This document shows positions 1-64,000 of a stretch of 64,000 nt of DNA, piece by piece. Below the pieces are notes generated by a model, which ran no database searches, was not told the DNA's origin, and worked only from the letters and a program-made list of their open reading frames with translations. The translations under genes and the position numbers were made by a program. The stretch covers positions 79,595 through 143,594 of the forward strand of contig MOEB01000001.1 of the NCBI GenBank assembly GCA_001939945.1, in the 5' to 3' direction. The DNA is from Aerophototrophica crusticola. GTDB lineage: Bacteria > Pseudomonadota > Alphaproteobacteria > Azospirillales > Azospirillaceae. Within the stretch, counting starts at the first letter, position 1. Each line of letters begins with the position of its first letter.

Positions 1-344
1 TCCAGCCCACGCGCAGGTCCAAGGCGACGGGCGCCAACTTCTTCATGGTCAAGGACGGGGCCATCCACACCCCCACCCCCGACTGCTTCCTGGACGGCAT
101 CACCCGCCGCACGGTGATCGACCTGGCCAAGCGCCGCGGCTACACCCTGGTCGAGCGGGCCATCTTCCCGGAGGAGCTGGCCGGCGCGTCGGAGATCTTC
201 CTGACCGGCACCGCGGCGGAGGTGACGCCGGTGGGCCGCATCGGCGACCTGACCTTCACCCCGGGTGAGGTGTGCAAGACCCTGATGACCGACTACGACG
301 ACCTGGTGAACGGCCGGCTGACCCTGGCCCAGGCCGCGGAATAA
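1..344 (+). CDS. ilvE: Branched-chain amino acid aminotransferase, C-terminal part (partial)
   Basis: The reading frame enters from the left edge and ends at a TAA at 342-344. It is the last part of a fold-type IV PLP aminotransferase that interconverts branched-chain amino acids and their 2-oxo acids in the cytoplasm. The visible part carries the family landmarks DGITRRTV, PEEL and TGTAAEVTPV followed by FTPGE. TGTAAEVTPV is the usual phosphate-cup and substrate-pocket segment of IlvE. The catalytic lysine lies upstream of the window. It is followed directly by a strong intrinsic terminator, so it is the last gene of its transcript. Confidence 0.9.
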   Translation, partial: QPTRRSKATGANFFMVKDGAIHTPTPDCFLDGITRRTVIDLAKRRGYTLVERAIFPEELAGASEIFLTGTAAEVTPVGRIGDLTFTPGEVCKTLMTDYDDLVNGRLTLAQAAE

Positions 345-370
345 TCCCCGTCACCATCGGTCCTGTCGCA

Positions 371-401
371 AGCCCCCGGGCCACCCGCCCGGGGGCTTTT
401 C
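371..401 (+). terminator. Rho-independent terminator of ilvE
   Basis: Perfect 11-bp stem (371-381 with 387-397, arm AGCCCCCGGGC) around a 5-nt loop, followed by TTTT. It begins 27 nt after the ilvE stop. Confidence 0.9.
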
Positions 402-764
402 TATTCGCCCTGCACAGAATGCGTGTCCTTGTGGACAGCGGCCTGTTGCCATCCCGGCACATGGCCCTATGACGCACCATATCTAGACGGAAGACGTATC
501 CGGCCGAGCGTCTTGACAATATCGTGTTCCCCAGAACCTGTGGATAAGCCTGGGAGTAACCCGAAGGAGAGTGGCCGGGGAGCCTTGCCGCCCGCGGGAC
601 TCCGCTGCCCTGCACAAAAATCGGGCAGCCGCCCAGGCGCGCGGGAACGCTGGCGACTCGGGGTAGGGGGAGGGGGGAGCCCCCACCCTTGCCTGGACCA
701 TGGCGGACGATACTTCAGGACACATGCCCACCTGTCCCGGCGTGTCATGCATCAGGACGATCCC
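402..764. other. Intergenic region between ilvE and the TspO-like gene
   Basis: No supported gene. The frame of the next gene is open through here, but it lacks protein character and a ribosome site. The stretch holds one isolated perfect DnaA-box nonamer (TGTGGATAA, 539-547) and a TTGACA at 513-518 without a convincing -10 partner. Confidence 0.5.
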
Positions 765-1547
765 ATGGCCCCTGGCCTCAACCGCCGTGCCGCCACCCTG
801 GCCTTCGCCGTGGGGCAAGTGGCCCTGCCGGGTCTGCTGTTCGCCAACGGGTTCGAGCCCGCCCAGGCACCGCGGCCGAGCGCCGGCCCGACCCCGGTGG
901 AACCGGCGGGCTATGCCTTCATTATCTGGGGACTGATTTACCTGGGCGCCCTGGCCTATGCCCTCTACCAGGCCCGCCCCACCCTGGCCGGCGACCCATT
1001 GCTGGCCCGCATCGGTTGGCTGACGGCCGGGGGCTACGGACTGACCTGCCTGTGGCTGGTGGTGGCAAGGGTCGGCCCCCTCTGGGCCACGGTGCCTGTC
1101 ATCACCGGGATGCTGTGCCTTTTGGCAAGGGCCTTCCTCATCGCCTGCCGCTGGCCCGGGCGGGCCTCGGCCGGGCGGCGCTGGCTGGTCACGACGCCGC
1201 TCGCCCTGTTCGCGGGCTGGCTGACGGCAGCGACCTTCGTCAACGCGGCCGAGGTGCTGCCCCTCTATGGCTTCGGCCGGTTCGGCCTGTCGGTGGAAGC
1301 CTTCTCCCTCGGCATCGTGGCGGCCGCGTCCCTGCTGGCCCTCGTCATCCTGCGCCTGTCCCGCTGGAACCTGGCCTATGGCCTGACGGTGGCCTGGGCC
1401 CTGGGCGGGATCGTCGTCGCCAACCTGCAACGGGACCTCAGCACGGCCGTGGCGCTCCTGGCCGGGGGCATCGCCCTGGGGCTGCTGGTGGCCCTGGCCA
1501 TCATGGCCGCCCGCATGATGACCACCCGGCGGGGAAGGATGGCGTGA
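765..1547 (+). CDS. TspO/MBR-like integral membrane protein
   Basis: A 260-residue very hydrophobic protein resembling the long bacterial tryptophan-rich sensory protein (TspO/MBR-related) family. The diagnostic stretch is PAGYAFIIWGLIYLG near residue 45, followed by a P-L-x-x-F-x-G-W-L-T-x-A-T-x-x-N block in the fourth membrane segment. I count about six to seven membrane segments, including an N-terminal one. The ATG at 765 is chosen because AGGA lies 7 nt upstream; an in-frame ATG at 747 is possible. TspO proteins bind tetrapyrroles or modulate their handling, but nothing nearby here deals with porphyrins, so the ligand is unknown. The gene stands alone between ilvE and the GFA gene. Confidence 0.75.
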   Translation: MAPGLNRRAATLAFAVGQVALPGLLFANGFEPAQAPRPSAGPTPVEPAGYAFIIWGLIYLGALAYALYQARPTLAGDPLLARIGWLTAGGYGLTCLWLVVARVGPLWATVPVITGMLCLLARAFLIACRWPGRASAGRRWLVTTPLALFAGWLTAATFVNAAEVLPLYGFGRFGLSVEAFSLGIVAAASLLALVILRLSRWNLAYGLTVAWALGGIVVANLQRDLSTAVALLAGGIALGLLVALAIMAARMMTTRRGRMA

Positions 1548-1685
1548 CCTCCCCCCCAGGGCCCGAGCCCATCCCAGCGGGTCCGATTTCCCCCTGATCC
1601 CCCAACCTCATCCCGGCTTGCGTCAATAAGCAGCCACGACGTTATGATGGCAGGGGGCCGACCCAGCAGGCAGGGGAGGGGACAA

Positions 1686-2042
1686 ATGCTCGAGGGCACA
1701 TGCCATTGCGGTGCCGTCCGCTTCACGGTGGCGGCGGTGCCCGACCGGCTCACCTCCTGCAATTGCTCCCTCTGCCGCCGCCTGGGTACCCTCTGGGCCT
1801 ATTACCGGCCCGGGCAGGTGACCTTCACCGCCGGGGCCGGCAGCACCGTGCCCTATGTCCAGGGGGACCGGACCCTGGCGACGCACCATTGCCCCACCTG
1901 CGCCTGCGTCACCCATTGGGAAAGCCTGGAAGCCGGAACCGACCGCATGGGCGTCAATGCGCGCCTGTTCCCGCCCGCGGCCCTGGACGGCATCCCCGTC
2001 CGCCGGTTCGACGGGGCGGACAGTTGGACATTCCTGGATTGA
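1686..2042 (+). CDS. GFA-family (CENP-V/GFA domain) zinc protein
   Basis: A 118-residue protein with the complete GFA zinc-ligand pattern: CHCGAVRF at residues 5-12, CNCSLC near 30, and HHCPTC near 70. The family includes glutathione-dependent formaldehyde-activating enzyme and many uncharacterised small zinc proteins, so the substrate cannot be named. The ATG at 1686 follows AGGGGAGGGG; the open frame starts 42 nt further upstream at another ATG that lacks a ribosome site. It ends 13 nt from the convergent kinase gene. Confidence 0.88.
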   Translation: MLEGTCHCGAVRFTVAAVPDRLTSCNCSLCRRLGTLWAYYRPGQVTFTAGAGSTVPYVQGDRTLATHHCPTCACVTHWESLEAGTDRMGVNARLFPPAALDGIPVRRFDGADSWTFLD

Positions 2043-2055
2043 CGCAGGACCCCCC

Positions 2056-3318
2056 TCACGCCACCTCGGCCTGGGGGATGCCGCTGCCCTGGGGGGCGGT
2101 GGCGGGCAGGACGACGCGGACCATGGTGCCCTTGCCGGGCTGGCTCTCGATCTCCAGCCGGCCGCCCAGCAGCTCCACGAAGCGTTTGGTCAGGGGCAGG
2201 CCCAGGCCGGTGCCCTTGGGGTGGGGGCGGTCGGGGCGGCGGACCTGGCCGAAGGGGCGCAGGGCGGTGGGGATGTCCTGGGACGACATGCCGATGCCCG
2301 TGTCGCGCACCACCATGATGATGGCGCCGTCGTCGGGCGCGCGGGTCACCTCCACCGTCACCGTCCCGCCCGACGGGGTGAACTTGATGGCGTTGGATGC
2401 CAGGTTCAGCACGATCTGCCGCACCTTCTCCGGGTCGGTGCGGATTCGCAGGGGCGTGTCCGGCACCACCACCTTCAGGGTCACGCCGCTGCCGTCGGCC
2501 AGTTGCCGCAGCATGCGCACGCTGTCCTGGACAGCGCGGCCGATATCCACCTCGCGGATGTCCAGCCCGTCCGCGCCGGACTCGGCCCGGGCCAGGTCCA
2601 GGGTGCCGTCCACCAGATCCAGCAATTGCCGAGCGGCCTGGTGGATGTCGTCGGCATATTCGGCATAGCGGGGGTCGCCCACCTTGCCATAGGCCTCCTG
2701 CCGGATCAGGTCGGCGAAGCCGATGATGGCGTGCAGGGGCGTGCGCAACTCATGCGCCGCGTTGGCCATCATGTCCGTGCGCTGGCGCAGCTTGCCCTCG
2801 GACTGGCGGGCCAAATCGGACAACCGCCGCTCCGCCGCCCGCAGCAGGTCCATGGCGTCGGCCAGCCGCTGGTTGCGGTCGTTCAGCCCGGCTTCCAGCT
2901 TCTGCACCCGGCCCACCAGGGCGCGCTGCTTCAGCCGGGCCCGCAGGCACAAGGCGATCCGCGCCAGCAGGGTCGCCCGATCCACTGGTTTGGCCAGCAA
3001 ATCCCAGGCCCCCAGTCCCAGGGCTTGGTCGCGCATGCGCCCGTCCGGGTCGTCCGCCACCAGCAGCAGGGCCGGCGGCCAGGGCAGGTCGGCCGCTGCC
3101 ACGTCGGCCAGCAGGCCCAGCGGCCCGGCCACGGCGGGGCCGTCGATCAGCACCAGGTCGGGGGACAGCCGTCGGCAGGCGGGCAGCACTTCATGCGACT
3201 CCGCCACCCCATGCAGGGCCAGCGACATGCCATCGGCGCACAGCCCTTCCGGCACCAGCAGCGGGGATTTGCCCCCGCCGACAAGCAGGATGGAAGGGGA
3301 ACTCTCGGCGTACGGCAT
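2056..3318 (-). CDS. Receiver-like domain / histidine kinase hybrid
   Basis: A 420-residue cytoplasmic protein with no membrane segment. Residues 8-125 form a receiver-like domain with the phospho-acceptor Asp59 and Lys110, but the acidic pair that should follow the first beta strand is replaced by VGGG (13-16). A coiled linker (130-180) leads to HisKA with His189 in AAHELRTPLH. The HATPase has its N box NLASNAIKF near 305, DTGIGM near 339 and KGTGLGLP near 368. The order receiver then kinase suggests input from another phosphodonor or protein-protein control. The ATG at 3318 is preferred; an in-frame TTG at 3339 would add seven residues. No cognate regulator is adjacent. Confidence 0.88.
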   Translation of the reverse strand: MPYAESSPSILLVGGGKSPLLVPEGLCADGMSLALHGVAESHEVLPACRRLSPDLVLIDGPAVAGPLGLLADVAAADLPWPPALLLVADDPDGRMRDQALGLGAWDLLAKPVDRATLLARIALCLRARLKQRALVGRVQKLEAGLNDRNQRLADAMDLLRAAERRLSDLARQSEGKLRQRTDMMANAAHELRTPLHAIIGFADLIRQEAYGKVGDPRYAEYADDIHQAARQLLDLVDGTLDLARAESGADGLDIREVDIGRAVQDSVRMLRQLADGSGVTLKVVVPDTPLRIRTDPEKVRQIVLNLASNAIKFTPSGGTVTVEVTRAPDDGAIIMVVRDTGIGMSSQDIPTALRPFGQVRRPDRPHPKGTGLGLPLTKRFVELLGGRLEIESQPGKGTMVRVVLPATAPQGSGIPQAEVA

Positions 3319-3455
3319 GATCAGCGGCACCAGCCTCAACGACTGGGTGAAGTCTATGCCTCAAAAAAGGATTTGTCCCGCGATTCCTTGGCCCGTCGGG
3401 GTTACTCATGCAAGGCGGGCAGTAACGCGACCGTATGTACTCTAAGGAATCGCTT

Positions 3456-3917
3456 TCAGCCCTGCCAGCGTTCCGCCGCCGCCGTGTCGCTGTCCCGGGC
3501 CTCCACCCAGCGGCGCCCCTCGGGGGTCTCCTCCAGCTTCCAGAACGGCGCCTTGGTCTTCAGCCAGTCCATCAGGAAGCGGCAGGCCTCGAAGGCCGCG
3601 TCCCGGTGCGGGCTGGCGCAGGCCACCAGCACGATCCGGTCACCCGGCTCCAGCCTTCCATAACGGTGGATGACCAGGCAGTCCTCCAGCGGCCAGCGCG
3701 CCCGGGCCTCCGCCTCGATGGCCTCCAACTGCCGCTCGGTCATGCCGGGGTAATGTTCCAGGGTCATGGCAGAGACAGGTTGCCCGTCCCCGTCCACATG
3801 CATGTCCCGGACAAGGCCGACGAAGCTGGCCAGGGCGCCCACCCGCCGGTTGCCCGCCGACAGGGCGGCCAGCTCGGCGCCCATGTCGAAGTCCGCCTCC
3901 TGCACCCGCACGGCCAT
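3456..3917 (-). CDS. moaE: Molybdopterin synthase catalytic subunit
   Basis: A 153-residue MoaE. With thiocarboxylated MoaD it converts cyclic pyranopterin monophosphate to molybdopterin in the cytoplasm. Visible signatures are GALASFVGLVR, LEHYPGM, the conserved H-R near IHRYGRLEPGD and the catalytic-lysine segment LKTKAPFWKLE near the C-terminus. It lies 13 nt downstream of moaD and is the last gene of the run uvrC-pgsA-moaD-moaE, an order familiar from Rhodospirillales. Confidence 0.95.
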   Translation of the reverse strand: MAVRVQEADFDMGAELAALSAGNRRVGALASFVGLVRDMHVDGDGQPVSAMTLEHYPGMTERQLEAIEAEARARWPLEDCLVIHRYGRLEPGDRIVLVACASPHRDAAFEACRFLMDWLKTKAPFWKLEETPEGRRWVEARDSDTAAAERWQG

Positions 3918-3930
3918 GGCGGGGCCCCCC

Positions 3931-4182
3931 TCAGCCGCCGGTGACGGGCGGGAACAGGGCCACCTCGTCCCCCGGCCCGACCGGGTGGTCGAAGGGCACG
4001 TACTCCTGGTTCACCGCCACCTTGACCACGGCCAGGTTGGCCAGCGCGTCGGCATAGCCCGGCCCCCGGCCGCGCAGCCATTCCACCAGCCCGGCCACGT
4101 CCGTGACCCCGGCGGGCGGCTCCACGCTTTCCTCGGCCAGCCCGATCTTGCTGCGCAGCCAGGCGAAGTACAGCAGCCTCAT
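3931..4182 (-). CDS. moaD: Molybdopterin synthase sulfur carrier subunit
   Basis: An 83-residue ubiquitin-like beta-grasp protein ending in VTGG. The terminal Gly-Gly is adenylated and thiocarboxylated to supply sulfur to MoaE. The start codon overlaps the pgsA stop by 4 nt, indicating translational coupling. The same frame stays open well upstream through pgsA, but only this 3' part has MoaD character (WLRSKIG, VNQEYV, GDEVALFPPVTGG). Confidence 0.95.
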   Translation of the reverse strand: MRLLYFAWLRSKIGLAEESVEPPAGVTDVAGLVEWLRGRGPGYADALANLAVVKVAVNQEYVPFDHPVGPGDEVALFPPVTGG

Positions 4183-4787
4183 CGCTTCTCCCCCACCAGC
4201 CCCGACGCCGGTCGCGCCGGCGGCGCAGACGTCGGGGCCATCATGTATTTCAACCCGGCACGCAGGTAATCCCAGCCCGTCACCAGGGTCAGGGCCGCGG
4301 CGATCCACAGCCCCGCCTCCCCGATGGTCGTCACGGGCAGCCAGGCCGGGCCGTCGTCGCCGACGATGACGATGCCAATGGCCACCATCTGGATGGCGGT
4401 CTTCCACTTGGCCAGGTTGCTGACCGGCACGCTCACCTGCAACCCGGCCAGGAACTCCCGCAGGCCGGACACCAGCACCTCGCGCAGCAGGATGATCACG
4501 GCGGGGATCACGGCCAGCCCGTCCACCTTGTCCACCGCCACCACCATCATCAGCACGGCGGCCACCAGCAGCTTGTCGGCGATGGGGTCCAGGAACTTGC
4601 CGATCAGGCTTTCCTCCTGCCAAGCCCGGGCCAGGTAGCCATCGAACCAGTCGGTGATGCAGGCGGCGGCGTACAGCCCCAGGGCCGTCCAGGCCGGGGC
4701 GGGCCCCGGGAAGAACAGCAGGGCCACCACGACGGGGATCACGACGATCCGCGAAAGGGTCAGGATGTTGGGCAGGCTGGACAGCAT
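4179..4787 (-). CDS. pgsA: CDP-diacylglycerol--glycerol-3-phosphate 3-phosphatidyltransferase
   Basis: A 202-residue membrane enzyme that makes phosphatidylglycerophosphate, the committed step to phosphatidylglycerol and cardiolipin. It carries the full CDP-alcohol phosphotransferase signature: DWFDGYLAR, eight residues, G, then FLDPIADK, with all catalytic aspartates present (about residues 46-73). Several membrane segments surround it. It overlaps moaD by 4 nt and lies 215 nt downstream of uvrC. Confidence 0.96.
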   Translation of the reverse strand: MLSSLPNILTLSRIVVIPVVVALLFFPGPAPAWTALGLYAAACITDWFDGYLARAWQEESLIGKFLDPIADKLLVAAVLMMVVAVDKVDGLAVIPAVIILLREVLVSGLREFLAGLQVSVPVSNLAKWKTAIQMVAIGIVIVGDDGPAWLPVTTIGEAGLWIAAALTLVTGWDYLRAGLKYMMAPTSAPPARPASGLVGEKR

Positions 4788-4892
4788 GGCGCTCGATGAA
4801 CCCGGAGTGGCGGCGGCATCCTAGCCGCCCGCCCGCCGCTTTGGTACCGCGAACTCTGGGGTGCAGGGTTCCATGTCTCCCCAGGCACCCAA

Positions 4893-4968
4893 GGCCGGCG
4901 ACCGCCGGCCCGCGCCCCCGTGGGCGCGCAAGCCAAGCCCGCGGATGCGGGCGCCCGGCGCCTGAGGG
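4893..4968. repeat. Three-hairpin intergenic repeat, copy 1
   Basis: A 76-bp element made of three consecutive hairpins. The first arm pair is GGCCGGC/GCCGGCC, the second is CGCGCCC with GGGCGCG around CCGT, and the third is CCCGC/GCGGG. The element ends in GGCGCCTGAGGG. A near-identical copy lies at 7015-7089 beyond the other end of uvrC, in the same orientation. It sits between uvrC and pgsA, so it would be in any read-through transcript. Confidence 0.85.
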
Positions 4969-5002
4969 AACACGAAAGCCCAATGGCTGGCCCGGCCACG
5001 GG

Positions 5003-6937
5003 CTAGCCGTTGGGGTGAAAATGGTCGTAGATGCGCTTGGCGACCGCCTCGCTGATGCCCTCCACCGCAGCAAGGTCCTGGAGCCCTGCGCGGGACACGG
5101 CGCGGGCGCTGCCGAAATGGTGCAGCAGGGCCTTCTTGCGCTTCGGGCCGATGTTGGGGATCTCGTCCAATGGGCTCGCCCCGATCGCCTTCTCCCGCTT
5201 CGCCCGATGGCCGCCGATGGCGAAGCGGTGCGCCTCGTCGCGCAGGCGCTGCAGAAAGTACAGCACCGGCGACTTGGGGTCCAAGCCGAAGGGCGGCCGG
5301 TCCGGCAGGAAGAACCGCTCCCGCCCCGCCTCCCGGTCGCTGCCCTTGGCGATGGCGGCGAAGGGCACGTCGTCGATGCCCAGCTCCCCGAACACCTCCA
5401 CCGCCACCCGCAACTGGCCCTCGCCCCCGTCGATCAGCACCAGGTCGGGCCAGCCCTCGCCGGTCCGCTCCGGGTCCTCCTTCACCTGCCGCTCGAAGCG
5501 CCGGGTCAGCACCTCGCGCATCATGGCATAGTCGTCGCCCGCCGCGCCGGGGGTCTTGATGTTGAACTTGCGGTAGGCGTTCTTGATGAAGCCGTCCGGC
5601 CCCGCCACCACCATGCCGCCGATGGCGTTGGTCCCCTGGATGTGGGAGTTGTCGTAGACCTCGATCCGCTTCGGCGGCTCCGACAGGCCGAACACCTCCG
5701 CCACCCCGGCCAGCAGCTTGGCCTGGCTGCCGCTTTCCGCCAGCCGGCGCCCGTGCGCCTCCCGGGCGTTGTTCAGGGCGTGCTCCACCACCCGCCGCTT
5801 GTCGCCGCGCTTCGGCGCATGCAGCTCCACCCGCGACCCGGCACGGATGCCCAGCGCCTCCTCCAGCAGCTCGTGCTCCGCCAGCTCCTCGCTGACCAGC
5901 ACCAGGGGCGGGGCGGTCTTGTTCTCATAGAACTGCGCCACGAAGGCGGCCAGCACCTCGCCCACCTCCTGCCCCTTGTCATGGCTGGGGAAGTAGGCGC
6001 GGTTGCCATAGTTCCGCCCGCCGCGGAAGAAGAACACCTGCACGCAGGTCAGCCCCCCCTCCTGGAAGGCCGCCACCACGTCCGCGTCCTCCACCCCCTC
6101 CACATTGATGTCCTGGTGGGCCTGGATGGCGGTGAGCGCCCGGATACGGTCGCGCAGCTTGGCGGCGCGCTCGAACTCCAGGTTCTCGCTGGCCTCCATC
6201 ATGGCCTCGGCGATGCGCTGCTGCACCTCGCTGGTCTTGCCGGCCAGGAAGGCCTTCGCCTCCCGCACCTGCTCGGCATACTCGTCCTGGCTGACCCGGG
6301 CGACGCAAGGGGCGGTGCAGCGCTTGATCTGCCATTGCAGGCAGGGCCGCGTGCGGCTGCTGAACACGGCGTCGGCGCAGTTGCGGATCATGAAGGCCCG
6401 CTGCAACGCCGTCATCACCCGGTTCACGCTCCCGGCCGAGGCGAAGGGCCCGTAATAGCTGCCCGCCTGATCGCGGGCGCCCCGATGCTTGGTGAGCTGG
6501 GGATAGGGGTGGTCGCCGGTGATCAGGATGTGCGGGAAGGTCTTGTCGTCCCGCAGCAGCACGTTGTACCGCGGCATCAGCCGCTTGATCAGGTTCGATT
6601 CCAGCAGCAGCGCCTCCACCTCGGTATGGGTGGTGACGAACTCCATGGTGGTCGTCTCCGCCACCATGCGCTGGAGCCGGATGGGCAGCTTGTTGACCTG
6701 GGTATAGTTGGTGACGCGGCGCCTCAGGTTCCGCGCCTTGCCCACATACAGCACGTCCCCGTCGTCATTCATCATGCGATAGACGCCCGGCGTCTCCGGC
6801 AGGGTGCGCAGGTATCCCCTGATGGTCTCCACGCCCCGTTGCAGGTCGGCGGCCGAGCGTCGGCGGCGGCCCGGCGGCGCCTCGGCCGGGGCGGCGGGGG
6901 AGGGGGGCTGTAGGTCGGTGCTGTCATCCACGATCAT
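5003..6937 (-). CDS. uvrC: Excinuclease ABC subunit C
   Basis: A 644-residue UvrC, the dual-incision nuclease of nucleotide excision repair. The N-terminal GIY-YIG nuclease starts at about residue 48 (TPGVYRM, then VLYVGKA). A UVR motif lies in the middle ([15 protein letters not shown]). The C-terminal RNase H-like half contains [12 protein letters not shown] and HRFA, and the protein ends in helix-hairpin-helix motifs ([23 protein letters not shown]). The ATG at 6937 is chosen because protein-like sequence begins there; the frame stays open for 99 more codons upstream, where it translates the intergenic repeat. The ribosome site is weak. uvrB is 12 kb away on the other strand. Confidence 0.96.
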
Positions 6938-7014
6938 GGCCCGACATGTGGCCGATGCGGTGCCGCCGGTCAATGCAGCCTGACACCCAGAAAGCGACGG
7001 CGATAGCCGTCGCA

Positions 7015-7089
7015 GGCCGGCGACCGCCGGCCCGCGGCCTCGTGGCCGCGCAAGCCAAGCCCGCGGAGCGGGCGCCCGGCGCCTGAGGG
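7015..7089. repeat. Three-hairpin intergenic repeat, copy 2
   Basis: This copy matches 4893-4968 almost base for base. The middle stem has a compensatory change: CGCGGCC/GGCCGCG here against CGCGCCC/GGGCGCG in copy 1, so pairing is retained. The third loop is GGA here and GGAT there. It lies just upstream of uvrC. Confidence 0.85.
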
Positions 7090-7410
7090 CGAAAGCATAG
7101 CGAATCGACGGGGCTACCCCTTTGTGCAAAGGGCCGTTGGAGTCTTCCACGATTCCTGTGGATAACTCTGCGGACAACCCTGGGCGGACCTTGTGCGACC
7201 CCAAGCGTCCCGCGGCTTTGGCGTCTCTGCCCAATTTTTAGGCAGAAAACACCGAGCCATTGATTTCATTCACTTTTTTCCCAGTCAAGGGGTCACACGC
7301 CTGTCACATCGAACATTTCGGCCCTTGACTCCAGGCGTTCTGCGGATTCGGGCGATTGTTCCGCATCTATGTGCAAAACTTAGGCGGGATGGGTCATTTC
7401 CGTTCGCACC
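7090..7410. other. Intergenic region upstream of uvrC
   Basis: No supported gene. It contains a second isolated perfect DnaA-box nonamer (7157-7165) and a relatively AT-rich patch at 7230-7300 that may hold promoter sequence for uvrC. I could not fix a -35/-10 pair. Confidence 0.4.
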
Positions 7411-8202
7411 CTAATCGGCGCTGGCGGGGCTGGTGGCAGGCGCCTGGGGGTACCCCGCCGGTCCGGCCCAATCCGAACGCGCGGTGCGTTCCAGCACCGG
7501 CCAGCCCAGCGCCTCGTTCCCGTCCAGGGCCAGCACCTGGCCCGTCAGGCAGGGCGTCTCCAGGATGAAGCGCAAGGTGCGGCAGATCTCCGCCGCCGGG
7601 TCGCCTGTGGGCAAGGTCACCTCGCTGCCGGGCACGGGGGCCGCGGGGCCGAAGCCGTTGACCCGCACCCGCGGCGCCAGCCCCAGGGCCAGCGCCCGCA
7701 CGCACGCCAGCACCCCGGCCTGGGCCAGGCCATAGCTCAGGAAGTGCGGCGCCTCCAGGGCGGCCCGCTGGTCCACCAGCAGCAGCACATGCCCGTCCTC
7801 CCCGGCGGGGAGCTGCCGGGCCAGCCCCTGGGCCAGCAGGAAGGGTGCCCGCAGGTTCACGGCCATCTGCCGGTCCCAGGTGAACCGGTCCGCCGTCTGG
7901 GCCGTGTCGTCGATGGCCAGGGCCTCCGCATGCACCACCAGGTGCAGCGCCCCCAGCCGCTCGGACACGGTGGGCACCAGCCGCTCGGCCTCCGACTCCT
8001 GCGCCAGGTCACAGGCGAAGGTCGCGCCATGGGCGCCGCCGCGCTGCATCTCGCCCAGCACGGCATCCGCCGCCGCCCGCCCGCCGGTCGAGTATTGCAG
8101 GCCCACGGTCCAGCCCAGCCGTCCCAGCTCGACGGCCACCCAATGCCCGATCCCGTGTCCCCCGCCGGTGACCAAGGCCACCTTCCGCGTCACAACCGCC
8201 AT
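7411..8202 (-). CDS. SDR-family protein, FolM/pteridine-reductase-like, with altered active site
   Basis: A 263-residue Rossmann-fold protein with the nucleotide motif TGGGHGIG (12-19). It aligns along its length with the SDR at 14881-15663 beside folB, sharing the VDQR/LDQK strand and the FLSY/FFSY active-site entry. The catalytic YxxxK is Tyr157 with Gln161 in place of Lys, so ordinary SDR reduction is doubtful. AGGA lies 9 nt before the ATG at 8202; the longer open frame has no such site. It stands alone, with no folate gene beside it. It may be a binding or regulatory paralogue, or use a relaxed mechanism. Confidence 0.8.
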   Translation of the reverse strand: MAVVTRKVALVTGGGHGIGHWVAVELGRLGWTVGLQYSTGGRAAADAVLGEMQRGGAHGATFACDLAQESEAERLVPTVSERLGALHLVVHAEALAIDDTAQTADRFTWDRQMAVNLRAPFLLAQGLARQLPAGEDGHVLLLVDQRAALEAPHFLSYGLAQAGVLACVRALALGLAPRVRVNGFGPAAPVPGSEVTLPTGDPAAEICRTLRFILETPCLTGQVLALDGNEALGWPVLERTARSDWAGPAGYPQAPATSPASAD

Positions 8203-8320
8203 CACCCGATCCTCACCCGACCCGTCCACAACCGGCGGCAAGCCGTTGCGTCACCGGGATATTTAGGGGCGATGACGGTTCCGTGAAGCTCGGGCTTGAT
8301 CCTGAGGCATGCATCCAGAA

Positions 8321-8479
8321 GGCACGGATGAACCCGGATCAATGCCGGATCGTCCCGGATAAGGCCACAAGGTCTCCCGCCGCGAAAGCGCCGCAGGCAA
8401 CCTCCCCCAAGCCCCGGGCGCCCCCTCACCGACCAAGCCCGATCCGCGCCAATCCGTCATCATCCCTTTCATCCGTGCC
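8321..8479. repeat. Inverted repeat with GGCACGGATGAA ends
   Basis: Perfect 12-bp terminal inverted repeat (8321-8332 with 8468-8479). It fills most of the gap between the SDR and msrA and contains further CCGGAT words. It is related in wording to the ATCCGTGT-type sequence at 14048-14100. No gene is seen in it. Confidence 0.55.
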
Positions 8480-8511
8480 CTCATCCTTCCGCACCGGCTC
8501 CGCAACGCCCC

Positions 8512-9159
8512 TCAGCTCCCCGCGAACTTGCCCGCCGTGTCGCCCCACAGCTCCTTCAGCCGAGCGTCCCGGCCGCAGCCATAGCGATAGTATTTATACT
8601 TCAGCGAGTTCACCTGGTAATAGTTCTGGTGGTAATCCTCCGCCGGCCAGAACTGGGTCTCCACCCGCACCGGCGTCACCACCGGCCATTTCAAAACCTT
8701 GCTGGCCTCCAGGGCGGCCTTGCTCTCCTCGGCCGCCTTCTTCTGCGCCTCGTCCTGGGCGAAGATGGCGGTCTGGTAGCTCTCGCCCCGGTCACAGAAC
8801 TGGCCGCCGGCATCGGTGGGGTTCACCGTGCGCCAGAAATAGTCCACCAGTTGCCGATAGCTCACCACCTCAGGGTCGAAGGTGACCTTCACCACCTCCA
8901 GGTGGCCGGTGCCGCCGGCGCTGACCGACTTGTAGTCCGGGTTCTTCGTCCGCCCCCCGGCATAGCCGGAGACGGTGTCCACCACCCCCGGCACCTTGTC
9001 GAAGTCGCTCTCCACGCACCAGAAGCAGCCGCCGGCAAAGACCGCCACCTCCGTCTTCGCGGGCACCCTGGCCGGCGCCGTCTCCGTCGCCCCGCCCACA
9101 CCGGCCACCCAGGCCAGCCCCAGCGCACCCACCCCCGCCAACACCACCCGCCGCAGCAT
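8512..9159 (-). CDS. msrA: Peptide methionine (S)-S-oxide reductase, exported
   Basis: A 215-residue MsrA that reduces the S-epimer of methionine sulfoxide in proteins. The catalytic motif GGCFWC has its nucleophilic Cys at residue 45. FDPEVVSYRQLVDYFW, PTDAGGQFCDRG and EDYHQNYY are present. The first 25 residues (MLRRVV plus a hydrophobic run ending near GGA) form a signal peptide, so it acts in the periplasm. GGAGG lies 5 nt before the ATG at 9159, which settles the start against an upstream ATG at 9171. An exported MsrB follows 291 nt away on the same strand. Confidence 0.95.
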   Translation of the reverse strand: MLRRVVLAGVGALGLAWVAGVGGATETAPARVPAKTEVAVFAGGCFWCVESDFDKVPGVVDTVSGYAGGRTKNPDYKSVSAGGTGHLEVVKVTFDPEVVSYRQLVDYFWRTVNPTDAGGQFCDRGESYQTAIFAQDEAQKKAAEESKAALEASKVLKWPVVTPVRVETQFWPAEDYHQNYYQVNSLKYKYYRYGCGRDARLKELWGDTAGKFAGS

Positions 9160-9262
9160 AAGGACCTCCATCCCCAATCCATGTCTGTCGTCTGTCACGC
9201 AGGCACGCCAACGTCCGTAAGCCCCAATGGAAGGCACCCGGCCACACCGAACGCCGCCATAG

Positions 9263-9397
9263 CGTCCCCTCCCCCAGAGGGGGAGGGACAGGGAGAGGGG
9301 TTAGGACCTTGCCGGAAAGGGGAACCTGCGGGCAGGCGCCTGCTATCCCGATCGCACCACCCCTCTCCCTGTCCCTCTCCCGCCGGGAGAGGGGACG
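9263..9397. repeat. MITE-like 135-bp inverted repeat between msrB and msrA
   Basis: Two arms of about 40 bp (9263-9300 and 9360-9397) are near-perfect inverse complements, built from GGGAGAGGG words, around a central segment of about 60 bp. Each arm also folds on itself (CCCTCCCCC/GGGGGAGGG and CTCTCCC/GGGAGAG). There is no coding capacity. It lies in the msrB-msrA gap and could act as a transcript stem between the genes. Confidence 0.75.
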
Positions 9398-9450
9398 CCA
9401 CGGCCCCCGTCCGTCTTGAAGTTTGGTCGTCGGCCACACCGCCGCGATGC

Positions 9451-9954
9451 TCACCCCACCGCCGGCTTGAACCCCATGGCCACGCCGTTCATGCAGTACC
9501 GCAGCCCCGTGGGCTTCGGCCCGTCGTCGAAGACGTGGCCCAGATGCCCGCCACAGTTGGCACAGTGCACCTCCGTCCGCACCATGAAGAACTTGCGGTC
9601 CTCCGACGTGCCGATGCCGCCCGGCAGGTGGTCCCAGAAGCTGGGCCAGCCGGTGCCGCTCTCATACTTGGTCTTGGCGTCGAACAGGGGGTGGTCGCAG
9701 CCGGCACAGTGGAAGATGCCGGGCCGCTTCTCCTGGTTCAGCGGGCTGGTTCCCGCCCGCTCCGTCCCATGCTCCCGCAGCACCTCATAGGCCGCGGGCG
9801 ACAGCCGCTTCTTCCACTCCGCGTCCGGGAGTTGGAACGGGAAGGCTTTCCCCGCCGTCCCCGTGGCCTGGGCCTCCCCGGCCGACAACCCACCCTTCAC
9901 CGCCGCCCCGGCCACCCCGGCCGCCAGCAGGCCCAAGAATCCACGCTTGCTCAT
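9451..9954 (-). CDS. msrB: Peptide methionine (R)-S-oxide reductase, exported
   Basis: A 167-residue MsrB, specific for the R-epimer of methionine sulfoxide. Zinc cysteines are in CAGC and CANC; the fold marker GTGWPSFW and the catalytic Cys in RYCMNG near the C-terminus are present. The N-terminus MSKRGFLGLLAAG resembles a Tat-type signal with a KR pair, so the protein is predicted periplasmic. GGGAGG lies about 9 nt before the ATG at 9954. Paired with exported msrA it gives both stereospecific repair activities outside the membrane. Confidence 0.95.
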   Translation of the reverse strand: MSKRGFLGLLAAGVAGAAVKGGLSAGEAQATGTAGKAFPFQLPDAEWKKRLSPAAYEVLREHGTERAGTSPLNQEKRPGIFHCAGCDHPLFDAKTKYESGTGWPSFWDHLPGGIGTSEDRKFFMVRTEVHCANCGGHLGHVFDDGPKPTGLRYCMNGVAMGFKPAVG

Positions 9955-10138
9955 CACCTGAAGCCTCCCACGAAAGGGATTTCCCTGGCCCCTAATGTGG
10001 TCCACCCCCCACCCCCTGACCACTCACAGCGCACCACGCCGGGTCACGAGGGCGTGAGAGCGGCGTGTGCATCGAGATGTCTGAGGCCTGGGTGGCGTCA
10101 GGGGCGCTCACCAGGGGCCGTCCTACCGGGACCGACCT

Positions 10139-10341
10139 GTGGAATCCGAACGCAGAGGACGCAGAGGGCCGCAGAGGACACAGAGGGTCGGCGCGGTGAC
10201 GACGTCATCCCCTCTCTTTACCCCCGGAAAGCCTTGCGCGCCGAGGCGCGCGATCAATAGGGATTGGGATCGAAGGCACGCTGCCGCCCGGACGGCACCC
10301 TCTGCGTCCTCTGCGGCCCTCAGTGTCCTCTGCGTTCCCAA
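10139..10341. repeat. MITE-like inverted repeat of GCAGAGGAC words
   Basis: Arms 10143-10187 and 10298-10341 are near-exact inverse complements made of alternating GAACGCAGAGGAC and CCGCAGAGGAC words, separated by about 110 bp. A single arm recurs at 14138-14180. No gene is seen in the surrounding gap 9955-10414. Confidence 0.75.
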
Positions 10342-10414
10342 GCACCCGTCACGTCGCGCACGGCGGCAAACCCGGGCGCCGCCGCTTGCCCGGACCGCAC
10401 CCACCCCCGAAACG

Positions 10415-10448
10415 AAAAGCGCCCGCCCCCACACCGGGGGACGGGCGC
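10415..10448 (-). terminator. Rho-independent terminator of the small Cys-rich unit
   Basis: Read on the minus strand, a 12-bp GC-rich stem (10436-10448 with 10419-10430, one bulge) with a 5-nt loop is followed by TTTT. It lies 26 nt after the stop of the 48-residue gene. Confidence 0.85.
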
Positions 10449-10473
10449 CCATCACGCGCTCAAAGGCGCCGTG

Positions 10474-10620
10474 TCAGCAGCAGCCACCCAGGCCGCAGCA
10501 GGACAGCACCATCTCGCAACAGGCCTCCACGGCCCTCACCACCGCCCCCGGCGCCGCGGCATAGGCCGAGGCAGTGGCGGTCAGCATGGCGGCAGAGGCG
10601 AACAGCACGATACGCTTCAT
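10474..10620 (-). CDS. Small exported protein with three Cys-Cys pairs
   Basis: A 48-residue protein below usual gene-calling limits. Residues 1-22 (MKRIVLFASAAMLTATASAYA) are a textbook signal peptide. The mature part of about 25 residues ends in CC, five residues, CC, four residues, CC at the very C-terminus. GGAG lies 8 nt before the ATG, the stop is followed by a strong terminator, and the upstream gene ends 27 nt away, so the gene is credible. I recognise no family. The paired cysteines suggest metal binding or disulfides in the periplasm; this is inference. Confidence 0.7.
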   Translation of the reverse strand: MKRIVLFASAAMLTATASAYAAAPGAVVRAVEACCEMVLSCCGLGGCC

Positions 10621-10647
10621 GATCAATCTCCAAGGGATGGTTGTCGG

Positions 10648-10983
10648 TCACGTCGGGAACGCGGGCACATCCCGCGGCGGCGGCTCCTCCACCTCCACCA
10701 ACCGCCCCACCAACAGGGCCACCACCCCGGCCTCCCATCCCGCTTGGGCGAGCCCCAGCGGACCCACCGGTGCCGAGGCCAACGGCACCCCATGGCACAG
10801 CACGGCACAGGCCGCCGGGCAAGGCACCGCCACCGGGTCACAACACCCGTGCGCCTCCCCCGCCTGGACAGCCACGCTGGCCGCCACCGCGGGCGCGACC
10901 CACCCGCCCACGCCCAACACCATGGCCACCACCACGGCCACCCACCGCAGCACCCGGGTGCTTCTGCGCAAGCCCTTGATCAT
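10648..10983 (-). CDS. Small exported Cys/His-containing protein
   Basis: A 111-residue protein starting with MIKGLRR and a membrane-spanning or signal segment (about 13-35, ending in APAVAAS). Then comes a short Cys-rich stretch (HGCCDPV, CPAACAVLCHG) and a second hydrophobic run near residues 80-95. No family recognised. It precedes the 48-residue Cys-rich gene by 27 nt, and the pair probably forms one transcript. The cluster of Cys and His after an export signal suggests metal handling, but there is no metal transporter or regulator nearby to support it. Confidence 0.55.
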   Translation of the reverse strand: MIKGLRRSTRVLRWVAVVVAMVLGVGGWVAPAVAASVAVQAGEAHGCCDPVAVPCPAACAVLCHGVPLASAPVGPLGLAQAGWEAGVVALLVGRLVEVEEPPPRDVPAFPT

Positions 10984-11044
10984 GCCCTGAGGCTATAGCC
11001 GGGCAGGGGAGGGGGCAAGGTGGGGCGGGGTCACGAGGGCGTGA

Positions 11045-12247
11045 TTAGGCTCTTTGCCTTGGGGTAAATGGAACGACTACACCGGTCCCCTTTGTGCTGG
11101 CAGTTGTTGCGTTAGGTTGAAGGGTAAGAATAACTCCTGATCCTTTGTCGAACCAACCCTCATCGAAACCAAATAATTCTTCAATGTCATGGCCATATAT
11201 GGTGAAATCATTGTCGAGAAAATCTTGCTTTGTTCGCATGCCTGCCTCTACTACCATGCGGATTGCTTGATAAACCAGTTTAGGCTTTGCGGGTTGTACA
11301 TCTCGATCCATTGGCTCTTCCCTTGACCATCCCTTTGCGCTATAATATTTATAGAGTTGCCGCTCGTAATCTTCGTCAAACAGTTCAAGATCACGGCAGC
11401 GCCTAATCATTGCTTTGATTGAAACTCTCCATTTTTCCTTTAAAAGCAAAAGCTTGGAAAGTGTTGGCACCCCAAGTTCAAGTGAGAAATTATCGGCAGG
11501 CATCAGAAATGCGCTCGCAAGTCTAAATGCCTGATTTTCTATAAGCTTGAAGTTATTTTTCAATTCGTCATGGGTTGCATTTTTGTGAAGCACCGCATGG
11601 GCGAGTTCATGAGCAGCGTCCATTTGTCTTCTGAAAAAAGACATCTTATCATTCGCAAGCAGGATGTAGGGTCGATAATCATATTCTGACCAATTGCAAA
11701 GCCCATCAAGAGCTGATGTTCCCATCTCATCGCAGCAAACGACGACACCATTCTTCTCACAAACCTCTATCATGTTTGTGATTGGACGGTCTCCAATTTT
11801 CCAATGTTCGCGCATGCTCTTTGATATATTCTCTAAGTCATCATCTCGCAAAGATTTATAGCTGGCACCATTCAAGAAATCCGGAAGATTGAGCGCTGGG
11901 AACTTCACATAATGCTGAGCAATATAACTGACTTCTTGGGCCCAACGCAGCCTAGCACGTTGGCGCGCCAAGTCGCGCTTCCGTGCACTCGCCAATGATC
12001 GGAAGAAAAATGGATTGCTCCCATGAACAAATAACGGACGTAGAAAGTAGCTCGGTCTGACCTTCAATGCATTTGCAAGTTCAATAAGCTTCTCTGGCGT
12101 GGGTGTTGAGTCTCCATGTTCCCATCTAGAAATCGTGCTAGTGTGGACGTTCAGAAGGTCAGAAATTGTTACCAAGGTCGAAATTCCGCGCGCGTCCATC
12201 GCTTCACGCAACCTCTCTTTAACGAATCGCGGAGTTCCGGTTTTCAT
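11045..12247 (-). CDS. XRE-family regulator fused to ImmA/IrrE metallopeptidase
   Basis: A 400-residue protein. Residues 10-68 are a Cro/C1-type helix-turn-helix (ISDLLNVHTSTISRWEHG). Residues 150-260 are an ImmA/IrrE zinc peptidase with HELAH at 213-217, preceded by the usual NGVVV and ILLAND strands. Such proteins cleave or relieve a repressor after a stress signal in mobile elements, TA systems and stress responses. GGAGG lies 6 nt before the ATG at 12247. Base composition is clearly richer in A+T than the flanks, shared with the next two genes, so the block looks acquired. Its likely substrate is a neighbouring regulator, possibly the XRE protein at 13105. Confidence 0.88.
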   Translation of the reverse strand: MKTGTPRFVKERLREAMDARGISTLVTISDLLNVHTSTISRWEHGDSTPTPEKLIELANALKVRPSYFLRPLFVHGSNPFFFRSLASARKRDLARQRARLRWAQEVSYIAQHYVKFPALNLPDFLNGASYKSLRDDDLENISKSMREHWKIGDRPITNMIEVCEKNGVVVCCDEMGTSALDGLCNWSEYDYRPYILLANDKMSFFRRQMDAAHELAHAVLHKNATHDELKNNFKLIENQAFRLASAFLMPADNFSLELGVPTLSKLLLLKEKWRVSIKAMIRRCRDLELFDEDYERQLYKYYSAKGWSREEPMDRDVQPAKPKLVYQAIRMVVEAGMRTKQDFLDNDFTIYGHDIEELFGFDEGWFDKGSGVILTLQPNATTASTKGTGVVVPFTPRQRA

Positions 12248-12334
12248 GGAATTCCTCCCACACACCAAGCAGCCAATACGCCCTGCATACATGAAGGGCG
12301 TGGCTCAAGCAGTATAATTTTGGTTGGTCAGCTA

Positions 12335-13039
12335 TTATTTTGCCGCTATATCAAGTTGATCTTCAGAAGCGTTTTCTGCTCCGACGAAAGGCGGCACATC
12401 TACCCGAAGTTCCAAAGTGAGTTCTGTAATTGAAGTTTCAGTCAATGCGGGTTCGATTGCTTCAACCGCGTAACCCGCAATAAAGCTGTCCATTTCTTCA
12501 TAGAGTATGAAATCGGAAAAATCCGGCTCAATGACTGCAATAGCGACCTCATGTAGCTTGAGTACATCTTTCCGATCTCGGCATGTTAGGATCAGAACAT
12601 AGATAGCCTCACTTTCTTCGAATTCGTCTTCGAAGGTTGGAAGTGCCAACTGCTTACTGTACGGTTTATTCAATAGTGCGCCATTGGCGCGCGTCATGTT
12701 CGCCGTAGGGAGCGTGCGAGCATCTCCAATGCTCGCACAGCCAATCACAACTTGTCCAAACTTGCCGAGTACTTGGTAATTTCTCAGCGATGTGCCGGGA
12801 AAATACTCTCCAAGTATCGTAATTCCACCATTATTCTCGATTGTTTCTGGTAAGTTAAGCAGCATCATTTCATAAGCGGATAGGCCGGTAATCCGAGCGA
12901 GTCCTGAACCTTTCAGCCCAATGCTCAGCGCACCAGTGCCCGCCTTTGTGCGAATGGCACGAAGCGCTTCAACCATTTCCAGAAGTTGCTCACGCGCAAC
13001 ATTCTTTCTGATGATCTGCTTGCACCTTTTGGCGGACAT
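12335..13039 (-). CDS. Uncharacterised protein of the ImmA/IrrE island
   Basis: A 234-residue soluble, acidic protein of unknown family. The start at 13039 is preferred over two upstream in-frame ATGs because AGGAGA precedes it by about 5 nt. Basic residues dominate the first 30 positions (SAKRCKQIIRKN); the C-terminal half is strongly acidic with alternating hydrophobics that suggest a beta-rich fold. No catalytic motif is visible. It lies 87 nt upstream of the peptidase gene on the same strand and shares its low G+C, so the two probably move and act together. It could be the effector or the target of the island. Confidence 0.65.
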   Translation of the reverse strand: MSAKRCKQIIRKNVAREQLLEMVEALRAIRTKAGTGALSIGLKGSGLARITGLSAYEMMLLNLPETIENNGGITILGEYFPGTSLRNYQVLGKFGQVVIGCASIGDARTLPTANMTRANGALLNKPYSKQLALPTFEDEFEESEAIYVLILTCRDRKDVLKLHEVAIAVIEPDFSDFILYEEMDSFIAGYAVEAIEPALTETSITELTLELRVDVPPFVGAENASEDQLDIAAK

Positions 13040-13104
13040 CGGGGTCTCCTGGGCCATAATCGTCAGGAAACGTACCCCGAAATTTTGCATTATACAAGGC
13101 CTGA

Positions 13105-13440
13105 CTAGCCCTTTCGCGCATACGGATCGGGTGCCGATGTGGAGCGAGGAATCACCCCCACGCCGATAAAGCCGCTTTCGTCGAAAGAAAAGCTAACTCC
13201 CTGATCCTCCAACGCCTTCCTTAAATCCCTGAGTGTCCGCGGCTGGAGCTGCCTGTCCATCTCCCGCTCGAACTCCGCGATGGTCGGCACGGATATTCCG
13301 CTCGCCTTCGCGAGGTCTGTTTGGGACCAGCGGATCAGGGCGCGGGCGGCGCGGCACTGGGCGGGCGTAATGTTTTTATGATTATCCACTGGATTACCAA
13401 TTGCGTTTAGGCGTGACCCTGCTACATTGATCATAGTCAT
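13105..13440 (-). CDS. XRE-family DNA-binding regulator
   Basis: A 111-residue protein with one helix-turn-helix (ITPAQCRAARALIRWSQTDL, then ASGISVPTIAEFER). This matches the small alphaproteobacterial XRE regulators common in phage-derived and plasmid loci. It begins with ATG ACT ATG; the second ATG at 13434 is equally possible, and the ribosome site is weak. The short C-terminal part (VSFSFDESGFIGVGV) is the typical tail of this subfamily. It is the first gene of the AT-rich island and divergent from the gene at 13494, so it may control both sides. Confidence 0.8.
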   Translation of the reverse strand: MTMINVAGSRLNAIGNPVDNHKNITPAQCRAARALIRWSQTDLAKASGISVPTIAEFEREMDRQLQPRTLRDLRKALEDQGVSFSFDESGFIGVGVIPRSTSAPDPYARKG

Positions 13441-13493
13441 CTCAGGCCCAATCGGATAGCCCGCGCCAGCCTCGGCGCGGGGAAGGAGGAGTC

Positions 13494-13793
13494 ATGGCGG
13501 AGGGTGGGCAGGCGGCGCAGGTGTTGGGGACCTTGATGCCCATGTATGCCCGGGACACCTGGGGCATGACGGATGAGGAGCGGGATGCCTTCCTGGACAA
13601 GCGCTCACAACTGACCTGGCTGTTGGCCCAGCTCCCGGCGCACGGGCCGGCGCAGCTCCAGGCCAAGCTGGAAATCCTCTGCCGCCGCCTGCGGCTGGAC
13701 CTACCCCAGGGTGGGGTGACCACGGACTATTTGCTGGCCGAATCGGCCCGGGCGGACGCGGCGGCGTTGGCGGGGATGGGGGGGGTGACCTGA
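13494..13793 (+). CDS. Hypothetical protein
   Basis: A 99-residue, probably all-helical soluble protein of unknown family. It is supported by a strong Shine-Dalgarno sequence (AAGGAGGAG) just before the ATG, and by a clean intrinsic terminator about 50 nt after the stop. It is divergent from the XRE regulator at 13440, with 53 nt between the starts. Base composition matches the high-GC backbone, not the island. Confidence 0.6.
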   Translation: MAEGGQAAQVLGTLMPMYARDTWGMTDEERDAFLDKRSQLTWLLAQLPAHGPAQLQAKLEILCRRLRLDLPQGGVTTDYLLAESARADAAALAGMGGVT

Positions 13794-13845
13794 CGGGGTT
13801 TCCCCCCTCACCCGGTTCTCCGGAACATGCCGGCTCGGTACTGCC

Positions 13846-13868
13846 TTCGTCGGCGAAGGATTTTTTGC
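13846..13868 (+). terminator. Rho-independent terminator
   Basis: Stem CCTTCG/CGAAGG (13846-13851 with 13856-13861) with a TCGG loop, followed by ATTTTTT. It ends the transcript of the gene at 13494. Confidence 0.8.
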
Positions 13869-13870
13869 TT

Positions 13871-13958
13871 CCCCCGCGAAGGCGGGGGTCCACTGTTTTT
13901 CAGCGCGGGCAACGGCTGACAAGGGGTCAAGAACCGTGGGCCCCCGCCTTCGCGGGGG
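13871..13958. repeat. REP-like doublet
   Basis: Two inverted copies of a 23-bp unit (13871-13893 and 13936-13958, 22 of 23 matching), each itself a hairpin of CCCCCGCGAAGGCGGGGG type, separated by 42 nt. Related units occur at 47415-47452 and 49175-49262. This is the layout of bacterial interspersed REP doublets. Confidence 0.75.
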
Positions 13959-14047
13959 ACACAGGAGTGCTTGGCGGACGCCGACCAGCCTGAACTCTAC
14001 GCCCTTACGGGAACGGTTCCGGGGCAGCCTCTCCCCAGGGAGAGGGA

Positions 14048-14180
14048 ATGTCTGTCGTGTTCATCCGTTGTGATCCGTGTCCATCCGTGTTCCCGACCAT
14101 GCCCGCCGCGGCCGTGCCGGGGCTGGGCCATCCCGACCCCTCTGCGTCCTCTGCGACCATCCGTGTCCTCTGCGTTCCCC
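14048..14180. repeat. Repeat-derived stretch (ATCCGTGT words and one GCAGAGGAC arm)
   Basis: 14048-14095 consists of repeated TGATCCGTGT/CATCCGTGT words. 14138-14180 is a single copy of the arm seen twice at 10139-10341, in the orientation of the right arm. No gene is seen here; open frames are only repeat translations. Confidence 0.6.
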
Positions 14181-14282
14181 AAACCCGACCCCCAGAAAGT
14201 GGACAAAATTCCCAGAACTTGGTACCCTCCCGACACTGCCCAACCGGGCGGCGGGTCTTGGGACAAGTGGGGTGAGGGGGAG

Positions 14283-14426
14283 TTAAGGAGACAAAGGAGA
14301 CATGGTTTCGACCCCGTCACCTTTGTCTCCTTAAGCGGAAAAGTGCGGTCTTGTCAGGCACATGGAATGTGACACGTGTCACCTTAAGCGTCACCTTACG
14401 TCACCTTAAGGTCTCGTTATGTCTCC
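14283..14426. repeat. Hairpin-palindrome-phased-repeat element, copy A
   Basis: About 144 bp with three parts. First is an inverted repeat of TTAAGGAGACAAAGG type (14283-14301 with 14316-14334). Then, after TTAAGC and exactly 32 nt, comes the perfect palindrome GTGACACGTGTCAC (14369-14382). Last are repeats of GTCACCTTA at a 10-12 bp period, degrading into GTCTC words. The reverse complement of 62833-62973 has the same parts with the same 32-nt spacing. It lies between two convergent genes. Confidence 0.85.
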
Positions 14427-14440
14427 CGGCGTCTCCTGGT

Positions 14441-14881
14441 TCAGCCCAGCGCCCCGGGCTTGAACCGCACGGCTTCCAGTCCCACGGCGGCGCAGTCGGG
14501 GTACACGTCGGGCTTCTCGGTCCGGACCCGGGCGCCCAGCACGGACGGGGGCGCCAGGCACAGGGACAGGATGCCGTCCAGCAGCGTCTCTTGCAGGTTG
14601 AAGTGGCCGCGGCCGGCCAGGTCCATGATCTCCCGCCGCAGGAAGTCATAGTCCAGAACCTCGGCGATCTCGTCCGCCCCGGGGCTCTCGGGCTTCAGGA
14701 ACAGCTCGATGTTCACCAGGATGCGCTGCGGTCCGCGCTTCTCGAAGTCGTGGATGCCGATGTTCACCTTCAGGGCGAAGTCGCGCAGATAGATGGCCCG
14801 AACCTCGCCCCAGCGGGACAGCAGCATCAGCCGGGGCAGGTCCAGGCCCGGCGTACCCGAAGCGGGGGTCACGGTCATCAT
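14441..14881 (-). CDS. folB: Dihydroneopterin aldolase-type protein
   Basis: A protein of about 146 residues of the FolB/DHNA family, which in folate synthesis splits 7,8-dihydroneopterin into 6-hydroxymethyldihydropterin and glycolaldehyde. Visible are IYLRDFALKVNIGIHDFEK, QRILVNIELF, a VLDYDFLRREI segment and the C-terminal E-K-P-D region (RTEKPDVYPDCAAVGLE). The start overlaps the SDR stop (TGATG), with AAGGAG just upstream; the ATG at 14878 has the better spacing and 14881 the classical overlap. Coupling to a FolM-like reductase supports a pterin role. Confidence 0.85.
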   Translation of the reverse strand: MMTVTPASGTPGLDLPRLMLLSRWGEVRAIYLRDFALKVNIGIHDFEKRGPQRILVNIELFLKPESPGADEIAEVLDYDFLRREIMDLAGRGHFNLQETLLDGILSLCLAPPSVLGARVRTEKPDVYPDCAAVGLEAVRFKPGALG

Positions 14882-15663
14882 CACTCCTTGAAGGGTTGGC
14901 GGATCTCGAACATCACGTCGCGGGCGCGGGGCTCCAGGTGCTGGCCGCCATCCACATACAGCAGCTCGGCCCGGGCGCTGGGGGTGTCCAGCAGGTACGC
15001 TACGGCGCGGGCCAGGTCTTCCGGGTCGCTGCCGCGGCGCAGGGGGTTCATGCGGTGGGTCCGCTCGAACTCCTCCGCCGTCTGGTCGGCGGAGGGCAGG
15101 GTCAGCCCCGGGGCGATGCCGTGCACCCGGATGCGCCCGGCCCAGGTGACTGCCAGCAGCCGGGTCAGGCCGGCCAGGCCCAGCTTGCTGACGGTATAGC
15201 TGAAGAAGTCCGGGTTCAGGTTGCCCACCTTCTGGTCCAGGATATTGACCAGCACCGGGTCGTCCTCAGGCTTGGTGACGGCGGCGAAGCCCTGGGCCAG
15301 GAAGGCGGGGCCTTGCAGGTTGGCGGTCAGGTGGGCGTCCCAGCTCTCCGGCGTGGCGGACTCCGCACTGTCCTCCACGAAGCGGCTGGCGTTGTTGACC
15401 ACCGCGGTCAGGCTGCCCAGGGCCTTGGCCGCGTCCTCCGCCAGGGCGCGGGACGCGGTGGGGCTGGACAGGTCGGCCCCCAGCGCCACGGCCCGCCCGC
15501 CACCGGCGTTTAGGCGGGCCGCCAGCTCCTCGGCCGGCTTGGCGGAGTGGTTATAGTGGATGGCCACGGCCCAGCCCCGGGCCGCCAGATGCTCCACCAT
15601 GCAGCGCCCGATGCGCTGCGCCCCGCCGGTGACCAGGACAGTACGACGACGGGGCTCGGTCAT
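14881..15663 (-). CDS. FolM/PTR1-like short-chain reductase
   Basis: A 260-residue SDR. The nucleotide motif is TGGAQRIG (12-19), NNAS at 90-93, and the catalytic pair Tyr156/Lys160 lies in FFSYTVSK. The TGGAQRIG form and the ILDQK strand before the active site are typical of pteridine reductase-like FolM proteins, which reduce dihydrofolate or dihydromonapterin. Translational coupling to folB downstream supports a pterin substrate. A paralogue with the Lys replaced lies at 7411-8202. Confidence 0.88.
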   Translation of the reverse strand: MTEPRRRTVLVTGGAQRIGRCMVEHLAARGWAVAIHYNHSAKPAEELAARLNAGGGRAVALGADLSSPTASRALAEDAAKALGSLTAVVNNASRFVEDSAESATPESWDAHLTANLQGPAFLAQGFAAVTKPEDDPVLVNILDQKVGNLNPDFFSYTVSKLGLAGLTRLLAVTWAGRIRVHGIAPGLTLPSADQTAEEFERTHRMNPLRRGSDPEDLARAVAYLLDTPSARAELLYVDGGQHLEPRARDVMFEIRQPFKE

Positions 15664-15726
15664 GGGACGGCCAGGGGGTTCCGGGGCGGGCAGGGCAGGG
15701 GAGATATAGCCCGAACAGCCGTTTCC

Positions 15727-16539
15727 TCAATGACTTACCAAAAGGGGAACCGGCGAATGGCCCAGCACATACTTGCTGACGCCACCCAGGATGCGGACGC
15801 GCAGGCGGTTGTGGCCATAGACGCCCATGACGATCAGCCCGGCGCCGCTGGCCTTGGCCTCCGCCAGGATGGCCTCGCCGGTCTGGCCCTCGCGGGCGGT
15901 GATGCGGGCCAGCTCGACCTTCACGCCGTGCTCCGCCAGGAACCGGCCGATGCCGCCGCCGCGGATCTCGTCGTCGCCCTGTTCCTGCACCGTGACGACC
16001 CGGACCTGCTCCGCTTCCTTCAGCAGGGGCAGGGCATTGCGCACGGCGGTGGCGGCCTCCTTGCCGGATTTCCAGGCCACGGCGACATAGGCCGTGTCCA
16101 CCGGCCCCCGGAAGCCGCGGGGCAGCACCAGCACCGGGGCGCTGGCGGCAAAGGGCAGGTACTCCGTCAGGTCGGAATGGAAGTCGGCGAAGGCGGTGCG
16201 CGGGGCGTCCTGGCTGACGGCGATCAGGTCGGCGTAGCGGCCATGCTCGGCCAGGTGCTCGGCCGCGTCGCCCAGCTCGAAGATGAAGTCGCCGCGGATG
16301 CCGTGTTCGGCGCAAACGGCCTCGAACGCGGCCTGCTCCCGGTCCGCCAGGTCGGCGGCCACGTCCCGGGCCTGGTTCAGCCCGTCGCCGATGGCGACGC
16401 CGGGCACGTCCATGGGCAGGATCACGTACAGGCCCAGCAGCCTTGCGTCCTGCCGCCGCGCCATGTCCGCCGCCACGGCCAGTCGGTGCGGCGACTCCGG
16501 GTCCGGTCCCAGATGCACCAGGATGGTCTTCACGGCCAT
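15727..16539 (-). CDS. Universal stress protein, tandem UspA domains
   Basis: A 270-residue cytoplasmic protein with two Usp domains (about 1-145 and 146-270). The second has the ATP-binding pattern G-x2-G-x9-G-(S/T) in VMGVYGHNRLRVRILGGVS; the first lacks a clear copy. GGAGG lies 8 nt before the ATG at 16539; the longer frame lacks support. An FNR/FixK-type palindrome is centred about 78 nt upstream of the start, so induction under low oxygen is plausible. Confidence 0.88.
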   Translation of the reverse strand: MAVKTILVHLGPDPESPHRLAVAADMARRQDARLLGLYVILPMDVPGVAIGDGLNQARDVAADLADREQAAFEAVCAEHGIRGDFIFELGDAAEHLAEHGRYADLIAVSQDAPRTAFADFHSDLTEYLPFAASAPVLVLPRGFRGPVDTAYVAVAWKSGKEAATAVRNALPLLKEAEQVRVVTVQEQGDDEIRGGGIGRFLAEHGVKVELARITAREGQTGEAILAEAKASGAGLIVMGVYGHNRLRVRILGGVSKYVLGHSPVPLLVSH

Positions 16540-16610
16540 GGTTCTTTTCCTCCCCTTTCGCTCGGGCAACGGTTCGGCCCGCACCCTGCGCCGCCAAGGT
16601 CCGGCGGTCC

Positions 16611-16624
16611 TTGACCTGGGTCAA
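16611..16624. promoter_or_regulatory. FNR/FixK-type operator
   Basis: TTGACCTGGGTCAA, matching TTGA-N6-TCAA with fully symmetric outer bases. It lies in the divergent gap between the usp gene (start 16539) and the gene at 16671, at a distance suited to activating usp. Confidence 0.65.
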
Positions 16625-16670
16625 GGGCGTTCACACCATGGGAAGATCGGAACCACATGCGGTGACCAGG

Positions 16671-17168
16671 ATGCGCCTCGCCCCCCTCGCCATGCTCGCC
16701 CTGCTGCTGGGCACCCCGGCCCTGGCCCAGATGGGCGGCCTGCCCCCCTCGGTGGCCGCCACCTCGCCGGAGGGGGCGCTCTACGGGCTGGTGCTGGAGG
16801 AAAGGCAGCGGGTCGGCGTCGCCGGCCTCACCCGCCACCCCCTGCTGGACGCCGTGGCGGCGGAGCAGGCGCGGGCCCTGGCGCTCGGCGGCGGGCGGCC
16901 CGACGGCAACGCGGTGCAGGCCGCCCTGCACCGCCAGCGCTACATCCCCATGCAGGACGCGGTACTGGCCGCCCGGGCCGGCGACGACCCGCTCCAGGTG
17001 CTGGACATCCTGGTCCGCGACCCGGAAACGGGCTTCGCCCTGACCAACCCGGTGTTCCAGGAAATCGGCCTGGCCCGCGCCCCCAACCCCCGCACGCAGG
17101 GCCCCAACGATGCCCAAGTCTGGGTCCTGGTCCTCGCCAAACCCCTGCGCGCCGCGCCGGAGCAGTGA
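16671..17168 (+). CDS. Exported protein, possibly CAP-domain-like
   Basis: A 165-residue protein with a signal peptide (MRLAPLAMLALLLGTPALAQ). The mature part has helices with HPLLDAVAAEQARALA, then FALTNPVFQEIGLARA, and a final VWVLVLAKPL strand. That order recalls the CAP/SCP superfamily (helix with A-x-x-H, N-P-x-F-x-E-I-G, W-V strand), but the usual histidines are not clearly present, so the assignment is tentative. The ATG at 16671 is the one directly before the signal peptide; an ATG at 16638 is in frame. It converges on aspC with 6 nt between stops. Confidence 0.6.
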   Translation: MRLAPLAMLALLLGTPALAQMGGLPPSVAATSPEGALYGLVLEERQRVGVAGLTRHPLLDAVAAEQARALALGGGRPDGNAVQAALHRQRYIPMQDAVLAARAGDDPLQVLDILVRDPETGFALTNPVFQEIGLARAPNPRTQGPNDAQVWVLVLAKPLRAAPEQ

Positions 17169-17174
17169 CCTGAT

Positions 17175-19198
<2,024 letters not shown>

Positions 19199-19281
19199 GG
19201 GAGGGCACTTCCCCAACCGCGGGGAACAAACGCGGACCAAACCCCCTAGCCCCCGGCTTCCGACACGCCTATGTTACGGCC

Positions 19282-21552
19282 ATGCCGCAGGATGCCCCCC
19301 ACACCGCCGCCACCTATCCCGTCCTGAACCCCGTGGTGATGCCCTGGCGCACCCGCACGGTGTCGCCGCCCATGCGCACGCCGCTGAAGGTGGTCAGCGA
19401 GTTCCAGCCGGCGGGCGACCAGCCCAAAGCGATCCAGGAGCTGGTGGCCGGCCTGCGCGCGGGGGAGAAGGACCAGGTCCTGCTGGGCGTCACCGGGTCG
19501 GGCAAGACCTTCACCATCGCCCACATGATCGAGCAGGTGCAGCGGCCCACCCTGATCCTGGCGCCGAACAAGACCCTGGCCGCCCAGCTCTATGGCGAGA
19601 TGAAGAGCTTCTTCCCCGAGAACGCGGTGGAATACTTCGTCTCCTACTACGACTATTACCAGCCGGAGGCCTATGTGCCCCGGACGGACACCTATATCGA
19701 GAAGGAATCCTCGATCAACGAGCAGATCGACCGGATGCGCCACGCCGCCACCCGGGCACTGCTGGAGCGGCGGGACGCCATCATCGTGGCCTCCGTGTCC
19801 TGCATCTACGGCATCGGCTCGGTGGAGACCTATTCGGAGATGACGGTGGACGTGGCGGTGGGGCAGACCCTGAACCGCCAGCAACTGCTCCAGCGCCTCG
19901 TCGAACTGCAATACCGCCGCAACGATGCCGGATTCGGCCGCGGCTCCTTCCGGGTGCGTGGCGACACGATCGAGCTGTTCCCCGCCCACATGGAGGACCG
20001 GGCTTGGCGCTTCTCCCTGTTCGGGGATGAGGTGGAGGCGATCCTGGAGATCGACCCCCTGACCGGGGAAAAGCTGGGCGGGATGAAGGAAGTCCGCATC
20101 TACGCCAACAGCCACTATGTCACGCCCAAGCCGACCCTGTTGCAGGCGGTGGAGCAGATCAAGCGGGACCTGAAGCTGCGGCTGGAGGAGTTTTACGCCC
20201 AGGGCAAGCTGCTGGAGGCCCAGCGGCTGGAGCAGCGCTGCACCTTCGACATCGAGATGATGGTGGCGACGGGCAGTTGCGCCGGCATCGAGAACTATTC
20301 CCGCTACCTCTCCGGCCGCCAGCCGGGGGAGCCGCCGCCGACCCTGTTCGAGTATCTGCCGGAGGACGCGCTGCTGATCGTGGACGAAAGCCACGTGATG
20401 GTCCCCCAGATCGGGGGCATGTTCAAAGGCGACTTCATGCGGAAGACGACGCTGAGCGAGTTCGGCTTCCGCCTGCCGTCCTGCACCGACAACCGCCCCC
20501 TGAAGTTCGAGGAGTGGGAGGCCATGCGCCCGCCCACGGTCTTCGTCTCCGCCACCCCCGGCAACTGGGAGCTGGAGCGCACCGGCGGCGTCTTCGTGGA
20601 GCAGGTGGTCCGCCCCACCGGCCTGGTAGACCCGGAGGTCATCGTCCGCCCGACCGAGACGCAAGTTGACGACGTGATGGCGGAGGTGAAGGAAGTGGTG
20701 GCCAAGGGCCTGCGCGTCCTCGTCACCACCCTGACCAAGAAGATGGCGGAGGCGCTGACGGAGTACATGATGGAGGCGGGCATCAAGGTCCGCTACATCC
20801 ACTCCGACGTGGAGACCTTGGAGCGCATCGAGATCATCCGCGATTTGCGCCTCGGTGTCTTCGACGTGCTGATCGGCATCAACCTGCTGCGCGAAGGCCT
20901 GGACATCCCGGAATGCGGGCTGGTGGCCATCCTGGACGCGGACAAGGAAGGTTACCTGCGCAGCCGCACCTCCCTGATCCAGACCATCGGCCGCGCCGCC
21001 CGCAACGTGGAAGGCCGCGCTATCCTCTACGCCGACAAGGAAACCAACAGCATGAAGGCGGCGCTGGAGGAAACGGCCCGCCGCCGCGCCAAGCAGCTCG
21101 CCTACAACGCGGAGCACGGCATCACGCCGGAGTCGGTGAAGAAGAACATCGCCGACGTGCTGATGAGCGTCTATGAGCGCGGCGACCGGGTGGAGGTGGA
21201 CACAGGGGAAGCGGGTATCAGCCTGGCCGGCAAGGACATTAAGGCTGTCATCGCCGACCTGGAGAAGAAGATGCGCCAGGCCGCCAGCGACCTGGAGTTC
21301 GAGACCGCCGCCAACATCCGCGACGAGATCCGCCGCCTGGAAGCCATGGACCTGGGCCTCGCCCCCGGCCCCGGCAGCACCCCCATCCGCGCCTCCGCCC
21401 AAGGCGAACGCCGCAGCCCCGGCCGCCCCAGCAGCGAGAACCGCGGCGGCAAGGGAAGCCGCCAACCCAAGGCCGCCCACAAGACCCGCGACGGCGGGCT
21501 GGAGGTGGGCGGGATCGAGTTCGGGGGGAAGAACACGAAGCGGCGACGGTAA
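19282..21552 (+). CDS. uvrB: Excinuclease ABC subunit B
   Basis: A 756-residue UvrB helicase-like protein of nucleotide excision repair. Walker A is [10 protein letters not shown], the beta-hairpin lies around [16 protein letters not shown] is VDESHVM, and motif VI is [13 protein letters not shown] motif near residue 690 ([17 protein letters not shown]) binds UvrC. It is longer than E. coli UvrB (673) through about 30 N-terminal residues and a basic tail of about 55 residues after the UVR motif. The start at 19282 is the first in-frame ATG near the conserved region; later in-frame ATGs at residues 20 and 31 cannot be excluded. Confidence 0.96.
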
Positions 21553-21624
21553 AGAGCGATTCCCCTCACCGGTATTAGGGATAAAGCAGCCTATCTTTGT
21601 GTCGGGAATGGCCGCATTCTGCCA

Positions 21625-22161
21625 TCACTCCCCGGGTATCCCCCGGTATACCCGGGTGCCGGCGAGCATGTCATGGAAGGCAGTCTTCTCTGCCGTGAAG
21701 GCGACGGCAAGGTAGCCGATCCCCAGGGTCAAGGTGCTGACCCCGGTCGCGAAGTATCGCATCACACATCGGACCAGGCCTGCCTGGCTGCCGTCCCGGC
21801 GCGCGACATAGAGGCCGAAGCATTTCTTGCCCACGGTCGCTTGCCAACTGCTGGAATGGAAAATGGCAAAGTAGGACGCGCACAGGGCCGTGAGGACAAT
21901 CTGGAGGATTCCCCGCTCTGGCCCGCGCACCGGGTCGCCGCCGAACAGGTCGATGGCGACCAGGCCGATGAACATGTAGACGCTCGAAAAGACGAACAGC
22001 ACCAGGATATCGACCAGATAGGCGGCAACCCGGATCCAGAACCCGGCATAAGGCGGGTCCAGGGCGGCATCTGCCGGCGTGACCCGGAAGCGCCCAATCC
22101 CCGGTGCGGCCTGCTGGCCCAGGCGCATTGCGCCGACCCCAATGTTCCCCGACATCCCCAT
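21625..22161 (-). CDS. RDD-family membrane protein
   Basis: A 178-residue protein with the RDD layout: AGFWIRVAAYLVDILVLF (R and D in the first membrane segment), a second segment near residues 85-105, then WQATVGKKCFGLYV and a C-terminal segment ending in FHDMLAGTRV. RDD proteins are membrane proteins proposed in some cases to be transporters; no substrate can be given. The starts at 22161 and 22155 are both plausible. It stands between uvrB (convergent) and the BON-domain gene. Confidence 0.85.
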   Translation of the reverse strand: MGMSGNIGVGAMRLGQQAAPGIGRFRVTPADAALDPPYAGFWIRVAAYLVDILVLFVFSSVYMFIGLVAIDLFGGDPVRGPERGILQIVLTALCASYFAIFHSSSWQATVGKKCFGLYVARRDGSQAGLVRCVMRYFATGVSTLTLGIGYLAVAFTAEKTAFHDMLAGTRVYRGIPGE

Positions 22162-22242
22162 CCCCCATCGATTTATCCGGGGCGCAGGATGTCCAGGCGG
22201 TGTGGCCCGCTGCAATGGCACAAGTAGCTGTTCCCATTAAGG

Positions 22243-22271
22243 AAAAAGGCCGCCCTGTTGCCAGGGCGGCC
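22243..22271 (-). terminator. Rho-independent terminator of the BON-domain gene
   Basis: Perfect 10-bp stem (22248-22257 with 22262-22271, GGCCGCCCTG type) with a 4-nt loop, followed on the minus strand by TTTTT. It lies 25 nt after the stop. Confidence 0.9.
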
Positions 22272-22296
22272 CTATTGTCGATTACCCCGGCCAGTT

Positions 22297-23745
22297 TCAC
22301 TTCCGCGTCGTCGTGCCCGACGTGCCGGTGGTGGCGCCGGTGCCGCCGCTGCTGGGGGTGCTGCCCAGGTCGCTGACGGCGTTGCTGCCAGAGGCGGTGT
22401 CGCCCGTCCGCACCGTGCTGGTGCTGCCGGTGCCGCCGCCCATGGAGCCCAGGCCGGCGCTGGCATTGTTGGTGCCGCCGATGCTGCCCGTGCCCTCGAA
22501 GCTGCTGCCGGTGGAGCGGTCACCCGTCCCGGTGCTGCCGCCGCTGTTGTTCAGCGCGCCCATCCCGGCGTTGGAGATGCCGCCGCCGGTGCCGCCCGAC
22601 AGGCCGCCGGCGCCCAGGGCACCGCTCATGCCCGCGGCGCTGGTGCCATAGCTGCTGCTGCCATAGCCGCCGAAGCTGGTGGAGCTGCCGCGCTGCTGGA
22701 CGCGAAGGTTGTTCTGCACATGCTTCACGCCCATGACAGCCTCGGCCACGTCCTCGGCCCGGCGCTTCTCCTCCCGGCTGTTGACGGTGCCGGTCAGGGT
22801 GACCTCGCAGCCGCTCACGGCCACGTCGATCTCGCTGGCGTCCACCCGCGGGTCGGCGGTCAGCCGGTCGCTCACATCCTCTTGGATGCGGCTGTCGGAG
22901 CGCTGGTAGTTGCGCGGGCCGCGGCCCACATGGTGCTGCGCCCCGTCATCGCCCCGGCGGGCGTCCATCTCGCGCCGGCGCTCGGCATCGTCGGAGCCGA
23001 ACCAGCTCTTCACCTCGTCCCCCGCGCGGGAGAAGAAACCGCGCTCATTGTCGTCCCGGCCACCGCCGGAGGAGGAACCGTAGGAGGAGCCGTAGCTGCC
23101 CCCGCCATAGCCGCCGCGGCTGACGTTGGGGCTGCCGAAGTTATAGTCGCGGGCGCCGAAGTCCCGGTCCACCCGCTCCCGGAAGCCGCCACCCAGGGCG
23201 CCGCCGCCGCCATAGTTGGAGCCATAGCTGCGGGAGGAATAATCCTCGCCGGACCGGCCGTAGTCGCGGTCGCCATAGGACCGGCTGCCATAATCCCGCG
23301 AGCCATAGTCCCGTTCCCGCGAGCCGAACTCCTGCCGGTCATAGTCGCGGTTGCCCATCAGGCGGGAACCATAGTCGCGGGACGATTCGTTGTAGCTGCC
23401 GCCCATGCTGCCCGAGCCATATTCCCGCCCACGGCCGAAGAACCGGTCCTCGTCGCCATAGCCGCGGCTGCCGCCGGAGCCGGACTGCTCGGAATAGCCG
23501 CGCATGTCGTCGCGCATGCCCTGGGCATAGTCGGTGCGGCCATAGTCGCGCCCCTCACGGGAATAGTCCGCGCCGCTGCGGCCATAATCGCGGGAGCCCT
23601 GGTCGCGGGCGCCGTAATAATCCCGGTCGCCGCGGTTATAGCCCTCACCGGTGAACTCGCGCCGGAACTCCTCGGCATAGCCGCGGAGGCCCCGGTTGTC
23701 GCCGCGGGATCGGTCACCGCGGTAGCGATCGTCGTGGTCCGCCAT
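22297..23745 (-). CDS. BON-domain protein with long Arg/Asp/Tyr/Gly-rich low-complexity regions
   Basis: A 482-residue protein. Residues 1-235 are low complexity, built around repeats of RDYGSR/GRDYG/SYGS. Near 245 is the short motif VKSWFGSDDAERRRE often seen before BON domains in such proteins. The BON domain is at about 282-350 (DRLTADPRVDASEIDVAVSG, VTLTGTVNSREEKRRAEDVA, VKHVQNNLRV). Residues 360-482 are Gly/Ser/Thr-rich. There is no signal peptide. BON domains bind lipid or protein surfaces; alphaproteobacterial relatives are often stress-induced. The Tyr/Arg/Gly-rich half has the composition of condensate-forming proteins, which is inference. Confidence 0.85.
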   Translation of the reverse strand: MADHDDRYRGDRSRGDNRGLRGYAEEFRREFTGEGYNRGDRDYYGARDQGSRDYGRSGADYSREGRDYGRTDYAQGMRDDMRGYSEQSGSGGSRGYGDEDRFFGRGREYGSGSMGGSYNESSRDYGSRLMGNRDYDRQEFGSRERDYGSRDYGSRSYGDRDYGRSGEDYSSRSYGSNYGGGGALGGGFRERVDRDFGARDYNFGSPNVSRGGYGGGSYGSSYGSSSGGGRDDNERGFFSRAGDEVKSWFGSDDAERRREMDARRGDDGAQHHVGRGPRNYQRSDSRIQEDVSDRLTADPRVDASEIDVAVSGCEVTLTGTVNSREEKRRAEDVAEAVMGVKHVQNNLRVQQRGSSTSFGGYGSSSYGTSAAGMSGALGAGGLSGGTGGGISNAGMGALNNSGGSTGTGDRSTGSSFEGTGSIGGTNNASAGLGSMGGGTGSTSTVRTGDTASGSNAVSDLGSTPSSGGTGATTGTSGTTTRK

Positions 23746-23915
23746 GGTTGTGCGCTCCTCGTCTTTGCCTTTTCGGGAAGGATGGGCCGGCCACGCGGCC
23801 AGCGCCTCCCCAACAGGCGGGGCGCCCGAACATCACCCTTGGTTGACGCTTTATCGCGGGGCGCCCCCGCGCTAAGGTCCCGGCCGACTCATCCGAACGC
23901 CGAGGGGACCCCCAC

Positions 23916-24197
23916 ATGGCCTTCATCCTGGAATGCCTGGACAAGCCGGGCGCGCTCGACACCCGCTTGGCCAACCGGCCGGCCCACCTGGCCTACATCG
24001 AGGCCAACATCGCCAAGGTCATGATCGCCGGCCCGATCCTGACGGAGGAGGGCAGCCCCATCGGCAGCCTGCTGGTGCTGGATTTCGACACGAAGGCAGA
24101 GGTTGAGGCCTTCGCCGCGGCCGACCCCTATGCGCAGGCGGGGCTGTTCGCCAGCACCACCATCCGACCCTTCCGCAAGGTCTTTCCGGCGGCTTGA
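23916..24197 (+). CDS. YciI-family protein
   Basis: A 93-residue ferredoxin-like dimeric alpha/beta-barrel protein. The family pattern is complete: MAFILECLDKPGALDTRLANRPAH, the active-site type His/Asp pair in that region, then GPILTEEG and the C-terminal YAQAGLFASTTIRPFRKVF. Biochemical role generally unknown. It is the first gene of a same-strand run yciI-EVE-Rieske-DUF1674. Confidence 0.9.
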   Translation: MAFILECLDKPGALDTRLANRPAHLAYIEANIAKVMIAGPILTEEGSPIGSLLVLDFDTKAEVEAFAAADPYAQAGLFASTTIRPFRKVFPAA

Positions 24198-24240
24198 GCC
24201 GCCCGATCCCATGCCCGTGCAACGCAAATCGGAGCCCACC

Positions 24241-24663
24241 ATGGCCTTCTGGCTGGTGAAGTCGGAGCCCTTCAAATACTCCTGGGACAAGTTCGTGGCC
24301 GACGGCCGCACCCATTGGGACGGGGTGCGCAACCACCAGGCAGCCAACAATCTGAAGGCCATGCGGGTGGGCGACCAAGCCTTCTTCTACCATTCCAACG
24401 AAGGGCTGGAGATCGTCGGCATCGCCGAGGTGGTGCGGGAGGCCTATCCGGACCCCTCCGATGAATCCGGCAAGTTCGTCATGGTGGATCTGAAGCCGGT
24501 GACCCCGGTAAAGGTGCCCGTGACGCTCCAGCAGATGAAGCAGGACCCGGTCCTGTCGCAGATGCAGTTGATCAAGCAATCGCGCCTGTCCGTCTGCCCG
24601 GTGACGCCGGAGCAGTGGGCCCACGCCTGCCGCCTCGCGGGGGTCGAGCTTGCCGGTGCTTGA
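24241..24663 (+). CDS. EVE-domain protein
   Basis: A 140-residue PUA-like EVE protein. MAFWLVKSEPFKYSWD, WDGVRNHQAANNLKAM, GDQAFFYHS and the IVGIAEV strand are the family marks. EVE domains bind modified bases in nucleic acids. The ATG at 24241 has GGAG 6 nt upstream and matches the usual N-terminus; an ATG at 24211 is in frame. Its end overlaps the Rieske gene. Confidence 0.93.
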   Translation: MAFWLVKSEPFKYSWDKFVADGRTHWDGVRNHQAANNLKAMRVGDQAFFYHSNEGLEIVGIAEVVREAYPDPSDESGKFVMVDLKPVTPVKVPVTLQQMKQDPVLSQMQLIKQSRLSVCPVTPEQWAHACRLAGVELAGA

Positions 24664-24997
24664 TCCGGGCACCGTCCTCTGCGCCCTTTCCGACATCCCC
24701 GACGGCCAGGCCAAGGGGATCGAGGGCGGGCAGGGGGAGCGGAAGGTGAAGTTCCTGGTGGCCCGCCGTGGCGACCAGGCCTTCGGCTATTTCAACGCCT
24801 GCCCCCATGTGGGCGTGCCCCTGGACTGGGGCGACGACCGGTTTATGAGCCTGGACGGCCAGCACCTGCAATGCGGCACCCATGGCGCCCTGTTCCGGGT
24901 GGAGGATGGCTTCTGCGTCTCCGGCCCCTGCCAGGGCCGGCGCCTGCGCCCGCTGGCGGTCTCCGTGGACGCCGACGGGCAGGTCGTCGCCGACTGA
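24650..24997 (+). CDS. Small Rieske [2Fe-2S] protein
   Basis: A 115-residue ferredoxin-type Rieske protein with both cluster motifs, CPHVG near residue 51 and CGTHG near 75, and no membrane anchor. The start must be non-ATG: TTG at 24650 has GGGGG 6-7 nt upstream; GTG at 24656 is the alternative. It overlaps the EVE gene by 14 nt. Probable electron carrier for a partner enzyme not identifiable here. Confidence 0.88.
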   Translation: MPVLDPGTVLCALSDIPDGQAKGIEGGQGERKVKFLVARRGDQAFGYFNACPHVGVPLDWGDDRFMSLDGQHLQCGTHGALFRVEDGFCVSGPCQGRRLRPLAVSVDADGQVVAD

Positions 24998-25039
24998 CCC
25001 CACCTTGGCATCCCGTTCACCCAGCGCCATATCAGGCCC

Positions 25040-25207
25040 ATGACCAACACCGACACCAAGCCCCAGGCCACCGAGGCCACCCCGCCCGCCGCCGACCCCG
25101 CCAAGAAGCCGGCCGCCCAGCCGCCCGGTGAGATCGGCGGGCCTGCCGGCCCGGAGCCCACGCGCTATGGTGACTGGGAACAGGGCGGCCGGTGCAGCGA
25201 CTTCTAA
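25040..25207 (+). CDS. DUF1674 / SDHAF4-like protein
   Basis: A 55-residue protein ending in the complete family signature: [18 protein letters not shown] followed by GGRCSDF at the C-terminus. The N-terminal half is Ala/Pro/Lys-rich and probably disordered. The mitochondrial relative SDHAF4 helps assemble flavinylated succinate dehydrogenase, so a role in SdhA maturation is likely. It is 42 nt downstream of the Rieske gene and too short for many gene callers. Confidence 0.92.
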
Positions 25208-25360
25208 TTCTAGTGTAGGTAAGCGCGCCTATTATCCCCCTGGCGCGTGCAAAATGGTCTATTCCTGCGGGATATATAGGACCATCATCCCGATTGCGCT
25301 TCATCGAGACCGGGTTCTGGGGTATGGTCAGACCATGATCCCAAGGCCGACAGGTCTCCC

Positions 25361-25828
25361 GTGCGCACCGTCCTAAGTAGCGTTGCCCTCCTGGCCCTGC
25401 TGTCCGCCCCCGCCGGGGCGGTGGAGCGGCTGTCCGGCCCCGTGCCGGCGGAGGTGCTGGAGGTGGTGGACGGCGATACCCTGGCCGTCCGCGCCACCGT
25501 CTGGCTGAACCAGGCGGTGGAGACCCGGGTGCGGGTGGACGGCATCGACACGCCGGAGACCCGTTCCCGCTGCAAGGCGGAAAAGGAACTGGCCCAGGAA
25601 GCCAAGGCGCGGCTGAAAGCCCTTGTGGCCCGGGGCGATGCCCAGGTGCGCCTGCTGGACGTGCAGGACGACAAGTTCGGCGGGCGCGTCCGGGCCCGGG
25701 TGGTGCTGGCCGACGGCACGGACCTGGCCAAGACCCTGATCGCCGACGGCTTAGCCCGGCCCTACAAGGGCGGCAAGCGCCTGCCCTGGTGCGGGGCGGG
25801 CGGCGTGCTGAAGCGGGATATCGGGTAG
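25361..25828 (+). CDS. Exported thermonuclease-family (SNase-like) protein
   Basis: A 155-residue protein with a signal peptide (to about residue 20, SAPAGA) followed by an SNase fold: EVVDGDTLAVRA, then RVRVDGIDTPETRSRC with the conserved R and D/T/E of the calcium and catalytic site, GRVRARVVLADG, and LIADGLARPY. It starts with GTG at 25361. Predicted periplasmic phosphodiesterase on nucleic acids; several alphaproteobacterial relatives lack known substrates. Confidence 0.88.
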   Translation: MRTVLSSVALLALLSAPAGAVERLSGPVPAEVLEVVDGDTLAVRATVWLNQAVETRVRVDGIDTPETRSRCKAEKELAQEAKARLKALVARGDAQVRLLDVQDDKFGGRVRARVVLADGTDLAKTLIADGLARPYKGGKRLPWCGAGGVLKRDIG

Positions 25829-25890
25829 CGCAGGGGAACCCGTGACCCCTGTCCGCGTTCCGTCCTTACCGACGCGACGGAGGACAGCCC

Positions 25891-26541
25891 TTGCGAACCC
25901 TTAAGTTTGCCCGCGCCGCGCGGCTTTCCCTGCTCTTGGCGACCTCGGCCCTGCTGGCGATGCCGGCCCTGGCGCAGCAGCCGGCGGAGCCGCCGCCCCA
26001 GCCGCAGGTGGTCCCTGTCCAGCCCAGCACCCCGGCGAGCCCCGCGCCGGCCCCCGACTCCCCCCTGCCGCCCGGCAACCCCGGCTTCGCCCTGGTGGTC
26101 CAGGGCAACGTGCCCGGCATGGAGCCCGCCGCCTTCGCGGAATCGGTCATGAAGGCCCTGCCGGAGCAACTCACCGACCCGACCCGCAACTTCACCCGGG
26201 GCGAGGGCTTCGACCCGAAGGCGGAGCACCGCATGGTCATGGTTTTCCATGGCGACGACCAGCTGGACCCGCGCGGCCTGTGCGCCACGGTGGCCAAGGA
26301 ACAGGCCGCGCCCGCCGCCAACGCCGGCTTCCTGGACCTGAAAAGCACCGTCCGCGTGGCGGGCGCCTTCTGCAAGGGGGAGGAGGCGCTGAGCACCGCC
26401 ACCAACCAGGTCAGCGGTGAGCTGCGTCCCGACCAGGCCAGTTTCCGCTTCTTGGTGTCCGACGTGGCGAAACAGCTCTTCCCCAGCGGCTTCGACGTGC
26501 TGCCCGGCATGGGGGCGTCCGCCTCGACCCGCACGCGCTGA
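25891..26541 (+). CDS. Exported protein of unknown function
   Basis: A 216-residue protein. It begins with TTG at 25891, preceded by GGAGG at good spacing. The signal peptide ends near ALAQ (residue 29), then a Pro/Gln-rich linker (30-60), then a folded domain with MVMVFHGDDQLDPRGLC and two cysteines. No family recognised. It follows the nuclease gene by 62 nt on the same strand. Confidence 0.65.
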   Translation: MRTLKFARAARLSLLLATSALLAMPALAQQPAEPPPQPQVVPVQPSTPASPAPAPDSPLPPGNPGFALVVQGNVPGMEPAAFAESVMKALPEQLTDPTRNFTRGEGFDPKAEHRMVMVFHGDDQLDPRGLCATVAKEQAAPAANAGFLDLKSTVRVAGAFCKGEEALSTATNQVSGELRPDQASFRFLVSDVAKQLFPSGFDVLPGMGASASTRTR

Positions 26542-26605
26542 GGGGCCTGGACCGGCGGCGGGCTTCCGGCTATGCAGCGGGTGACCTGCCGCCGGGAACC
26601 CGCCC

Positions 26606-27346
26606 ATGACCGCCGAGCCGCCCATCCGCCTTCACCCTGACCTGGAACGGCCGGAAGCGCGGGCCGCCATCGCGGAAAGGCTGCGCCAACACGGGCGCGC
26701 CCACATCCCCGGCATACTCGACCCCGCCGCGGCCCAGCGGCTGCACCGCTGCCTCGTCTCCGAGGTGCCCTGGAACGTCATCTTCAACGAAGGGGACAAG
26801 GTCCACGCCCTGGCGCCCCAGCAATATGCCGCCCTGACCCCGGACAAGCAGGCCTGGCTGGCCAACCTGATCCGCACCAGCGCGCGCCAGGGCTTCCAGT
26901 ACATCTATTGCAACTACCCGGTCTGGGACCTGTACCAGCGGGACCCGAACCAGCCGCTCTACGTGTTCCGGCTGCTGGAGTTCCTGAACAGCGAACCCTT
27001 CCTGGACTTCGTGCGGGAGATCAGCGGCGTCCCGACCATCGCCATGGCCGACAGCCAAGCCACCCTGTTCAAGCCCCACCACTTCCTGACCGGCCACACC
27101 GACCTGGGCACGTCAGCCCAGAAGCGCAAGCTGGCCTATGTGCTGAACCTGACCCCGGAATGGCGCACCGAGTGGGGCGGCATCCTGGAGTTCACCGACC
27201 CGGCCGGCAACGTGCTGGAAGGCTTCATCCCCAGCTTCAACGCCCTGAACCTCTTCCACGTGCCCACCCCCCACCATGTCAGCTACGTCACCCCCTTCGC
27301 CGGGGCGGGGCGCTACAGCATGACCGGGTGGCTGCGGGAGAGGTGA
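26606..27346 (+). CDS. 2-oxoglutarate/Fe(II)-dependent oxygenase
   Basis: A 246-residue double-stranded beta-helix oxygenase. The iron triad is His/Asp in GHTDLG and the distal His in PTPHHVSY; the 2OG arginine follows in GRYSMTGWLRER. EWGGILEF is the usual strand between them. It resembles the prolyl-hydroxylase-like COG3751 group, so a protein or amino-acid hydroxylase is likely, but the substrate is unknown. The NUDIX gene starts 11 nt after its stop. Confidence 0.9.
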   Translation: MTAEPPIRLHPDLERPEARAAIAERLRQHGRAHIPGILDPAAAQRLHRCLVSEVPWNVIFNEGDKVHALAPQQYAALTPDKQAWLANLIRTSARQGFQYIYCNYPVWDLYQRDPNQPLYVFRLLEFLNSEPFLDFVREISGVPTIAMADSQATLFKPHHFLTGHTDLGTSAQKRKLAYVLNLTPEWRTEWGGILEFTDPAGNVLEGFIPSFNALNLFHVPTPHHVSYVTPFAGAGRYSMTGWLRER

Positions 27347-27357
27347 GGGGAGGGGCC

Positions 27358-27798
27358 ATGCCCGACGCGATCCGCCGCCACATCCGCGCCGTGGCCGTGG
27401 TCCGCCAGGGCGGCCGCGTCCTGCTGCATCGGCAGGACGGGGACGGCTTCTGGTCCCTGCCCGGCGGCGGGATCGAGCCGGGGGAGACCAGCGCCCAGGC
27501 CGTGGCACGCGAGCTGCGGGAGGAGCTGGGCCGCACCGCCACCGTGGGCTCGCTGCTCTGGGTTGTGGAGAACCAATTCACCTATGCGGGCACGGGTTTC
27601 ATCGAGGTGGGCTTTTGCTACGATGCCACCATCCCCGACCTGCCCACCAACCCGTTCCGTGGGGTGGAGCCGCGGCTGGAGTTCGCCTGGTTCGACCTGG
27701 ACGGGCTTGAGGGTGTGGACCTGAGGCCGGCGGTGCTGAAGGAGTGGCTGCCGTTGCCGCCGACGACCGTGCGTCACCTTGTGGCAACGGCCGATTAG
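27358..27798 (+). CDS. NUDIX hydrolase
   Basis: A 146-residue protein with a perfect Nudix box (GGIEPGETSAQAVARELREE, then LG) at about residues 41-62, which binds the divalent metal that hydrolyses nucleoside diphosphate-linked substrates. GGGAGGGG precedes the ATG. Substrate not predictable from sequence. It is cotranscribed with the oxygenase and overlaps the stop of convergent vapC by 4 nt. Confidence 0.92.
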   Translation: MPDAIRRHIRAVAVVRQGGRVLLHRQDGDGFWSLPGGGIEPGETSAQAVARELREELGRTATVGSLLWVVENQFTYAGTGFIEVGFCYDATIPDLPTNPFRGVEPRLEFAWFDLDGLEGVDLRPAVLKEWLPLPPTTVRHLVATAD

Positions 27799-28232
27799 GG
27801 GCGCGACGCCCCCGCCTCGACCAGTTCGACGGGATCGGCCGCAGCGATGCCGGACGCGGCCAGCTTTCTCACGGCCGATCTGTCGAAGCTGGCAAAAACA
27901 ACCCCGCCGCTTTGTTGTCCCTGGAAGGCGATGACGCCATCCGCGAAGTCACCGCCCTGCCTGAGGAGGGCCAACCCGGCTTCGACCGACGGCGTGTCCG
28001 TCTCGACGGTCCCGGCCTCCAGTAGGCGCTCGATGGCTGCGGCAATATCCGCCGCGGGCAACCTGTAACCCCTACCCAACACCCAGGCCATCTCGCACAA
28101 GGCAGGCACGGGGATGGATACGATCTCCGCCTGATCCAGCATCAGCCGTGCCACCGCGGCCTGGGCGGGGTCGTCCTCGGTGATGACGCGGACCAGGATG
28201 TTCGTGTCCGCGGTGACCCTTAGCCGCCTCAT
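27795..28232 (-). CDS. vapC: PIN-domain toxin of a VapBC pair
   Basis: A 145-residue PIN-domain ribonuclease. Acidic residues expected for metal binding are in VTADTNILVR (Asp near 9), PALCEMAWVL (Glu near 47), and GGDFADGVIA (Asp near 92 and 95). Toxins of this type cleave tRNA or rRNA when released from the antitoxin. The ATG overlaps the stop of the upstream AbrB-type gene by 4 nt, the normal antitoxin-first arrangement. Confidence 0.9.
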   Translation of the reverse strand: MRRLRVTADTNILVRVITEDDPAQAAVARLMLDQAEIVSIPVPALCEMAWVLGRGYRLPAADIAAAIERLLEAGTVETDTPSVEAGLALLRQGGDFADGVIAFQGQQSGGVVFASFDRSAVRKLAASGIAAADPVELVEAGASRP

Positions 28233-28480
28233 CGCTCTCCGGCCCAACCTGCCGCGATGATGTCGTTCATCTCCTCGACGGTCAGGGTCGGCTGCCCGGG
28301 CCGCTTCAGCATGCCGAACACGTCGGAGATCGGCCGGGTCGGCTTGGCGCGCACCTGCATCCGCCCCCCGGGCAGGAGGTCGATCTCCAGCTTGTCACCA
28401 GCCTTGGCCCCGAGGTGCTCCAGCACCTCCTTGCGGAGGGTCACCTGGCCCTTGGCCGTCACCGTCAACATGATGCCCAT
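28229..28480 (-). CDS. vapB: AbrB/MazE-type antitoxin of a VapBC pair
   Basis: An 83-residue protein with an N-terminal swapped-hairpin AbrB domain (MLTVTAKGQVTLRKEVLEHL, GDKLEIDLLPGG) and a C-terminal tail (PTLTVEEMNDIIAAGW) that would bind VapC. It presumably represses its own operon. The ATG at 28480 or 28471 (MLTV) may be used. Confidence 0.9.
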   Translation of the reverse strand: MGIMLTVTAKGQVTLRKEVLEHLGAKAGDKLEIDLLPGGRMQVRAKPTRPISDVFGMLKRPGQPTLTVEEMNDIIAAGWAGER

Positions 28481-28554
28481 GGCGCCAATCCCGCAAGGGT
28501 TCCGTGCCTTACAAGCTAACGGCCTGCCAGCGCATCGGCAACACCACACCCAAC

Positions 28555-28587
28555 GAAAACGGCGGCCGGGTTGCCCCGGCCGCCGTC
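28555..28587 (-). terminator. Rho-independent terminator of acs
   Basis: Perfect 12-bp stem (28560-28571 with 28576-28587, ACGGCGGCCGGG type), 4-nt loop, followed on the minus strand by TTTT. It lies 23 nt after the acs stop. Confidence 0.92.
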
Positions 28588-28610
28588 TCTCACTCCACCG
28601 AACCGGCCGT

Positions 28611-30551
28611 TCAGCCGCGGTTCATGCGGTTGCCCACCAGGTCGGTGACCACGTTGGGGTCGGCCAGGGTGCTGGTGTCGCCCAGGGCCTCGTACTCGTT
28701 GGCGGCGATCTTGCGCAGGATGCGGCGCATGATCTTGCCGGAACGGGTCTTGGGCAGGCCCGGCGCCCACTGGATCAGGTCCGGTGTGGCGATGGGGCCG
28801 ATCTCCTTGCGGACCCAGGTCACCAGCTCCTTGCGCAGCTCGTCGCTGGGCTCCTCGCCGGCGTTCAGGGTCACATAGGCATAGATGCCCTGGCCCTTCA
28901 GGTCGTGCGGGTAGCCCACCACCGCGGCCTCCGCCACCTTCGGGTGGGCGACCAGGGCGCTCTCGATCTCCGCCGTGCCCATGCGGTGGCCGGACACGTT
29001 GATCACGTCATCCACGCGACCGGTGATCCAGTAGTACCCGTCCTTGTCGCGGCGGCAGCCGTCACCGGTGAAGTACTTGCCGGCGAAGGTGCTGAAATAG
29101 GTCTGCACGAACCGCTCATGGTCGCCGAAGACCGTGCGCATCTGGCCGGGCCAGCTGTCGGCGATGCAGAGGTTGCCCTCCGTCTCCCCCTCCAGCAGGT
29201 TGCCCTCATTGTCCACCACCACGGGCTTGACGCCGAAGAAGGGCAGGGTGGCCGAACCGGGCTTCTGGCCGATGGCGCCGGGCAGCGGGCTGATCAGGAT
29301 GCCGCCCGTCTCCGTCTGCCACCAGGTGTCCACGATGGGGCAGCGGCCGTCGCCGACCACGTTGTAGTACCAGAGCCAGGCCTCGGGGTTGATGGGCTCA
29401 CCCACGCTGCCCAGCACCCGCAGGGAGGCGCGGCTGGTCCGCTTCACCGGGCCCTCGCCCTCGCGCATCAGCGAGCGGATGGCGGTGGGGGCGGTGTAGA
29501 AGATGTTGACCTTGTGCTTGTCGATGACCTGCCAGAACCGGCTGACGTCGGGGTAGTTGGGGATGCCCTCGAACATCAGCGTGGTGGCGCCGTTGGCCAG
29601 CGGGCCATAGACGATGTAGCTGTGGCCGGTCACCCAGCCCACGTCGGCGGTGCACCAGTAGATGTCGCCGTCATGGTAGTCGAAGACGTACTCGTGCGTC
29701 ATGGACGCATAGACCAGGTAGCCGCCCGTGGTGTGCAGCACGCCCTTGGGCTTGCCGGTGGACCCGGACGTGTACAGGATGAACAGCGGGTCCTCGGCCC
29801 CCAGCTCCTCCGCCGGGCAGTCGCTGGACACGCTGGACATCTCGTCGTCGTACCAGAGATCGCGGCCCTCGGTCCAAGCCACGGCGCCGCCGGTGCGCTT
29901 CACCACCAGCACGGACTTGACCACGTCCAGCCCGGCCACGGCCTTGTCCACGTTGGCCTTCAGCGGCACCTTGCGGCCGCCGCGCAGGCCCTCGTCCGCC
30001 GTGATGACCAGGGCGCTCTCGCAGCCCTCGATGCGGTCCTTCAGGCTGTCGGGGGAGAAGCCGCCGAAGACGATGGAGTGGATGGCGCCGATGCGGGCGC
30101 AGGCCAGCATGGCGTAAGCGGCCTCCGGGATCATCGGCAGGTAGATGGTGACCCGGTCACCCTTCTTGACCCCGTGCTTCTTGAACACGTTGGCCAGGCG
30201 GCAGACGTTCTGGTGCAGCTCGGCATAGGAGATGTGCCGGCTCTCCTCCGGGCTGTCGCCCTCCCAGATGATGGCCGTCTGGTCGGCGCGGGTGGCCAGG
30301 TGCCGGTCGATGCAGTTGTAGGCGACGTTGGTCGTGCCGTCCTCGAACCAGCGGATGTGCACGTCGCCGGTATAGGAGGTGTCCTTGACCTTGGTGTAGG
30401 GCTTGAACCAGTGGATGCGCTTGCCGTGTTCGCCCCAGAAGCCCTCGGGGTCCTTGATGGACTGGTCGTACATGGCCTGGTACTTGGCCGCGTCGACCCA
30501 GGCGCTGCGGGCGACGTCCTCTTGCACCGGGAAGAACGTGTTGTTGCTCAT
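28611..30551 (-). CDS. acs: Acetyl-CoA synthetase, AMP-forming
   Basis: A 646-residue enzyme converting acetate, ATP and CoA to acetyl-CoA, AMP and PPi. The adenylation P-loop is [14 protein letters not shown]; the acetate pocket region is [25 protein letters not shown] and [15 protein letters not shown] are present. The C-terminal [11 protein letters not shown] carries the catalytic lysine that is inactivated by acetylation in this family. The ATG at 30551 starts the conserved MSNNTFFP; the open frame extends 43 codons further upstream. Confidence 0.97.
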
Positions 30552-31000
30552 GGGCTGGTTATCCCCCCGCGGGTTCTGGTTTGATCCATGGTCGGCACCG
30601 GAAAGAGGGGCGCCGCCGATCCCTAGCGTTTCCTGATTATCCCGCGGCGCGGTCGGTTGCTCAAGCCGATCCACCTCCACGGCGGCCTAGACCTTAGTAG
30701 GCCGGTCCCCAGGCCTTGCGGCCAGACATATCAACCGGGGGCCGGTTCCGGGACACGAAAATTCATCCGTCCTCCCCGCTGCGACATCTATGCACGGTCC
30801 CCCGTCACGGTCGTTGATCCATCTCAACCTGTTGCTCATCCTTTAGTGGCTGTCCGGGACCGATTCGACCGTCCGTTCGGCTAGGACATTGGCCGGTCGC
30901 GCCCATCCCATGGGTGCGGAATCCGACCATACGTGTTAGTCTGCTCCCGACAGCGAAAAGCGCCGACACAAGGCGCACCGGACGGGACCGAGGGGAACCC
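30552..31000. other. Divergent intergenic region between acs and the gene at 31001
   Basis: About 450 nt without a supported gene or a repeat I can recognise. It should contain the acs promoter; I see no convincing sigma-54 or CRP-type site. Confidence 0.4.
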
Positions 31001-31261
31001 ATGTCAGACGAATGGCAAGGCGGCGGGCTGCCCAGCGGGCGCCGCGGACCGCAGGAGGAGGTGCCGGGCAGCCCGGCCCATCTCAGCCGCATCGCCAACC
31101 GCACGACACTGATGTCCATCGACGCGCTGCTGGCCTCCCTGCCGAAGCAGGACCACGGCTATGTCGATGCCGCGATGGAGGCCCGCATCCTTGCCCGCCG
31201 GCTCCAGGCCACGTCCGACGACCTGCGTGCCGCCATGCCGGGCTGCCTGTCGCGGGCCTGA
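31001..31261 (+). CDS. Hypothetical protein
   Basis: An 86-residue protein of unknown family, with a Gly/Pro-rich N-terminal third and a helical C-terminal part (HLSRIANRTTLMSIDALLAS, then YVDAAMEARILARRLQ). GAGGGGA lies just before the ATG. No domain, signal or membrane segment visible. Confidence 0.5.
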   Translation: MSDEWQGGGLPSGRRGPQEEVPGSPAHLSRIANRTTLMSIDALLASLPKQDHGYVDAAMEARILARRLQATSDDLRAAMPGCLSRA

Positions 31262-31414
31262 AGGCAAGGCACCCCGCTGTTCGCTAATGCTCTCGCCACG
31301 CAGAGGGGGCGGGGCCACCCCGCTTCCCCGGCGCGATGCCCGCTCGGCCCATCCTGTTCACCCGGTCCCTTCCGGCCCGTGTAGCCGGGATCGAAGAACA
31401 GAGGGAGAGACAGC

Positions 31415-31771
31415 ATGGCCAACAGCAGCCAGCAGGGCACGGGAAAGCACCCGCACAAGAGCGCGGCCGAACCCTATCCCCACACCAAGGACGACGGGGG
31501 CGGCCGCCAGTCCGCCAGCGACAGCAGCCGATCCGAGAGCCACCAGTCCGACAACAGCCGCCAGTCGGCCTCCGGCAATGACGGCAAGCGCTCGGACAAC
31601 AACCGCTCCGACAGCGGCAAGTCCGACACCGGCCGCCAGTCCGCCAGCGGCGGCTCCCCCAGCACGGGGCAGGGGGCCGACGACCTGAAGAGCCGGGAAT
31701 ACAAGGACGCCGACGGCAACGTCCACCACCACACCCGCGCCTACATGGAGCAGCACAAGGGCGAGAAGTAA
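31415..31771 (+). CDS. Hydrophilic Ser/Asp/Lys-rich low-complexity protein
   Basis: A 118-residue, almost entirely polar protein. Three copies of RQSAS (near residues 31, 49 and 74) are spaced by Ser/Asp/Asn/Arg-rich segments; the ends are His/Lys-rich, with HHHTRAYMEQHKGEK at the C-terminus. There is essentially no hydrophobic core, so it is predicted disordered and hydrophilin-like, as in stress-induced desiccation proteins; this is inference from composition. A ribosome site (GGGAGAG) precedes the ATG. It ends 52 nt before convergent tyrS. Confidence 0.65.
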   Translation: MANSSQQGTGKHPHKSAAEPYPHTKDDGGGRQSASDSSRSESHQSDNSRQSASGNDGKRSDNNRSDSGKSDTGRQSASGGSPSTGQGADDLKSREYKDADGNVHHHTRAYMEQHKGEK

Positions 31772-31785
31772 GCCCTGTCGCGGAT

Positions 31786-31816
31786 GGCCGGGGCGGGCAT
31801 GGCACCCGCCCCGGCC
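31786..31816. terminator. Hairpin between convergent genes
   Basis: Perfect 12-bp stem (31786-31797 with 31805-31816) with a 7-nt loop, between the stops of the hydrophilic-protein gene and tyrS. There is no U tract on either side, so termination is likely but unproven. Confidence 0.6.
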
Positions 31817-31823
31817 GTACCCG

Positions 31824-33086
31824 TCACGATGCCCGCACCAGCGCGTGCTTCTTCTTGCCCAGGGACAGCTTGGCGGCACCGTCGCTGACCAAGTCCGCTG
31901 CCGTCACCTTGGCGAACTCGTCACTCACCGGCTGGTCGTTCAGCTTCACCGCCCCCTGCTTGATCTGCCGCCGGGCCTCGGCGTTGGACGCCACCAGCCC
32001 CGCCCTGGCCAGCAGGGAGAAGACGGTCACTCCGTCCGCCAGCTCCGCCCCCGCCACCTCCACGGTGGGCAGGCCCTCCGCCAGAGCCCCCTGCTCGAAG
32101 GTGCGGCGGGCCGTCTCCGCCGCGGCCTCCGCCGCCTCGGGGCCGCGGACCAGCTTGGTGATCTCCGTGGCCAGGATCTTCTTGGCCTCGTTGATCTCGG
32201 CCCCTTGCAAGGCTTCCAGCCGGGCGATCTCATCCAACGGCAGCTCGGTGAACAGCTTCAGGAAGCGGCCCACGTCCGCGTCCTCCGTGTTGCGCCAGTA
32301 CTGCCAGAAGTCCCAGTCGGACAGGCGGTCGCTGTTCAGCCACACGGCCCCGGCGGCAGTCTTGCCCATCTTGGCGCCCGACGCGGTGGTCAGCAGCGGG
32401 CAGGTCAGGCCGAACAAATCCTTGTTGGCGATGCGCCGGCCCAGATCCACGCCGTTGACGATGTTGCCCCACTGGTCGCTGCCGCCGGTCTGCAACACGC
32501 AGCCGTAGCGCCGGTTCAGCTCCACGAAATCATAGGCCTGGAGGATCATGTAGTTGAATTCCAGGAAGGTCAGCGGCTGCTCCCGGTCCAGCCGCAGGCG
32601 GACGCTGTCGAAGGTCAGCATGCGGTTGATGGTGAAGTGCCGGCCCACGTCCCGCAGGAAGGGGATGTATTCCAGCCGGTCCAGCCAATCCGCGTTGTTC
32701 ACCAGCAGGGCGCCGTTGGGGCCGAAGTCGAACAGCCGGTCGAACGCCGTCTTGATCTTGGCGATGTTGGCGTCGATGGCCTCGTTGGTCAGCAGCTGCC
32801 GCGTCTCGTCCCGGCCGGAGGGGTCGCCGATCTTGGTGGTGCCGCCGCCCATCAGCAGGATGGGCTTGCCGCCGCACTTCTGGAGCCAGCGCTGCATCAT
32901 GGTGGGCAGCAGGTGCCCCACATGCAGGCTGTCCGCCGTGGCGTCGTAGCCGTTGTAGGCCACCAGCCCGCCCGCGCCCAGGGCCTTGTCCAAGGCCTCC
33001 ACGTCCGTGGCCTGGTGGTAATAGCCCCGCTCCAGCATCACGCGCAGGAAGTCGGACTTCACGGATGAAGGCAGGGGCGTGGTCAT
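31824..33086 (-). CDS. tyrS: Tyrosyl-tRNA synthetase
   Basis: A 420-residue class I synthetase charging tRNA-Tyr. The HIGH motif is HVGHL in [13 protein letters not shown], the KMSKS-type loop is AKMGKT, and the tyrosine pocket motif GGSDQWGN is present. The C-terminal S4-like RNA-binding domain (about 355-415) includes [17 protein letters not shown]. Standard length. Confidence 0.97.
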
Positions 33087-33169
33087 GTCACGGAACCTGT
33101 TGAGCGTTGCGTAAGGGCGTGTCTGTTATCATGTCGGATGCCCCCGGACAAATCTGACGGATCCCACGC

Positions 33170-34243
33170 ATGCCAGACACGACCCTCGCCATCGGCTTGA
33201 TGAGCGGCACTTCCCTGGACGGGATCGACGCCGCCCTGCTGCGCACGGACGGGCGCGGGGTGGCAGAGGCGGGTGCCTTCCTGACCGTGCCCTACCGGCG
33301 GGCCTTCCGCGACAGGCTGCGCGCCGTGCTGGGCGGGCAGGGGGACGTGGCGGGGGTGGAGCGGGAACTGACCGAGCTGCATGCCGCCGCGGTGGACAGC
33401 CTGTTGGGCATGGCGGGCGTGGAGCGGGAAGAGGTCGGCCTGGTCGGATTCCACGGGCACACCATCCTGCACGCGCCGGAGCAGCGCCGCACCTGGCAGA
33501 TCGGCGACGGCGCCTTGCTGGCCACCCTGACCGGCATCCCCGTGGTGAACGATTTCCGCAGCGCCGACGTGGCGGCGGGCGGGCAGGGGGCGCCGCTGGT
33601 CCCCCTCTACCACCAGGCCCTGGCGACGGACCTGGACAGGCCCCTTGCCGTGCTGAACATCGGCGGCGTGGCCAACGTGACCTGGCTGGGGGCCGGGGAG
33701 CTGGACGTTGCCGCCTTCGACACCGGCCCGGGCAACGCCTTGGTGGACGATTGGGTGCTGCGCCACACGGGCGATCCCTTCGACGATGGCGGCCGCATCG
33801 CCGCCAAGGGCACGGTGGACGAGGGCATCCTGGCCGCCCTGCTGGCCCATCCCTATTTCACCGCGCCGTTCCCGAAGAGCCTGGACCGGGACGCCTGGTC
33901 GGCCGACGCGGTGGCCGGCCTGTCGCTGGAGGACGGGGCCGCCACCCTGACCGCCTTCACCGCGGCTTCCATCGCGGCGGCGGCCGAGCACCTGCCCAGC
34001 CGCCCGGCGCGCTGGCTGGTCACCGGCGGCGGGCGGCGCAACGACACGCTGATGTGGATGCTGGCCCGACGCCTGCGCGCGCCCGTCTCCCCTGTGGACG
34101 CGGTGGGCTGGAACGGGGATTCGCTGGAGGCGGAGGCTTTCGCCTACCTGGCCGTCCGCAGCCGGCTGGGCCTGCCCCTTTCCGTCCCGGGCACCACGGG
34201 CGTGCCGCAGCCCATGACCGGCGGGCGCTATTGGGCGGCGTGA
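33170..34243 (+). CDS. anmK: Anhydro-N-acetylmuramic acid kinase
   Basis: A 357-residue cell-wall recycling enzyme that opens the anhydro ring and phosphorylates anhydro-MurNAc to MurNAc-6-phosphate. IGLMSGTSLDGIDAAL at the N-terminus is the ATP phosphate loop; GFHGHTILHAP, NDFRSADVAAGGQGAPL, DTGPGNALVDDW and VTGGGRRNDTLM are all present. It is divergent from tyrS, a common arrangement in alphaproteobacteria. Confidence 0.97.
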   Translation: MPDTTLAIGLMSGTSLDGIDAALLRTDGRGVAEAGAFLTVPYRRAFRDRLRAVLGGQGDVAGVERELTELHAAAVDSLLGMAGVEREEVGLVGFHGHTILHAPEQRRTWQIGDGALLATLTGIPVVNDFRSADVAAGGQGAPLVPLYHQALATDLDRPLAVLNIGGVANVTWLGAGELDVAAFDTGPGNALVDDWVLRHTGDPFDDGGRIAAKGTVDEGILAALLAHPYFTAPFPKSLDRDAWSADAVAGLSLEDGAATLTAFTAASIAAAAEHLPSRPARWLVTGGGRRNDTLMWMLARRLRAPVSPVDAVGWNGDSLEAEAFAYLAVRSRLGLPLSVPGTTGVPQPMTGGRYWAA

Positions 34244-34247
34244 GACC

Positions 34248-34348
34248 CGTAGGTCGGATTAGCGGCCGCAAGGTCGCGTAATCCGACGCGCCGAAGGCGG
34301 TCGTCATGGATGTCGGATTACGGCGCGCCGCGCCTGATCCGACCTACG
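34248..34348. repeat. MITE-like GTAGGTCGGATTA palindromic element
   Basis: About 100 bp between anmK and the tRNA. Outer arms CGTAGGTCGGAT (34248-34259) and ATCCGACCTACG (34337-34348) are perfect inverse complements. Inner TAATCCGACGCGCC and GGATTACGGCGCGCC segments add a nested palindrome. Similar AGGTCGGATTA elements are familiar from many proteobacterial intergenic regions. Confidence 0.75.
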
Positions 34349-34373
34349 ATTTACCGATTTTGGGGAGGGGGAA

Positions 34374-34449
<76 letters not shown>

Positions 34450-34625
34450 AACCTTTCGTCACCCCGGCGTCCGTCCGCCGAAGTGGCGCGCTATGTGCCA
34501 CAGGGTTTCCGGGCTTGCAACACAAATCGCCCGGCTCGCCACAGTTTTTCCGCCGACTTGACGGGAAGCCGCGGAAAGCCTGGAATCCGGCCAACGGATG
34601 CCACACGCCACTCCCCGGGAGCACC

Positions 34626-34784
34626 ATGACCACCCCGCCGAAAAAATCCCCGCCCCAGAAGGACGACCGCAAGGACCGCCTGGCCCAGGCCCTGCGCGAC
34701 AACCTGCGCAAACGGAAAGAACAAGAGCGCGGGCGGGAAGTGACGGACCCGGCGCCCGTCACCCCGACGGAGGGGGCGGCCTAG
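34626..34784 (+). CDS. Small charged protein, conserved-looking in alphaproteobacteria
   Basis: A 52-residue protein: a Lys/Pro-rich start (MTTPPKKSPPQKDD) and a basic helix (DRLAQALRDNLRKRKEQER). Short proteins with this RLAQALRENLRRRK-type helix recur next to core genes in alphaproteobacteria from memory; their function is unknown to me. GGGAG precedes the ATG. The open frame extends upstream through the tRNA region and that part is not credible. Confidence 0.6.
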   Translation: MTTPPKKSPPQKDDRKDRLAQALRDNLRKRKEQERGREVTDPAPVTPTEGAA

Positions 34785-34888
34785 GCATCCCGTCCCGCTT
34801 GGCAGGACCGTACCCGGTGGGCTACCAAGGATCGTGCGTCACGCGCCACCGATCCCCAACCCGCTGACCCCAACCCGCCGAGGTCCCC

Positions 34889-35443
34889 ATGCCCATCATG
34901 CCCGACACCTGGATTCGCGACATGGCGACCACCAAGGGCATGATCGAGCCGTTCACGGAGGCGCAGAAGCGGGAAGGGGTGATCTCCTACGGCCTGTCCT
35001 CCTACGGCTACGACGCAAGGGTGGCGGACGAGTTCAAGATCTTCACCAACGTGGACAACGCCGTCGTCGACCCCAAGCGGTTCGATGAGACGAGCTTCGT
35101 GGACCGCAAGACCGACGTCTGCGTCATCCCGCCCAACAGCTTCGCCCTGGCCCGGACGGTGGAATATTTCCGCATCCCCCGCGACGTGCTGGTGGTCTGC
35201 CTGGGCAAGTCCACCTATGCCCGCTGCGGCCTGATCGTGAACGTCACCCCGCTGGAGCCGGAGTGGGAGGGCCATGTGACGCTGGAGATCAGCAACACCA
35301 CGCCGCTGCCGGCCAAGGTCTATGCCAATGAGGGGCTGTGCCAGTTCCTGTTCTTCCAGGGCGCGACCCCGTGCGAGGTCTCCTATGCCGACCGGGCCGG
35401 CAAATATATGGGCCAGAAGGGCGTGACCCTGCCGCGGCTCTGA
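34889..35443 (+). CDS. dcd: dCTP deaminase
   Basis: A 184-residue trimeric enzyme making dUTP from dCTP for thymidylate synthesis. It carries [29 protein letters not shown], the catalytic Glu in [20 protein letters not shown], and the [12 protein letters not shown] strand. The C-terminus [13 protein letters not shown] closes the active site. GAGG precedes the ATG at 34889; a second ATG is three codons later. Confidence 0.97.
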
Positions 35444-35544
35444 AGGTTTCCTGCCGCAGGCATACCCCGCGTTAACCATGCTTCGGCCATGGTCCCGGCC
35501 GACAGTCCCCGCCCGTCCCCACCCCCCGAGCCTCAGAACCTGCC

Positions 35545-36831
<1,287 letters not shown>

Positions 36832-36843
36832 ATATGGGGCCGT

Positions 36844-36865
36844 GGCGGTCCCGTGCGGGACCGCC
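36844..36865 (+). terminator. Hairpin after murA
   Basis: Perfect 9-bp stem GGCGGTCCC/GGGACCGCC with a GTGC loop, 12 nt after the murA stop. It lacks a U tract; it may attenuate or stabilise rather than end the transcript. Confidence 0.45.
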
Positions 36866-36892
36866 GGGGCTTGCCAAGGGGTGGTCGGGGCG

Positions 36893-37363
36893 ATGGCGAC
36901 GGGTCTCAAGCTGCGCGCGCAGGACGCGGATGATCTGAAGGTGGTCTCCGCCATGATGCAGGACGCCATCATCCCCATCTGCGACGTGGGCTATTTGCCT
37001 GACGAGCAGGCCTTCGTCCTGGTGGCCAACCGCTTCAAGTGGGAATGCGCCGAGCGCAACGGCGCCAAGGCCGCCACCGGCCCCACCCCTGACGAGGATT
37101 GCGGCTTCGAGCGCACCAACTGCGCCATCCGTTTCCACAACATCACCCGCGCCAGCTACCGCAACCTGGACCTGCGCGACCGCACCCAGATGCTGAGCCT
37201 GCTGTCCATCGAGCCGGGGGAAGGCGCGGTGCTGCTCCATTTCTCCGGCGGCCACTGCGTCCGGCTGGAGACGGCTGCCCTGGACGTGCGCCTGGAGGAC
37301 ATCGGCGAGCCCTGGCCCACGGGGGCCCGGCCCTGCCATGATGGGCAGGCGGCGACGGCCTGA
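36893..37363 (+). CDS. DUF2948-family protein
   Basis: A 156-residue protein matching the alphaproteobacterial DUF2948 pattern: LKLRAQDADDLKVVSAMMQDA, ANRFKWECAE, and a C-terminal HFSGGHCVRLETAALDVRLEDIG. It regularly sits between murA and hisG or hisD in this class; function unknown. The ATG at 36893 is chosen because the conserved part begins there. Confidence 0.9.
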   Translation: MATGLKLRAQDADDLKVVSAMMQDAIIPICDVGYLPDEQAFVLVANRFKWECAERNGAKAATGPTPDEDCGFERTNCAIRFHNITRASYRNLDLRDRTQMLSLLSIEPGEGAVLLHFSGGHCVRLETAALDVRLEDIGEPWPTGARPCHDGQAATA

Positions 37364-37464
37364 GCGGGGCCACGGCGCATCTGGACCCTCTGACATCCGG
37401 GCAGGGTTGCCGCCCGCGTATCGCTCACGGCTGGACGCACGCCCTTTGCCATGCCAAGTAAGGG

Positions 37465-37486
37465 CGCCCGGCGGCCGGGCGTCTTC
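37465..37486 (+). terminator. Possible terminator after DUF2948
   Basis: CGCCCGG/CCGGGCG 7-bp stem with a CGG loop followed by TCTTCT, about 100 nt after the DUF2948 stop and 40 nt before hisG. Confidence 0.5.
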
Positions 37487-37525
37487 TGGCCGTCGGCCTG
37501 TCGAGACGCCGGAGCCTGTATAGAC

Positions 37526-38197
37526 ATGTCGCCGCCCGCCAACGACCTCCTGGTCCTGGCCCTGCCCAAGGGCCGCATCCTGGACGAGGTGCGCCCGTTG
37601 CTGCGGCATGTGGGCATCGAGCCGGAGCCGGACTTCGACAATCCCAAGTCCCGCGCGCTGCGCTTCGCCACGAATCGGCCCGACGTGCAGATCATCCGGG
37701 TGCGCAGCTTCGACGTGGCCACCTTCGTCGCCTTCGGCGCGGCCCAGCTTGGCGTCTGCGGCAACGACGTGCTGATGGAATTCGACTACCCCGAGATCTA
37801 CACGCCGCTGGACCTGGGCATCGGCAAGTGCCGCATCGCCGTGGCCGAGCCGGTGGCCCTGGTGGGGGAGGACGACCCCAGCCGCTGGTCCCATGTCCGC
37901 GTCGCCACCAAATACCCGGAGATCACCCGCCGCCACTTCGCCGCCCGCGGCGTGCAGGCGGAATGCATCAAGCTGAACGGCGCCATGGAGCTTGCGCCCA
38001 GCCTGGGCCTCTGCCGCCGCATCGTTGACCTGGTCTCCACCGGGTCCACCTTGAAGGCCAACGGGCTGGTGGAGATCGAGCACATCGCCGACATCAGCAG
38101 CCGGCTCGTCGTCAACCGGGCGGCCTTCAAGACCCGCCATGAAGAGATCCAGGGCTGGATCGACCGATTCCAGGAGGCAGCATCCCATGCCGCTTAG
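37526..38197 (+). CDS. hisG: ATP phosphoribosyltransferase, short form
   Basis: A 223-residue enzyme catalysing the first step of histidine synthesis. It shows [14 protein letters not shown], the [12 protein letters not shown] region, and the PRPP motif in [14 protein letters not shown]. The length and absence of the C-terminal regulatory domain make it HisG-S, which needs the HisS-like partner HisZ for activity; hisZ is not in the window. The ATG at 37526 precedes the conserved part. Its last 11 nt overlap hisD. Confidence 0.95.
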
Positions 38198-39485
38198 GCT
38201 CTCCACCGCCGACCCCCGCTTCGAGGACGGCTTCCGGGGCCTGCTCCATGCCAAGCGGGAGACGGCCGAGGATCTGAACGCCGCCGTGGCCGACATCCTG
38301 GCAGACGTCCGCGCCCGCGGCGACGCGGCGGTGCTGGACTACACCAAGCGCTGGGACCGGCTGGACCTCACCGCCGATACCCTGCGCGTCACGGCCGCGG
38401 AGGTGGATGCCGCCGTGTCCGCCTGCGACCCGGCCACGCTGGACGCGCTGCACCTGGCCGCCGCCCGGATCGAGGATTTCCACCGCCGGCAGGTGCCGGA
38501 CCGGCAGGACTATGTGGATGCGGCCGGCGTGCGCCTGGGCGCCCGTTGGACGCCCGTTGGCGCCGTGGGCATCTATGTGCCCGGCGGCACGGCGGCCTAT
38601 CCCAGCTCCGTGCTGATGAACGCCATCCCCGCCAAGGTGGCGGGGGTGCCGCGCATCGCCATGGTGGTGCCCAGCCCCGACGGGGTGCTGAACCCCCTGG
38701 TCCTGGCCGCCGCCCGCGCGTCGGGCGTGACGGAAATCTATCGCATCGGCGGGGCCCAGGCCGTGGGCGCGCTCGCCTATGGCACGGAGACCATCGCCCC
38801 CGTGGACAAGATCACCGGGCCCGGCAATGCCTATGTGGCCGCAGCCAAGCGGCAAGTCTTCGGCACCGTCGGCATCGACATGATCGCCGGCCCGTCGGAA
38901 ATCCTCGTGGTGGCCGATGGGCAGAACGACCCGGCCTGGATCGCCGCCGACCTGCTGTCCCAGGCGGAACACGACACCTCGGCCCAATCAATCCTGATCA
39001 CCGACGACGCCGCCTTTGCCGATGCCGTGGCCCGGGCGGTGGAGCTGCACTTGCAGACCTTGCCGCGGACGGAGATCGCGGGGCAGAGCTGGGCCGAGCA
39101 TGGCGCCATCATCCTGGTGGACAGCCTGTCCCAGGCCGTGCCCCTGGTGGATCGGCTGGCGCCGGAGCACCTGGAACTTGCCGTGGCCGACCCGGACGCC
39201 CTGGCGGCGGAAATCCGCAATGCCGGCGCCATCTTCCTGGGCCGCTACACGCCGGAAGCCATCGGCGACTATGTGGCCGGGCCGAACCATGTCCTTCCCA
39301 CGGCCCGGTCCGCCCGTTTCTCCAGCGGCCTCAACGTGCTGGACTTCATGAAGCGCACCACCCTGGTGGGCTGCACGCCCGATTCCCTGCGCGCCATCGG
39401 CCCGGCGGCGGTGACGCTGGCAGAGGCGGAGGGGCTCGGGGCGCACGCCTTGTCCGTGGCGATCCGGTTGGGGCAGGGGACGTGA
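38187..39485 (+). CDS. hisD: Histidinol dehydrogenase
   Basis: A 432-residue enzyme for the last two oxidations of histidine synthesis. Its signature is the long stretch around [14 protein letters not shown], with DLLSQAEHD (zinc ligands), [12 protein letters not shown], and [16 protein letters not shown] lies 9 nt before the ATG at 38187. It overlaps hisG, so the two are coupled. Confidence 0.96.
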
Positions 39486-39558
39486 CGTACCTGAGGGCGG
39501 GCACCCCCACTGATACGGCTTGCCATACCCCCCCGGGGTTGGGGATCATGCGCCTGCC

Positions 39559-40041
39559 ATGACCCACCAGCCGCACCACCGCGTCACCCACGTCCAGCTC
39601 GTCGAGAAGCATGTCGTCCGCCGCAACCCGGAGGTCGAGCATGAACGGGCCGTGGCCCTGTTCGACCTGCTGGAGGAGAACCGGTTCCGCCTGGCGGAGC
39701 TTCCGGACCAGGGCCCGTTCCGCCTGTACCTGTCCATCGAGGACAACCGGCTGGTGTTCGACGTGCGGGGGGAGGATGACGGGGAGGTGGCCAAGGTGGT
39801 GCTGCCCATCAGCCCGTTCCGCACCATCGTCCGGGACTATTTCCTGATCTGCGACAGCTACTACAAGGCCATCAAGACGGCGGCCCCCAGCCAGATCGAG
39901 GCCATCGACATGGGCCGCCGCGGCCTGCACAACGAGGGGTCGGAACTGCTGCGGGAACGGCTGTCGGGCAAGATCGACCTGGATTTGCAGACGGCGCGGC
40001 GGCTTTTCACCCTGATCTGCGTCCTGCACATCCGGGGCTAG
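39559..40041 (+). CDS. UPF0262-family protein
   Basis: A 160-residue protein with the UPF0262 pattern: VQLVEKHVVRRNPEVEHERA, FDLLEENRF, PFRTIVRDYFLICDSYYKAI and DMGRRGLHNEGSELLRERL. It is found after hisD in many alphaproteobacteria; function unknown. The ATG at 39559 starts the conserved region. Confidence 0.93.
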   Translation: MTHQPHHRVTHVQLVEKHVVRRNPEVEHERAVALFDLLEENRFRLAELPDQGPFRLYLSIEDNRLVFDVRGEDDGEVAKVVLPISPFRTIVRDYFLICDSYYKAIKTAAPSQIEAIDMGRRGLHNEGSELLRERLSGKIDLDLQTARRLFTLICVLHIRG

Positions 40042-40049
40042 GCAAGGCG

Positions 40050-40487
40050 ATGGCCGAAATCCACCCCACCCGGATTTCCAGCGTCCTGTTCGCCTGCACC
40101 CACAACGCTATCCGCTCCCCCATGGCCGAGGGCTTGCTGAAGAAGCTGCAAGGCACCCGGCTGTACGTCGATTCGGCCGGGGTGCGGGAAGGGGACCAGG
40201 ACCCGTTCGTCACCGCCGTGATGGCGGAGCTGGGCGTGGACATGTCCCGCCACCGCTGCAAGACCTTCGACCAGCTGGAGGACACCAGCTTCGACCTTGT
40301 CATCTCTCTCTCGCCGGAGGCGCAGCACCGGGCGGTGGAGATGACCCGCACCATGGCCTGCGACGTGGAGTTCTGGCACACCTTCGACCCCTCCATCATC
40401 GAGGGCACGCGGGAGACGCGGCTGGACGCCTACCGTCAGGTGCGCGACGCCCTGATGCGCCGGCTGAAGGAGCGGTTCCCGGCGTAG
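40050..40487 (+). CDS. Low-molecular-weight phosphatase / ArsC-like protein
   Basis: A 145-residue protein with the phosphate loop CTHNAIRS (C-x5-R-S) near residue 16, the SAG motif at DSAGVREG and a C-terminal Asp region (TFDPSI). These belong to the LMW protein-tyrosine phosphatase fold, which includes thioredoxin-type arsenate reductases. With no ars genes nearby and a position after UPF0262, a housekeeping phosphatase is more likely than arsenate reduction. It starts 8 nt after the upstream stop. Confidence 0.88.
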   Translation: MAEIHPTRISSVLFACTHNAIRSPMAEGLLKKLQGTRLYVDSAGVREGDQDPFVTAVMAELGVDMSRHRCKTFDQLEDTSFDLVISLSPEAQHRAVEMTRTMACDVEFWHTFDPSIIEGTRETRLDAYRQVRDALMRRLKERFPA

Positions 40488-40582
40488 CGCGTGTTTACCT
40501 TCATTGTAAGAACGTTCCGGCGGCGACTGCCGCAGAGTCTGCCCTGGTCCCCGAGCCGGGGGCGCCTGGGGAACACAAAATG

Positions 40583-40618
40583 CTAGGCCTGTTTCCAGTC
40601 TGCTGGAAACAGGCCTAG
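40583..40618. terminator. Bidirectional terminator between convergent genes
   Basis: Perfect 16-bp stem (40583-40598 with 40603-40618) with a TCTG loop. On the minus strand it is followed by CATTTTG. The stop codon of the kinase gene (40615-40617) lies inside the stem. Confidence 0.85.
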
Positions 40619-43434
40619 GGCGCGGCGGCCATCACGTCGGCGGGGATGCGCACCCGGACGGCGGTGCCCTGGCTCGGTTGGCTTTCCACCTCGATGCTGC
40701 CGCGCAGGCGCTGGGTCACCTGGTTGAAGGCCACATGCAGGCCCAGCCCCATGTTCCCGGCCGCCCGCCGGGTGGTGAAGAACGGGTCGAAGACCTTGGG
40801 CAGGATATCGGCGGGGATGCCGGCCCCGTCGTCGGCCACGGTGATCTCCACCCCGCCGTCGGGAAGGGCGTCGGCGGTCACCCGGGCGGTGCCGGCCTTG
40901 CCCGGCGGATAGGCATGGTCCGCCACGTTGGCCAGCAGGTTGGTCACCACCTGGGCCAGGGCGCCGGGGAAGGTGTCCATCTGGATGGGTGGCGCGCCGT
41001 CGAATTCCACCCGCACCCCCGCCTGCACCAGCCGCGGCCGCACCAGCCCCAGCAGCTCCTTCAGATAGTCGCCCAGGTCGAAGATGCGGCGGTCATCGTT
41101 GCTGCGGTCGACCGCCACCTCCTTGAAGCTGCGCACCATGTCCGCGGCGCGCACCACGTTCCGCTGGGCCAGCCCCGCCAGCTCCACCCCGGTCTGCAGG
41201 TGCTCCGCCAGGCTGGTGCGGGTCAGCACGCCACCGTTCAGGGTCTCCTGCATCTGCCTCATGCTGTCGTGCAGCAGCGAGACGGCCGACAGGGTGACGC
41301 CCAAGGGCGTGTTCACCTCATGCGCCACGCCGGCGACCAACTGGCCCAGGGCGGCCATCTTCTCCTGCTGCACCAGCCGGCCCAGGGCGTCGCGCAGGTC
41401 GGTGACGGCCCGGTCCAGTTGCCGGTAGGCTTCCGCGTTGGCCAGGGCGATGGCCCCATAGGCGCAGAGCGTGCGGAACACCTGCAACTCGCGCGGGCCA
41501 TAGGCGGATTCCCGGTCGGACTGCACCGACAACACGCCCAGCACCCGCTCCCCCACCACCAGGGGCCGGTAGAGGGCGGTGCGCATGGGCCGGGTGCCGG
41601 GGATGGTCAGGCGCGGCTCGTCCTCCCTGAAATCCTTGTGGATCTCCCGGTTCTCCCGCACCGCCTGGGCCGCCAGCGTGTCGGATGTCAGCAGGTCATG
41701 ACGGGGCGGCAGCCGCCGCCCGTCCTCCATGCGGAAGCGGACATCCAGCTTCCCGCCCTCCTTGTCCAGCAGGCCGATGAACAGGCTGGGGGCGTGCAGC
41801 AGGTCGCCGATGTGGCGGTACAGGGCCTGGAACACCGACTCGCTGTCCAGGGTGGCCGTGATCTCCTGGCCGATGCGGCCCAGCAGTTCCAGCGTGGTGT
41901 TGGCGTGGTCCAGGGCGGCGGCGCGGGCGGCCTCGGCGCTGGCCAGCAGGCGGTGGTGCTCCGCGTCGGCCCGCGCCCGCTCCGTGTCGAAGCGCACCTG
42001 CATGGCCTGCACGCGGTTGCGGCCCTGGCGCTCATACAGGTTGCCCAGGGCGTCGCGGGCCCGCCGCTCATAAGCGAGGGCCTTGCGGAGGTCGCCTGCC
42101 AGCTCTTGGTCGTGGGACAGCTCGGCGAACAGGTCGGGCGGCAGCTGGTATCCCGCCATCTCCTCCCCGATCGCCACGGCCCGCTCCAACAGGCCGGCGG
42201 CGGCGCGGACGTCGCCTTGGGCGCGGTGGATGCCGGCCAGCACCTGCAGCACCCGGATCTGGTGGAACCGGTCGCCCCGGTCCGCGAACAGGGAGAGCGC
42301 CCGCTCCGCCGCCGCCTTGGCCTCGTCCAGCCGGTCCAGCGCCAGCAGGGCCGCGGCCATGCCGCGCATGGCCGAGTGCTCCGTGTCCGGGTGGCCCAGC
42401 CGGACGGCCCCGGTGCAGGCCTTCTCATACCAGGGCAGGGCCGTGCCCGCGTCGCCCATGGCAAGGCAGAGGTCGCCATAGGCGATGCAGGTGATGACAT
42501 AGCGGCGCACGCCCTGCACCTTGGCCAGGTATGTCAGCGCCTCCTCGAACAGGTGCCGGGCGCGGGCATGGTGCCCCAGGCTGGTGGTCGTCTCCGCCAT
42601 GGAGGAAAGCGCGGTGCCCAGGGCCTCCGGCCAGCCGGTCGGCTCCGCCAGGGCGAAGGCCTTCTCCTTCCACTCCAGGGCCGTGGGCAGGTCGTTGAGG
42701 TTGGCGTAAGCGGCACCCGTCGTGGCGGCCAAGGTGATGCTCAGCCAGCGGCAGCCGGCCACCACGGCGTTGTCGAAGGCCTCCTGCCAATGGGTGATGC
42801 AGCCGGTGAAGTCGCTGCGCTGGAAGGCGATGCCACCCAGGAAACAGGCCACGTGGGCCCGCACCGCCGGATGTTCCAGGGTGTTGGCCTCCCGCAGCGG
42901 CGCGGTCCACCGGACCTCCGCCTGTTCCAGGGTGCCATAGCTCTCAAGCCGTCCCAGCCAGGCATCGGCAATGGCCGCCCGCACCGGGTCGTCACCGCGA
43001 CGGTAGAGCTGTCGGGCTTCCTCCAGCCGCCGGGTGGCGGCGGGCATGTCCCCGCGCAGCAAGGCGATGTCGGAACTGCAGAAACAGGAATCACCCTCGC
43101 CTACCGGGTCGGCCAGGGCGGCGAACCCGGCCCGGGCGGCGGCGACCAGCCCCTCGGCGGCGCCAAGGTCGACATGCAGGCGGGCCACGCATTCCGCCCG
43201 GGTCAGGGAAGCGCGGGCGCGGGCCAGGGCAAGGGTGTCTTCGGACAGGGGGGCCATGTCCAGCAGCCGCTCCACCTCCCCCAGCAGGGACAGGCAGCGC
43301 TGGGTATCCCGCTGGCGCAGGTACCAGGCCAGGTGCAGCAGGTCGGACAGCCGTCCGGCGGTGTCACCGTCCTGGCGCCCGCACCGTCCTTCCAGCTCGG
43401 CAACCCTGGCAGGCAATCCGAAAAGGTCGACCAT
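40615..43434 (-). CDS. TPR-GAF sensor histidine kinase
   Basis: A 939-residue soluble kinase. Residues 1-500 are helical TPR-like repeats (for example LFEEALTYLAKVQG, ALPWYEKACTGAVRLG, AKAAAERALSLFADRG). A coiled linker follows, then a GAF domain (about 560-690, FIGLLDKEGGKLDVRF to YRPLVVGERVLGVLSVQ). HisKA has its His near 705 in LVAGVAHEVNTPLG; the HATPase has NLLANVADHAYP, DDGAGIP and GNMGLGLHV. No membrane segment and no receiver. The ATG at 43434 is preferred; the open frame runs 45 codons further up. It lies 131 nt downstream of the borosin-like gene on the same strand, past a hairpin; no response regulator is adjacent. Confidence 0.9.
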   Translation of the reverse strand: MVDLFGLPARVAELEGRCGRQDGDTAGRLSDLLHLAWYLRQRDTQRCLSLLGEVERLLDMAPLSEDTLALARARASLTRAECVARLHVDLGAAEGLVAAARAGFAALADPVGEGDSCFCSSDIALLRGDMPAATRRLEEARQLYRRGDDPVRAAIADAWLGRLESYGTLEQAEVRWTAPLREANTLEHPAVRAHVACFLGGIAFQRSDFTGCITHWQEAFDNAVVAGCRWLSITLAATTGAAYANLNDLPTALEWKEKAFALAEPTGWPEALGTALSSMAETTTSLGHHARARHLFEEALTYLAKVQGVRRYVITCIAYGDLCLAMGDAGTALPWYEKACTGAVRLGHPDTEHSAMRGMAAALLALDRLDEAKAAAERALSLFADRGDRFHQIRVLQVLAGIHRAQGDVRAAAGLLERAVAIGEEMAGYQLPPDLFAELSHDQELAGDLRKALAYERRARDALGNLYERQGRNRVQAMQVRFDTERARADAEHHRLLASAEAARAAALDHANTTLELLGRIGQEITATLDSESVFQALYRHIGDLLHAPSLFIGLLDKEGGKLDVRFRMEDGRRLPPRHDLLTSDTLAAQAVRENREIHKDFREDEPRLTIPGTRPMRTALYRPLVVGERVLGVLSVQSDRESAYGPRELQVFRTLCAYGAIALANAEAYRQLDRAVTDLRDALGRLVQQEKMAALGQLVAGVAHEVNTPLGVTLSAVSLLHDSMRQMQETLNGGVLTRTSLAEHLQTGVELAGLAQRNVVRAADMVRSFKEVAVDRSNDDRRIFDLGDYLKELLGLVRPRLVQAGVRVEFDGAPPIQMDTFPGALAQVVTNLLANVADHAYPPGKAGTARVTADALPDGGVEITVADDGAGIPADILPKVFDPFFTTRRAAGNMGLGLHVAFNQVTQRLRGSIEVESQPSQGTAVRVRIPADVMAAAP

Positions 43435-43529
43435 GAGATCCCGCACGTGGCCCCCGCCACCTCTACCACGTTCGAGTACGGGCGCGCGATAATCTTGACG
43501 ACGGCACGCGCCGTCCCGTTGCCAGCGCG

Positions 43530-43555
43530 CCCCGGGCCCGTCACCGGGCCCGGGG
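43530..43555 (-). terminator. Hairpin after the borosin-like gene
   Basis: Perfect 10-bp stem CCCCGGGCCC/GGGCCCGGGG with a 6-nt loop, 10 nt beyond the stop of the gene at 43566. No U tract. Confidence 0.55.
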
Positions 43556-43565
43556 GTGGCTGCCG

Positions 43566-45245
43566 TCACTCCTTCGTGTCCGGCTCCGTGGAAGACAGCT
43601 CCGCGGCGTCCTGCTCGGCAGAGGACAGCTCCGCTGACGACAACTCCGCTGACGACAACTCCGCAGAGGAAAGCTCCGACGTGGACAGTTCTGCGGTGGA
43701 CAGCTCCGCCGCGTCCTGTTCGGCACTGGACAGTTCCGCGGCATCCTGCTCCGTGCTCGACAGCTCCGCGGCGTCCTGTTCGACGCTGGACAGCTCCGAG
43801 GAGGAGAGTTCCGAAGTCGACAGCTCCGCCGCGTCCTGTTCGGCGCTCGACAGCTCAGCAGCATCCTGCTCGGCACTGGACAGCTCCGCCGCGTCCTGTT
43901 CAGCGCTGGACAGCTCCGAGGAGGAGAGTTCCGATGTCGACAGCTCCACCGTGGTCACGCTGCTGGACAGTTCCGCGGCATCCTGCTCCGGCCCGGACAG
44001 CTCCGCCGCGTCCTGTTCGTTGGACGACAGCTCCGCCGCGTCCTGCTCGCTCGACGACAGCTCGGCGGCATCCTGCTCGGTGGAGGACAGTTCGGCGGCG
44101 TCCTGCTCCCTCGGCCCTTCGGCCTTAGTCACCTGGGCGGACACGGCGTGCAGGGCACTGGATGTGCGGCCCACCAAGGCCTTGCGCTCCGCCTCGGTCA
44201 GGCCGGGGTACAGCAGGGTGAAGGCGGCCGGATCGCCGCGGAACGCGGTCTCCAACGCCGGGCTGCCGGCCATCTGGGCCAGCACCCGGTACAGGGCCTT
44301 GGACACGCCGCGGTTCCGCATCGTGGGCTTCTGGCTGTCCAGCTTGGCGATGGCCTCCAGCTCGAAGGTGCCATATTCGTCGCCGCGCCGCGGGGCCGGG
44401 GTGCCGCCCTTCAACAGGGCGGACAGGCCCAGCTTCTCCGCCATGGCCGGGTCGATGGCCAGCGTCTCCTTGGGCGGGATATATAAGCTGCAGGCATAAT
44501 GGATGCCCGCCAGCACCTTCGGGTCCCGATAGGCGCCCAGGGGGCGGCGGGTCACCTGCGGGTCGGTGCCGGGGAAGGTGGCGCCGACGTAATGCACGCA
44601 GGGATGGTCGGGGCCGTACGTCTCGATCAGCCGCTCGAACAGCACCGCGCGCTTGGAGTTCTTGAAGCCGCCATAGGAGAAATAGGCGTCACCGACGGAG
44701 CCCACCTGGAGCAGCACCACATGGCCGGACGTGACCAGCGGCCGGTCACGCAGCAGGTAGTCCGTCGCCTCCAGGATCTGGCAGCCCTGGAAGCTGGGAT
44801 CGATGCGCAGGTCGGCAAACAGGCAGTCGGTGGAGGAGATGCCCGGCAGCATGGCCGTGGCATGGCCCTCCTTGCGGGCGATGGTCAGGGCACGGCGGGC
44901 CGGGTTCACGAAATAGCCGGGGTGCCCGTAGAAGACGGCGACCACCGTCTTGCCCTGGCGCACGGCGCGCAGGATCACCTCGGCCATCTGCACATAGGTC
45001 ACGCTGCGGCGCTTGTCCTCCCCGTACAGCACGGACAGGTTGGTGGCGTTGGGGTTCAGGTCACGGATGTAGGCGGCGGTGATGCCGTCCGGCACGCTGT
45101 AGAACACCGCGTCCGCATCCCGGATGTGGCCGATGGCTTCCTGCGTCAGGTGTGACACGGCCCGGATACCGGTGCCGACGACCGTTAGGCTGCCCAACCG
45201 GGTCCCGGCAGCGACCGGGCGCACGGACTCGATGGAATTCGGCAT
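43566..45245 (-). CDS. Fused borosin-type alpha-N-methyltransferase and precursor with repeated core
   Basis: A 559-residue protein. Residues 17-270 are a tetrapyrrole-methylase-fold SAM enzyme of the borosin subfamily: LTVVGTGIRAVSHLT, SVPDGITAAYIRDLNPN, RRSVTYVQMAEVIL, FYGHPGYFV, MLPGISSTDCLFADLRIDP and the EATDYLL segment. Arg80 and Tyr84 keep the R-x3-Y spacing of the catalytic pair in the fungal OphMA family, and Tyr106 precedes GHPG as there. Residues 313-370 are helical (LYRVLAQMAGSP, FRGDPAAFTLLYPGLTEAER) and resemble a borosin precursor binding domain. Residues 380-552 hold twelve EQDAAELS units plus shorter ELSS(A/S) units. Borosin enzymes methylate backbone amides of a peptide carried in cis or by a partner; here the cis arrangement is implied. 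Substrate residues, cleavage and product are unknown. GGGGGGAAGG precedes the ATG. Confidence 0.85.
   Translation of the reverse strand: MPNSIESVRPVAAGTRLGSLTVVGTGIRAVSHLTQEAIGHIRDADAVFYSVPDGITAAYIRDLNPNATNLSVLYGEDKRRSVTYVQMAEVILRAVRQGKTVVAVFYGHPGYFVNPARRALTIARKEGHATAMLPGISSTDCLFADLRIDPSFQGCQILEATDYLLRDRPLVTSGHVVLLQVGSVGDAYFSYGGFKNSKRAVLFERLIETYGPDHPCVHYVGATFPGTDPQVTRRPLGAYRDPKVLAGIHYACSLYIPPKETLAIDPAMAEKLGLSALLKGGTPAPRRGDEYGTFELEAIAKLDSQKPTMRNRGVSKALYRVLAQMAGSPALETAFRGDPAAFTLLYPGLTEAERKALVGRTSSALHAVSAQVTKAEGPREQDAAELSSTEQDAAELSSSEQDAAELSSNEQDAAELSGPEQDAAELSSSVTTVELSTSELSSSELSSAEQDAAELSSAEQDAAELSSAEQDAAELSTSELSSSELSSVEQDAAELSSTEQDAAELSSAEQDAAELSTAELSTSELSSAELSSAELSSAELSSAEQDAAELSSTEPDTKE
43590..44108 (-). 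repeat. In-frame tandem repeat encoding the EQDAAELSSx tail
   Basis: About 519 bp coding residues 380-552 of the fused protein. Twelve EQDAAELS units occur, mostly at a 10-residue (30-bp) period, with blocks of 5-residue ELS(S/T)x units between units 5-6, 8-9 and 11-12. Codons vary among units (for example GAC/GAT-free QDAA codings with alternate Ala and Ser codons), so the units are not fresh identical copies. The period is five residues throughout. Confidence 0.92.
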
Positions 45246-45333
45246 GTGCCTTCCCCCCTACGTTGCAGATCTCCCACGCGTATGGCCTGTGCGGCCCTAC
45301 GATGGTGATCTTAACCACTTTAGGGGTAGTTGT

Positions 45334-45351
45334 CCTATCCCTTGGGATAGG
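45334..45351. promoter_or_regulatory. Inverted repeat in the borosin-gene promoter region
   Basis: CCTATCCC and GGGATAGG, an 8-bp perfect inverted repeat with a 2-nt centre, about 90 nt upstream of the start at 45245 in a 204-nt gap. A dimeric repressor or activator site is plausible; no regulator is assigned. Confidence 0.4.
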
Positions 45352-45449
45352 GCGGCAGGAAATTTTCATGCGGGTCCGCAAGGCCGGCGTATCGCACGGC
45401 CAGCCTCGTTGGACTTCACGATCCTAATTTGCCGGAAAAGGGGAAAGGC

Positions 45450-46817
45450 TCAGGTCTCGACCTGGGGCCGGTAACGGCTGGGCACCAGGCCGAAGGTCCA
45501 GGACACGCCGGCATGGGCGCTGGGCGTGGCCGGCGGGACGCGCAGCCAATAAGGCTTGTAGCTGCCGTCCGGCTCGGGGGAGGAGTTGATGACGCGGACC
45601 ATCACCAACGGCTCCCCGTCGAAATCATCCACCCGCCACAGCTCGCCGGTGCCGTCCTGCCCCACCTTCCGGCCCAGTTCCCGCATCACCTTGTCCGGGC
45701 CATAGGTCTGCAACAGGGCGCGGCGGATGCCGGGGTCGGGCTCCTGGCGGATGTGGAAGATGGTCAGCTCTTCCGTCCCCAGCAGGATGGCCGGGTCGGC
45801 GGCGAAGCGGCCGTCCACGGCGAACAGAGTGGACCCGTCCTTCCAGCATAGGGCCGGGCCGTCGGTCCGGTGGAAGCGACCGAACTCGTCCAGGTGCACC
45901 TCCGACGGCGGCTCCAGGGCCACCGCCACCTTGGCGAAGGCCCACAGCCCGTCCACCCGGTAGACCAGGTCGGTGAAGGCGGCCAGCTTGCGCTCCGCGT
46001 CGCCGCCGGCCTTGGGGTCGGGGGCGACGCGGACCAGCCGGTCCACGGCATAGAAGGCGATGGGCGTCTCGAAGCTGGGCGGGCAGGCGATGGCCAGCAG
46101 CCGGACGAAGGCCGCCAGCCGGTCACCCAAATCCAACCCATAGGGCCGCGGCCGGATGGCCGGCCGGGCCTTGTCCAAAAGCACGTGGAAGGTCCGGCTC
46201 AGCCGCGGCGCCACCGACCGGCCGAACAGGAAGGGTTGGCCGACCCGGCTTTCCCCCCGCTGCGCCGCCAGCAGGATGGAGGCGGGCAGGGCCAGCAACC
46301 CGCCCAGCATGGCCAGGGGGGAGACCTGCACCATGGGGCCGCTGCTCAGCAACCCCACCGCCATCAGGGCCCCGGCGATGGCCACCGGAACCCCCACCAG
46401 CACCAGGGGCGACTTGGCTTCCTGCAAGGCGCCCGACAGCATCAGGGCGAAGGTCCAGAAGGCCACGAAGGCCAAGCCCAGCACCACGAAGGCGCCCCGC
46501 GGCAACTCCACCGCCGCCACCCCCTCCCGCGCCGGCAGGCCCAGGGTGGAGGCGACGATGGCCAGCAACGCGACCAGCATCAGCAGCCAGGGACCGGCCC
46601 GGCGCCAGCCGGTCCGGCTCAGGATGCCGCGGGCCTCCCGTGGGCCGCCGGCCCACAGGATGGTGCGCGGCGGGGGGAGTCCGGCAGCCTCATAGGCGGC
46701 CCGGATGCTTTCCTCCGCCTCCGCCTTCTCAAAAGGTTGCCGCCACGCCAGGCGCTTCCGCCAGTCGTCATGGCTGGGCCAGGGGACGGCCTCCCCCGGC
46801 AATCCCCCGCGCGCCAT
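45450..46817 (-). CDS. Membrane protein with DUF6745-like C-terminal domain
   Basis: A 455-residue protein. Residues 20-62 are cytosolic helices (AYEAAGLPPPRTILWAGGPRE). Four membrane segments follow at about 76-94, 108-131, 137-158 and 165-185. The soluble C-terminal part (about 230-440) has PPSFETPIAFYAVDRLVRV, FHRTDGPALCWKDGSTLF and IRRALLQTYGPDKVM, which resembles the DUF6745 pattern as I know it. That domain usually appears in proteins encoded beside small GEVTGHAH-type proteins and repeat proteins. Function unknown. The upstream gene ends 5 nt before its start, so the two form an operon; the borosin-like gene follows after 204 nt. Confidence 0.75.
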   Translation of the reverse strand: MARGGLPGEAVPWPSHDDWRKRLAWRQPFEKAEAEESIRAAYEAAGLPPPRTILWAGGPREARGILSRTGWRRAGPWLLMLVALLAIVASTLGLPAREGVAAVELPRGAFVVLGLAFVAFWTFALMLSGALQEAKSPLVLVGVPVAIAGALMAVGLLSSGPMVQVSPLAMLGGLLALPASILLAAQRGESRVGQPFLFGRSVAPRLSRTFHVLLDKARPAIRPRPYGLDLGDRLAAFVRLLAIACPPSFETPIAFYAVDRLVRVAPDPKAGGDAERKLAAFTDLVYRVDGLWAFAKVAVALEPPSEVHLDEFGRFHRTDGPALCWKDGSTLFAVDGRFAADPAILLGTEELTIFHIRQEPDPGIRRALLQTYGPDKVMRELGRKVGQDGTGELWRVDDFDGEPLVMVRVINSSPEPDGSYKPYWLRVPPATPSAHAGVSWTFGLVPSRYRPQVET

Positions 46818-46822
46818 GGGCG

Positions 46823-47155
46823 TCAGTCCGCGATGGCCCGGGGCCGCGCCTTGGGCTCGTACTCGCGCTGGCGCACCACCTCATAGGTGCCGGGCGGTAC
46901 CTCGATGGTGTGGTGCTCCTCATGGCTCAGCGCCGTCGGCTGGTCGCCCAGCACCTGGATGTAGCTGCGGCCGCCGCCATCGTCGCGGAACATGACGACC
47001 CGGTTGGGCGACATGGCGTGGGCGTGGCCCGTCACCTCACCATAGGCCAGCACGACGCGGCCCTCGTCGGGGCGGACCGGAAGCGCCGTCGGCGGCAGGC
47101 CGTCTACGGCAGTGATCAGGACGTCACCTTGGCGGAACTGGACAGGCATGGCCAT
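46823..47155 (-). CDS. Small GEVTGHAHA/HEEH protein
   Basis: A 110-residue soluble protein with a beta-rich pattern: FRQGDVLITAVDGLP, GRVVLAYGEVTGHAHAM, ALSHEEHHTIEVPPGTYEVV and RQREYEPK. Conserved His/Glu residues (GHAHA and HEEHH) suggest a metal site in a cupin-like or SH3-like barrel; this is inference. I know this type as a frequent neighbour of DUF6745 proteins. GGGAG precedes the ATG at 47155. It is the first gene of the presumed operon. Confidence 0.75.
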   Translation of the reverse strand: MAMPVQFRQGDVLITAVDGLPPTALPVRPDEGRVVLAYGEVTGHAHAMSPNRVVMFRDDGGGRSYIQVLGDQPTALSHEEHHTIEVPPGTYEVVRQREYEPKARPRAIAD

Positions 47156-47414
47156 GACGCATCTCCCATGGGATGGACGGGCGGAACGCTTGTCGGCCGG
47201 CATATCGGTCGGACACAGGAACAACAGCTTGGGGCCCGTTCGGTGACAATGCCCACCGGTGCACTGTGGGTAAGCCCGTCGCCTGAACGGGCGGGCTGCC
47301 GGAACCGCCAAAGGTCTTGCCGGGCCTAGGTCGGGCTGCGGGGGCGTAGGACGGGGTGGCAACCGGTCCTGCTGCCGGGAACCTCTCGCCCCTCACGTCC
47401 CGTCCGCTCTCACT

Positions 47415-47452
47415 GTTTCCCCCGCGAAGGTGTTTTCCTTCGCGGGGGAAAC
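47415..47452. repeat. REP-like hairpin
   Basis: Perfect 16-bp stem (GTTTCCCCCGCGAAGG with its complement at 47437-47452) and a TGTTTT loop. Same core as the doublet at 13871-13958. The surrounding gap 47156-47670 has no supported gene. Confidence 0.75.
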
Positions 47453-47670
47453 GGTAGGGTTTGCCCGACGCGGTGAGCTATCGACTGCGGTATCAGCTAG
47501 GACAGCATATCGGGCTCGTCGTCCCGATCCGCTCACCGACGGCCAACAAGGGCGGGCAAATCATGGACAAAAATCCTAGCCTCTGCCATTCTACAACCGT
47601 CGCCCATCCAAGGGCGCCAGTTCTTGCACATCGTGAATCCGGCCAATCCGCCTGTCCAATCCGCACCCCT

Positions 47671-47810
47671 TAACTTTACCCGGCCCGAACCCGGCAAAGT
47701 TTGTCACTTTAAGGCGCAAAATCCAGCATTTTCAAACGCATATAACTTTACCATGGTAAAGTTAGGCGTCAACTTAAGGTAAACTTAGTCAAGCTAAGGT
47801 GAAGTTTGTC
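47671..47810. repeat. Hairpin-palindrome-phased-repeat element, diverged copy C
   Basis: AT-rich, about 140 bp. It holds an inverted pair AACTTT/AAAGTT near 47672-47701, then CTTTAAGGC, a spacer of about 30 nt, a perfect 22-bp palindrome (47743-47764, TAACTTTACCATGGTAAAGTTA), GCGTCAACTTAAG and two tandem 20-bp units (47768-47807). The order matches elements A and B, but the repeated word is different. Confidence 0.6.
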
Positions 47811-47841
47811 AAGCGGCGCCGGGGGTGTCCCGGCGCCGCTT
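47811..47841 (-). terminator. Hairpin after the C-methyltransferase gene
   Basis: Perfect 13-bp stem AAGCGGCGCCGGG/CCCGGCGCCGCTT with a 5-nt loop, 8 nt beyond the stop at 47850. No clear U tract, but it closes the polysaccharide transcript. Confidence 0.65.
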
Positions 47842-47849
47842 GCCATGTC

Positions 47850-49112
47850 TCAGGCCGCCGCGATGCCCGGTTCCACCGCCTGCGGGCGGGCCAGGTGGGG
47901 TTCGGGGATCGGCAGGATGAAGGTCCCACCCGCCTCGGCATAGGCCCGCTGCTGCTCCATGATCTCGTCGGCGAAGTTCCAGGCCAGGACGACCAGGTAA
48001 TCCGGCCTCTCCTCCAGCAGCGCCTCCACCGGGCGGATGGGAAGCTGGGCGCCGGGCATCAGCTTGCCCTGCTTGTGGGTGTTGCGGTCCACGACGAAAT
48101 CCAACTCCTTCGCCGTCAGCCCGGCATAGTTCAGCAGGGTGGCGCCCTTGGCCGCCGCGCCATACGCGGCGATGCGCTTGCCCTGGCCGCGAAGGCTGTC
48201 CACCAGGGCCAGCAGAGCCTCCTTCACCCCCGCCACCCGGCGGGCGAAGTCCTGGTAATAGCGGGCCTCGTGCATGCCCAGCGCCCGCTCCTCCGCCATC
48301 AGGGCGGAAAGGCGCTCCGACTTGCCCGGGTTCTTGCTGACGGTCAGGCGCAGGGACCCGCCATGGATGTCCAGCCGCACCACGTCGTTCAGGTGCAGCC
48401 CGTGACGGGCGAACAGCGGCTCCAGCGCCGTCAGGGAATAGTAGAAGACATGCTCATGGTAGATGGTGTCGAAGGCGCATTCCTCGATCAGGTCGCGCAG
48501 GTAGGGGAACTCGAACTCGGCGATGCCGTCGGCCTTCAGCAGGGCCGCGAAGCCCGCCACGAACTCGTTGATCCCGTCCACATGGGCCAGCACGTTCTTG
48601 GCCAGGATCACGTCCGCCGCCTTGCCTTCGGCGGCCAGCCGCTCGCCCAGGGTGCGGTTGAAGAAATCCTCCACCGTGGGGATGCCGATGGCCCGGGCCG
48701 CGGCGGCCGGGCCGCTGGCGGGGTCGATGCCCAGCACGGGGATGCCCGCGGCGGCGAAGTTGCGCAGCAGGTAGCCGTCGTTGCTCGCCACCTCCGCCAC
48801 CAAATTGTCCGGCCCCAGTTTCCGGCGCTCGATCAGCTCCAGCGCGTGGCTGCGGCTATGGGCCAGCAGGGCGGGGGAGAAGCTGCTGAAATACGGGTAG
48901 TCCCGGCCGAACAGCACCTCCGGCGGCACCGTCTCCGTCACCTGCACCAGGGCGCAAGTACCGCAGAAGCAGACATCCAGCGGGAACAGCTCCTCCGGCT
49001 GGCCGGCCTTGTCCGGCTCCACCAGCGCGTTGGCCAGGGGCTGGGCGCCCAAATCCAGGATGGGCGTCAGGTTCGGGCTGCCACAGGACCGGCACTCGGT
49101 GATACGGCTCAT
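47850..49112 (-). CDS. Sugar C-methyltransferase-like SAM enzyme
   Basis: A 420-residue protein with three parts. An N-terminal zinc knuckle has CRSCGS (8-13) and CFCGTC near 49. A Rossmann SAM domain has VAEVASNDGYLLRNF and the catalytic-region HVDGIN and YHEHVFYYS. The C-terminal domain has KRIAAYGAAAKGATLLNY. This is the layout of NDP-hexose 3-C-methyltransferases (TylCIII-like) that branch deoxysugars. GAGGAA precedes the ATG. It is the last gene of the run rfbF-SDR-rfbC-DUF4910-methyltransferase. Confidence 0.88.
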   Translation of the reverse strand: MSRITECRSCGSPNLTPILDLGAQPLANALVEPDKAGQPEELFPLDVCFCGTCALVQVTETVPPEVLFGRDYPYFSSFSPALLAHSRSHALELIERRKLGPDNLVAEVASNDGYLLRNFAAAGIPVLGIDPASGPAAAARAIGIPTVEDFFNRTLGERLAAEGKAADVILAKNVLAHVDGINEFVAGFAALLKADGIAEFEFPYLRDLIEECAFDTIYHEHVFYYSLTALEPLFARHGLHLNDVVRLDIHGGSLRLTVSKNPGKSERLSALMAEERALGMHEARYYQDFARRVAGVKEALLALVDSLRGQGKRIAAYGAAAKGATLLNYAGLTAKELDFVVDRNTHKQGKLMPGAQLPIRPVEALLEERPDYLVVLAWNFADEIMEQQRAYAEAGGTFILPIPEPHLARPQAVEPGIAAA

Positions 49113-49174
49113 TGGGTTCCTCGTCGGATTGACGTCAGTGGTCGGTAGTGTGGGTCGGTTCGCTCTACCTGCGT

Positions 49175-49262
49175 CCCCAGCGAAAGCAGGGGCCCACAGT
49201 TCTTCACCGCCAGTCCCGCTGGGTTCGGGTCAAAGAAAAGTGGGCCCCTGCTTTCGCAGGGG
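49175..49262. repeat. REP-like doublet
   Basis: Two inverted 23-bp units (49175-49197 and 49240-49262, 22 of 23 matching; CCCCAGCGAAAGCAGGGG core) separated by 42 nt. The spacing equals that of the doublet at 13871-13958. It lies between the methyltransferase and DUF4910 genes. Confidence 0.75.
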
Positions 49263-49273
49263 AGGCAAACTCT

Positions 49274-50596
49274 TCATCGGCGCGTATCGGGGACAACCTC
49301 CAACAACCCCGCCTCTTCGCAAGCCCTCGCCGCAGCCCTGACCTTGGCGAAGGGCATCCTGGCCCGCTCCGCCATGTCCAGCAGGCGGTGCTTCCCATCC
49401 GCCAGGTTCAGCACCCAGAGCACGGCCATCTGGTCCAGCCCGCCCTGGTCCTTCTGCCCGGCGATCTGCCGGTACAGCCCCCGGCGGCCAAGCTGGGGCT
49501 CGCCCTTGCCGCCGTCGGTACGGGCGTAGGTCACGTCCGCGTCCAGCAGGTCCAGCACCTCGGCCAGCACGGACAGGCTCTCCGCCAGGGCCTCGGGCCG
49601 GATGAAGTCCAGATTGTCGGCAGAGGTGTGGTACTCGGGGAAGGTCCCATGGACGCCCCGCATGAAGCACCCCACCGGCAGGTCATAGCCGGGGGAACAA
49701 TATTGCCGCTCGTCATAGCCATAGGGGCTGAAGGGCAGGATGCCGTGCTCCACCCCGCGGGCCGCCAGGACATGGGCCACGGCCCGGTCGATGGCGGCGT
49801 CCTCCCGCCGGCTGCGCTTGTAGTGGAAGGGCCCGGGGTCGCCGATGCAGCTCAGCGTCAGCCCGTGCCGCACCCGGTCCACCGCCGCCTCGTTCCGGGC
49901 CAGCCAGGTGATGGCCCCGATGGTGGCCGGCAGGAACACGAACCGGACCCCCAGCCGCCGCTTGGGCCCGTTCAGCAGCCGCTGCGCCAGCGCGGTCGCT
50001 ACCACCAAGCCCGACAGATTGTCGTTGGCCAGTTGCGGGTGGCAGACATGGAGGGAGACCAGGATGTCCCCCTCCGTCGTGCCGGGGACATGCAACTCCC
50101 CATAGGTCAGCCGCCCCGGCTCCAGGGTACTGTCCACCACCACCCGGTATTCCGGGTCGGTCATAGCTTCCCAGGTTCGGTGGGCCATGCAGAAGCCCCA
50201 GGTGTCCGCATAATAGGCGGTGCGGTAGGGGATCAGGTCCGGCTGCTGCGGCAGGGTGTGGACATGCTTCGCCAGAGCCTCCCGCGACACGACCATGTCG
50301 ATGGGGCGGCTGTAGTTCAGGATGTGCAGGGCGTGGTCGGCAAAGTCCACCACCCGCCGCCCGTCCAGGGTCTCGATCCAGGCGGCGCGGATGTTCCACT
50401 CCCGCGGCACCTCCCAGTCCAGCACGGGCGTGCCGGTGGGAACCTCCACGATCTCCAGCGGCACCTCCCGCGCCACCCTGGCCAGGGTGCGGCGGACGCC
50501 GTCGCCGGTCAGGCTGCGGCAGATGGGGTACAGCTCGGCGGCCAGGGCGTGCATGCCCTCACCGGTCAGGGGCGGCTTGGCGAAGCTTCCGTCCAT
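49274..50596 (-). CDS. DUF4910 aminopeptidase-like protein
   Basis: A 440-residue protein with the DUF4910/DUF2172 layout: LYPICRSLTGDGVRRTL, DWEVPREWNIRAAWIE, then a peptidase-like core with LVSLHVCHPQLANDNLSGL, FLPATIGAI, SPYGYDERQYCSPGYDLPVG and FPEYHTSADNLDFI. It ends in a winged-helix domain (residues 380-440). His/Asp/Glu at metal positions of M28-like enzymes are present. Such proteins recur in polysaccharide loci; the substrate is unknown. It starts 3 nt after the rfbC-like stop. Confidence 0.88.
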   Translation of the reverse strand: MDGSFAKPPLTGEGMHALAAELYPICRSLTGDGVRRTLARVAREVPLEIVEVPTGTPVLDWEVPREWNIRAAWIETLDGRRVVDFADHALHILNYSRPIDMVVSREALAKHVHTLPQQPDLIPYRTAYYADTWGFCMAHRTWEAMTDPEYRVVVDSTLEPGRLTYGELHVPGTTEGDILVSLHVCHPQLANDNLSGLVVATALAQRLLNGPKRRLGVRFVFLPATIGAITWLARNEAAVDRVRHGLTLSCIGDPGPFHYKRSRREDAAIDRAVAHVLAARGVEHGILPFSPYGYDERQYCSPGYDLPVGCFMRGVHGTFPEYHTSADNLDFIRPEALAESLSVLAEVLDLLDADVTYARTDGGKGEPQLGRRGLYRQIAGQKDQGGLDQMAVLWVLNLADGKHRLLDMAERARMPFAKVRAAARACEEAGLLEVVPDTRR

Positions 50597-50599
50597 GGC

Positions 50600-51160
50600 T
50601 CACCCCGCCGACACGCCGAAGCCCGGCATCCGCCCGGCCAGCGGCGGCCAGGACAGGTCCTTGGGCGAGATGCGCTCCACCGGCAGCGGCCAGGCCAGGC
50701 CCAGGGTCGGGTCGTCGAAGCGGCAGCCGTCATAGAGGTCGGGCACATAGGCCGCCCCCATCAGGTACTCCACCCCGGCCTCCTCGCCCAGCAGCTGGAA
50801 GCCGTGGGCCAGCCCCGGCGGCAGGTACAGCATCACCCCGGCCTCCGCCGACAGCTCCATGGCGAAGCTCTGGCGGAAGGTGGGGCTGTCGGGTCGCAGG
50901 TCGGCGATCACGTCATGGACCCGGCCCGAGGTCAGCCGCACCACCTTGGCGTCCTGCTGCGGGGCCCGCTGGAAGTGCATGCCCCGCAACGTGCCCCGGC
51001 CATGGGTGACGGAGCTGTTGCCCTGCACCGGGGTGAAGTCGATGCCGGCCTCCCGGAAACTGTCGGCGCACCAGGTGCGGGCGAAGCCGCCGCGCTCGTC
51101 CCGGTGCACCGTCAGCCGGACCAGCTTCGCCCCGTGGATGGGCAGGTCCTCGAACTTCAT
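50600..51160 (-). CDS. rfbC: dTDP-4-dehydrorhamnose 3,5-epimerase-like protein
   Basis: A 186-residue cupin of the RmlC family. DERGGFARTWCAD, QGNSSVTHGRGTLRGMHFQ (with the catalytic His region), and LPPGLAHGFQLLGEEAGVEYLM are conserved. In this locus it more likely epimerises a CDP-4-keto-6-deoxyhexose than dTDP-rhamnose precursor, since no rml genes are present and rfbF is. It overlaps the SDR gene stop by 4 nt. Confidence 0.85.
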   Translation of the reverse strand: MKFEDLPIHGAKLVRLTVHRDERGGFARTWCADSFREAGIDFTPVQGNSSVTHGRGTLRGMHFQRAPQQDAKVVRLTSGRVHDVIADLRPDSPTFRQSFAMELSAEAGVMLYLPPGLAHGFQLLGEEAGVEYLMGAAYVPDLYDGCRFDDPTLGLAWPLPVERISPKDLSWPPLAGRMPGFGVSAG

Positions 51161-52227
51161 TCCGCGGCCTGCCGGCTGGCCGCGGCGGCCGGGGTCTCCG
51201 GCATGTCCAGCCAATGGAACAGCGGGTCGAGCTGGCCGGAGCCCACCAGCAGCTTCAGGGCATTCAGCCGGGTGAAGGCCGGTGCCTCGAACATCTCCCG
51301 GGTCATGCCGATGCGGCTGAACACCTGGTAGAGCTGCGCCGCCCCGCGCTCCGCCGACCATTGGCACCGGAAGTCAGGCAGGTGCTTGCGGATCTTGGAG
51401 AAGTCCACGCGGTAGCTGCGGTTGTCCGGCCCCGGCGCGCCGAAGCTGATGGTGCAGCCCGGGAAGGCGGCGGCGACCATCTCCGCGATCTCCGACACGC
51501 GGTAGTTCTGCCGCTCGTCGCCGACGTTGAAGATCTGGCCCTTCACGTCCTCCTTCGGCGCACGCAAGGTGCACTCGATGGCCTGGCAGATGTCCAGCAC
51601 GTGGACCAGCGGCCGCCAGGGCTTGCCGTCGCTGGTCATGGCGATCTTGCCCGTGGTCCAGGCCAGGCCCGACAGGTTGTTCAGCACGATGTCGAAGCGC
51701 ATGCGCGGGCTGGCGCCGAAGGCGGTGGCGTTGCGCAGGCAGGTGGTGACGAAGCTGTCCTCCACCAGCTCGGCAAGGCCCTGCTCGCAGCGGACCTTGC
51801 ACTCGGCGTACGCGGTCTGCGGGTTGGGCGCCGACTCCTCGGTCTTGATGTCGTCGTTGCCGGCCCCGTAGACGGAGCAGGAGGAGGCATAGACGAACCG
51901 CGGCACCCCCGCCTTCTTGGCGGACTGGGCCACGTTCATGCTGCCCCGGAAATTGATGTCGTAGGTGATCTCCGGGTTGTGGGCGCCCAGCGGGTCGTTG
52001 GACAGCTCCGCCAGATGGACCACGGCGTCGAAGCCCTCCAGGTCCTTGGGCGTCACCCGGCGGATGTCGCGGGTGATGACCCGCGGCCGATCCTCCAGGT
52101 CGTCGAACAGCCAGCCGCCGCGATAGAAGCCTGCGTCCAGCCCCACCACGTCATAACCGCGCTTCATCAGGTAGGGGGTCAGCACTGCGCCGATATAGCC
52201 GTCGGCCCCGGTCACCAGGACTTTCAC
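51157..52227 (-). CDS. NAD-dependent sugar epimerase/dehydratase
   Basis: An extended SDR of about 356 residues. The nucleotide motif is GADGYIG; SSCSVYG carries the active-site Ser region, and the YxxxK is YAECK. GTG at 52227 is chosen because AAGGGAGC sits 6-7 nt upstream, and MKVLVTGADGYIG is then a standard N-terminus; an ATG at 52248 would add seven residues. It acts on a nucleotide sugar made from the rfbF product. Coupled to the rfbC-like gene. Confidence 0.88.
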   Translation of the reverse strand: MKVLVTGADGYIGAVLTPYLMKRGYDVVGLDAGFYRGGWLFDDLEDRPRVITRDIRRVTPKDLEGFDAVVHLAELSNDPLGAHNPEITYDINFRGSMNVAQSAKKAGVPRFVYASSCSVYGAGNDDIKTEESAPNPQTAYAECKVRCEQGLAELVEDSFVTTCLRNATAFGASPRMRFDIVLNNLSGLAWTTGKIAMTSDGKPWRPLVHVLDICQAIECTLRAPKEDVKGQIFNVGDERQNYRVSEIAEMVAAAFPGCTISFGAPGPDNRSYRVDFSKIRKHLPDFRCQWSAERGAAQLYQVFSRIGMTREMFEAPAFTRLNALKLLVGSGQLDPLFHWLDMPETPAAAASRQAAE

Positions 52228-52277
52228 GGGGAATGCTCCCTTCGTCATCACATGCGTGTCGGTGGGGAAGGGGGGCG

Positions 52278-53096
52278 TCAGACCGCCCGCATCCGGGGGG
52301 CTGCTGCCGGCATGGCCGGTTCCTTGCCCCAGACCTTCCAGGGCGCGTCGCCGCCCTTCCACAAATTCTCCAGCACCATCTTGTCCCGCAGGCTGTCCAT
52401 GGGCTGCCAGAAGCCATGGTGGCGGAAGGCCTGGAGCTGGTTGGCGGCCACCAGCCTCTCCAGCGGCTCCCGCTCCCAGACGGTGCTATCATTGTCGATG
52501 AAGTCGATCACCTTGGGCTCCAGCACGAAGAAGCCGCCGTTGATCAGGCCACCATCCTCCGGCCCCTTCTCGCGGAAGCCGTGGACGATGGGGTCGTGGG
52601 GCAGCAGGTGCAGGGCGCCGAACCGGCCCGGCTGCTCCACGGCGGTGACGGTGGCCCAGCGGCCGCCCTCCTTGTGGTGCCGCACCAGGGTGCCGATGTC
52701 GATGTCCGCCACTCCGTCGCCATAGGTCAGGCAGAAGGTGTCGTCCAGCAGGTGGGCGACGCGCTTCAGGCGCCCGCCCGTCATGGTCTCCTGGCCCGTG
52801 TCCACCAGGGTGACACGCCAGGGCTCCACCTCCCGAGGGACAATCTTCATGCTGTTCTGGGCCAGGTCGAAGACCACGTCACCCGTCGTCAGCATGAAGT
52901 CGCGGAAGTACTGCTTCAGCATCTCGCCTTTGTAGCCACAAAGGATCACGAAGTCATTGAAGCCGTAATGCGAGTAGATCTTCATGATGTGCCAGATGAT
53001 CGGTCGTCCGCCGATCTCCACCAGCGGCTTCGGCCGCACCTGGCTTTCCTCGCTGATCCGTGTGCCGTAACCACCGGCCAGGATGACAACCTTCAT
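52278..53096 (-). CDS. rfbF: Glucose-1-phosphate cytidylyltransferase
   Basis: A 272-residue enzyme making CDP-glucose. It shows MKVVILAGGYGTRISEE, RPKPLVEIGGRPIIWHIMK, ILCGYKGEMLKQYF, the metal motif in LTYGDGVADID, and GGFFVLEP. It commits glucose to CDP-deoxysugars. First gene of the minus-strand sugar run. Normally rfbG (CDP-glucose 4,6-dehydratase) accompanies it; no protein of that length and type is in the window. Confidence 0.94.
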   Translation of the reverse strand: MKVVILAGGYGTRISEESQVRPKPLVEIGGRPIIWHIMKIYSHYGFNDFVILCGYKGEMLKQYFRDFMLTTGDVVFDLAQNSMKIVPREVEPWRVTLVDTGQETMTGGRLKRVAHLLDDTFCLTYGDGVADIDIGTLVRHHKEGGRWATVTAVEQPGRFGALHLLPHDPIVHGFREKGPEDGGLINGGFFVLEPKVIDFIDNDSTVWEREPLERLVAANQLQAFRHHGFWQPMDSLRDKMVLENLWKGGDAPWKVWGKEPAMPAAAPRMRAV

Positions 53097-53550
53097 AATG
53101 TCCCCCGGAGTCTTCCCGTGTTGGGCGTATCCCGCTACATAGCTCAAGGTCAGGGCCGCGCGAACGCCGTGAAAGCCGTAACACCCTTCGCCAAGCGGCA
53201 CTTCTTCACTTACGAACTCACTGATAAAACCGATGCCAGATCGGTGGTATTACTCAGTTGATACTTATGCGCGGTGACTGATGTGTTGGTCCCGCGCTCG
53301 GAAGGGGGTGCCCGGTCGGCCATTCACCCCTTCCCGTCGCGAAGCATGAACGCGACGGCCCCCGCGGCGGCACAAGCGCGGCCGGGTGTGGGGTCCATGA
53401 TTTGGAATCACCCCTTCCGGGCGGGGTGGCATGTCCGGCTGGCGAGTTAGGCCCATTCCGGGGCTTGCCCGATCGCCCCTGGCCGTCCAATCTCCTCGCG
53501 GGGTCACAGAAAGTGCACAAAGGGCGCAGAAGCGCCGCGGGGAGGCGTGG
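53097..53550. other. Intergenic region upstream of rfbF
   Basis: About 450 nt; no supported gene. The part at 53190-53280 is AT-richer and includes ACCGAT/ATCGGT, a small hairpin (53227-53244), probably promoter-proximal sequence of rfbF or the tail of the opposing transcript. Confidence 0.4.
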
Positions 53551-53739
53551 GTGGAAATGATGCTGCTGGCGGCGCTCGCCCTGCTGGGCGTCGTCTATTG
53601 GGTCTGCGCGGAATTGCGGGCCGCCATCGTGGTGGAAGACAGCCACACCATGTTCAGGCCCAGGCCCACCAGCCGGGTCAGCGGCCCTCCGCCGCCCGTG
53701 GGGGGCTCGTTGCCGTTGCAGCGGTCCGGACGGGCGTGA
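53551..53739 (+). CDS. Possible small membrane protein
   Basis: A 62-residue frame starting with GTG at 53551, preceded by GGAGG at 5 nt. Residues 4-19 (MLLAALALLGVVYWVCAEL) form one membrane segment, and the tail is Pro/Arg-rich. Its 3' end overlaps the end of the opposing asparagine-synthetase-like gene by 62 nt, which weakens the case. Confidence 0.3.
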   Translation: MEMMLLAALALLGVVYWVCAELRAAIVVEDSHTMFRPRPTSRVSGPPPPVGGSLPLQRSGRA

Positions 53740-55231
53740 CCCCCACCGCGGGGCCGTCCAGCAATCCCATCGCCATGTTCCGCAGCTCCCCGGCCGTGCG
53801 GCGGCCCTTCAGGGACCAGCGCTGAAGCCGGCGCTGCATGCGCGTCTCCATGGGCGGGTTCACCGGGAATTCCGCCAAGCCGCGGCCGGCCAGGGCGATG
53901 GCTTGGCGCTGCACCGTGCCCGTGCGCCGGTCCTCCAGCGGGGCGGCCAGCATCAGGTCGTGGTGGTAACCGCAATTGACCACCTGCAGGGCGCAGCCCT
54001 CCAGCATGTCCGACGACTGCTCCGCCGCCGACAGCCAGCCCGCCAGGCGCTGGTCGCGGTAGAACTGGTTGCCCAAGCCATAGGGCCGCGGCCCGTCCAC
54101 CGCCCAACGCAGCCAATCCCGCATCTGCGTCCTCAGCCAGGGGCGGCTGCCGAAATCGCCGTAAGACTCCAGCAGCCCGTCCGGGTCGGCCAGCGCCTCC
54201 TCCCAGCCCAGGCCGCGCAACCGGTCCTCCATCCGTTCCCGCCCCACCTCGAAGCCGCCGCCGCGGACCAGGGCGGTGCCGGGGCCCATCCAGTCATACA
54301 TGCCGCGGGCATAGAAGCTGCGGTCCGCGTCGCCCATGTTGCGGAACGTGTGGGCATCGAACCGGCGCTGGCGTGACAGGTTGAAGGCCCCGCGGGGCAC
54401 CGCGTCCCAGCGCAGCCCGCAATGGCGGGCGATCTCCGGCGGCAGCACCTTGTCCGCCAGGGGCATCAGGGGGAAGAGCTGGATCATGGTGTCCACCCGG
54501 ACCCCCACCTCCAGCGCCGCCGCCAGCAGGGTGCGGCTGTCCAGGCCCGCCGTCAGGGCCAGGGCCAGGCGGTCCTGCACGGACGCCGCCGACTTGAAGC
54601 ACTGGCCCAGGGAACGCAGCAGCATCTCCGCCAGCGCCCCCACCGGCTTCCCGGCGAAACGCTCCGGGTTCCAGCGGCTTACCCTGTGGACAGTGCCGTC
54701 CGACAGGCGCAGGGCCTGGTCCGGCAACAGCTTGCGCACGCCGACGATGCGGCTGTGGGGCGGCGGGAACCAGTTCATCCCATACCAGCCGATCCGCCGC
54801 TTCAGCACCGGCAACTCCGGCCGCAGCCCGTGGATCAGCGCCAGGCTGGTGGACACCAGGGTCCGACCGCCCGGGCCTGGCTGGTAGAAGATGCTCGCCA
54901 GGTTGGTGCTGTCCGCCAGCAGCCAGTCGCCGGTGACCAGCGTCCAGCGCCCCGACCAGGCATAGGCGGCGTCGGCCAGATCCTGCGCCGCGCGCGCTGG
55001 GGAAAGCTGGAAATCGTCCTGGTCCGGGTCCGCCAGAAGCGGTGTCCCCAGCAACAGGGCCGTGCCGCCCTGGCCGTCCGGCAGCCGCCGTACCCGCAGC
55101 CGCGGGCAGTGGGACAGCCATAGCCCGTTGCCCAGCCGTTCCGCCATCCACCCCTCCGCCTCACGGTGGCGATCGGTGTCGATGATGAATTGGCGCCGGT
55201 GGATGGGACCGGCGTCGGGCGGCGTCGGCAT
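53678..55231 (-). CDS. Asparagine-synthetase-like ATP-pyrophosphatase protein
   Basis: A 517-residue protein. The C-terminal half has the PPi-loop LALTAGLDSRTLLAAAL near residue 218. The N-terminal region shows the beta layers of an Ntn-type glutaminase fold (GRWTLVTGDWLLAD) but no Cys follows the initiator Met, so it cannot use glutamine as AsnB does. Such proteins in polysaccharide loci may amidate or otherwise activate a carboxylate with ATP; the substrate is unknown. The ATG at 55231 has GGGGAAG upstream. Confidence 0.78.
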   Translation of the reverse strand: MPTPPDAGPIHRRQFIIDTDRHREAEGWMAERLGNGLWLSHCPRLRVRRLPDGQGGTALLLGTPLLADPDQDDFQLSPARAAQDLADAAYAWSGRWTLVTGDWLLADSTNLASIFYQPGPGGRTLVSTSLALIHGLRPELPVLKRRIGWYGMNWFPPPHSRIVGVRKLLPDQALRLSDGTVHRVSRWNPERFAGKPVGALAEMLLRSLGQCFKSAASVQDRLALALTAGLDSRTLLAAALEVGVRVDTMIQLFPLMPLADKVLPPEIARHCGLRWDAVPRGAFNLSRQRRFDAHTFRNMGDADRSFYARGMYDWMGPGTALVRGGGFEVGRERMEDRLRGLGWEEALADPDGLLESYGDFGSRPWLRTQMRDWLRWAVDGPRPYGLGNQFYRDQRLAGWLSAAEQSSDMLEGCALQVVNCGYHHDLMLAAPLEDRRTGTVQRQAIALAGRGLAEFPVNPPMETRMQRRLQRWSLKGRRTAGELRNMAMGLLDGPAVGVTPVRTAATATSPPRAAEGR

Positions 55232-55545
55232 GGGTGTTCTTCCCCTGTTGGCTTTCTGCTTCTCCGGAAGGTGCCGCCGGCGCCCCGGCCGCAGGGGCGG
55301 GGCGGGCAGGCGCCCCCACAAACAGGCGACACCCGGTTTTGGGCAAGGGGACCGGCGTGGTAGCCCGGCCGCGCCCCGGGGCGCCCCCAAGCCCCCGCCG
55401 CTGCCCAGGCGGGCACGGCTATGATGCCGGCGCCGGATGTTTCGAATTCGACCCGAAATGCGTTCCCGGCTGTTAGGGCGGGGACGGGGTGTGCCCGTCC
55501 GGTTGGAAGGGTCCCCGATTGGACGGGGGAGGCATGGGGAACGGA

Positions 55546-56592
55546 ATGAGCAACCAGGTCGCGGCGGTCGTTGTCACCTACAACCGCAAGGCCATCCTTT
55601 GCCAATGCCTGGCCGCCATCCACGGCCAGACACGGCGGCCCGATCGCATCATCATCATGGACAACGGGTCAGCCGACGGCACTTACGAGGAGTTGGCCGC
55701 CCAGGGCCTGCTGACGGCGGACACGGTCTTCGTGCGCTTCCCCCAGAACCGGGGCCCCGCCCGGGCCTTCTGGCAGGGCATGAGCCAAGCCTATGCCGAC
55801 GGTGCGGACTGGATCTGGGTGATGGACGACGACATCATCCCCGACCCCACGGCGCTGGAGGTGCTGCTCTCCACCGCGGGCACGGAGTTCCCGGACCCCG
55901 AGAAGCTGGCCTTCCTGTCAAGCCGGGTCCGCGGACCCGAGGGGCAGCCGATGAACACGCCGGAGGTGGCCTGGCGGGCGGCCCTGCATGACGAGTACGC
56001 CACCTGGGAGGAAAAGCTGGACTTGGGCCTCGTCCAGATCCGCCGCGCCTCCCTGACCTCCACCCTGTTCCCCCGGTCGACGCTGCGGGACGTGCCGCCC
56101 TCCGCGCCGGATTTCTGGATGTGGGGCGAAGACTCCGACTTCACCATGCGGGCGACGAAGAACCGGCGGGCCTATCTGGTATCGGGCAGCAAGGTGGTCC
56201 ACCTGCGGGCCATCTCCCGTCCGCTGCACCCGCTGACGGAGACGGACCCATCGCGGCTGCGGCGCATGTTCTTCATGTACCGCAACCTGGTCTACCTGCG
56301 CCGCCACCATTACCCGCCGGCGGAGGTGCTGATGAGCCTGATCGACGGGGTGCGGCTGACCGTGAAGGCGGTGTTGTCCGGCAAGTTCGCCGCCGCCCGG
56401 GTGGTCTTCACCGGGACATTGGCCGGCTTCTGGTTCCGCCCGTCCATCCCCGCCACCGCCGAACCGTCCCTGATGCGGGAGGCTGAGGTGCTGCATGCGG
56501 AGGGACAGGGGCTTTACCGCCCGCAGGAGGTGGGGGAAACGGGGGCCGCGCCCCCGGCCTTCACAAGGGCGGCCGGCGCCTACGCGCGCTGA
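55546..56592 (+). CDS. Family 2 glycosyltransferase
   Basis: A 348-residue GT-A enzyme. It has AAVVVTYNRKAILCQCLAAI, MDNGSADGT, FVRFPQNRGPARAFW, and the metal-binding WVMDDDIIPDP, then DFWMWGEDSDFTMRA. It resembles galactofuranosyl- or rhamnosyltransferase-type GT2 proteins. The ATG at 55546 has GGGGAACGGA upstream; an ATG at 55534 is too close to its GGAGG. It transfers a sugar to the growing polysaccharide at the cytoplasmic face. Divergent from the asparagine-synthetase-like gene; the 314-nt gap between them has no gene. Confidence 0.9.
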   Translation: MSNQVAAVVVTYNRKAILCQCLAAIHGQTRRPDRIIIMDNGSADGTYEELAAQGLLTADTVFVRFPQNRGPARAFWQGMSQAYADGADWIWVMDDDIIPDPTALEVLLSTAGTEFPDPEKLAFLSSRVRGPEGQPMNTPEVAWRAALHDEYATWEEKLDLGLVQIRRASLTSTLFPRSTLRDVPPSAPDFWMWGEDSDFTMRATKNRRAYLVSGSKVVHLRAISRPLHPLTETDPSRLRRMFFMYRNLVYLRRHHYPPAEVLMSLIDGVRLTVKAVLSGKFAAARVVFTGTLAGFWFRPSIPATAEPSLMREAEVLHAEGQGLYRPQEVGETGAAPPAFTRAAGAYAR

Positions 56593-56617
56593 CACCCATC
56601 CAGAGTACTGCGGCCTG

Positions 56618-56649
56618 AACGGCCCGGCGCCTCCGCGCCGGGCCGTTTT
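56618..56649 (+). terminator. Rho-independent terminator of the GT2 gene
   Basis: Perfect 13-bp stem AACGGCCCGGCGC/GCGCCGGGCCGTT (56618-56630 with 56635-56647) with a CTCC loop, followed by TT and C. It begins 25 nt after the stop. Confidence 0.88.
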
Positions 56650-57006
56650 CGCATCTGGGTACCCCTGTTCGCGCGGAGGACCCCGTAACCCCGGTGCAGG
56701 GGGCCCGTGCCCCATTTCTGTCCCCACCTATTCCGAACGTAAGGGATGCTACCCCCCTTGCGCGACTGGCCTAGCTGCCTGCGCCCCTGCCCGAGAGGCC
56801 CGTCCAGGCCGTTAATGGGGGCATCGGATCCCGTGATCCCGAACCATCGAACGGGCAGATCGCCATGCAGGGACAGACCGCCAGCCGAGTGACGCCGCCC
56901 TGAAGGGCCGCTGACCGCTGACCGTCCCGGTGCCGCCAGCCAAGGGCGCGGTGCCGCCGTCCCTCCCTGCCCGCACGGCAACCCGTCACCACGGCGACCC
57001 CTTGCC
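56650..57006. other. Intergenic region upstream of the FkbH-like gene
   Basis: About 360 nt without a supported gene. It should hold the promoter of the acylation operon; no clear motif or repeat was recognised. Confidence 0.4.
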
Positions 57007-58941
57007 ATGATCCTCCCGGCCCATGCCCTGCATTGGCTCCCCCCGTGTCCGGACCTCGACCGCCGCCTCGCCGCCTTGAAAGCCGACCATGGTCGGGCGG
57101 ACGGGCTGGCGGAGGCGATGGCCCTGGCCAACACGCGGCTGGACTTCCTGCAGACCCGCCGCCTGGACGGCATTGTCCAGAAGCTGCCGGAAGAGGTTTG
57201 GAGCGGCCGGCCGCGGCTGCGCGTGACGCTGCTGGGCACCGGCACCATGGAGCACTTGCCGCCCGGCATCCGGGTCGCCGCCCTGCGCCGCGGCCTGCGG
57301 GTGGACTGCGCGGTATCCGGCTATGGCCAGTGGCGGCAGGACATCCTGGACCCCGGCTCCCCCTTGGCCGCTGCCAAGCCGGACGTCCTGCTCCTCGCCG
57401 TCGATCCCGCCGAGTTGCTGCCGGAGCTTCCCCTCTCGGCGAGCGCGGAGGATGCCGCCCAGGCCGTGGAGGCGGTGGCGGAGGAGGTGGTGGGCCTGTG
57501 GCGCCGCGCGCGGGAGCGCACCGGTGCCGCCATCATCCACCAGGCCATGCCCCTGAACGAGCCTGCCACCTTCGGCCACCTGGAGCGGCTGGTGCCGGCC
57601 TCCCGCGGGGCCCTGGCCGCCGCCCTGGATGCCAAGCTGGTGGAGGCGGCGGCGCGGGAGCGGGTGCTGCTATTGGACCTGCGGACGGCTCTGGCGGAGA
57701 TCGGTGCGCGGGAGGTGGGGGACCTCCGCCTCTGGCACCATGCCAAGCAGGCCATCTCCCCCGCCGCCACGCCCTGGTACGGGGAGCAGGTGGGGCGCAT
57801 CCTGGCGGCCCTGCGCGGCCTGTCCAAGAAGGTGCTGGTCCTCGACCTGGACAACACCCTTTGGGGCGGGGTCATCGGCGATGACGGGCTGGCCGGCATC
57901 GTGCTGGGGCAGGGGAGTGCGACGGGGGAGGCCTTCGTCGCCTTCCAGCGCCATGTCCACCGGCTGTCGCGGCGGGGCGTGGTCCTGGCCGTCAGCTCCA
58001 AGAACAACCTGGACACCGCGGAGGCCGTGTTCCGCGACCACCCGGAGATGGTGCTGAGGCGGGAGGACATCGCGGCCTTCGAGGCCAACTGGGAGGACAA
58101 GCCCAGCGCCCTGCGCCGCATCGCCCGCGACCTGGAACTGGGCATCGACAGCCTGGTCTTCTTCGACGACAACCCGGCGGAGCGGGAGCTGGTCCGCCGC
58201 ACCCTGCCCGAGGTGGCGGTGCCGGAGGTGCCGGACGCGCCGGAGCTGTATGTCCAGACCCTGGCCGACGCCGGCTATTTCGAGGCCGTGGCCTTCACCG
58301 TCGACGACGCCAAGCGCACCGACCAGTACCGCGCCAACGCCGAGCGCAAGCAGATGGCGGCCGGGTCCACGGACATGGACGGGTTCCTGCGCGACCTGGG
58401 CATGGTGCTGGAGGTGCGGCGCTTCACGCCCGTTGACCTCCCCCGCATCACCCAGCTGATCAACAAGACCAACCAGTTCAACCTGACCACCCGCCGCTAT
58501 ACCGAGCCGGAGGTGCAGGAACTGGCAGCCGACGCGCAAGTGCTGGCCTATGCGGCGCGGCTGCGGGACCGGTTCGGCGACAACGGCATCATCGCCATCA
58601 TCATCGGCCGCCGGATAGACGCCGGGGGACGGCCCGCCCTGGACCTGGACACCTGGCTGATGAGCTGCCGCGTCCTGGGCCGGACGGTGGAGCAGGCTAT
58701 GCTCCGCGTGGTGGCGGAAGACGCCCGCGTCCACGGCATCGGCCTGCTGCTTGGCACCTACCTGCCGAGTCCCAAGAACGGGATGGTGCGGGAGCACTAC
58801 CCCAGGCTGGGTTTCGCCCCCGACGGCGACGAGGGGGAGGCGACCCGCTGGCGCCTGGACCTGGAGGCCGCCGACCTGCCGACCGCGCCCCACGTGGCGC
58901 TGGACCTGCACCTGACCCCGCAACAACGACCGGAGGCATGA
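57007..58941 (+). CDS. FkbH-like HAD-IIIC protein
   Basis: A 644-residue protein. Residues 70-250 form an SGNH-like N-terminal domain (LLGTGTMEHL). The HAD domain starts near 277 with VLDLDNTLWGGVIGDDG, then AVSSKNN and FFDDNPAERELVR. The C-terminal part is an acetyltransferase-like domain (YAARLRDRFGDNGIIAI). FkbH proteins take the phosphate from 1,3-bisphosphoglycerate and load glyceryl onto an acyl carrier protein; an ACP gene overlaps its stop, which fits exactly. Probable first step of the acylation module. Confidence 0.88.
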   Translation: MILPAHALHWLPPCPDLDRRLAALKADHGRADGLAEAMALANTRLDFLQTRRLDGIVQKLPEEVWSGRPRLRVTLLGTGTMEHLPPGIRVAALRRGLRVDCAVSGYGQWRQDILDPGSPLAAAKPDVLLLAVDPAELLPELPLSASAEDAAQAVEAVAEEVVGLWRRARERTGAAIIHQAMPLNEPATFGHLERLVPASRGALAAALDAKLVEAAARERVLLLDLRTALAEIGAREVGDLRLWHHAKQAISPAATPWYGEQVGRILAALRGLSKKVLVLDLDNTLWGGVIGDDGLAGIVLGQGSATGEAFVAFQRHVHRLSRRGVVLAVSSKNNLDTAEAVFRDHPEMVLRREDIAAFEANWEDKPSALRRIARDLELGIDSLVFFDDNPAERELVRRTLPEVAVPEVPDAPELYVQTLADAGYFEAVAFTVDDAKRTDQYRANAERKQMAAGSTDMDGFLRDLGMVLEVRRFTPVDLPRITQLINKTNQFNLTTRRYTEPEVQELAADAQVLAYAARLRDRFGDNGIIAIIIGRRIDAGGRPALDLDTWLMSCRVLGRTVEQAMLRVVAEDARVHGIGLLLGTYLPSPKNGMVREHYPRLGFAPDGDEGEATRWRLDLEAADLPTAPHVALDLHLTPQQRPEA

Positions 58942-59186
58942 TGACCGACCAGGGGATCTATGACGGCCTGACGGAGATTTTCCGTGACGTCTTCGGCGAC
59001 GACGACATCGTCGCCACGCCCGAGCTGACCGCCAAGGACGTACCCGGCTGGGACAGCTTCAACCACATCAACATCATCGTCGCCGCCGAGGTGCGCTTCG
59101 GCGTCAAGTTCCGGGCAGCGGAGATCGAGTCCCTGCGCAATGTCGGCGACTTCGCGCGGCTGATCGCCGAGCGCAAGGCCGCGTAA
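58941..59186 (+). CDS. Acyl carrier protein
   Basis: An 81-residue four-helix carrier with the phosphopantetheine serine in PGWDSFNHINIIVAAE near residue 37. GGAGG lies 4 nt before the ATG at 58941; an ATG at 58938 overlaps it. The start overlaps the FkbH-like stop. It is the expected partner of that protein and the probable donor for the MBOAT downstream. Confidence 0.92.
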   Translation: MTDQGIYDGLTEIFRDVFGDDDIVATPELTAKDVPGWDSFNHINIIVAAEVRFGVKFRAAEIESLRNVGDFARLIAERKAA

Positions 59187-59204
59187 CCGGGGGAGGCCGC
59201 GGCC

Positions 59205-60770
59205 ATGTTGTTCAACGCGCCGGAATTCATCCTGGCCTTCCTGCCCGTCACCCTGGCCGTGTTCTTCCTGTTGGGGCGGCTGGGGCTGACGCGGCTGTGC
59301 GTGGTCTGGCTGGTCCTGGCGTCGGTGTTCTTCTATGGCTGGTGGAACCCGCCCTTCGCCGGCCTGCTGCTTGGGTCGCTGGCTTTCAATTTCTGGGCGG
59401 GCCGGCGGCTGCTGCGGGCGCCCACCAAGGGCATGCTGGTCTTTGCCATCGGGGCGAACCTGGCGGCGTTGGGCTGGTTCAAATATGCGGGCTTCCTGGC
59501 CCTGACCATCGACCAGCTCACCGGCCTGGGGCTGCCGATCCCCGAGGTGATCCTGCCGCTGGGCATCAGCTTCTATACCTTCCAGCAGGTGGGCTACCTG
59601 GTGGACGCCCATGACGGGTTGGCCGAGGAGGCGGGGTTCTGGGACTATGCCCTGTTCATCAGCTTCTTCCCGCAACTCGTGGCCGGGCCCATCGTCCACC
59701 ACAGGGAAGTGCTGACCCAGTTCCGGAAAGAGGAAACCTTCCGGCCGAACTTGGAGCTGATCGCCGTCGGCCTGACCGTCTTCGTCATCGGCCTGGCCAA
59801 GAAGGTGCTGCTGGCCGACAATCTGTCGCCCATCGTCGCCGGTGTGTTCGGCCCGGCGCAGGACGGGGTGGCGCCGGACATGGTGGATGCCTGGGTGGCG
59901 TCGCTGGCCTATGCGCTGCAGCTGTACTTCGACTTCTCCGGCTATTCCGACATGGCCATCGGGCTGGGGTTGATGTTCGGCATCCGGCTGCCGATCAACT
60001 TCTTCAGCCCCTTCAAGGCCGCCAGCATCATCGAGTTCTGGTCCCGCTGGCACATCACCCTGACCAGGTTCATCACCGCCTATATCTACAACCCCCTGAC
60101 CCTGCGCGCGACCAAGGCGCGGATGTTGGCGGGCAAGCCGCCCCTGCGGAAGAACGCGCCGAAGGCCGGGCCCTTCCTGGCGCTGCTGGCCTGGCCCACC
60201 ATGGCCACCATGACCATCGCCGGCATCTGGCACGGGGCGGGGTGGCAGTTCCTCATCTTCGGCCTGCTCCACGGTGCCTACATCACCATCAACCATGCCT
60301 GGCGGGCGGTGCGGCAGGTGCGGAAGATCGGGCCGGAGCAGGGGCGGCGCTTCCGGGCGCTGGGGGTGGGGCTGACCTTCCTCTGCGTGCTGGTCAGCTT
60401 CGTCTTCTTCCGGTCGGCCAGCGTGGAGCACGCGCTGACCATCCTGGGCGCCATGGCGGGGCTGGGTCCGCACGGCTTCATGACGCCGGCCAACATCGCC
60501 CACGTGCCGAAGCTGGAGGCGGTCCAAATCCTCACCGCCTTCGCCATCGTCTGGGGCCTGCCCAACACGGTGCAGTGGCTGGGCCTGTCCCGCTGGGGGA
60601 TCGAGGATCCAAGCGGGGCGCCGCCGGCCGCGGCCCGCCGCCGGTACCTGCCGACGCCACGCTGGCGGCCGACCCTGGCCTATGGGGCGGCGCTGGGGGT
60701 GGTGCTGTGCCTGACGCTGGTCCGCGCCTTCTCGGTCACGCCGACCGAGTTCCTGTACTTCACCTTCTAA
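59205..60770 (+). CDS. MBOAT-family O-acyltransferase
   Basis: A 521-residue polytopic membrane protein of the AlgI/DltB type. It has GWFKYAGFL, PLGISFYTFQQVGYLVD, SFFPQLVAGPIVHH, FDFSGYSDMAIGLGLMFG and FWSRWHITLTRF. The catalytic His is near residue 341 in IWHGAGWQFLIFGLLHG. It moves an acyl group from the cytoplasm to an extracytoplasmic sugar. The ACP gene ends 18 nt upstream. Confidence 0.94.
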   Translation: MLFNAPEFILAFLPVTLAVFFLLGRLGLTRLCVVWLVLASVFFYGWWNPPFAGLLLGSLAFNFWAGRRLLRAPTKGMLVFAIGANLAALGWFKYAGFLALTIDQLTGLGLPIPEVILPLGISFYTFQQVGYLVDAHDGLAEEAGFWDYALFISFFPQLVAGPIVHHREVLTQFRKEETFRPNLELIAVGLTVFVIGLAKKVLLADNLSPIVAGVFGPAQDGVAPDMVDAWVASLAYALQLYFDFSGYSDMAIGLGLMFGIRLPINFFSPFKAASIIEFWSRWHITLTRFITAYIYNPLTLRATKARMLAGKPPLRKNAPKAGPFLALLAWPTMATMTIAGIWHGAGWQFLIFGLLHGAYITINHAWRAVRQVRKIGPEQGRRFRALGVGLTFLCVLVSFVFFRSASVEHALTILGAMAGLGPHGFMTPANIAHVPKLEAVQILTAFAIVWGLPNTVQWLGLSRWGIEDPSGAPPAAARRRYLPTPRWRPTLAYGAALGVVLCLTLVRAFSVTPTEFLYFTF

Positions 60771-60785
60771 GGGGGGAGGGAGAAG

Positions 60786-61802
60786 ATGCGGCGATACCTG
60801 TACGGGCTGGCGGCGGGGGTGGTGGGGACGCTGCTCCTGCTGGTCGGCGGCATCCAGGCCCTCAGCCTCGTCGCACCCCAGCACATGCCGGCCCCGGCCA
60901 TCAGCCGGCTGGACCACCTGGACGAGAAGCTGCAGTTCCTGCGCCAGCACCCCGGGCTGGACCCGCGGGTGCTGGCGGTCGGGTCCTCCATCACCTGGCG
61001 GCAGTTCGACGGGGCGGCCTTCGCCCATCTGGCCGGTGGCGGCAGCCATGTGCTGAACGGCGGCACCGCCTTCCTGAAGACCCACCAGACCCAGTTCGTG
61101 ACCGACTTCTACCTCAAGCAATTCCGCAACGTGCACACCCTGGTCCAGGTCACCAACGTGCCGGACTTCCGCCGCTGCAACTCCGAGCCGGCGGAGATGT
61201 TCGACCCCACGGACGCCGCGGCCTATGCCTTCAAGGGTGAGCCGGCGCTGCTGTTCTACCTGCGCTACTTCGCGCCCGTGCGGTACCTGCGCACCCTGAA
61301 GGATTTGCCGGAGCAGCGGCGGCTCGGCTCCGGGGAGCTGGCCCTGGACGATTACGGCGCCGGCCCCATCGGCGGGACCCCAGGGACCACCCAGAAGGCA
61401 AGGGGCCTGTTCTATGGCCGGATCGCCGTGGAGCGGGACTGCCTGGAGCCGTTGGTGGCCCTTGCGCGCCAGGCGGCGGGCCGCGGCATCCGCTACGTGG
61501 TGGTCTTCGCCCCGGTCCATCCCGGCTATTTCCAGCGGTACCCCGACATGCGGGAGGAGACCGTGGCCCTGGCCGGCGCCCTGCGGCAGCGGCTGGCCCC
61601 CCTGGGCGGGCTGGTGCTGGAGATGCAGGAGGCGCCGGGTTACGCGTCGGCGGACTTCTACGACGCCTTCCACCTGCATTGGCCGGCGGTGCGCCGGTTC
61701 TCGGCGGAGGTGGCGGACAGGCTGGGGCACACCCTCTCCGTCGGCCTTCCCCCGGTCGTGCCCCCCCAAGAGGCTGAGTTGGCCGCCCATCGGGGCCGCT
61801 GA
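60786..61802 (+). CDS. SGNH-like membrane-anchored protein
   Basis: A 338-residue protein with one N-terminal membrane anchor (about 7-30). The SGNH block I is LAVGSSITWRQFDG near residue 66 (Ser in GSS), and the C-terminal block is DFYDAFHLHW (Asp and His). It resembles the AlgJ/AlgX-type or DltD-type partners of MBOAT proteins that complete acyl transfer in the periplasm. It starts 15 nt after the MBOAT stop. Confidence 0.8.
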   Translation: MRRYLYGLAAGVVGTLLLLVGGIQALSLVAPQHMPAPAISRLDHLDEKLQFLRQHPGLDPRVLAVGSSITWRQFDGAAFAHLAGGGSHVLNGGTAFLKTHQTQFVTDFYLKQFRNVHTLVQVTNVPDFRRCNSEPAEMFDPTDAAAYAFKGEPALLFYLRYFAPVRYLRTLKDLPEQRRLGSGELALDDYGAGPIGGTPGTTQKARGLFYGRIAVERDCLEPLVALARQAAGRGIRYVVVFAPVHPGYFQRYPDMREETVALAGALRQRLAPLGGLVLEMQEAPGYASADFYDAFHLHWPAVRRFSAEVADRLGHTLSVGLPPVVPPQEAELAAHRGR

Positions 61803-61899
61803 CGGGGGCGGGCCCCGAAGGTACCGTCACGGCCGCGATAACCTGCCCCGCCCCCGCCGCCATGCGCGGGGGGAGCGGGAACCATGCCGGGAGTGGGAC

Positions 61900-62823
61900 G
61901 TGCACGCCGACAGGATCGACTACCAGGACCTCCGCGGCCGGCGGGTGATGGTCATCGGGGCCAGCGGCTTCCTGGGCGCCCATGTGGCCCGGCGGCTGGA
62001 CGCGCTGGGCGCCCAGGTATTCGCCCTGTCCCGCAGCGTCCCCGACCTGGGCGGCGGCATCACGAACCACCGCTGCGATGCCAGCGACGAAGGGCAGGTC
62101 CGCGCCGCCTTCGCGGACATCCGGCCGGACGTGGTCTACCACCTGACCAGCGACAGCCGCGGCGGGCGGGAGGTGGAGCTGATCCCCGACAGCCTGCGCA
62201 ACGACGTGGCCGCAACCCTGAACGTGCTGCTGGAGGCCCACCGTCAGAAGACGCCCCGCATCGTCCTGACCGCGTCCATGGAGGAGCCCATGGGCGACGC
62301 GGGCACGGCGGTGCCGTCCTCCCCCTATGCCGCGGCCAAGTGGGTGACCGCCGGCTATGCCCGCATGCTGGCCGCCCTGCACGGGCTGCCCGTGGTGGTG
62401 CTGCGGCTGATGATGACCTATGGCCCGGGCCAGAAGGACTACAAGGTCATCCCCGCCACCATCCGCGCCCTGCTGAAGGGCGAGGCGGCGACCCTGAGCA
62501 GCGGCGTCCGCCCGGTGGACTGGGTCTATGTGGACGAGGTGACCGATGCCTTCGTCCGCGCCGCCCTGGTGCAGGGGGTGGGGGCGGAGAGCATCGACGT
62601 GGGCACCGGGCGGCTGGCCACCGTGCGCGACGTGGCGAGCCTGATCGGGGAGATCACCGGCCGCCAGGACCTGCTGCGCTTCGGCGCCCTGGGCGACCGG
62701 CCGATGGAGATGGTCCGCGCCGCCCAGACCGAACCGGCGGAGCGCCTGCTGGGCTGGAAGGCCAACACCGACCTGCGGGCGGGGCTGGAGAAGACGGTGG
62801 CCTGGTACCGCGACCGGCTGTGA
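61900..62823 (+). CDS. NAD(P)-dependent sugar dehydratase/reductase (SDR)
   Basis: A 307-residue extended SDR starting with GTG at 61900, which has GGGAG 6-7 nt upstream; no closer ATG suits. VMVIGASGFLGAHVARR is the cofactor motif and SPYAAAK the YxxxK. It carries VRPVDWVYVDEVTDAF like CDP-abequose- or RmlD-type reductases. It may complete a deoxysugar made from the rfbF branch. Last gene of the plus-strand operon. Confidence 0.85.
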   Translation: MHADRIDYQDLRGRRVMVIGASGFLGAHVARRLDALGAQVFALSRSVPDLGGGITNHRCDASDEGQVRAAFADIRPDVVYHLTSDSRGGREVELIPDSLRNDVAATLNVLLEAHRQKTPRIVLTASMEEPMGDAGTAVPSSPYAAAKWVTAGYARMLAALHGLPVVVLRLMMTYGPGQKDYKVIPATIRALLKGEAATLSSGVRPVDWVYVDEVTDAFVRAALVQGVGAESIDVGTGRLATVRDVASLIGEITGRQDLLRFGALGDRPMEMVRAAQTEPAERLLGWKANTDLRAGLEKTVAWYRDRL

Positions 62824-62832
62824 GGCACCGCA

Positions 62833-62973
62833 GGGTGACCAAAGGAGACCTTAAGGTGACCAAAGGTGACGCTTAAGGTGACACATGTCACATCACAACC
62901 CATTGAGAAAACAGGGTGTTTTTGCTTAAGGAGACAAAGGTGACGTGATTCGCGTGGCGGTCTCCTTTGTCTC
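62833..62973. repeat. Hairpin-palindrome-phased-repeat element, copy B
   Basis: Inverted orientation relative to copy A. Phased GGTGACC/GGAGACC words at a 10-11 bp period come first (62833-62877), then the perfect palindrome GTGACACATGTCAC (62878-62891), a 32-nt spacer, and the inverted repeat of GCTTAAGGAGACAAAGGTGAC with GTCTCCTTTGTCTC (62924-62973). It lies between convergent genes, as copy A does. Confidence 0.85.
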
Positions 62974-63150
62974 ATTGCCAGGGCGCGATCCCCGGCCCGC
63001 CACGACCTGCCTTCACAATGTCAAAGACCTCGGCGCCGCTTCGGACACCTGGTCCAGGATGCTACGGCATAGGAAAAAAGTCCAGAACCGGTCATGACCG
63101 GGGGCTGGGTTCTGTCGGGGTTCCCCTTGGTCACCCCGACACTGCCCCAT
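62974..63150. other. Convergent intergenic tail
   Basis: No gene. GTCGGGG/CCCCGAC (63114-63140) and ACCGGTCATGACCGG near 63088 could act as terminator stems for the sugar transferase gene. Confidence 0.4.
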
Positions 63151-64000
63151 TCAATACGCGCCCTTGCTCGCCAGCATCACATAGGGGGTGCTGGCCATGA
63201 TGTGCAGGTCCAGCCAGAGGGACCAGTTGCGGATATAGTAGGTGTCCAGCGCTTCCTGCACCCGCAGGTCACCGTCGCTGCGGGCGGAGATCTGCCAGTA
63301 GCCGGTGATGCCGGGCCGGGCCGAGTTGCGCAGCCGCTGGAAGGCGGGCGGGAACTGTTCCAGGTGGTAGGCCGGGAAGGGGCGCGGGCCCACCAGGCTC
63401 ATGGTGCCGTTCAGCACGTTGAAGAGCTGCGGCAACTCATCCAGGCTGCTCTTGCGCAGGAAGCTGCCGACACCCGGGATGATGCGGGGGTCGTTCTTCA
63501 GCTTGAAGTAGGTTTTCCACTCCGCCATGGCCTCCGGGTTGGCGGCCAAGTATTCCTGCAGGCGCTGCTCGGCGTCCAGCACCATGGTGCGGAACTTCCA
63601 GACCCGGATGGGCTTGCCGTCCTGGCCGACGCGGATCTGGCTGTAGAAGGCTGGGCCGGCGCTGCCCAGCTTGATGGCCAGGGCGATGGCCAGGATGGCC
63701 GGCAGGAAGGCCAGCAGGGCGACGCCCGCCACCAGCTTGTCGATGCCGTACTTGGCCGCCAGTTGCAGCGGGTGCGGCTTGTGCTGGCGGTAGACCAGGC
63801 CCAGGAAACCGCCAAGGTCGTGCAATTCCAGCTGGGTGCCGTCGGCGCGGCCGGGGGCGGGGACGATGAAGGCTGCCTCCTGCCCGGGCGCCAGGCCGCG
63901 GCCACGCCCGGTCCAGCCGGGCACCCCGGCCCAGGGCACCACCACCCCGTCGGGGTCCGGGTCTGCCGGCGACAGGCCGCCGAAATCGGCGCCGGCGCGC
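63151..64000 (-). CDS. Polyprenyl-phosphate sugar-1-phosphate transferase (partial)
   Basis: The gene continues beyond the right edge; 283 residues are visible. After a ligand-binding-like stretch and a membrane helix (about 75-98, [21 protein letters not shown]) comes the bacterial sugar transferase core: [39 protein letters not shown] (cut as [10 protein letters not shown]), [20 protein letters not shown] and [14 protein letters not shown]. It resembles WbaP-type initiating enzymes that place the first sugar phosphate on undecaprenyl phosphate. It fits the initiator of this polysaccharide locus. Confidence 0.92.

Follow-up and report, generated by a model that had tools for sequence, protein, structure and literature searches.

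A bacterial fused borosin with a repetitive acidic tail adjoins a sensor histidine kinase gene in Aerophototrophica crusticola

Results

A predicted fused borosin gene and a kinase gene lie side by side

We analysed 64,000 nucleotides of contig MOEB01000001.1 of Aerophototrophica crusticola (assembly GCA_001939945.1), hereafter called the window. Its minus strand carries a gene for a predicted fused borosin, in which an alpha-N-methyltransferase domain, a clasp and a repetitive tail form one chain, and directly downstream of it a gene for a sensor histidine kinase (Table 1). Among the 11 neighbouring proteins scanned, on the left side as far as 40.6 kb, there was no exporter, and the sole peptidase-like protein, encoded 4 kb away, was one with DUF4910 that matched Peptidase_M28 below threshold. 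This protein belongs to the upstream stretch at 45450-56592, where a DUF6745 gene is followed by genes likely to concern sugars or surface polysaccharides (C-methyltransferase, DUF4910, dTDP-sugar isomerase, epimerase, nucleotidyltransferase and glycosyltransferase), among which we saw no link to the borosin. An antisense open frame of 1273 aa on the plus strand (40678-44499), which spans the kinase and the repeat array, is taken as an artefact of GC-rich codon structure.

Table 1. Features of the borosin-kinase locus, in window coordinates
Feature	Position	Strand	Basis
Predicted fused borosin gene, 559 aa, ATG start	43566..45245	minus	ORF list; Pfam, PDB-chain and Foldseek matches
Alpha-N-methyltransferase domain, residues 17-270, TP_methylase fold	44436..45197	minus	Pfam PF00590 and OphMA-type/SonM matches
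Codons of Tyr74, Arg80 and Tyr84 (OphMA Y66, R72, Y76)	44994..45026	minus	Alignment, 8/8 invariant
Clasp / borosin-binding region, residues 300-372	44130..44348	minus	Profile searches; helices in AlphaFold2 model
Repeat tail, residues 380-553: twelve EQDAAELS units and ten further ELS five-mers	43587..44108	minus	Motif counts; Tandem Repeats Finder
GC-rich hairpin just past the borosin stop codon, no T run	43521..43564	minus	-36 kcal/mol; z of 110-nt stretch -2.5
Sensor histidine kinase, TPR-GAF-HisKA-HATPase	40615..43569	minus	Directly downstream of borosin

Enzyme and clasp match borosins

The Pfam family TP_methylase (PF00590) matches residues 20-226 of the window borosin with an E-value of 3.3e-20, and its best match among solved structures is dbOphMA, over residues 13-365 and hence over methyltransferase and clasp together. 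OphMA and MroMA come next, so that OphMA-type chains range from E 7e-79 for dbOphMA to 2e-75 (HMMER, PDB chains), and SonM is a weaker match (E 3e-41, residues 17-275). The best non-borosin methylase families in NCBIfam are YabN (E 1.4e-9) and CobI/CbiL (E 6e-4), although the comparison is a rough one because these E-values and that of dbOphMA stem from different libraries. An earlier note on this DNA, made from the letters alone, had called the enzyme a borosin-type SAM methyltransferase and had set beforehand the question of whether it lies nearer to the cobalamin-pathway methylases; these searches place it nearer to the borosins. Foldseek with an AlphaFold2 model likewise returned fungal borosins at ranks 1-42 (best E 3.2e-28), with SonM following at rank 43 and beyond. 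Since this model, built on 8 sequences, has only a modest mean pLDDT (57.7), we place more weight on the sequence match; a second model of residues 1-380, also built on 8 sequences, brought no improvement (mean pLDDT 59.7).

The HMMER alignment to OphMA runs without gaps through the active site and pairs Tyr74, Arg80, Tyr84 and Tyr106, the last within YGHPG, with OphMA Y66, R72, Y76 and Y98 (OphMA numbers are those of PDB titles, with the offset counted by hand), which agrees with where the earlier note had put Arg80, Tyr84 and Tyr106. The position of OphMA Y63 is held by Ser71. A closer bacterial reference is KchMA, a fused 'type III' borosin shown to methylate itself at up to 11 sites in its C-terminal part (PMC11395268). 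Of the seven active-site residues for which KchMA mutants were made, the window borosin has six (Y73, R79, Y83, Y105, S136 and Q179 become Tyr74, Arg80, Tyr84, Tyr106, Ser137 and Gln180) and the seventh, Y70, is Ser71, on a mapping by a constant offset of one made without the letters of KchMA itself; the same offset turns KchMA C49 into Ser50. All six residues are invariant in 8/8 aligned proteins. According to the accessible text of PMC11395268, KchMA lost much activity as R79A, Y83F or Q179A and nearly all as Y105A or S136A, was moderately less active as Y70A, lost little as Y73F and more as Y73A, and the heaviest loss in that scan came from replacing C49 by Ala.

A profile built on seven loci for residues 300-372 matches positions 290-367 of MroMA and OphMA-type chains (E 1e-4 to 6e-4), and profile-profile comparison aligns this region with SonA-like precursors over 43 columns (probability 83%, E 8.6e-6). 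The precursor profile recovers SonA itself at E 1.4e-21, and its further short matches to repeat proteins are taken as chance. In the AlphaFold2 model the region forms helices at residues 316-327, 329-337, 339-344, 351-359 and 362-369. These matches bear out the proposal that the helical segment at 313-370 is a borosin binding domain, and the SonA binding domain has been described as homologous to part of the OphMA clasp (PMC8429565). Judged by its sequence, the window protein is a bacterial fused borosin with a complete enzyme and clasp.

The repeat units are held within an array and differ between species

Twelve exact EQDAAELS units, the number given in the earlier note, lie between residues 380 and 551, the first starting at 380 and the last at 544, and the tail as a whole holds 22 ELS motifs at spacings of 10, 9 or 5 residues. 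Neither Lys nor Arg occurs from residue 380 to 552, so that trypsin would not cut the array. The array is not a product of chance, because Tandem Repeats Finder reports it independently (best score 454). Over the eight residues of the 12 units, which were picked by ELS-motif spacing and not by whole-unit identity (the anchor ELS itself thereby being fixed), synonymous sites differ by 0.548 (pS) and replacement sites by 0 (pN). Extended to ten residues, the same units give a pS of 0.573 and a pN of 0.107 (pN/pS 0.187), and all 22 five-mers give 0.53 and 0.152 (pN/pS 0.287). A fixed-register pN/pS of 0.737 was rejected as a register artefact, since the unit spacing shifts from 10 to 9 to 5, and the motif-anchored counts were used instead. 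The synonymous difference among units matches that between the enzyme parts of the window gene and its relative in genome G067 (0.543), so the units are old or their codons scrambled, with the protein sequence held. Arrays in 13 relatives show pN/pS values of 0 to 0.39, several of these arrays being short (3 to 8 units).

Between species the unit changes: ELNDAA with period 6 in G067, EQHET/EQHEA/EQHVT with period 5 (15) in G069, ATEEHD/ASEEHI with period 6 (12) in G071 and G075, NVSTEDVQDQ with period 10 in G065 and G062, VQEQNVSVED with period 10 in G060, EELNEHNDV with period 9 in G064 and PPSDTDLNVTENV with period 13 in G054. G071 and G075, whose enzyme parts are 96% identical, have their units in common and arrays of unequal length, and the borosin of G076 has no repeat array and yet retains the kinase. 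A unit that can change between species but is strictly kept within an array would suit a repeated core peptide or a binding motif, and not a spacer. In the tails of L009 and L011, a WDY[ML]LSA segment stands between two kinds of repeat and might be a processing or recognition site.

The cores of type III borosins have acidic residues alternating with other residues (PMC11395268). In the window tail acidic residues occur without such alternation, as the D/E lag-2 autocorrelation is 0.00 there and at most 0.09 in 16 relatives (17/17 tails), and for this reason we file the window protein as a fused borosin and not as type III.

A sensor kinase gene follows the borosin in every readable locus of this family

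At E 0.001 or better, 19/82 genomes of the order match the window borosin; 17 of these matches, the window included, cover most of the enzyme and clasp, G072 holds a fragment and G005 a weak match. Counting the window genome in both cases, 4/385 genomes of a class sample match at 1e-10 and 15/398 of a phylum sample at 1e-20. Eight named relatives from another collection comprise seven Niveispirillum, Azospirillum or unclassified alphaproteobacterial proteins at 64-69% identity and one from Trinickia at 43%.

We took 14 stretches from the order, 12 with relatives of the window borosin and two with a larger borosin-like protein. In 13/13 loci with surroundings (the 12 relatives and the window) the next gene on the same strand encodes a GAF-kinase. 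Shorter stretches of G059 (L030) and G072 show the kinase too, which gives 15/15 readable loci; the count excludes G070, G073 and G074 (3/18 genomes), where the contig ends inside the array. Shared ancestry inflates this count and accounts for part of the conserved neighbourhood. The base rates of such neighbours are low, at 2-3% of genes for about one gene per kilobase: the 6.06 Mb window genome contains 110 matches to HATPase_c and 26 to GGDEF, and the 4.4 Mb genome of G473 contains 54 and 52.

The furthest-upstream start of the window kinase overlaps the borosin stop by 4 bases, and similarity to its relatives runs from near 43446. Its HisKA match (23.0 bits) is under the cut-off of 26.9. 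TPR, GAF and HATPase_c were found by Pfam in the window and L041 kinases, the two scanned of seven, and the kinases of the window genus, G054 and G076 are related to the window kinase over 912-947 residues at 41-55%. The kinases of genus g11 carry a Reg_prop/Y_Y_Y propeller as input half (Pfam, L047; the other five are 69-99% identical), and a hydropathy scan found a membrane-like stretch in the L047 kinase and none in the window kinase. Within 110 nt 3' of the borosin stop, a hairpin of -19 to -46 kcal/mol is present in 13/13 loci, with z-values against dinucleotide shuffles of -0.9 to -4.6 (-2.5 or lower in 8/13). Given the GC-rich genomes, conservation of this intergenic hairpin is suggestive only; it would fit a borosin transcript more abundant than that of the kinase.

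In a search with the L041 kinase, G066 and G068, which belong to the window genus and have no borosin, seem to lack the linked kinase too. The best matches are in G072 (94%, on a contig that opens with the last part of the array and continues into the kinase), the window genome (55%), G066 (38%, transmitter only) and G068 (37%, to a full-length relative whose kind is also present in G072). A tree of transmitter halves needs three changes of the 'linked' label, compared with a shuffled mean of 10.3; it holds 12/13 linked kinases and 24 others, with L053 (a 98.7% copy of L047) out and L119 and L121-L124 unused, and keeps 436/1467 columns, some rows being over-long (1177 and 944 aa). The kinases of G054 and G076 do not group with the other linked kinases in one clade, so we rejected one unbroken kinase lineage travelling with the borosin and regard swaps or repeated recruitment as likelier. 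Between TPR and propeller kinases the transmitter halves are about 42% identical, and other kinases of the genome are no less similar to them (36-46%); a comparison of the TPR halves for common origin would mean little, as TPR repeats are too generic.

Other accessory genes differ among the loci, whereas the kinase is constant. L041 has MacB/FtsX-type permeases, with related genes in L042 and L009-L011, and L044 has an NHLM RiPP export trio, with related ABC genes in L043. The loci of g11 have ORFs related to a family 5 solute-binding protein and a second GAF kinase in 6/6 cases and to a RiPP radical-SAM enzyme gene in 5/6, the family of the latter having been checked in L047 only. NHLP-clan precursors lie beside the relatives in L047 and L050. 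As a separate observation, the NHLP-clan RiPP precursor (L047:13028-13294) and the RiPP radical-SAM C-methyltransferase beside the borosin (13688-15640) are both less than 7 kb from it, and two RiPP systems may share this island.

Split-type borosins adjoin signalling genes as well

Seventeen further loci were taken, 16 from the phylum sample and one (L081) from the class sample. All 15 with a stand-alone methyltransferase (phylum sample, L082-L096) adjoin a GGDEF or histidine-kinase gene. In 13 of them the methyltransferase is followed by a small ORF and then, in 10 loci, by a GGDEF protein and, in L085, L088 and L089, by a TPR hybrid kinase; the small ORFs are precursor-like by reading, and seven are in the profile that finds SonA. 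In L086 and L096 the GGDEF-match ORF lies on the other side of the methyltransferase, and no precursor-like ORF was seen. The GGDEF assignments were checked with Pfam for nine of the 10 genes and by a custom profile only for that of L095, and TPR repeats are found at E 0.001 in 5/9 scanned GGDEF proteins and in 3/3 TPR hybrid kinases. More GGDEF or kinase matches distant from the borosin, in L082, L084, L086, L088, L089 and L095, are expected from the genome numbers. The other two loci encode a fused 1174-aa protein (L080) and a 350-aa protein with a clasp-like end (L081), and with L013, L051, L052, L133, L134 and L135 they make up eight borosin loci that have no GGDEF or kinase match in the stretch examined.

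The link between borosins and GGDEF proteins is at least partly known already, because a GGDEF label appears in the Figure 1 legend of PMC11395268. No link to kinases or signalling was apparent in the titles and abstract openings of a set of borosin literature that lacks key borosin papers.

Discussion

We consider it likely that the window protein is a fused borosin that acts as a dimer, methylates its own repeats and forms, with the TPR-GAF histidine kinase, a conserved two-gene unit and a likely circuit. By analogy with OphMA, we infer that each chain of the dimer would feed its tail into the active site of the partner, where SAM would serve to methylate backbone amides in the EQDAAELSS repeats, Ala, Leu and residues like them being the probable sites, and that the methylated tail, whole or cut into short peptides, would most likely be part of a circuit in which it acts on the adjoining kinase or the kinase acts on it. 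The RiPP export, maturation and precursor genes beside relatives in L044, L047 and L050 also favour this reading; the kinase kept by G076 despite its missing array and the lack of an exporter among the neighbours scanned count against it. Self-methylation of the tail, as in OphMA and KchMA, is probable. Against it stand the serines at the positions of KchMA Y70 and C49 and the mostly polar and acidic character of the repeats; in the accessible text of PMC11395268, wild-type KchMA methylated some Asp and engineered KchMA no acidic residues.

Similar to the fungal borosins OphMA, dbOphMA and MroMA, the window protein joins methyltransferase, clasp and C-terminal segment in one chain, shares their active-site residues and is 37-41% identical to them over about 345-377 alignment columns (Foldseek). 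It differs from them in being bacterial, in its long repetitive acidic array, in the adjoining histidine kinase and in the Ser that replaces OphMA Y63. KchMA is likewise bacterial and fused, with the same active-site set except for Y70 and C49, but its core lies at residues 742-796, whereas the window array begins at 380. The earlier note had called the architecture unusual for a bacterial protein; enzyme, clasp and array do lie in one chain, but the claim was overstated, as fungal borosins and bacterial KchMA are fused too (PMC11395268). Beyond that note, the analysis brings in the sensor kinase downstream, the protein-level constraint on the units and tails that differ by species. The split borosins SonM/SonA and their relatives share with the window a homologous methyltransferase, a binding domain and, in the sampled loci, a signalling gene adjoining the methyltransferase, but their precursor is separate, small and free of repeats, and their partner is either a TPR hybrid kinase or a GGDEF protein.

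To our knowledge, little has been settled about what bacterial borosins do in nature. We read the product of the window borosin as tied to a dedicated sensor, and the pairing with a kinase gene hints that this product may be a signal. More speculatively, and on balance we hold this to be unlikely, many borosins of the Pseudomonadota could be signal modules in which the methylated tail or its peptides are the ligand of the adjoining sensor and the species-specific units private signals, made in many copies per chain. The partner sensors would then be a TPR-GAF kinase, a propeller-GAF kinase, a TPR hybrid kinase or a GGDEF cyclase, several of them with TPR. Such a frequent input module with differing outputs (kinase or cyclase) would fit the product as ligand better than the partner as gene regulator, since pathways are not usually regulated by GGDEF proteins. 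If true, this would be a new kind of protease-resistant peptide signal in bacterial signalling, and if the products act on the adjoining sensor, the role of borosins becomes testable in a two-gene system. What is new and testable is the pairing with a kinase, together with repeats that are strictly conserved and yet specific to species.

More ordinary than a ligand for the sensor is a RiPP natural product with a local regulator, the methylated repeats being cut to short antibiotic-like peptides and the kinase only regulating the cluster. Two-component regulators are common beside RiPP clusters, and the NHLM exporters, the MacB/FtsX-type permeases and the maturation genes of L047 would all suit such a product. 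However, these genes vary among loci where the kinase does not, the GGDEF protein next in 10 split-type loci would be an uncommon regulator of a pathway, and the neighbours scanned around the window gene include no exporter. We regard this explanation as possible but not as the one to prefer.

The tail might also not be a substrate at all, but an acidic disordered spacer or a pentapeptide-repeat solenoid, with an enzyme that methylates something else or is idle. The AlphaFold2 model gives the tail a pLDDT of about 30-43, and the tail resembles pentapeptide-repeat proteins in the five-residue register of its AELSS-like units (a register of the window species) and matches pentapeptide-type PDB chains, the best at 2.8e-12. 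Yet the family matches are all under their cut-offs, in Pfam (Decapeptide 28.6 bits against 45, Pentapeptide 13.9 against 38) as well as for the pentapeptide families of NCBIfam, and most relatives have periods of 6, 9, 10 or 13 (G069 with 5/15), which do not fit a five-residue solenoid and led us to reject it as a general explanation. Moreover, a spacer need not hold 12 identical units while synonymous sites differ by 55%, and the window tail occupies the place of the OphMA core. We therefore think it improbable that the tail is not the substrate. That the protein is a cobalamin- or siroheme-pathway methylase with a low-complexity extension can practically be dismissed, as it has the TP_methylase fold in common with those enzymes but matches dbOphMA at 7e-79, against 1.4e-9 or worse for other methylase families, and has a clasp.

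If the window protein does methylate its own repeats, the array would offer a dozen identical sites in a substrate that modifies itself, which would be useful for making N-methylated peptides.

Some further borosins came to light alongside. A plasmid search gave 20 records, none above 60% identity, and the best three had no kinase or GGDEF match in the stretch examined. Plasmids of Azospirillum lipoferum 4B and of Mycetohabitans endofungorum, a species associated with fungi, encode fused borosins (L133 and L134), each followed by a StrG-annotated gene. A second, larger borosin-like protein of about 1000 aa and 35-36% identity occurs in two genomes of the same genus (L051:5167-8208 and L052:4499-7396); it contains a hydrophobic stretch and a long run of Asp/Asn, matches a CFI-box weakly close to its C-terminus, and is adjoined by a cytochrome P450. 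By reading, the fused borosin of 1174 aa in L080 (4340-7864) has a membrane-like segment, and its C-terminal tail is strongly acidic.
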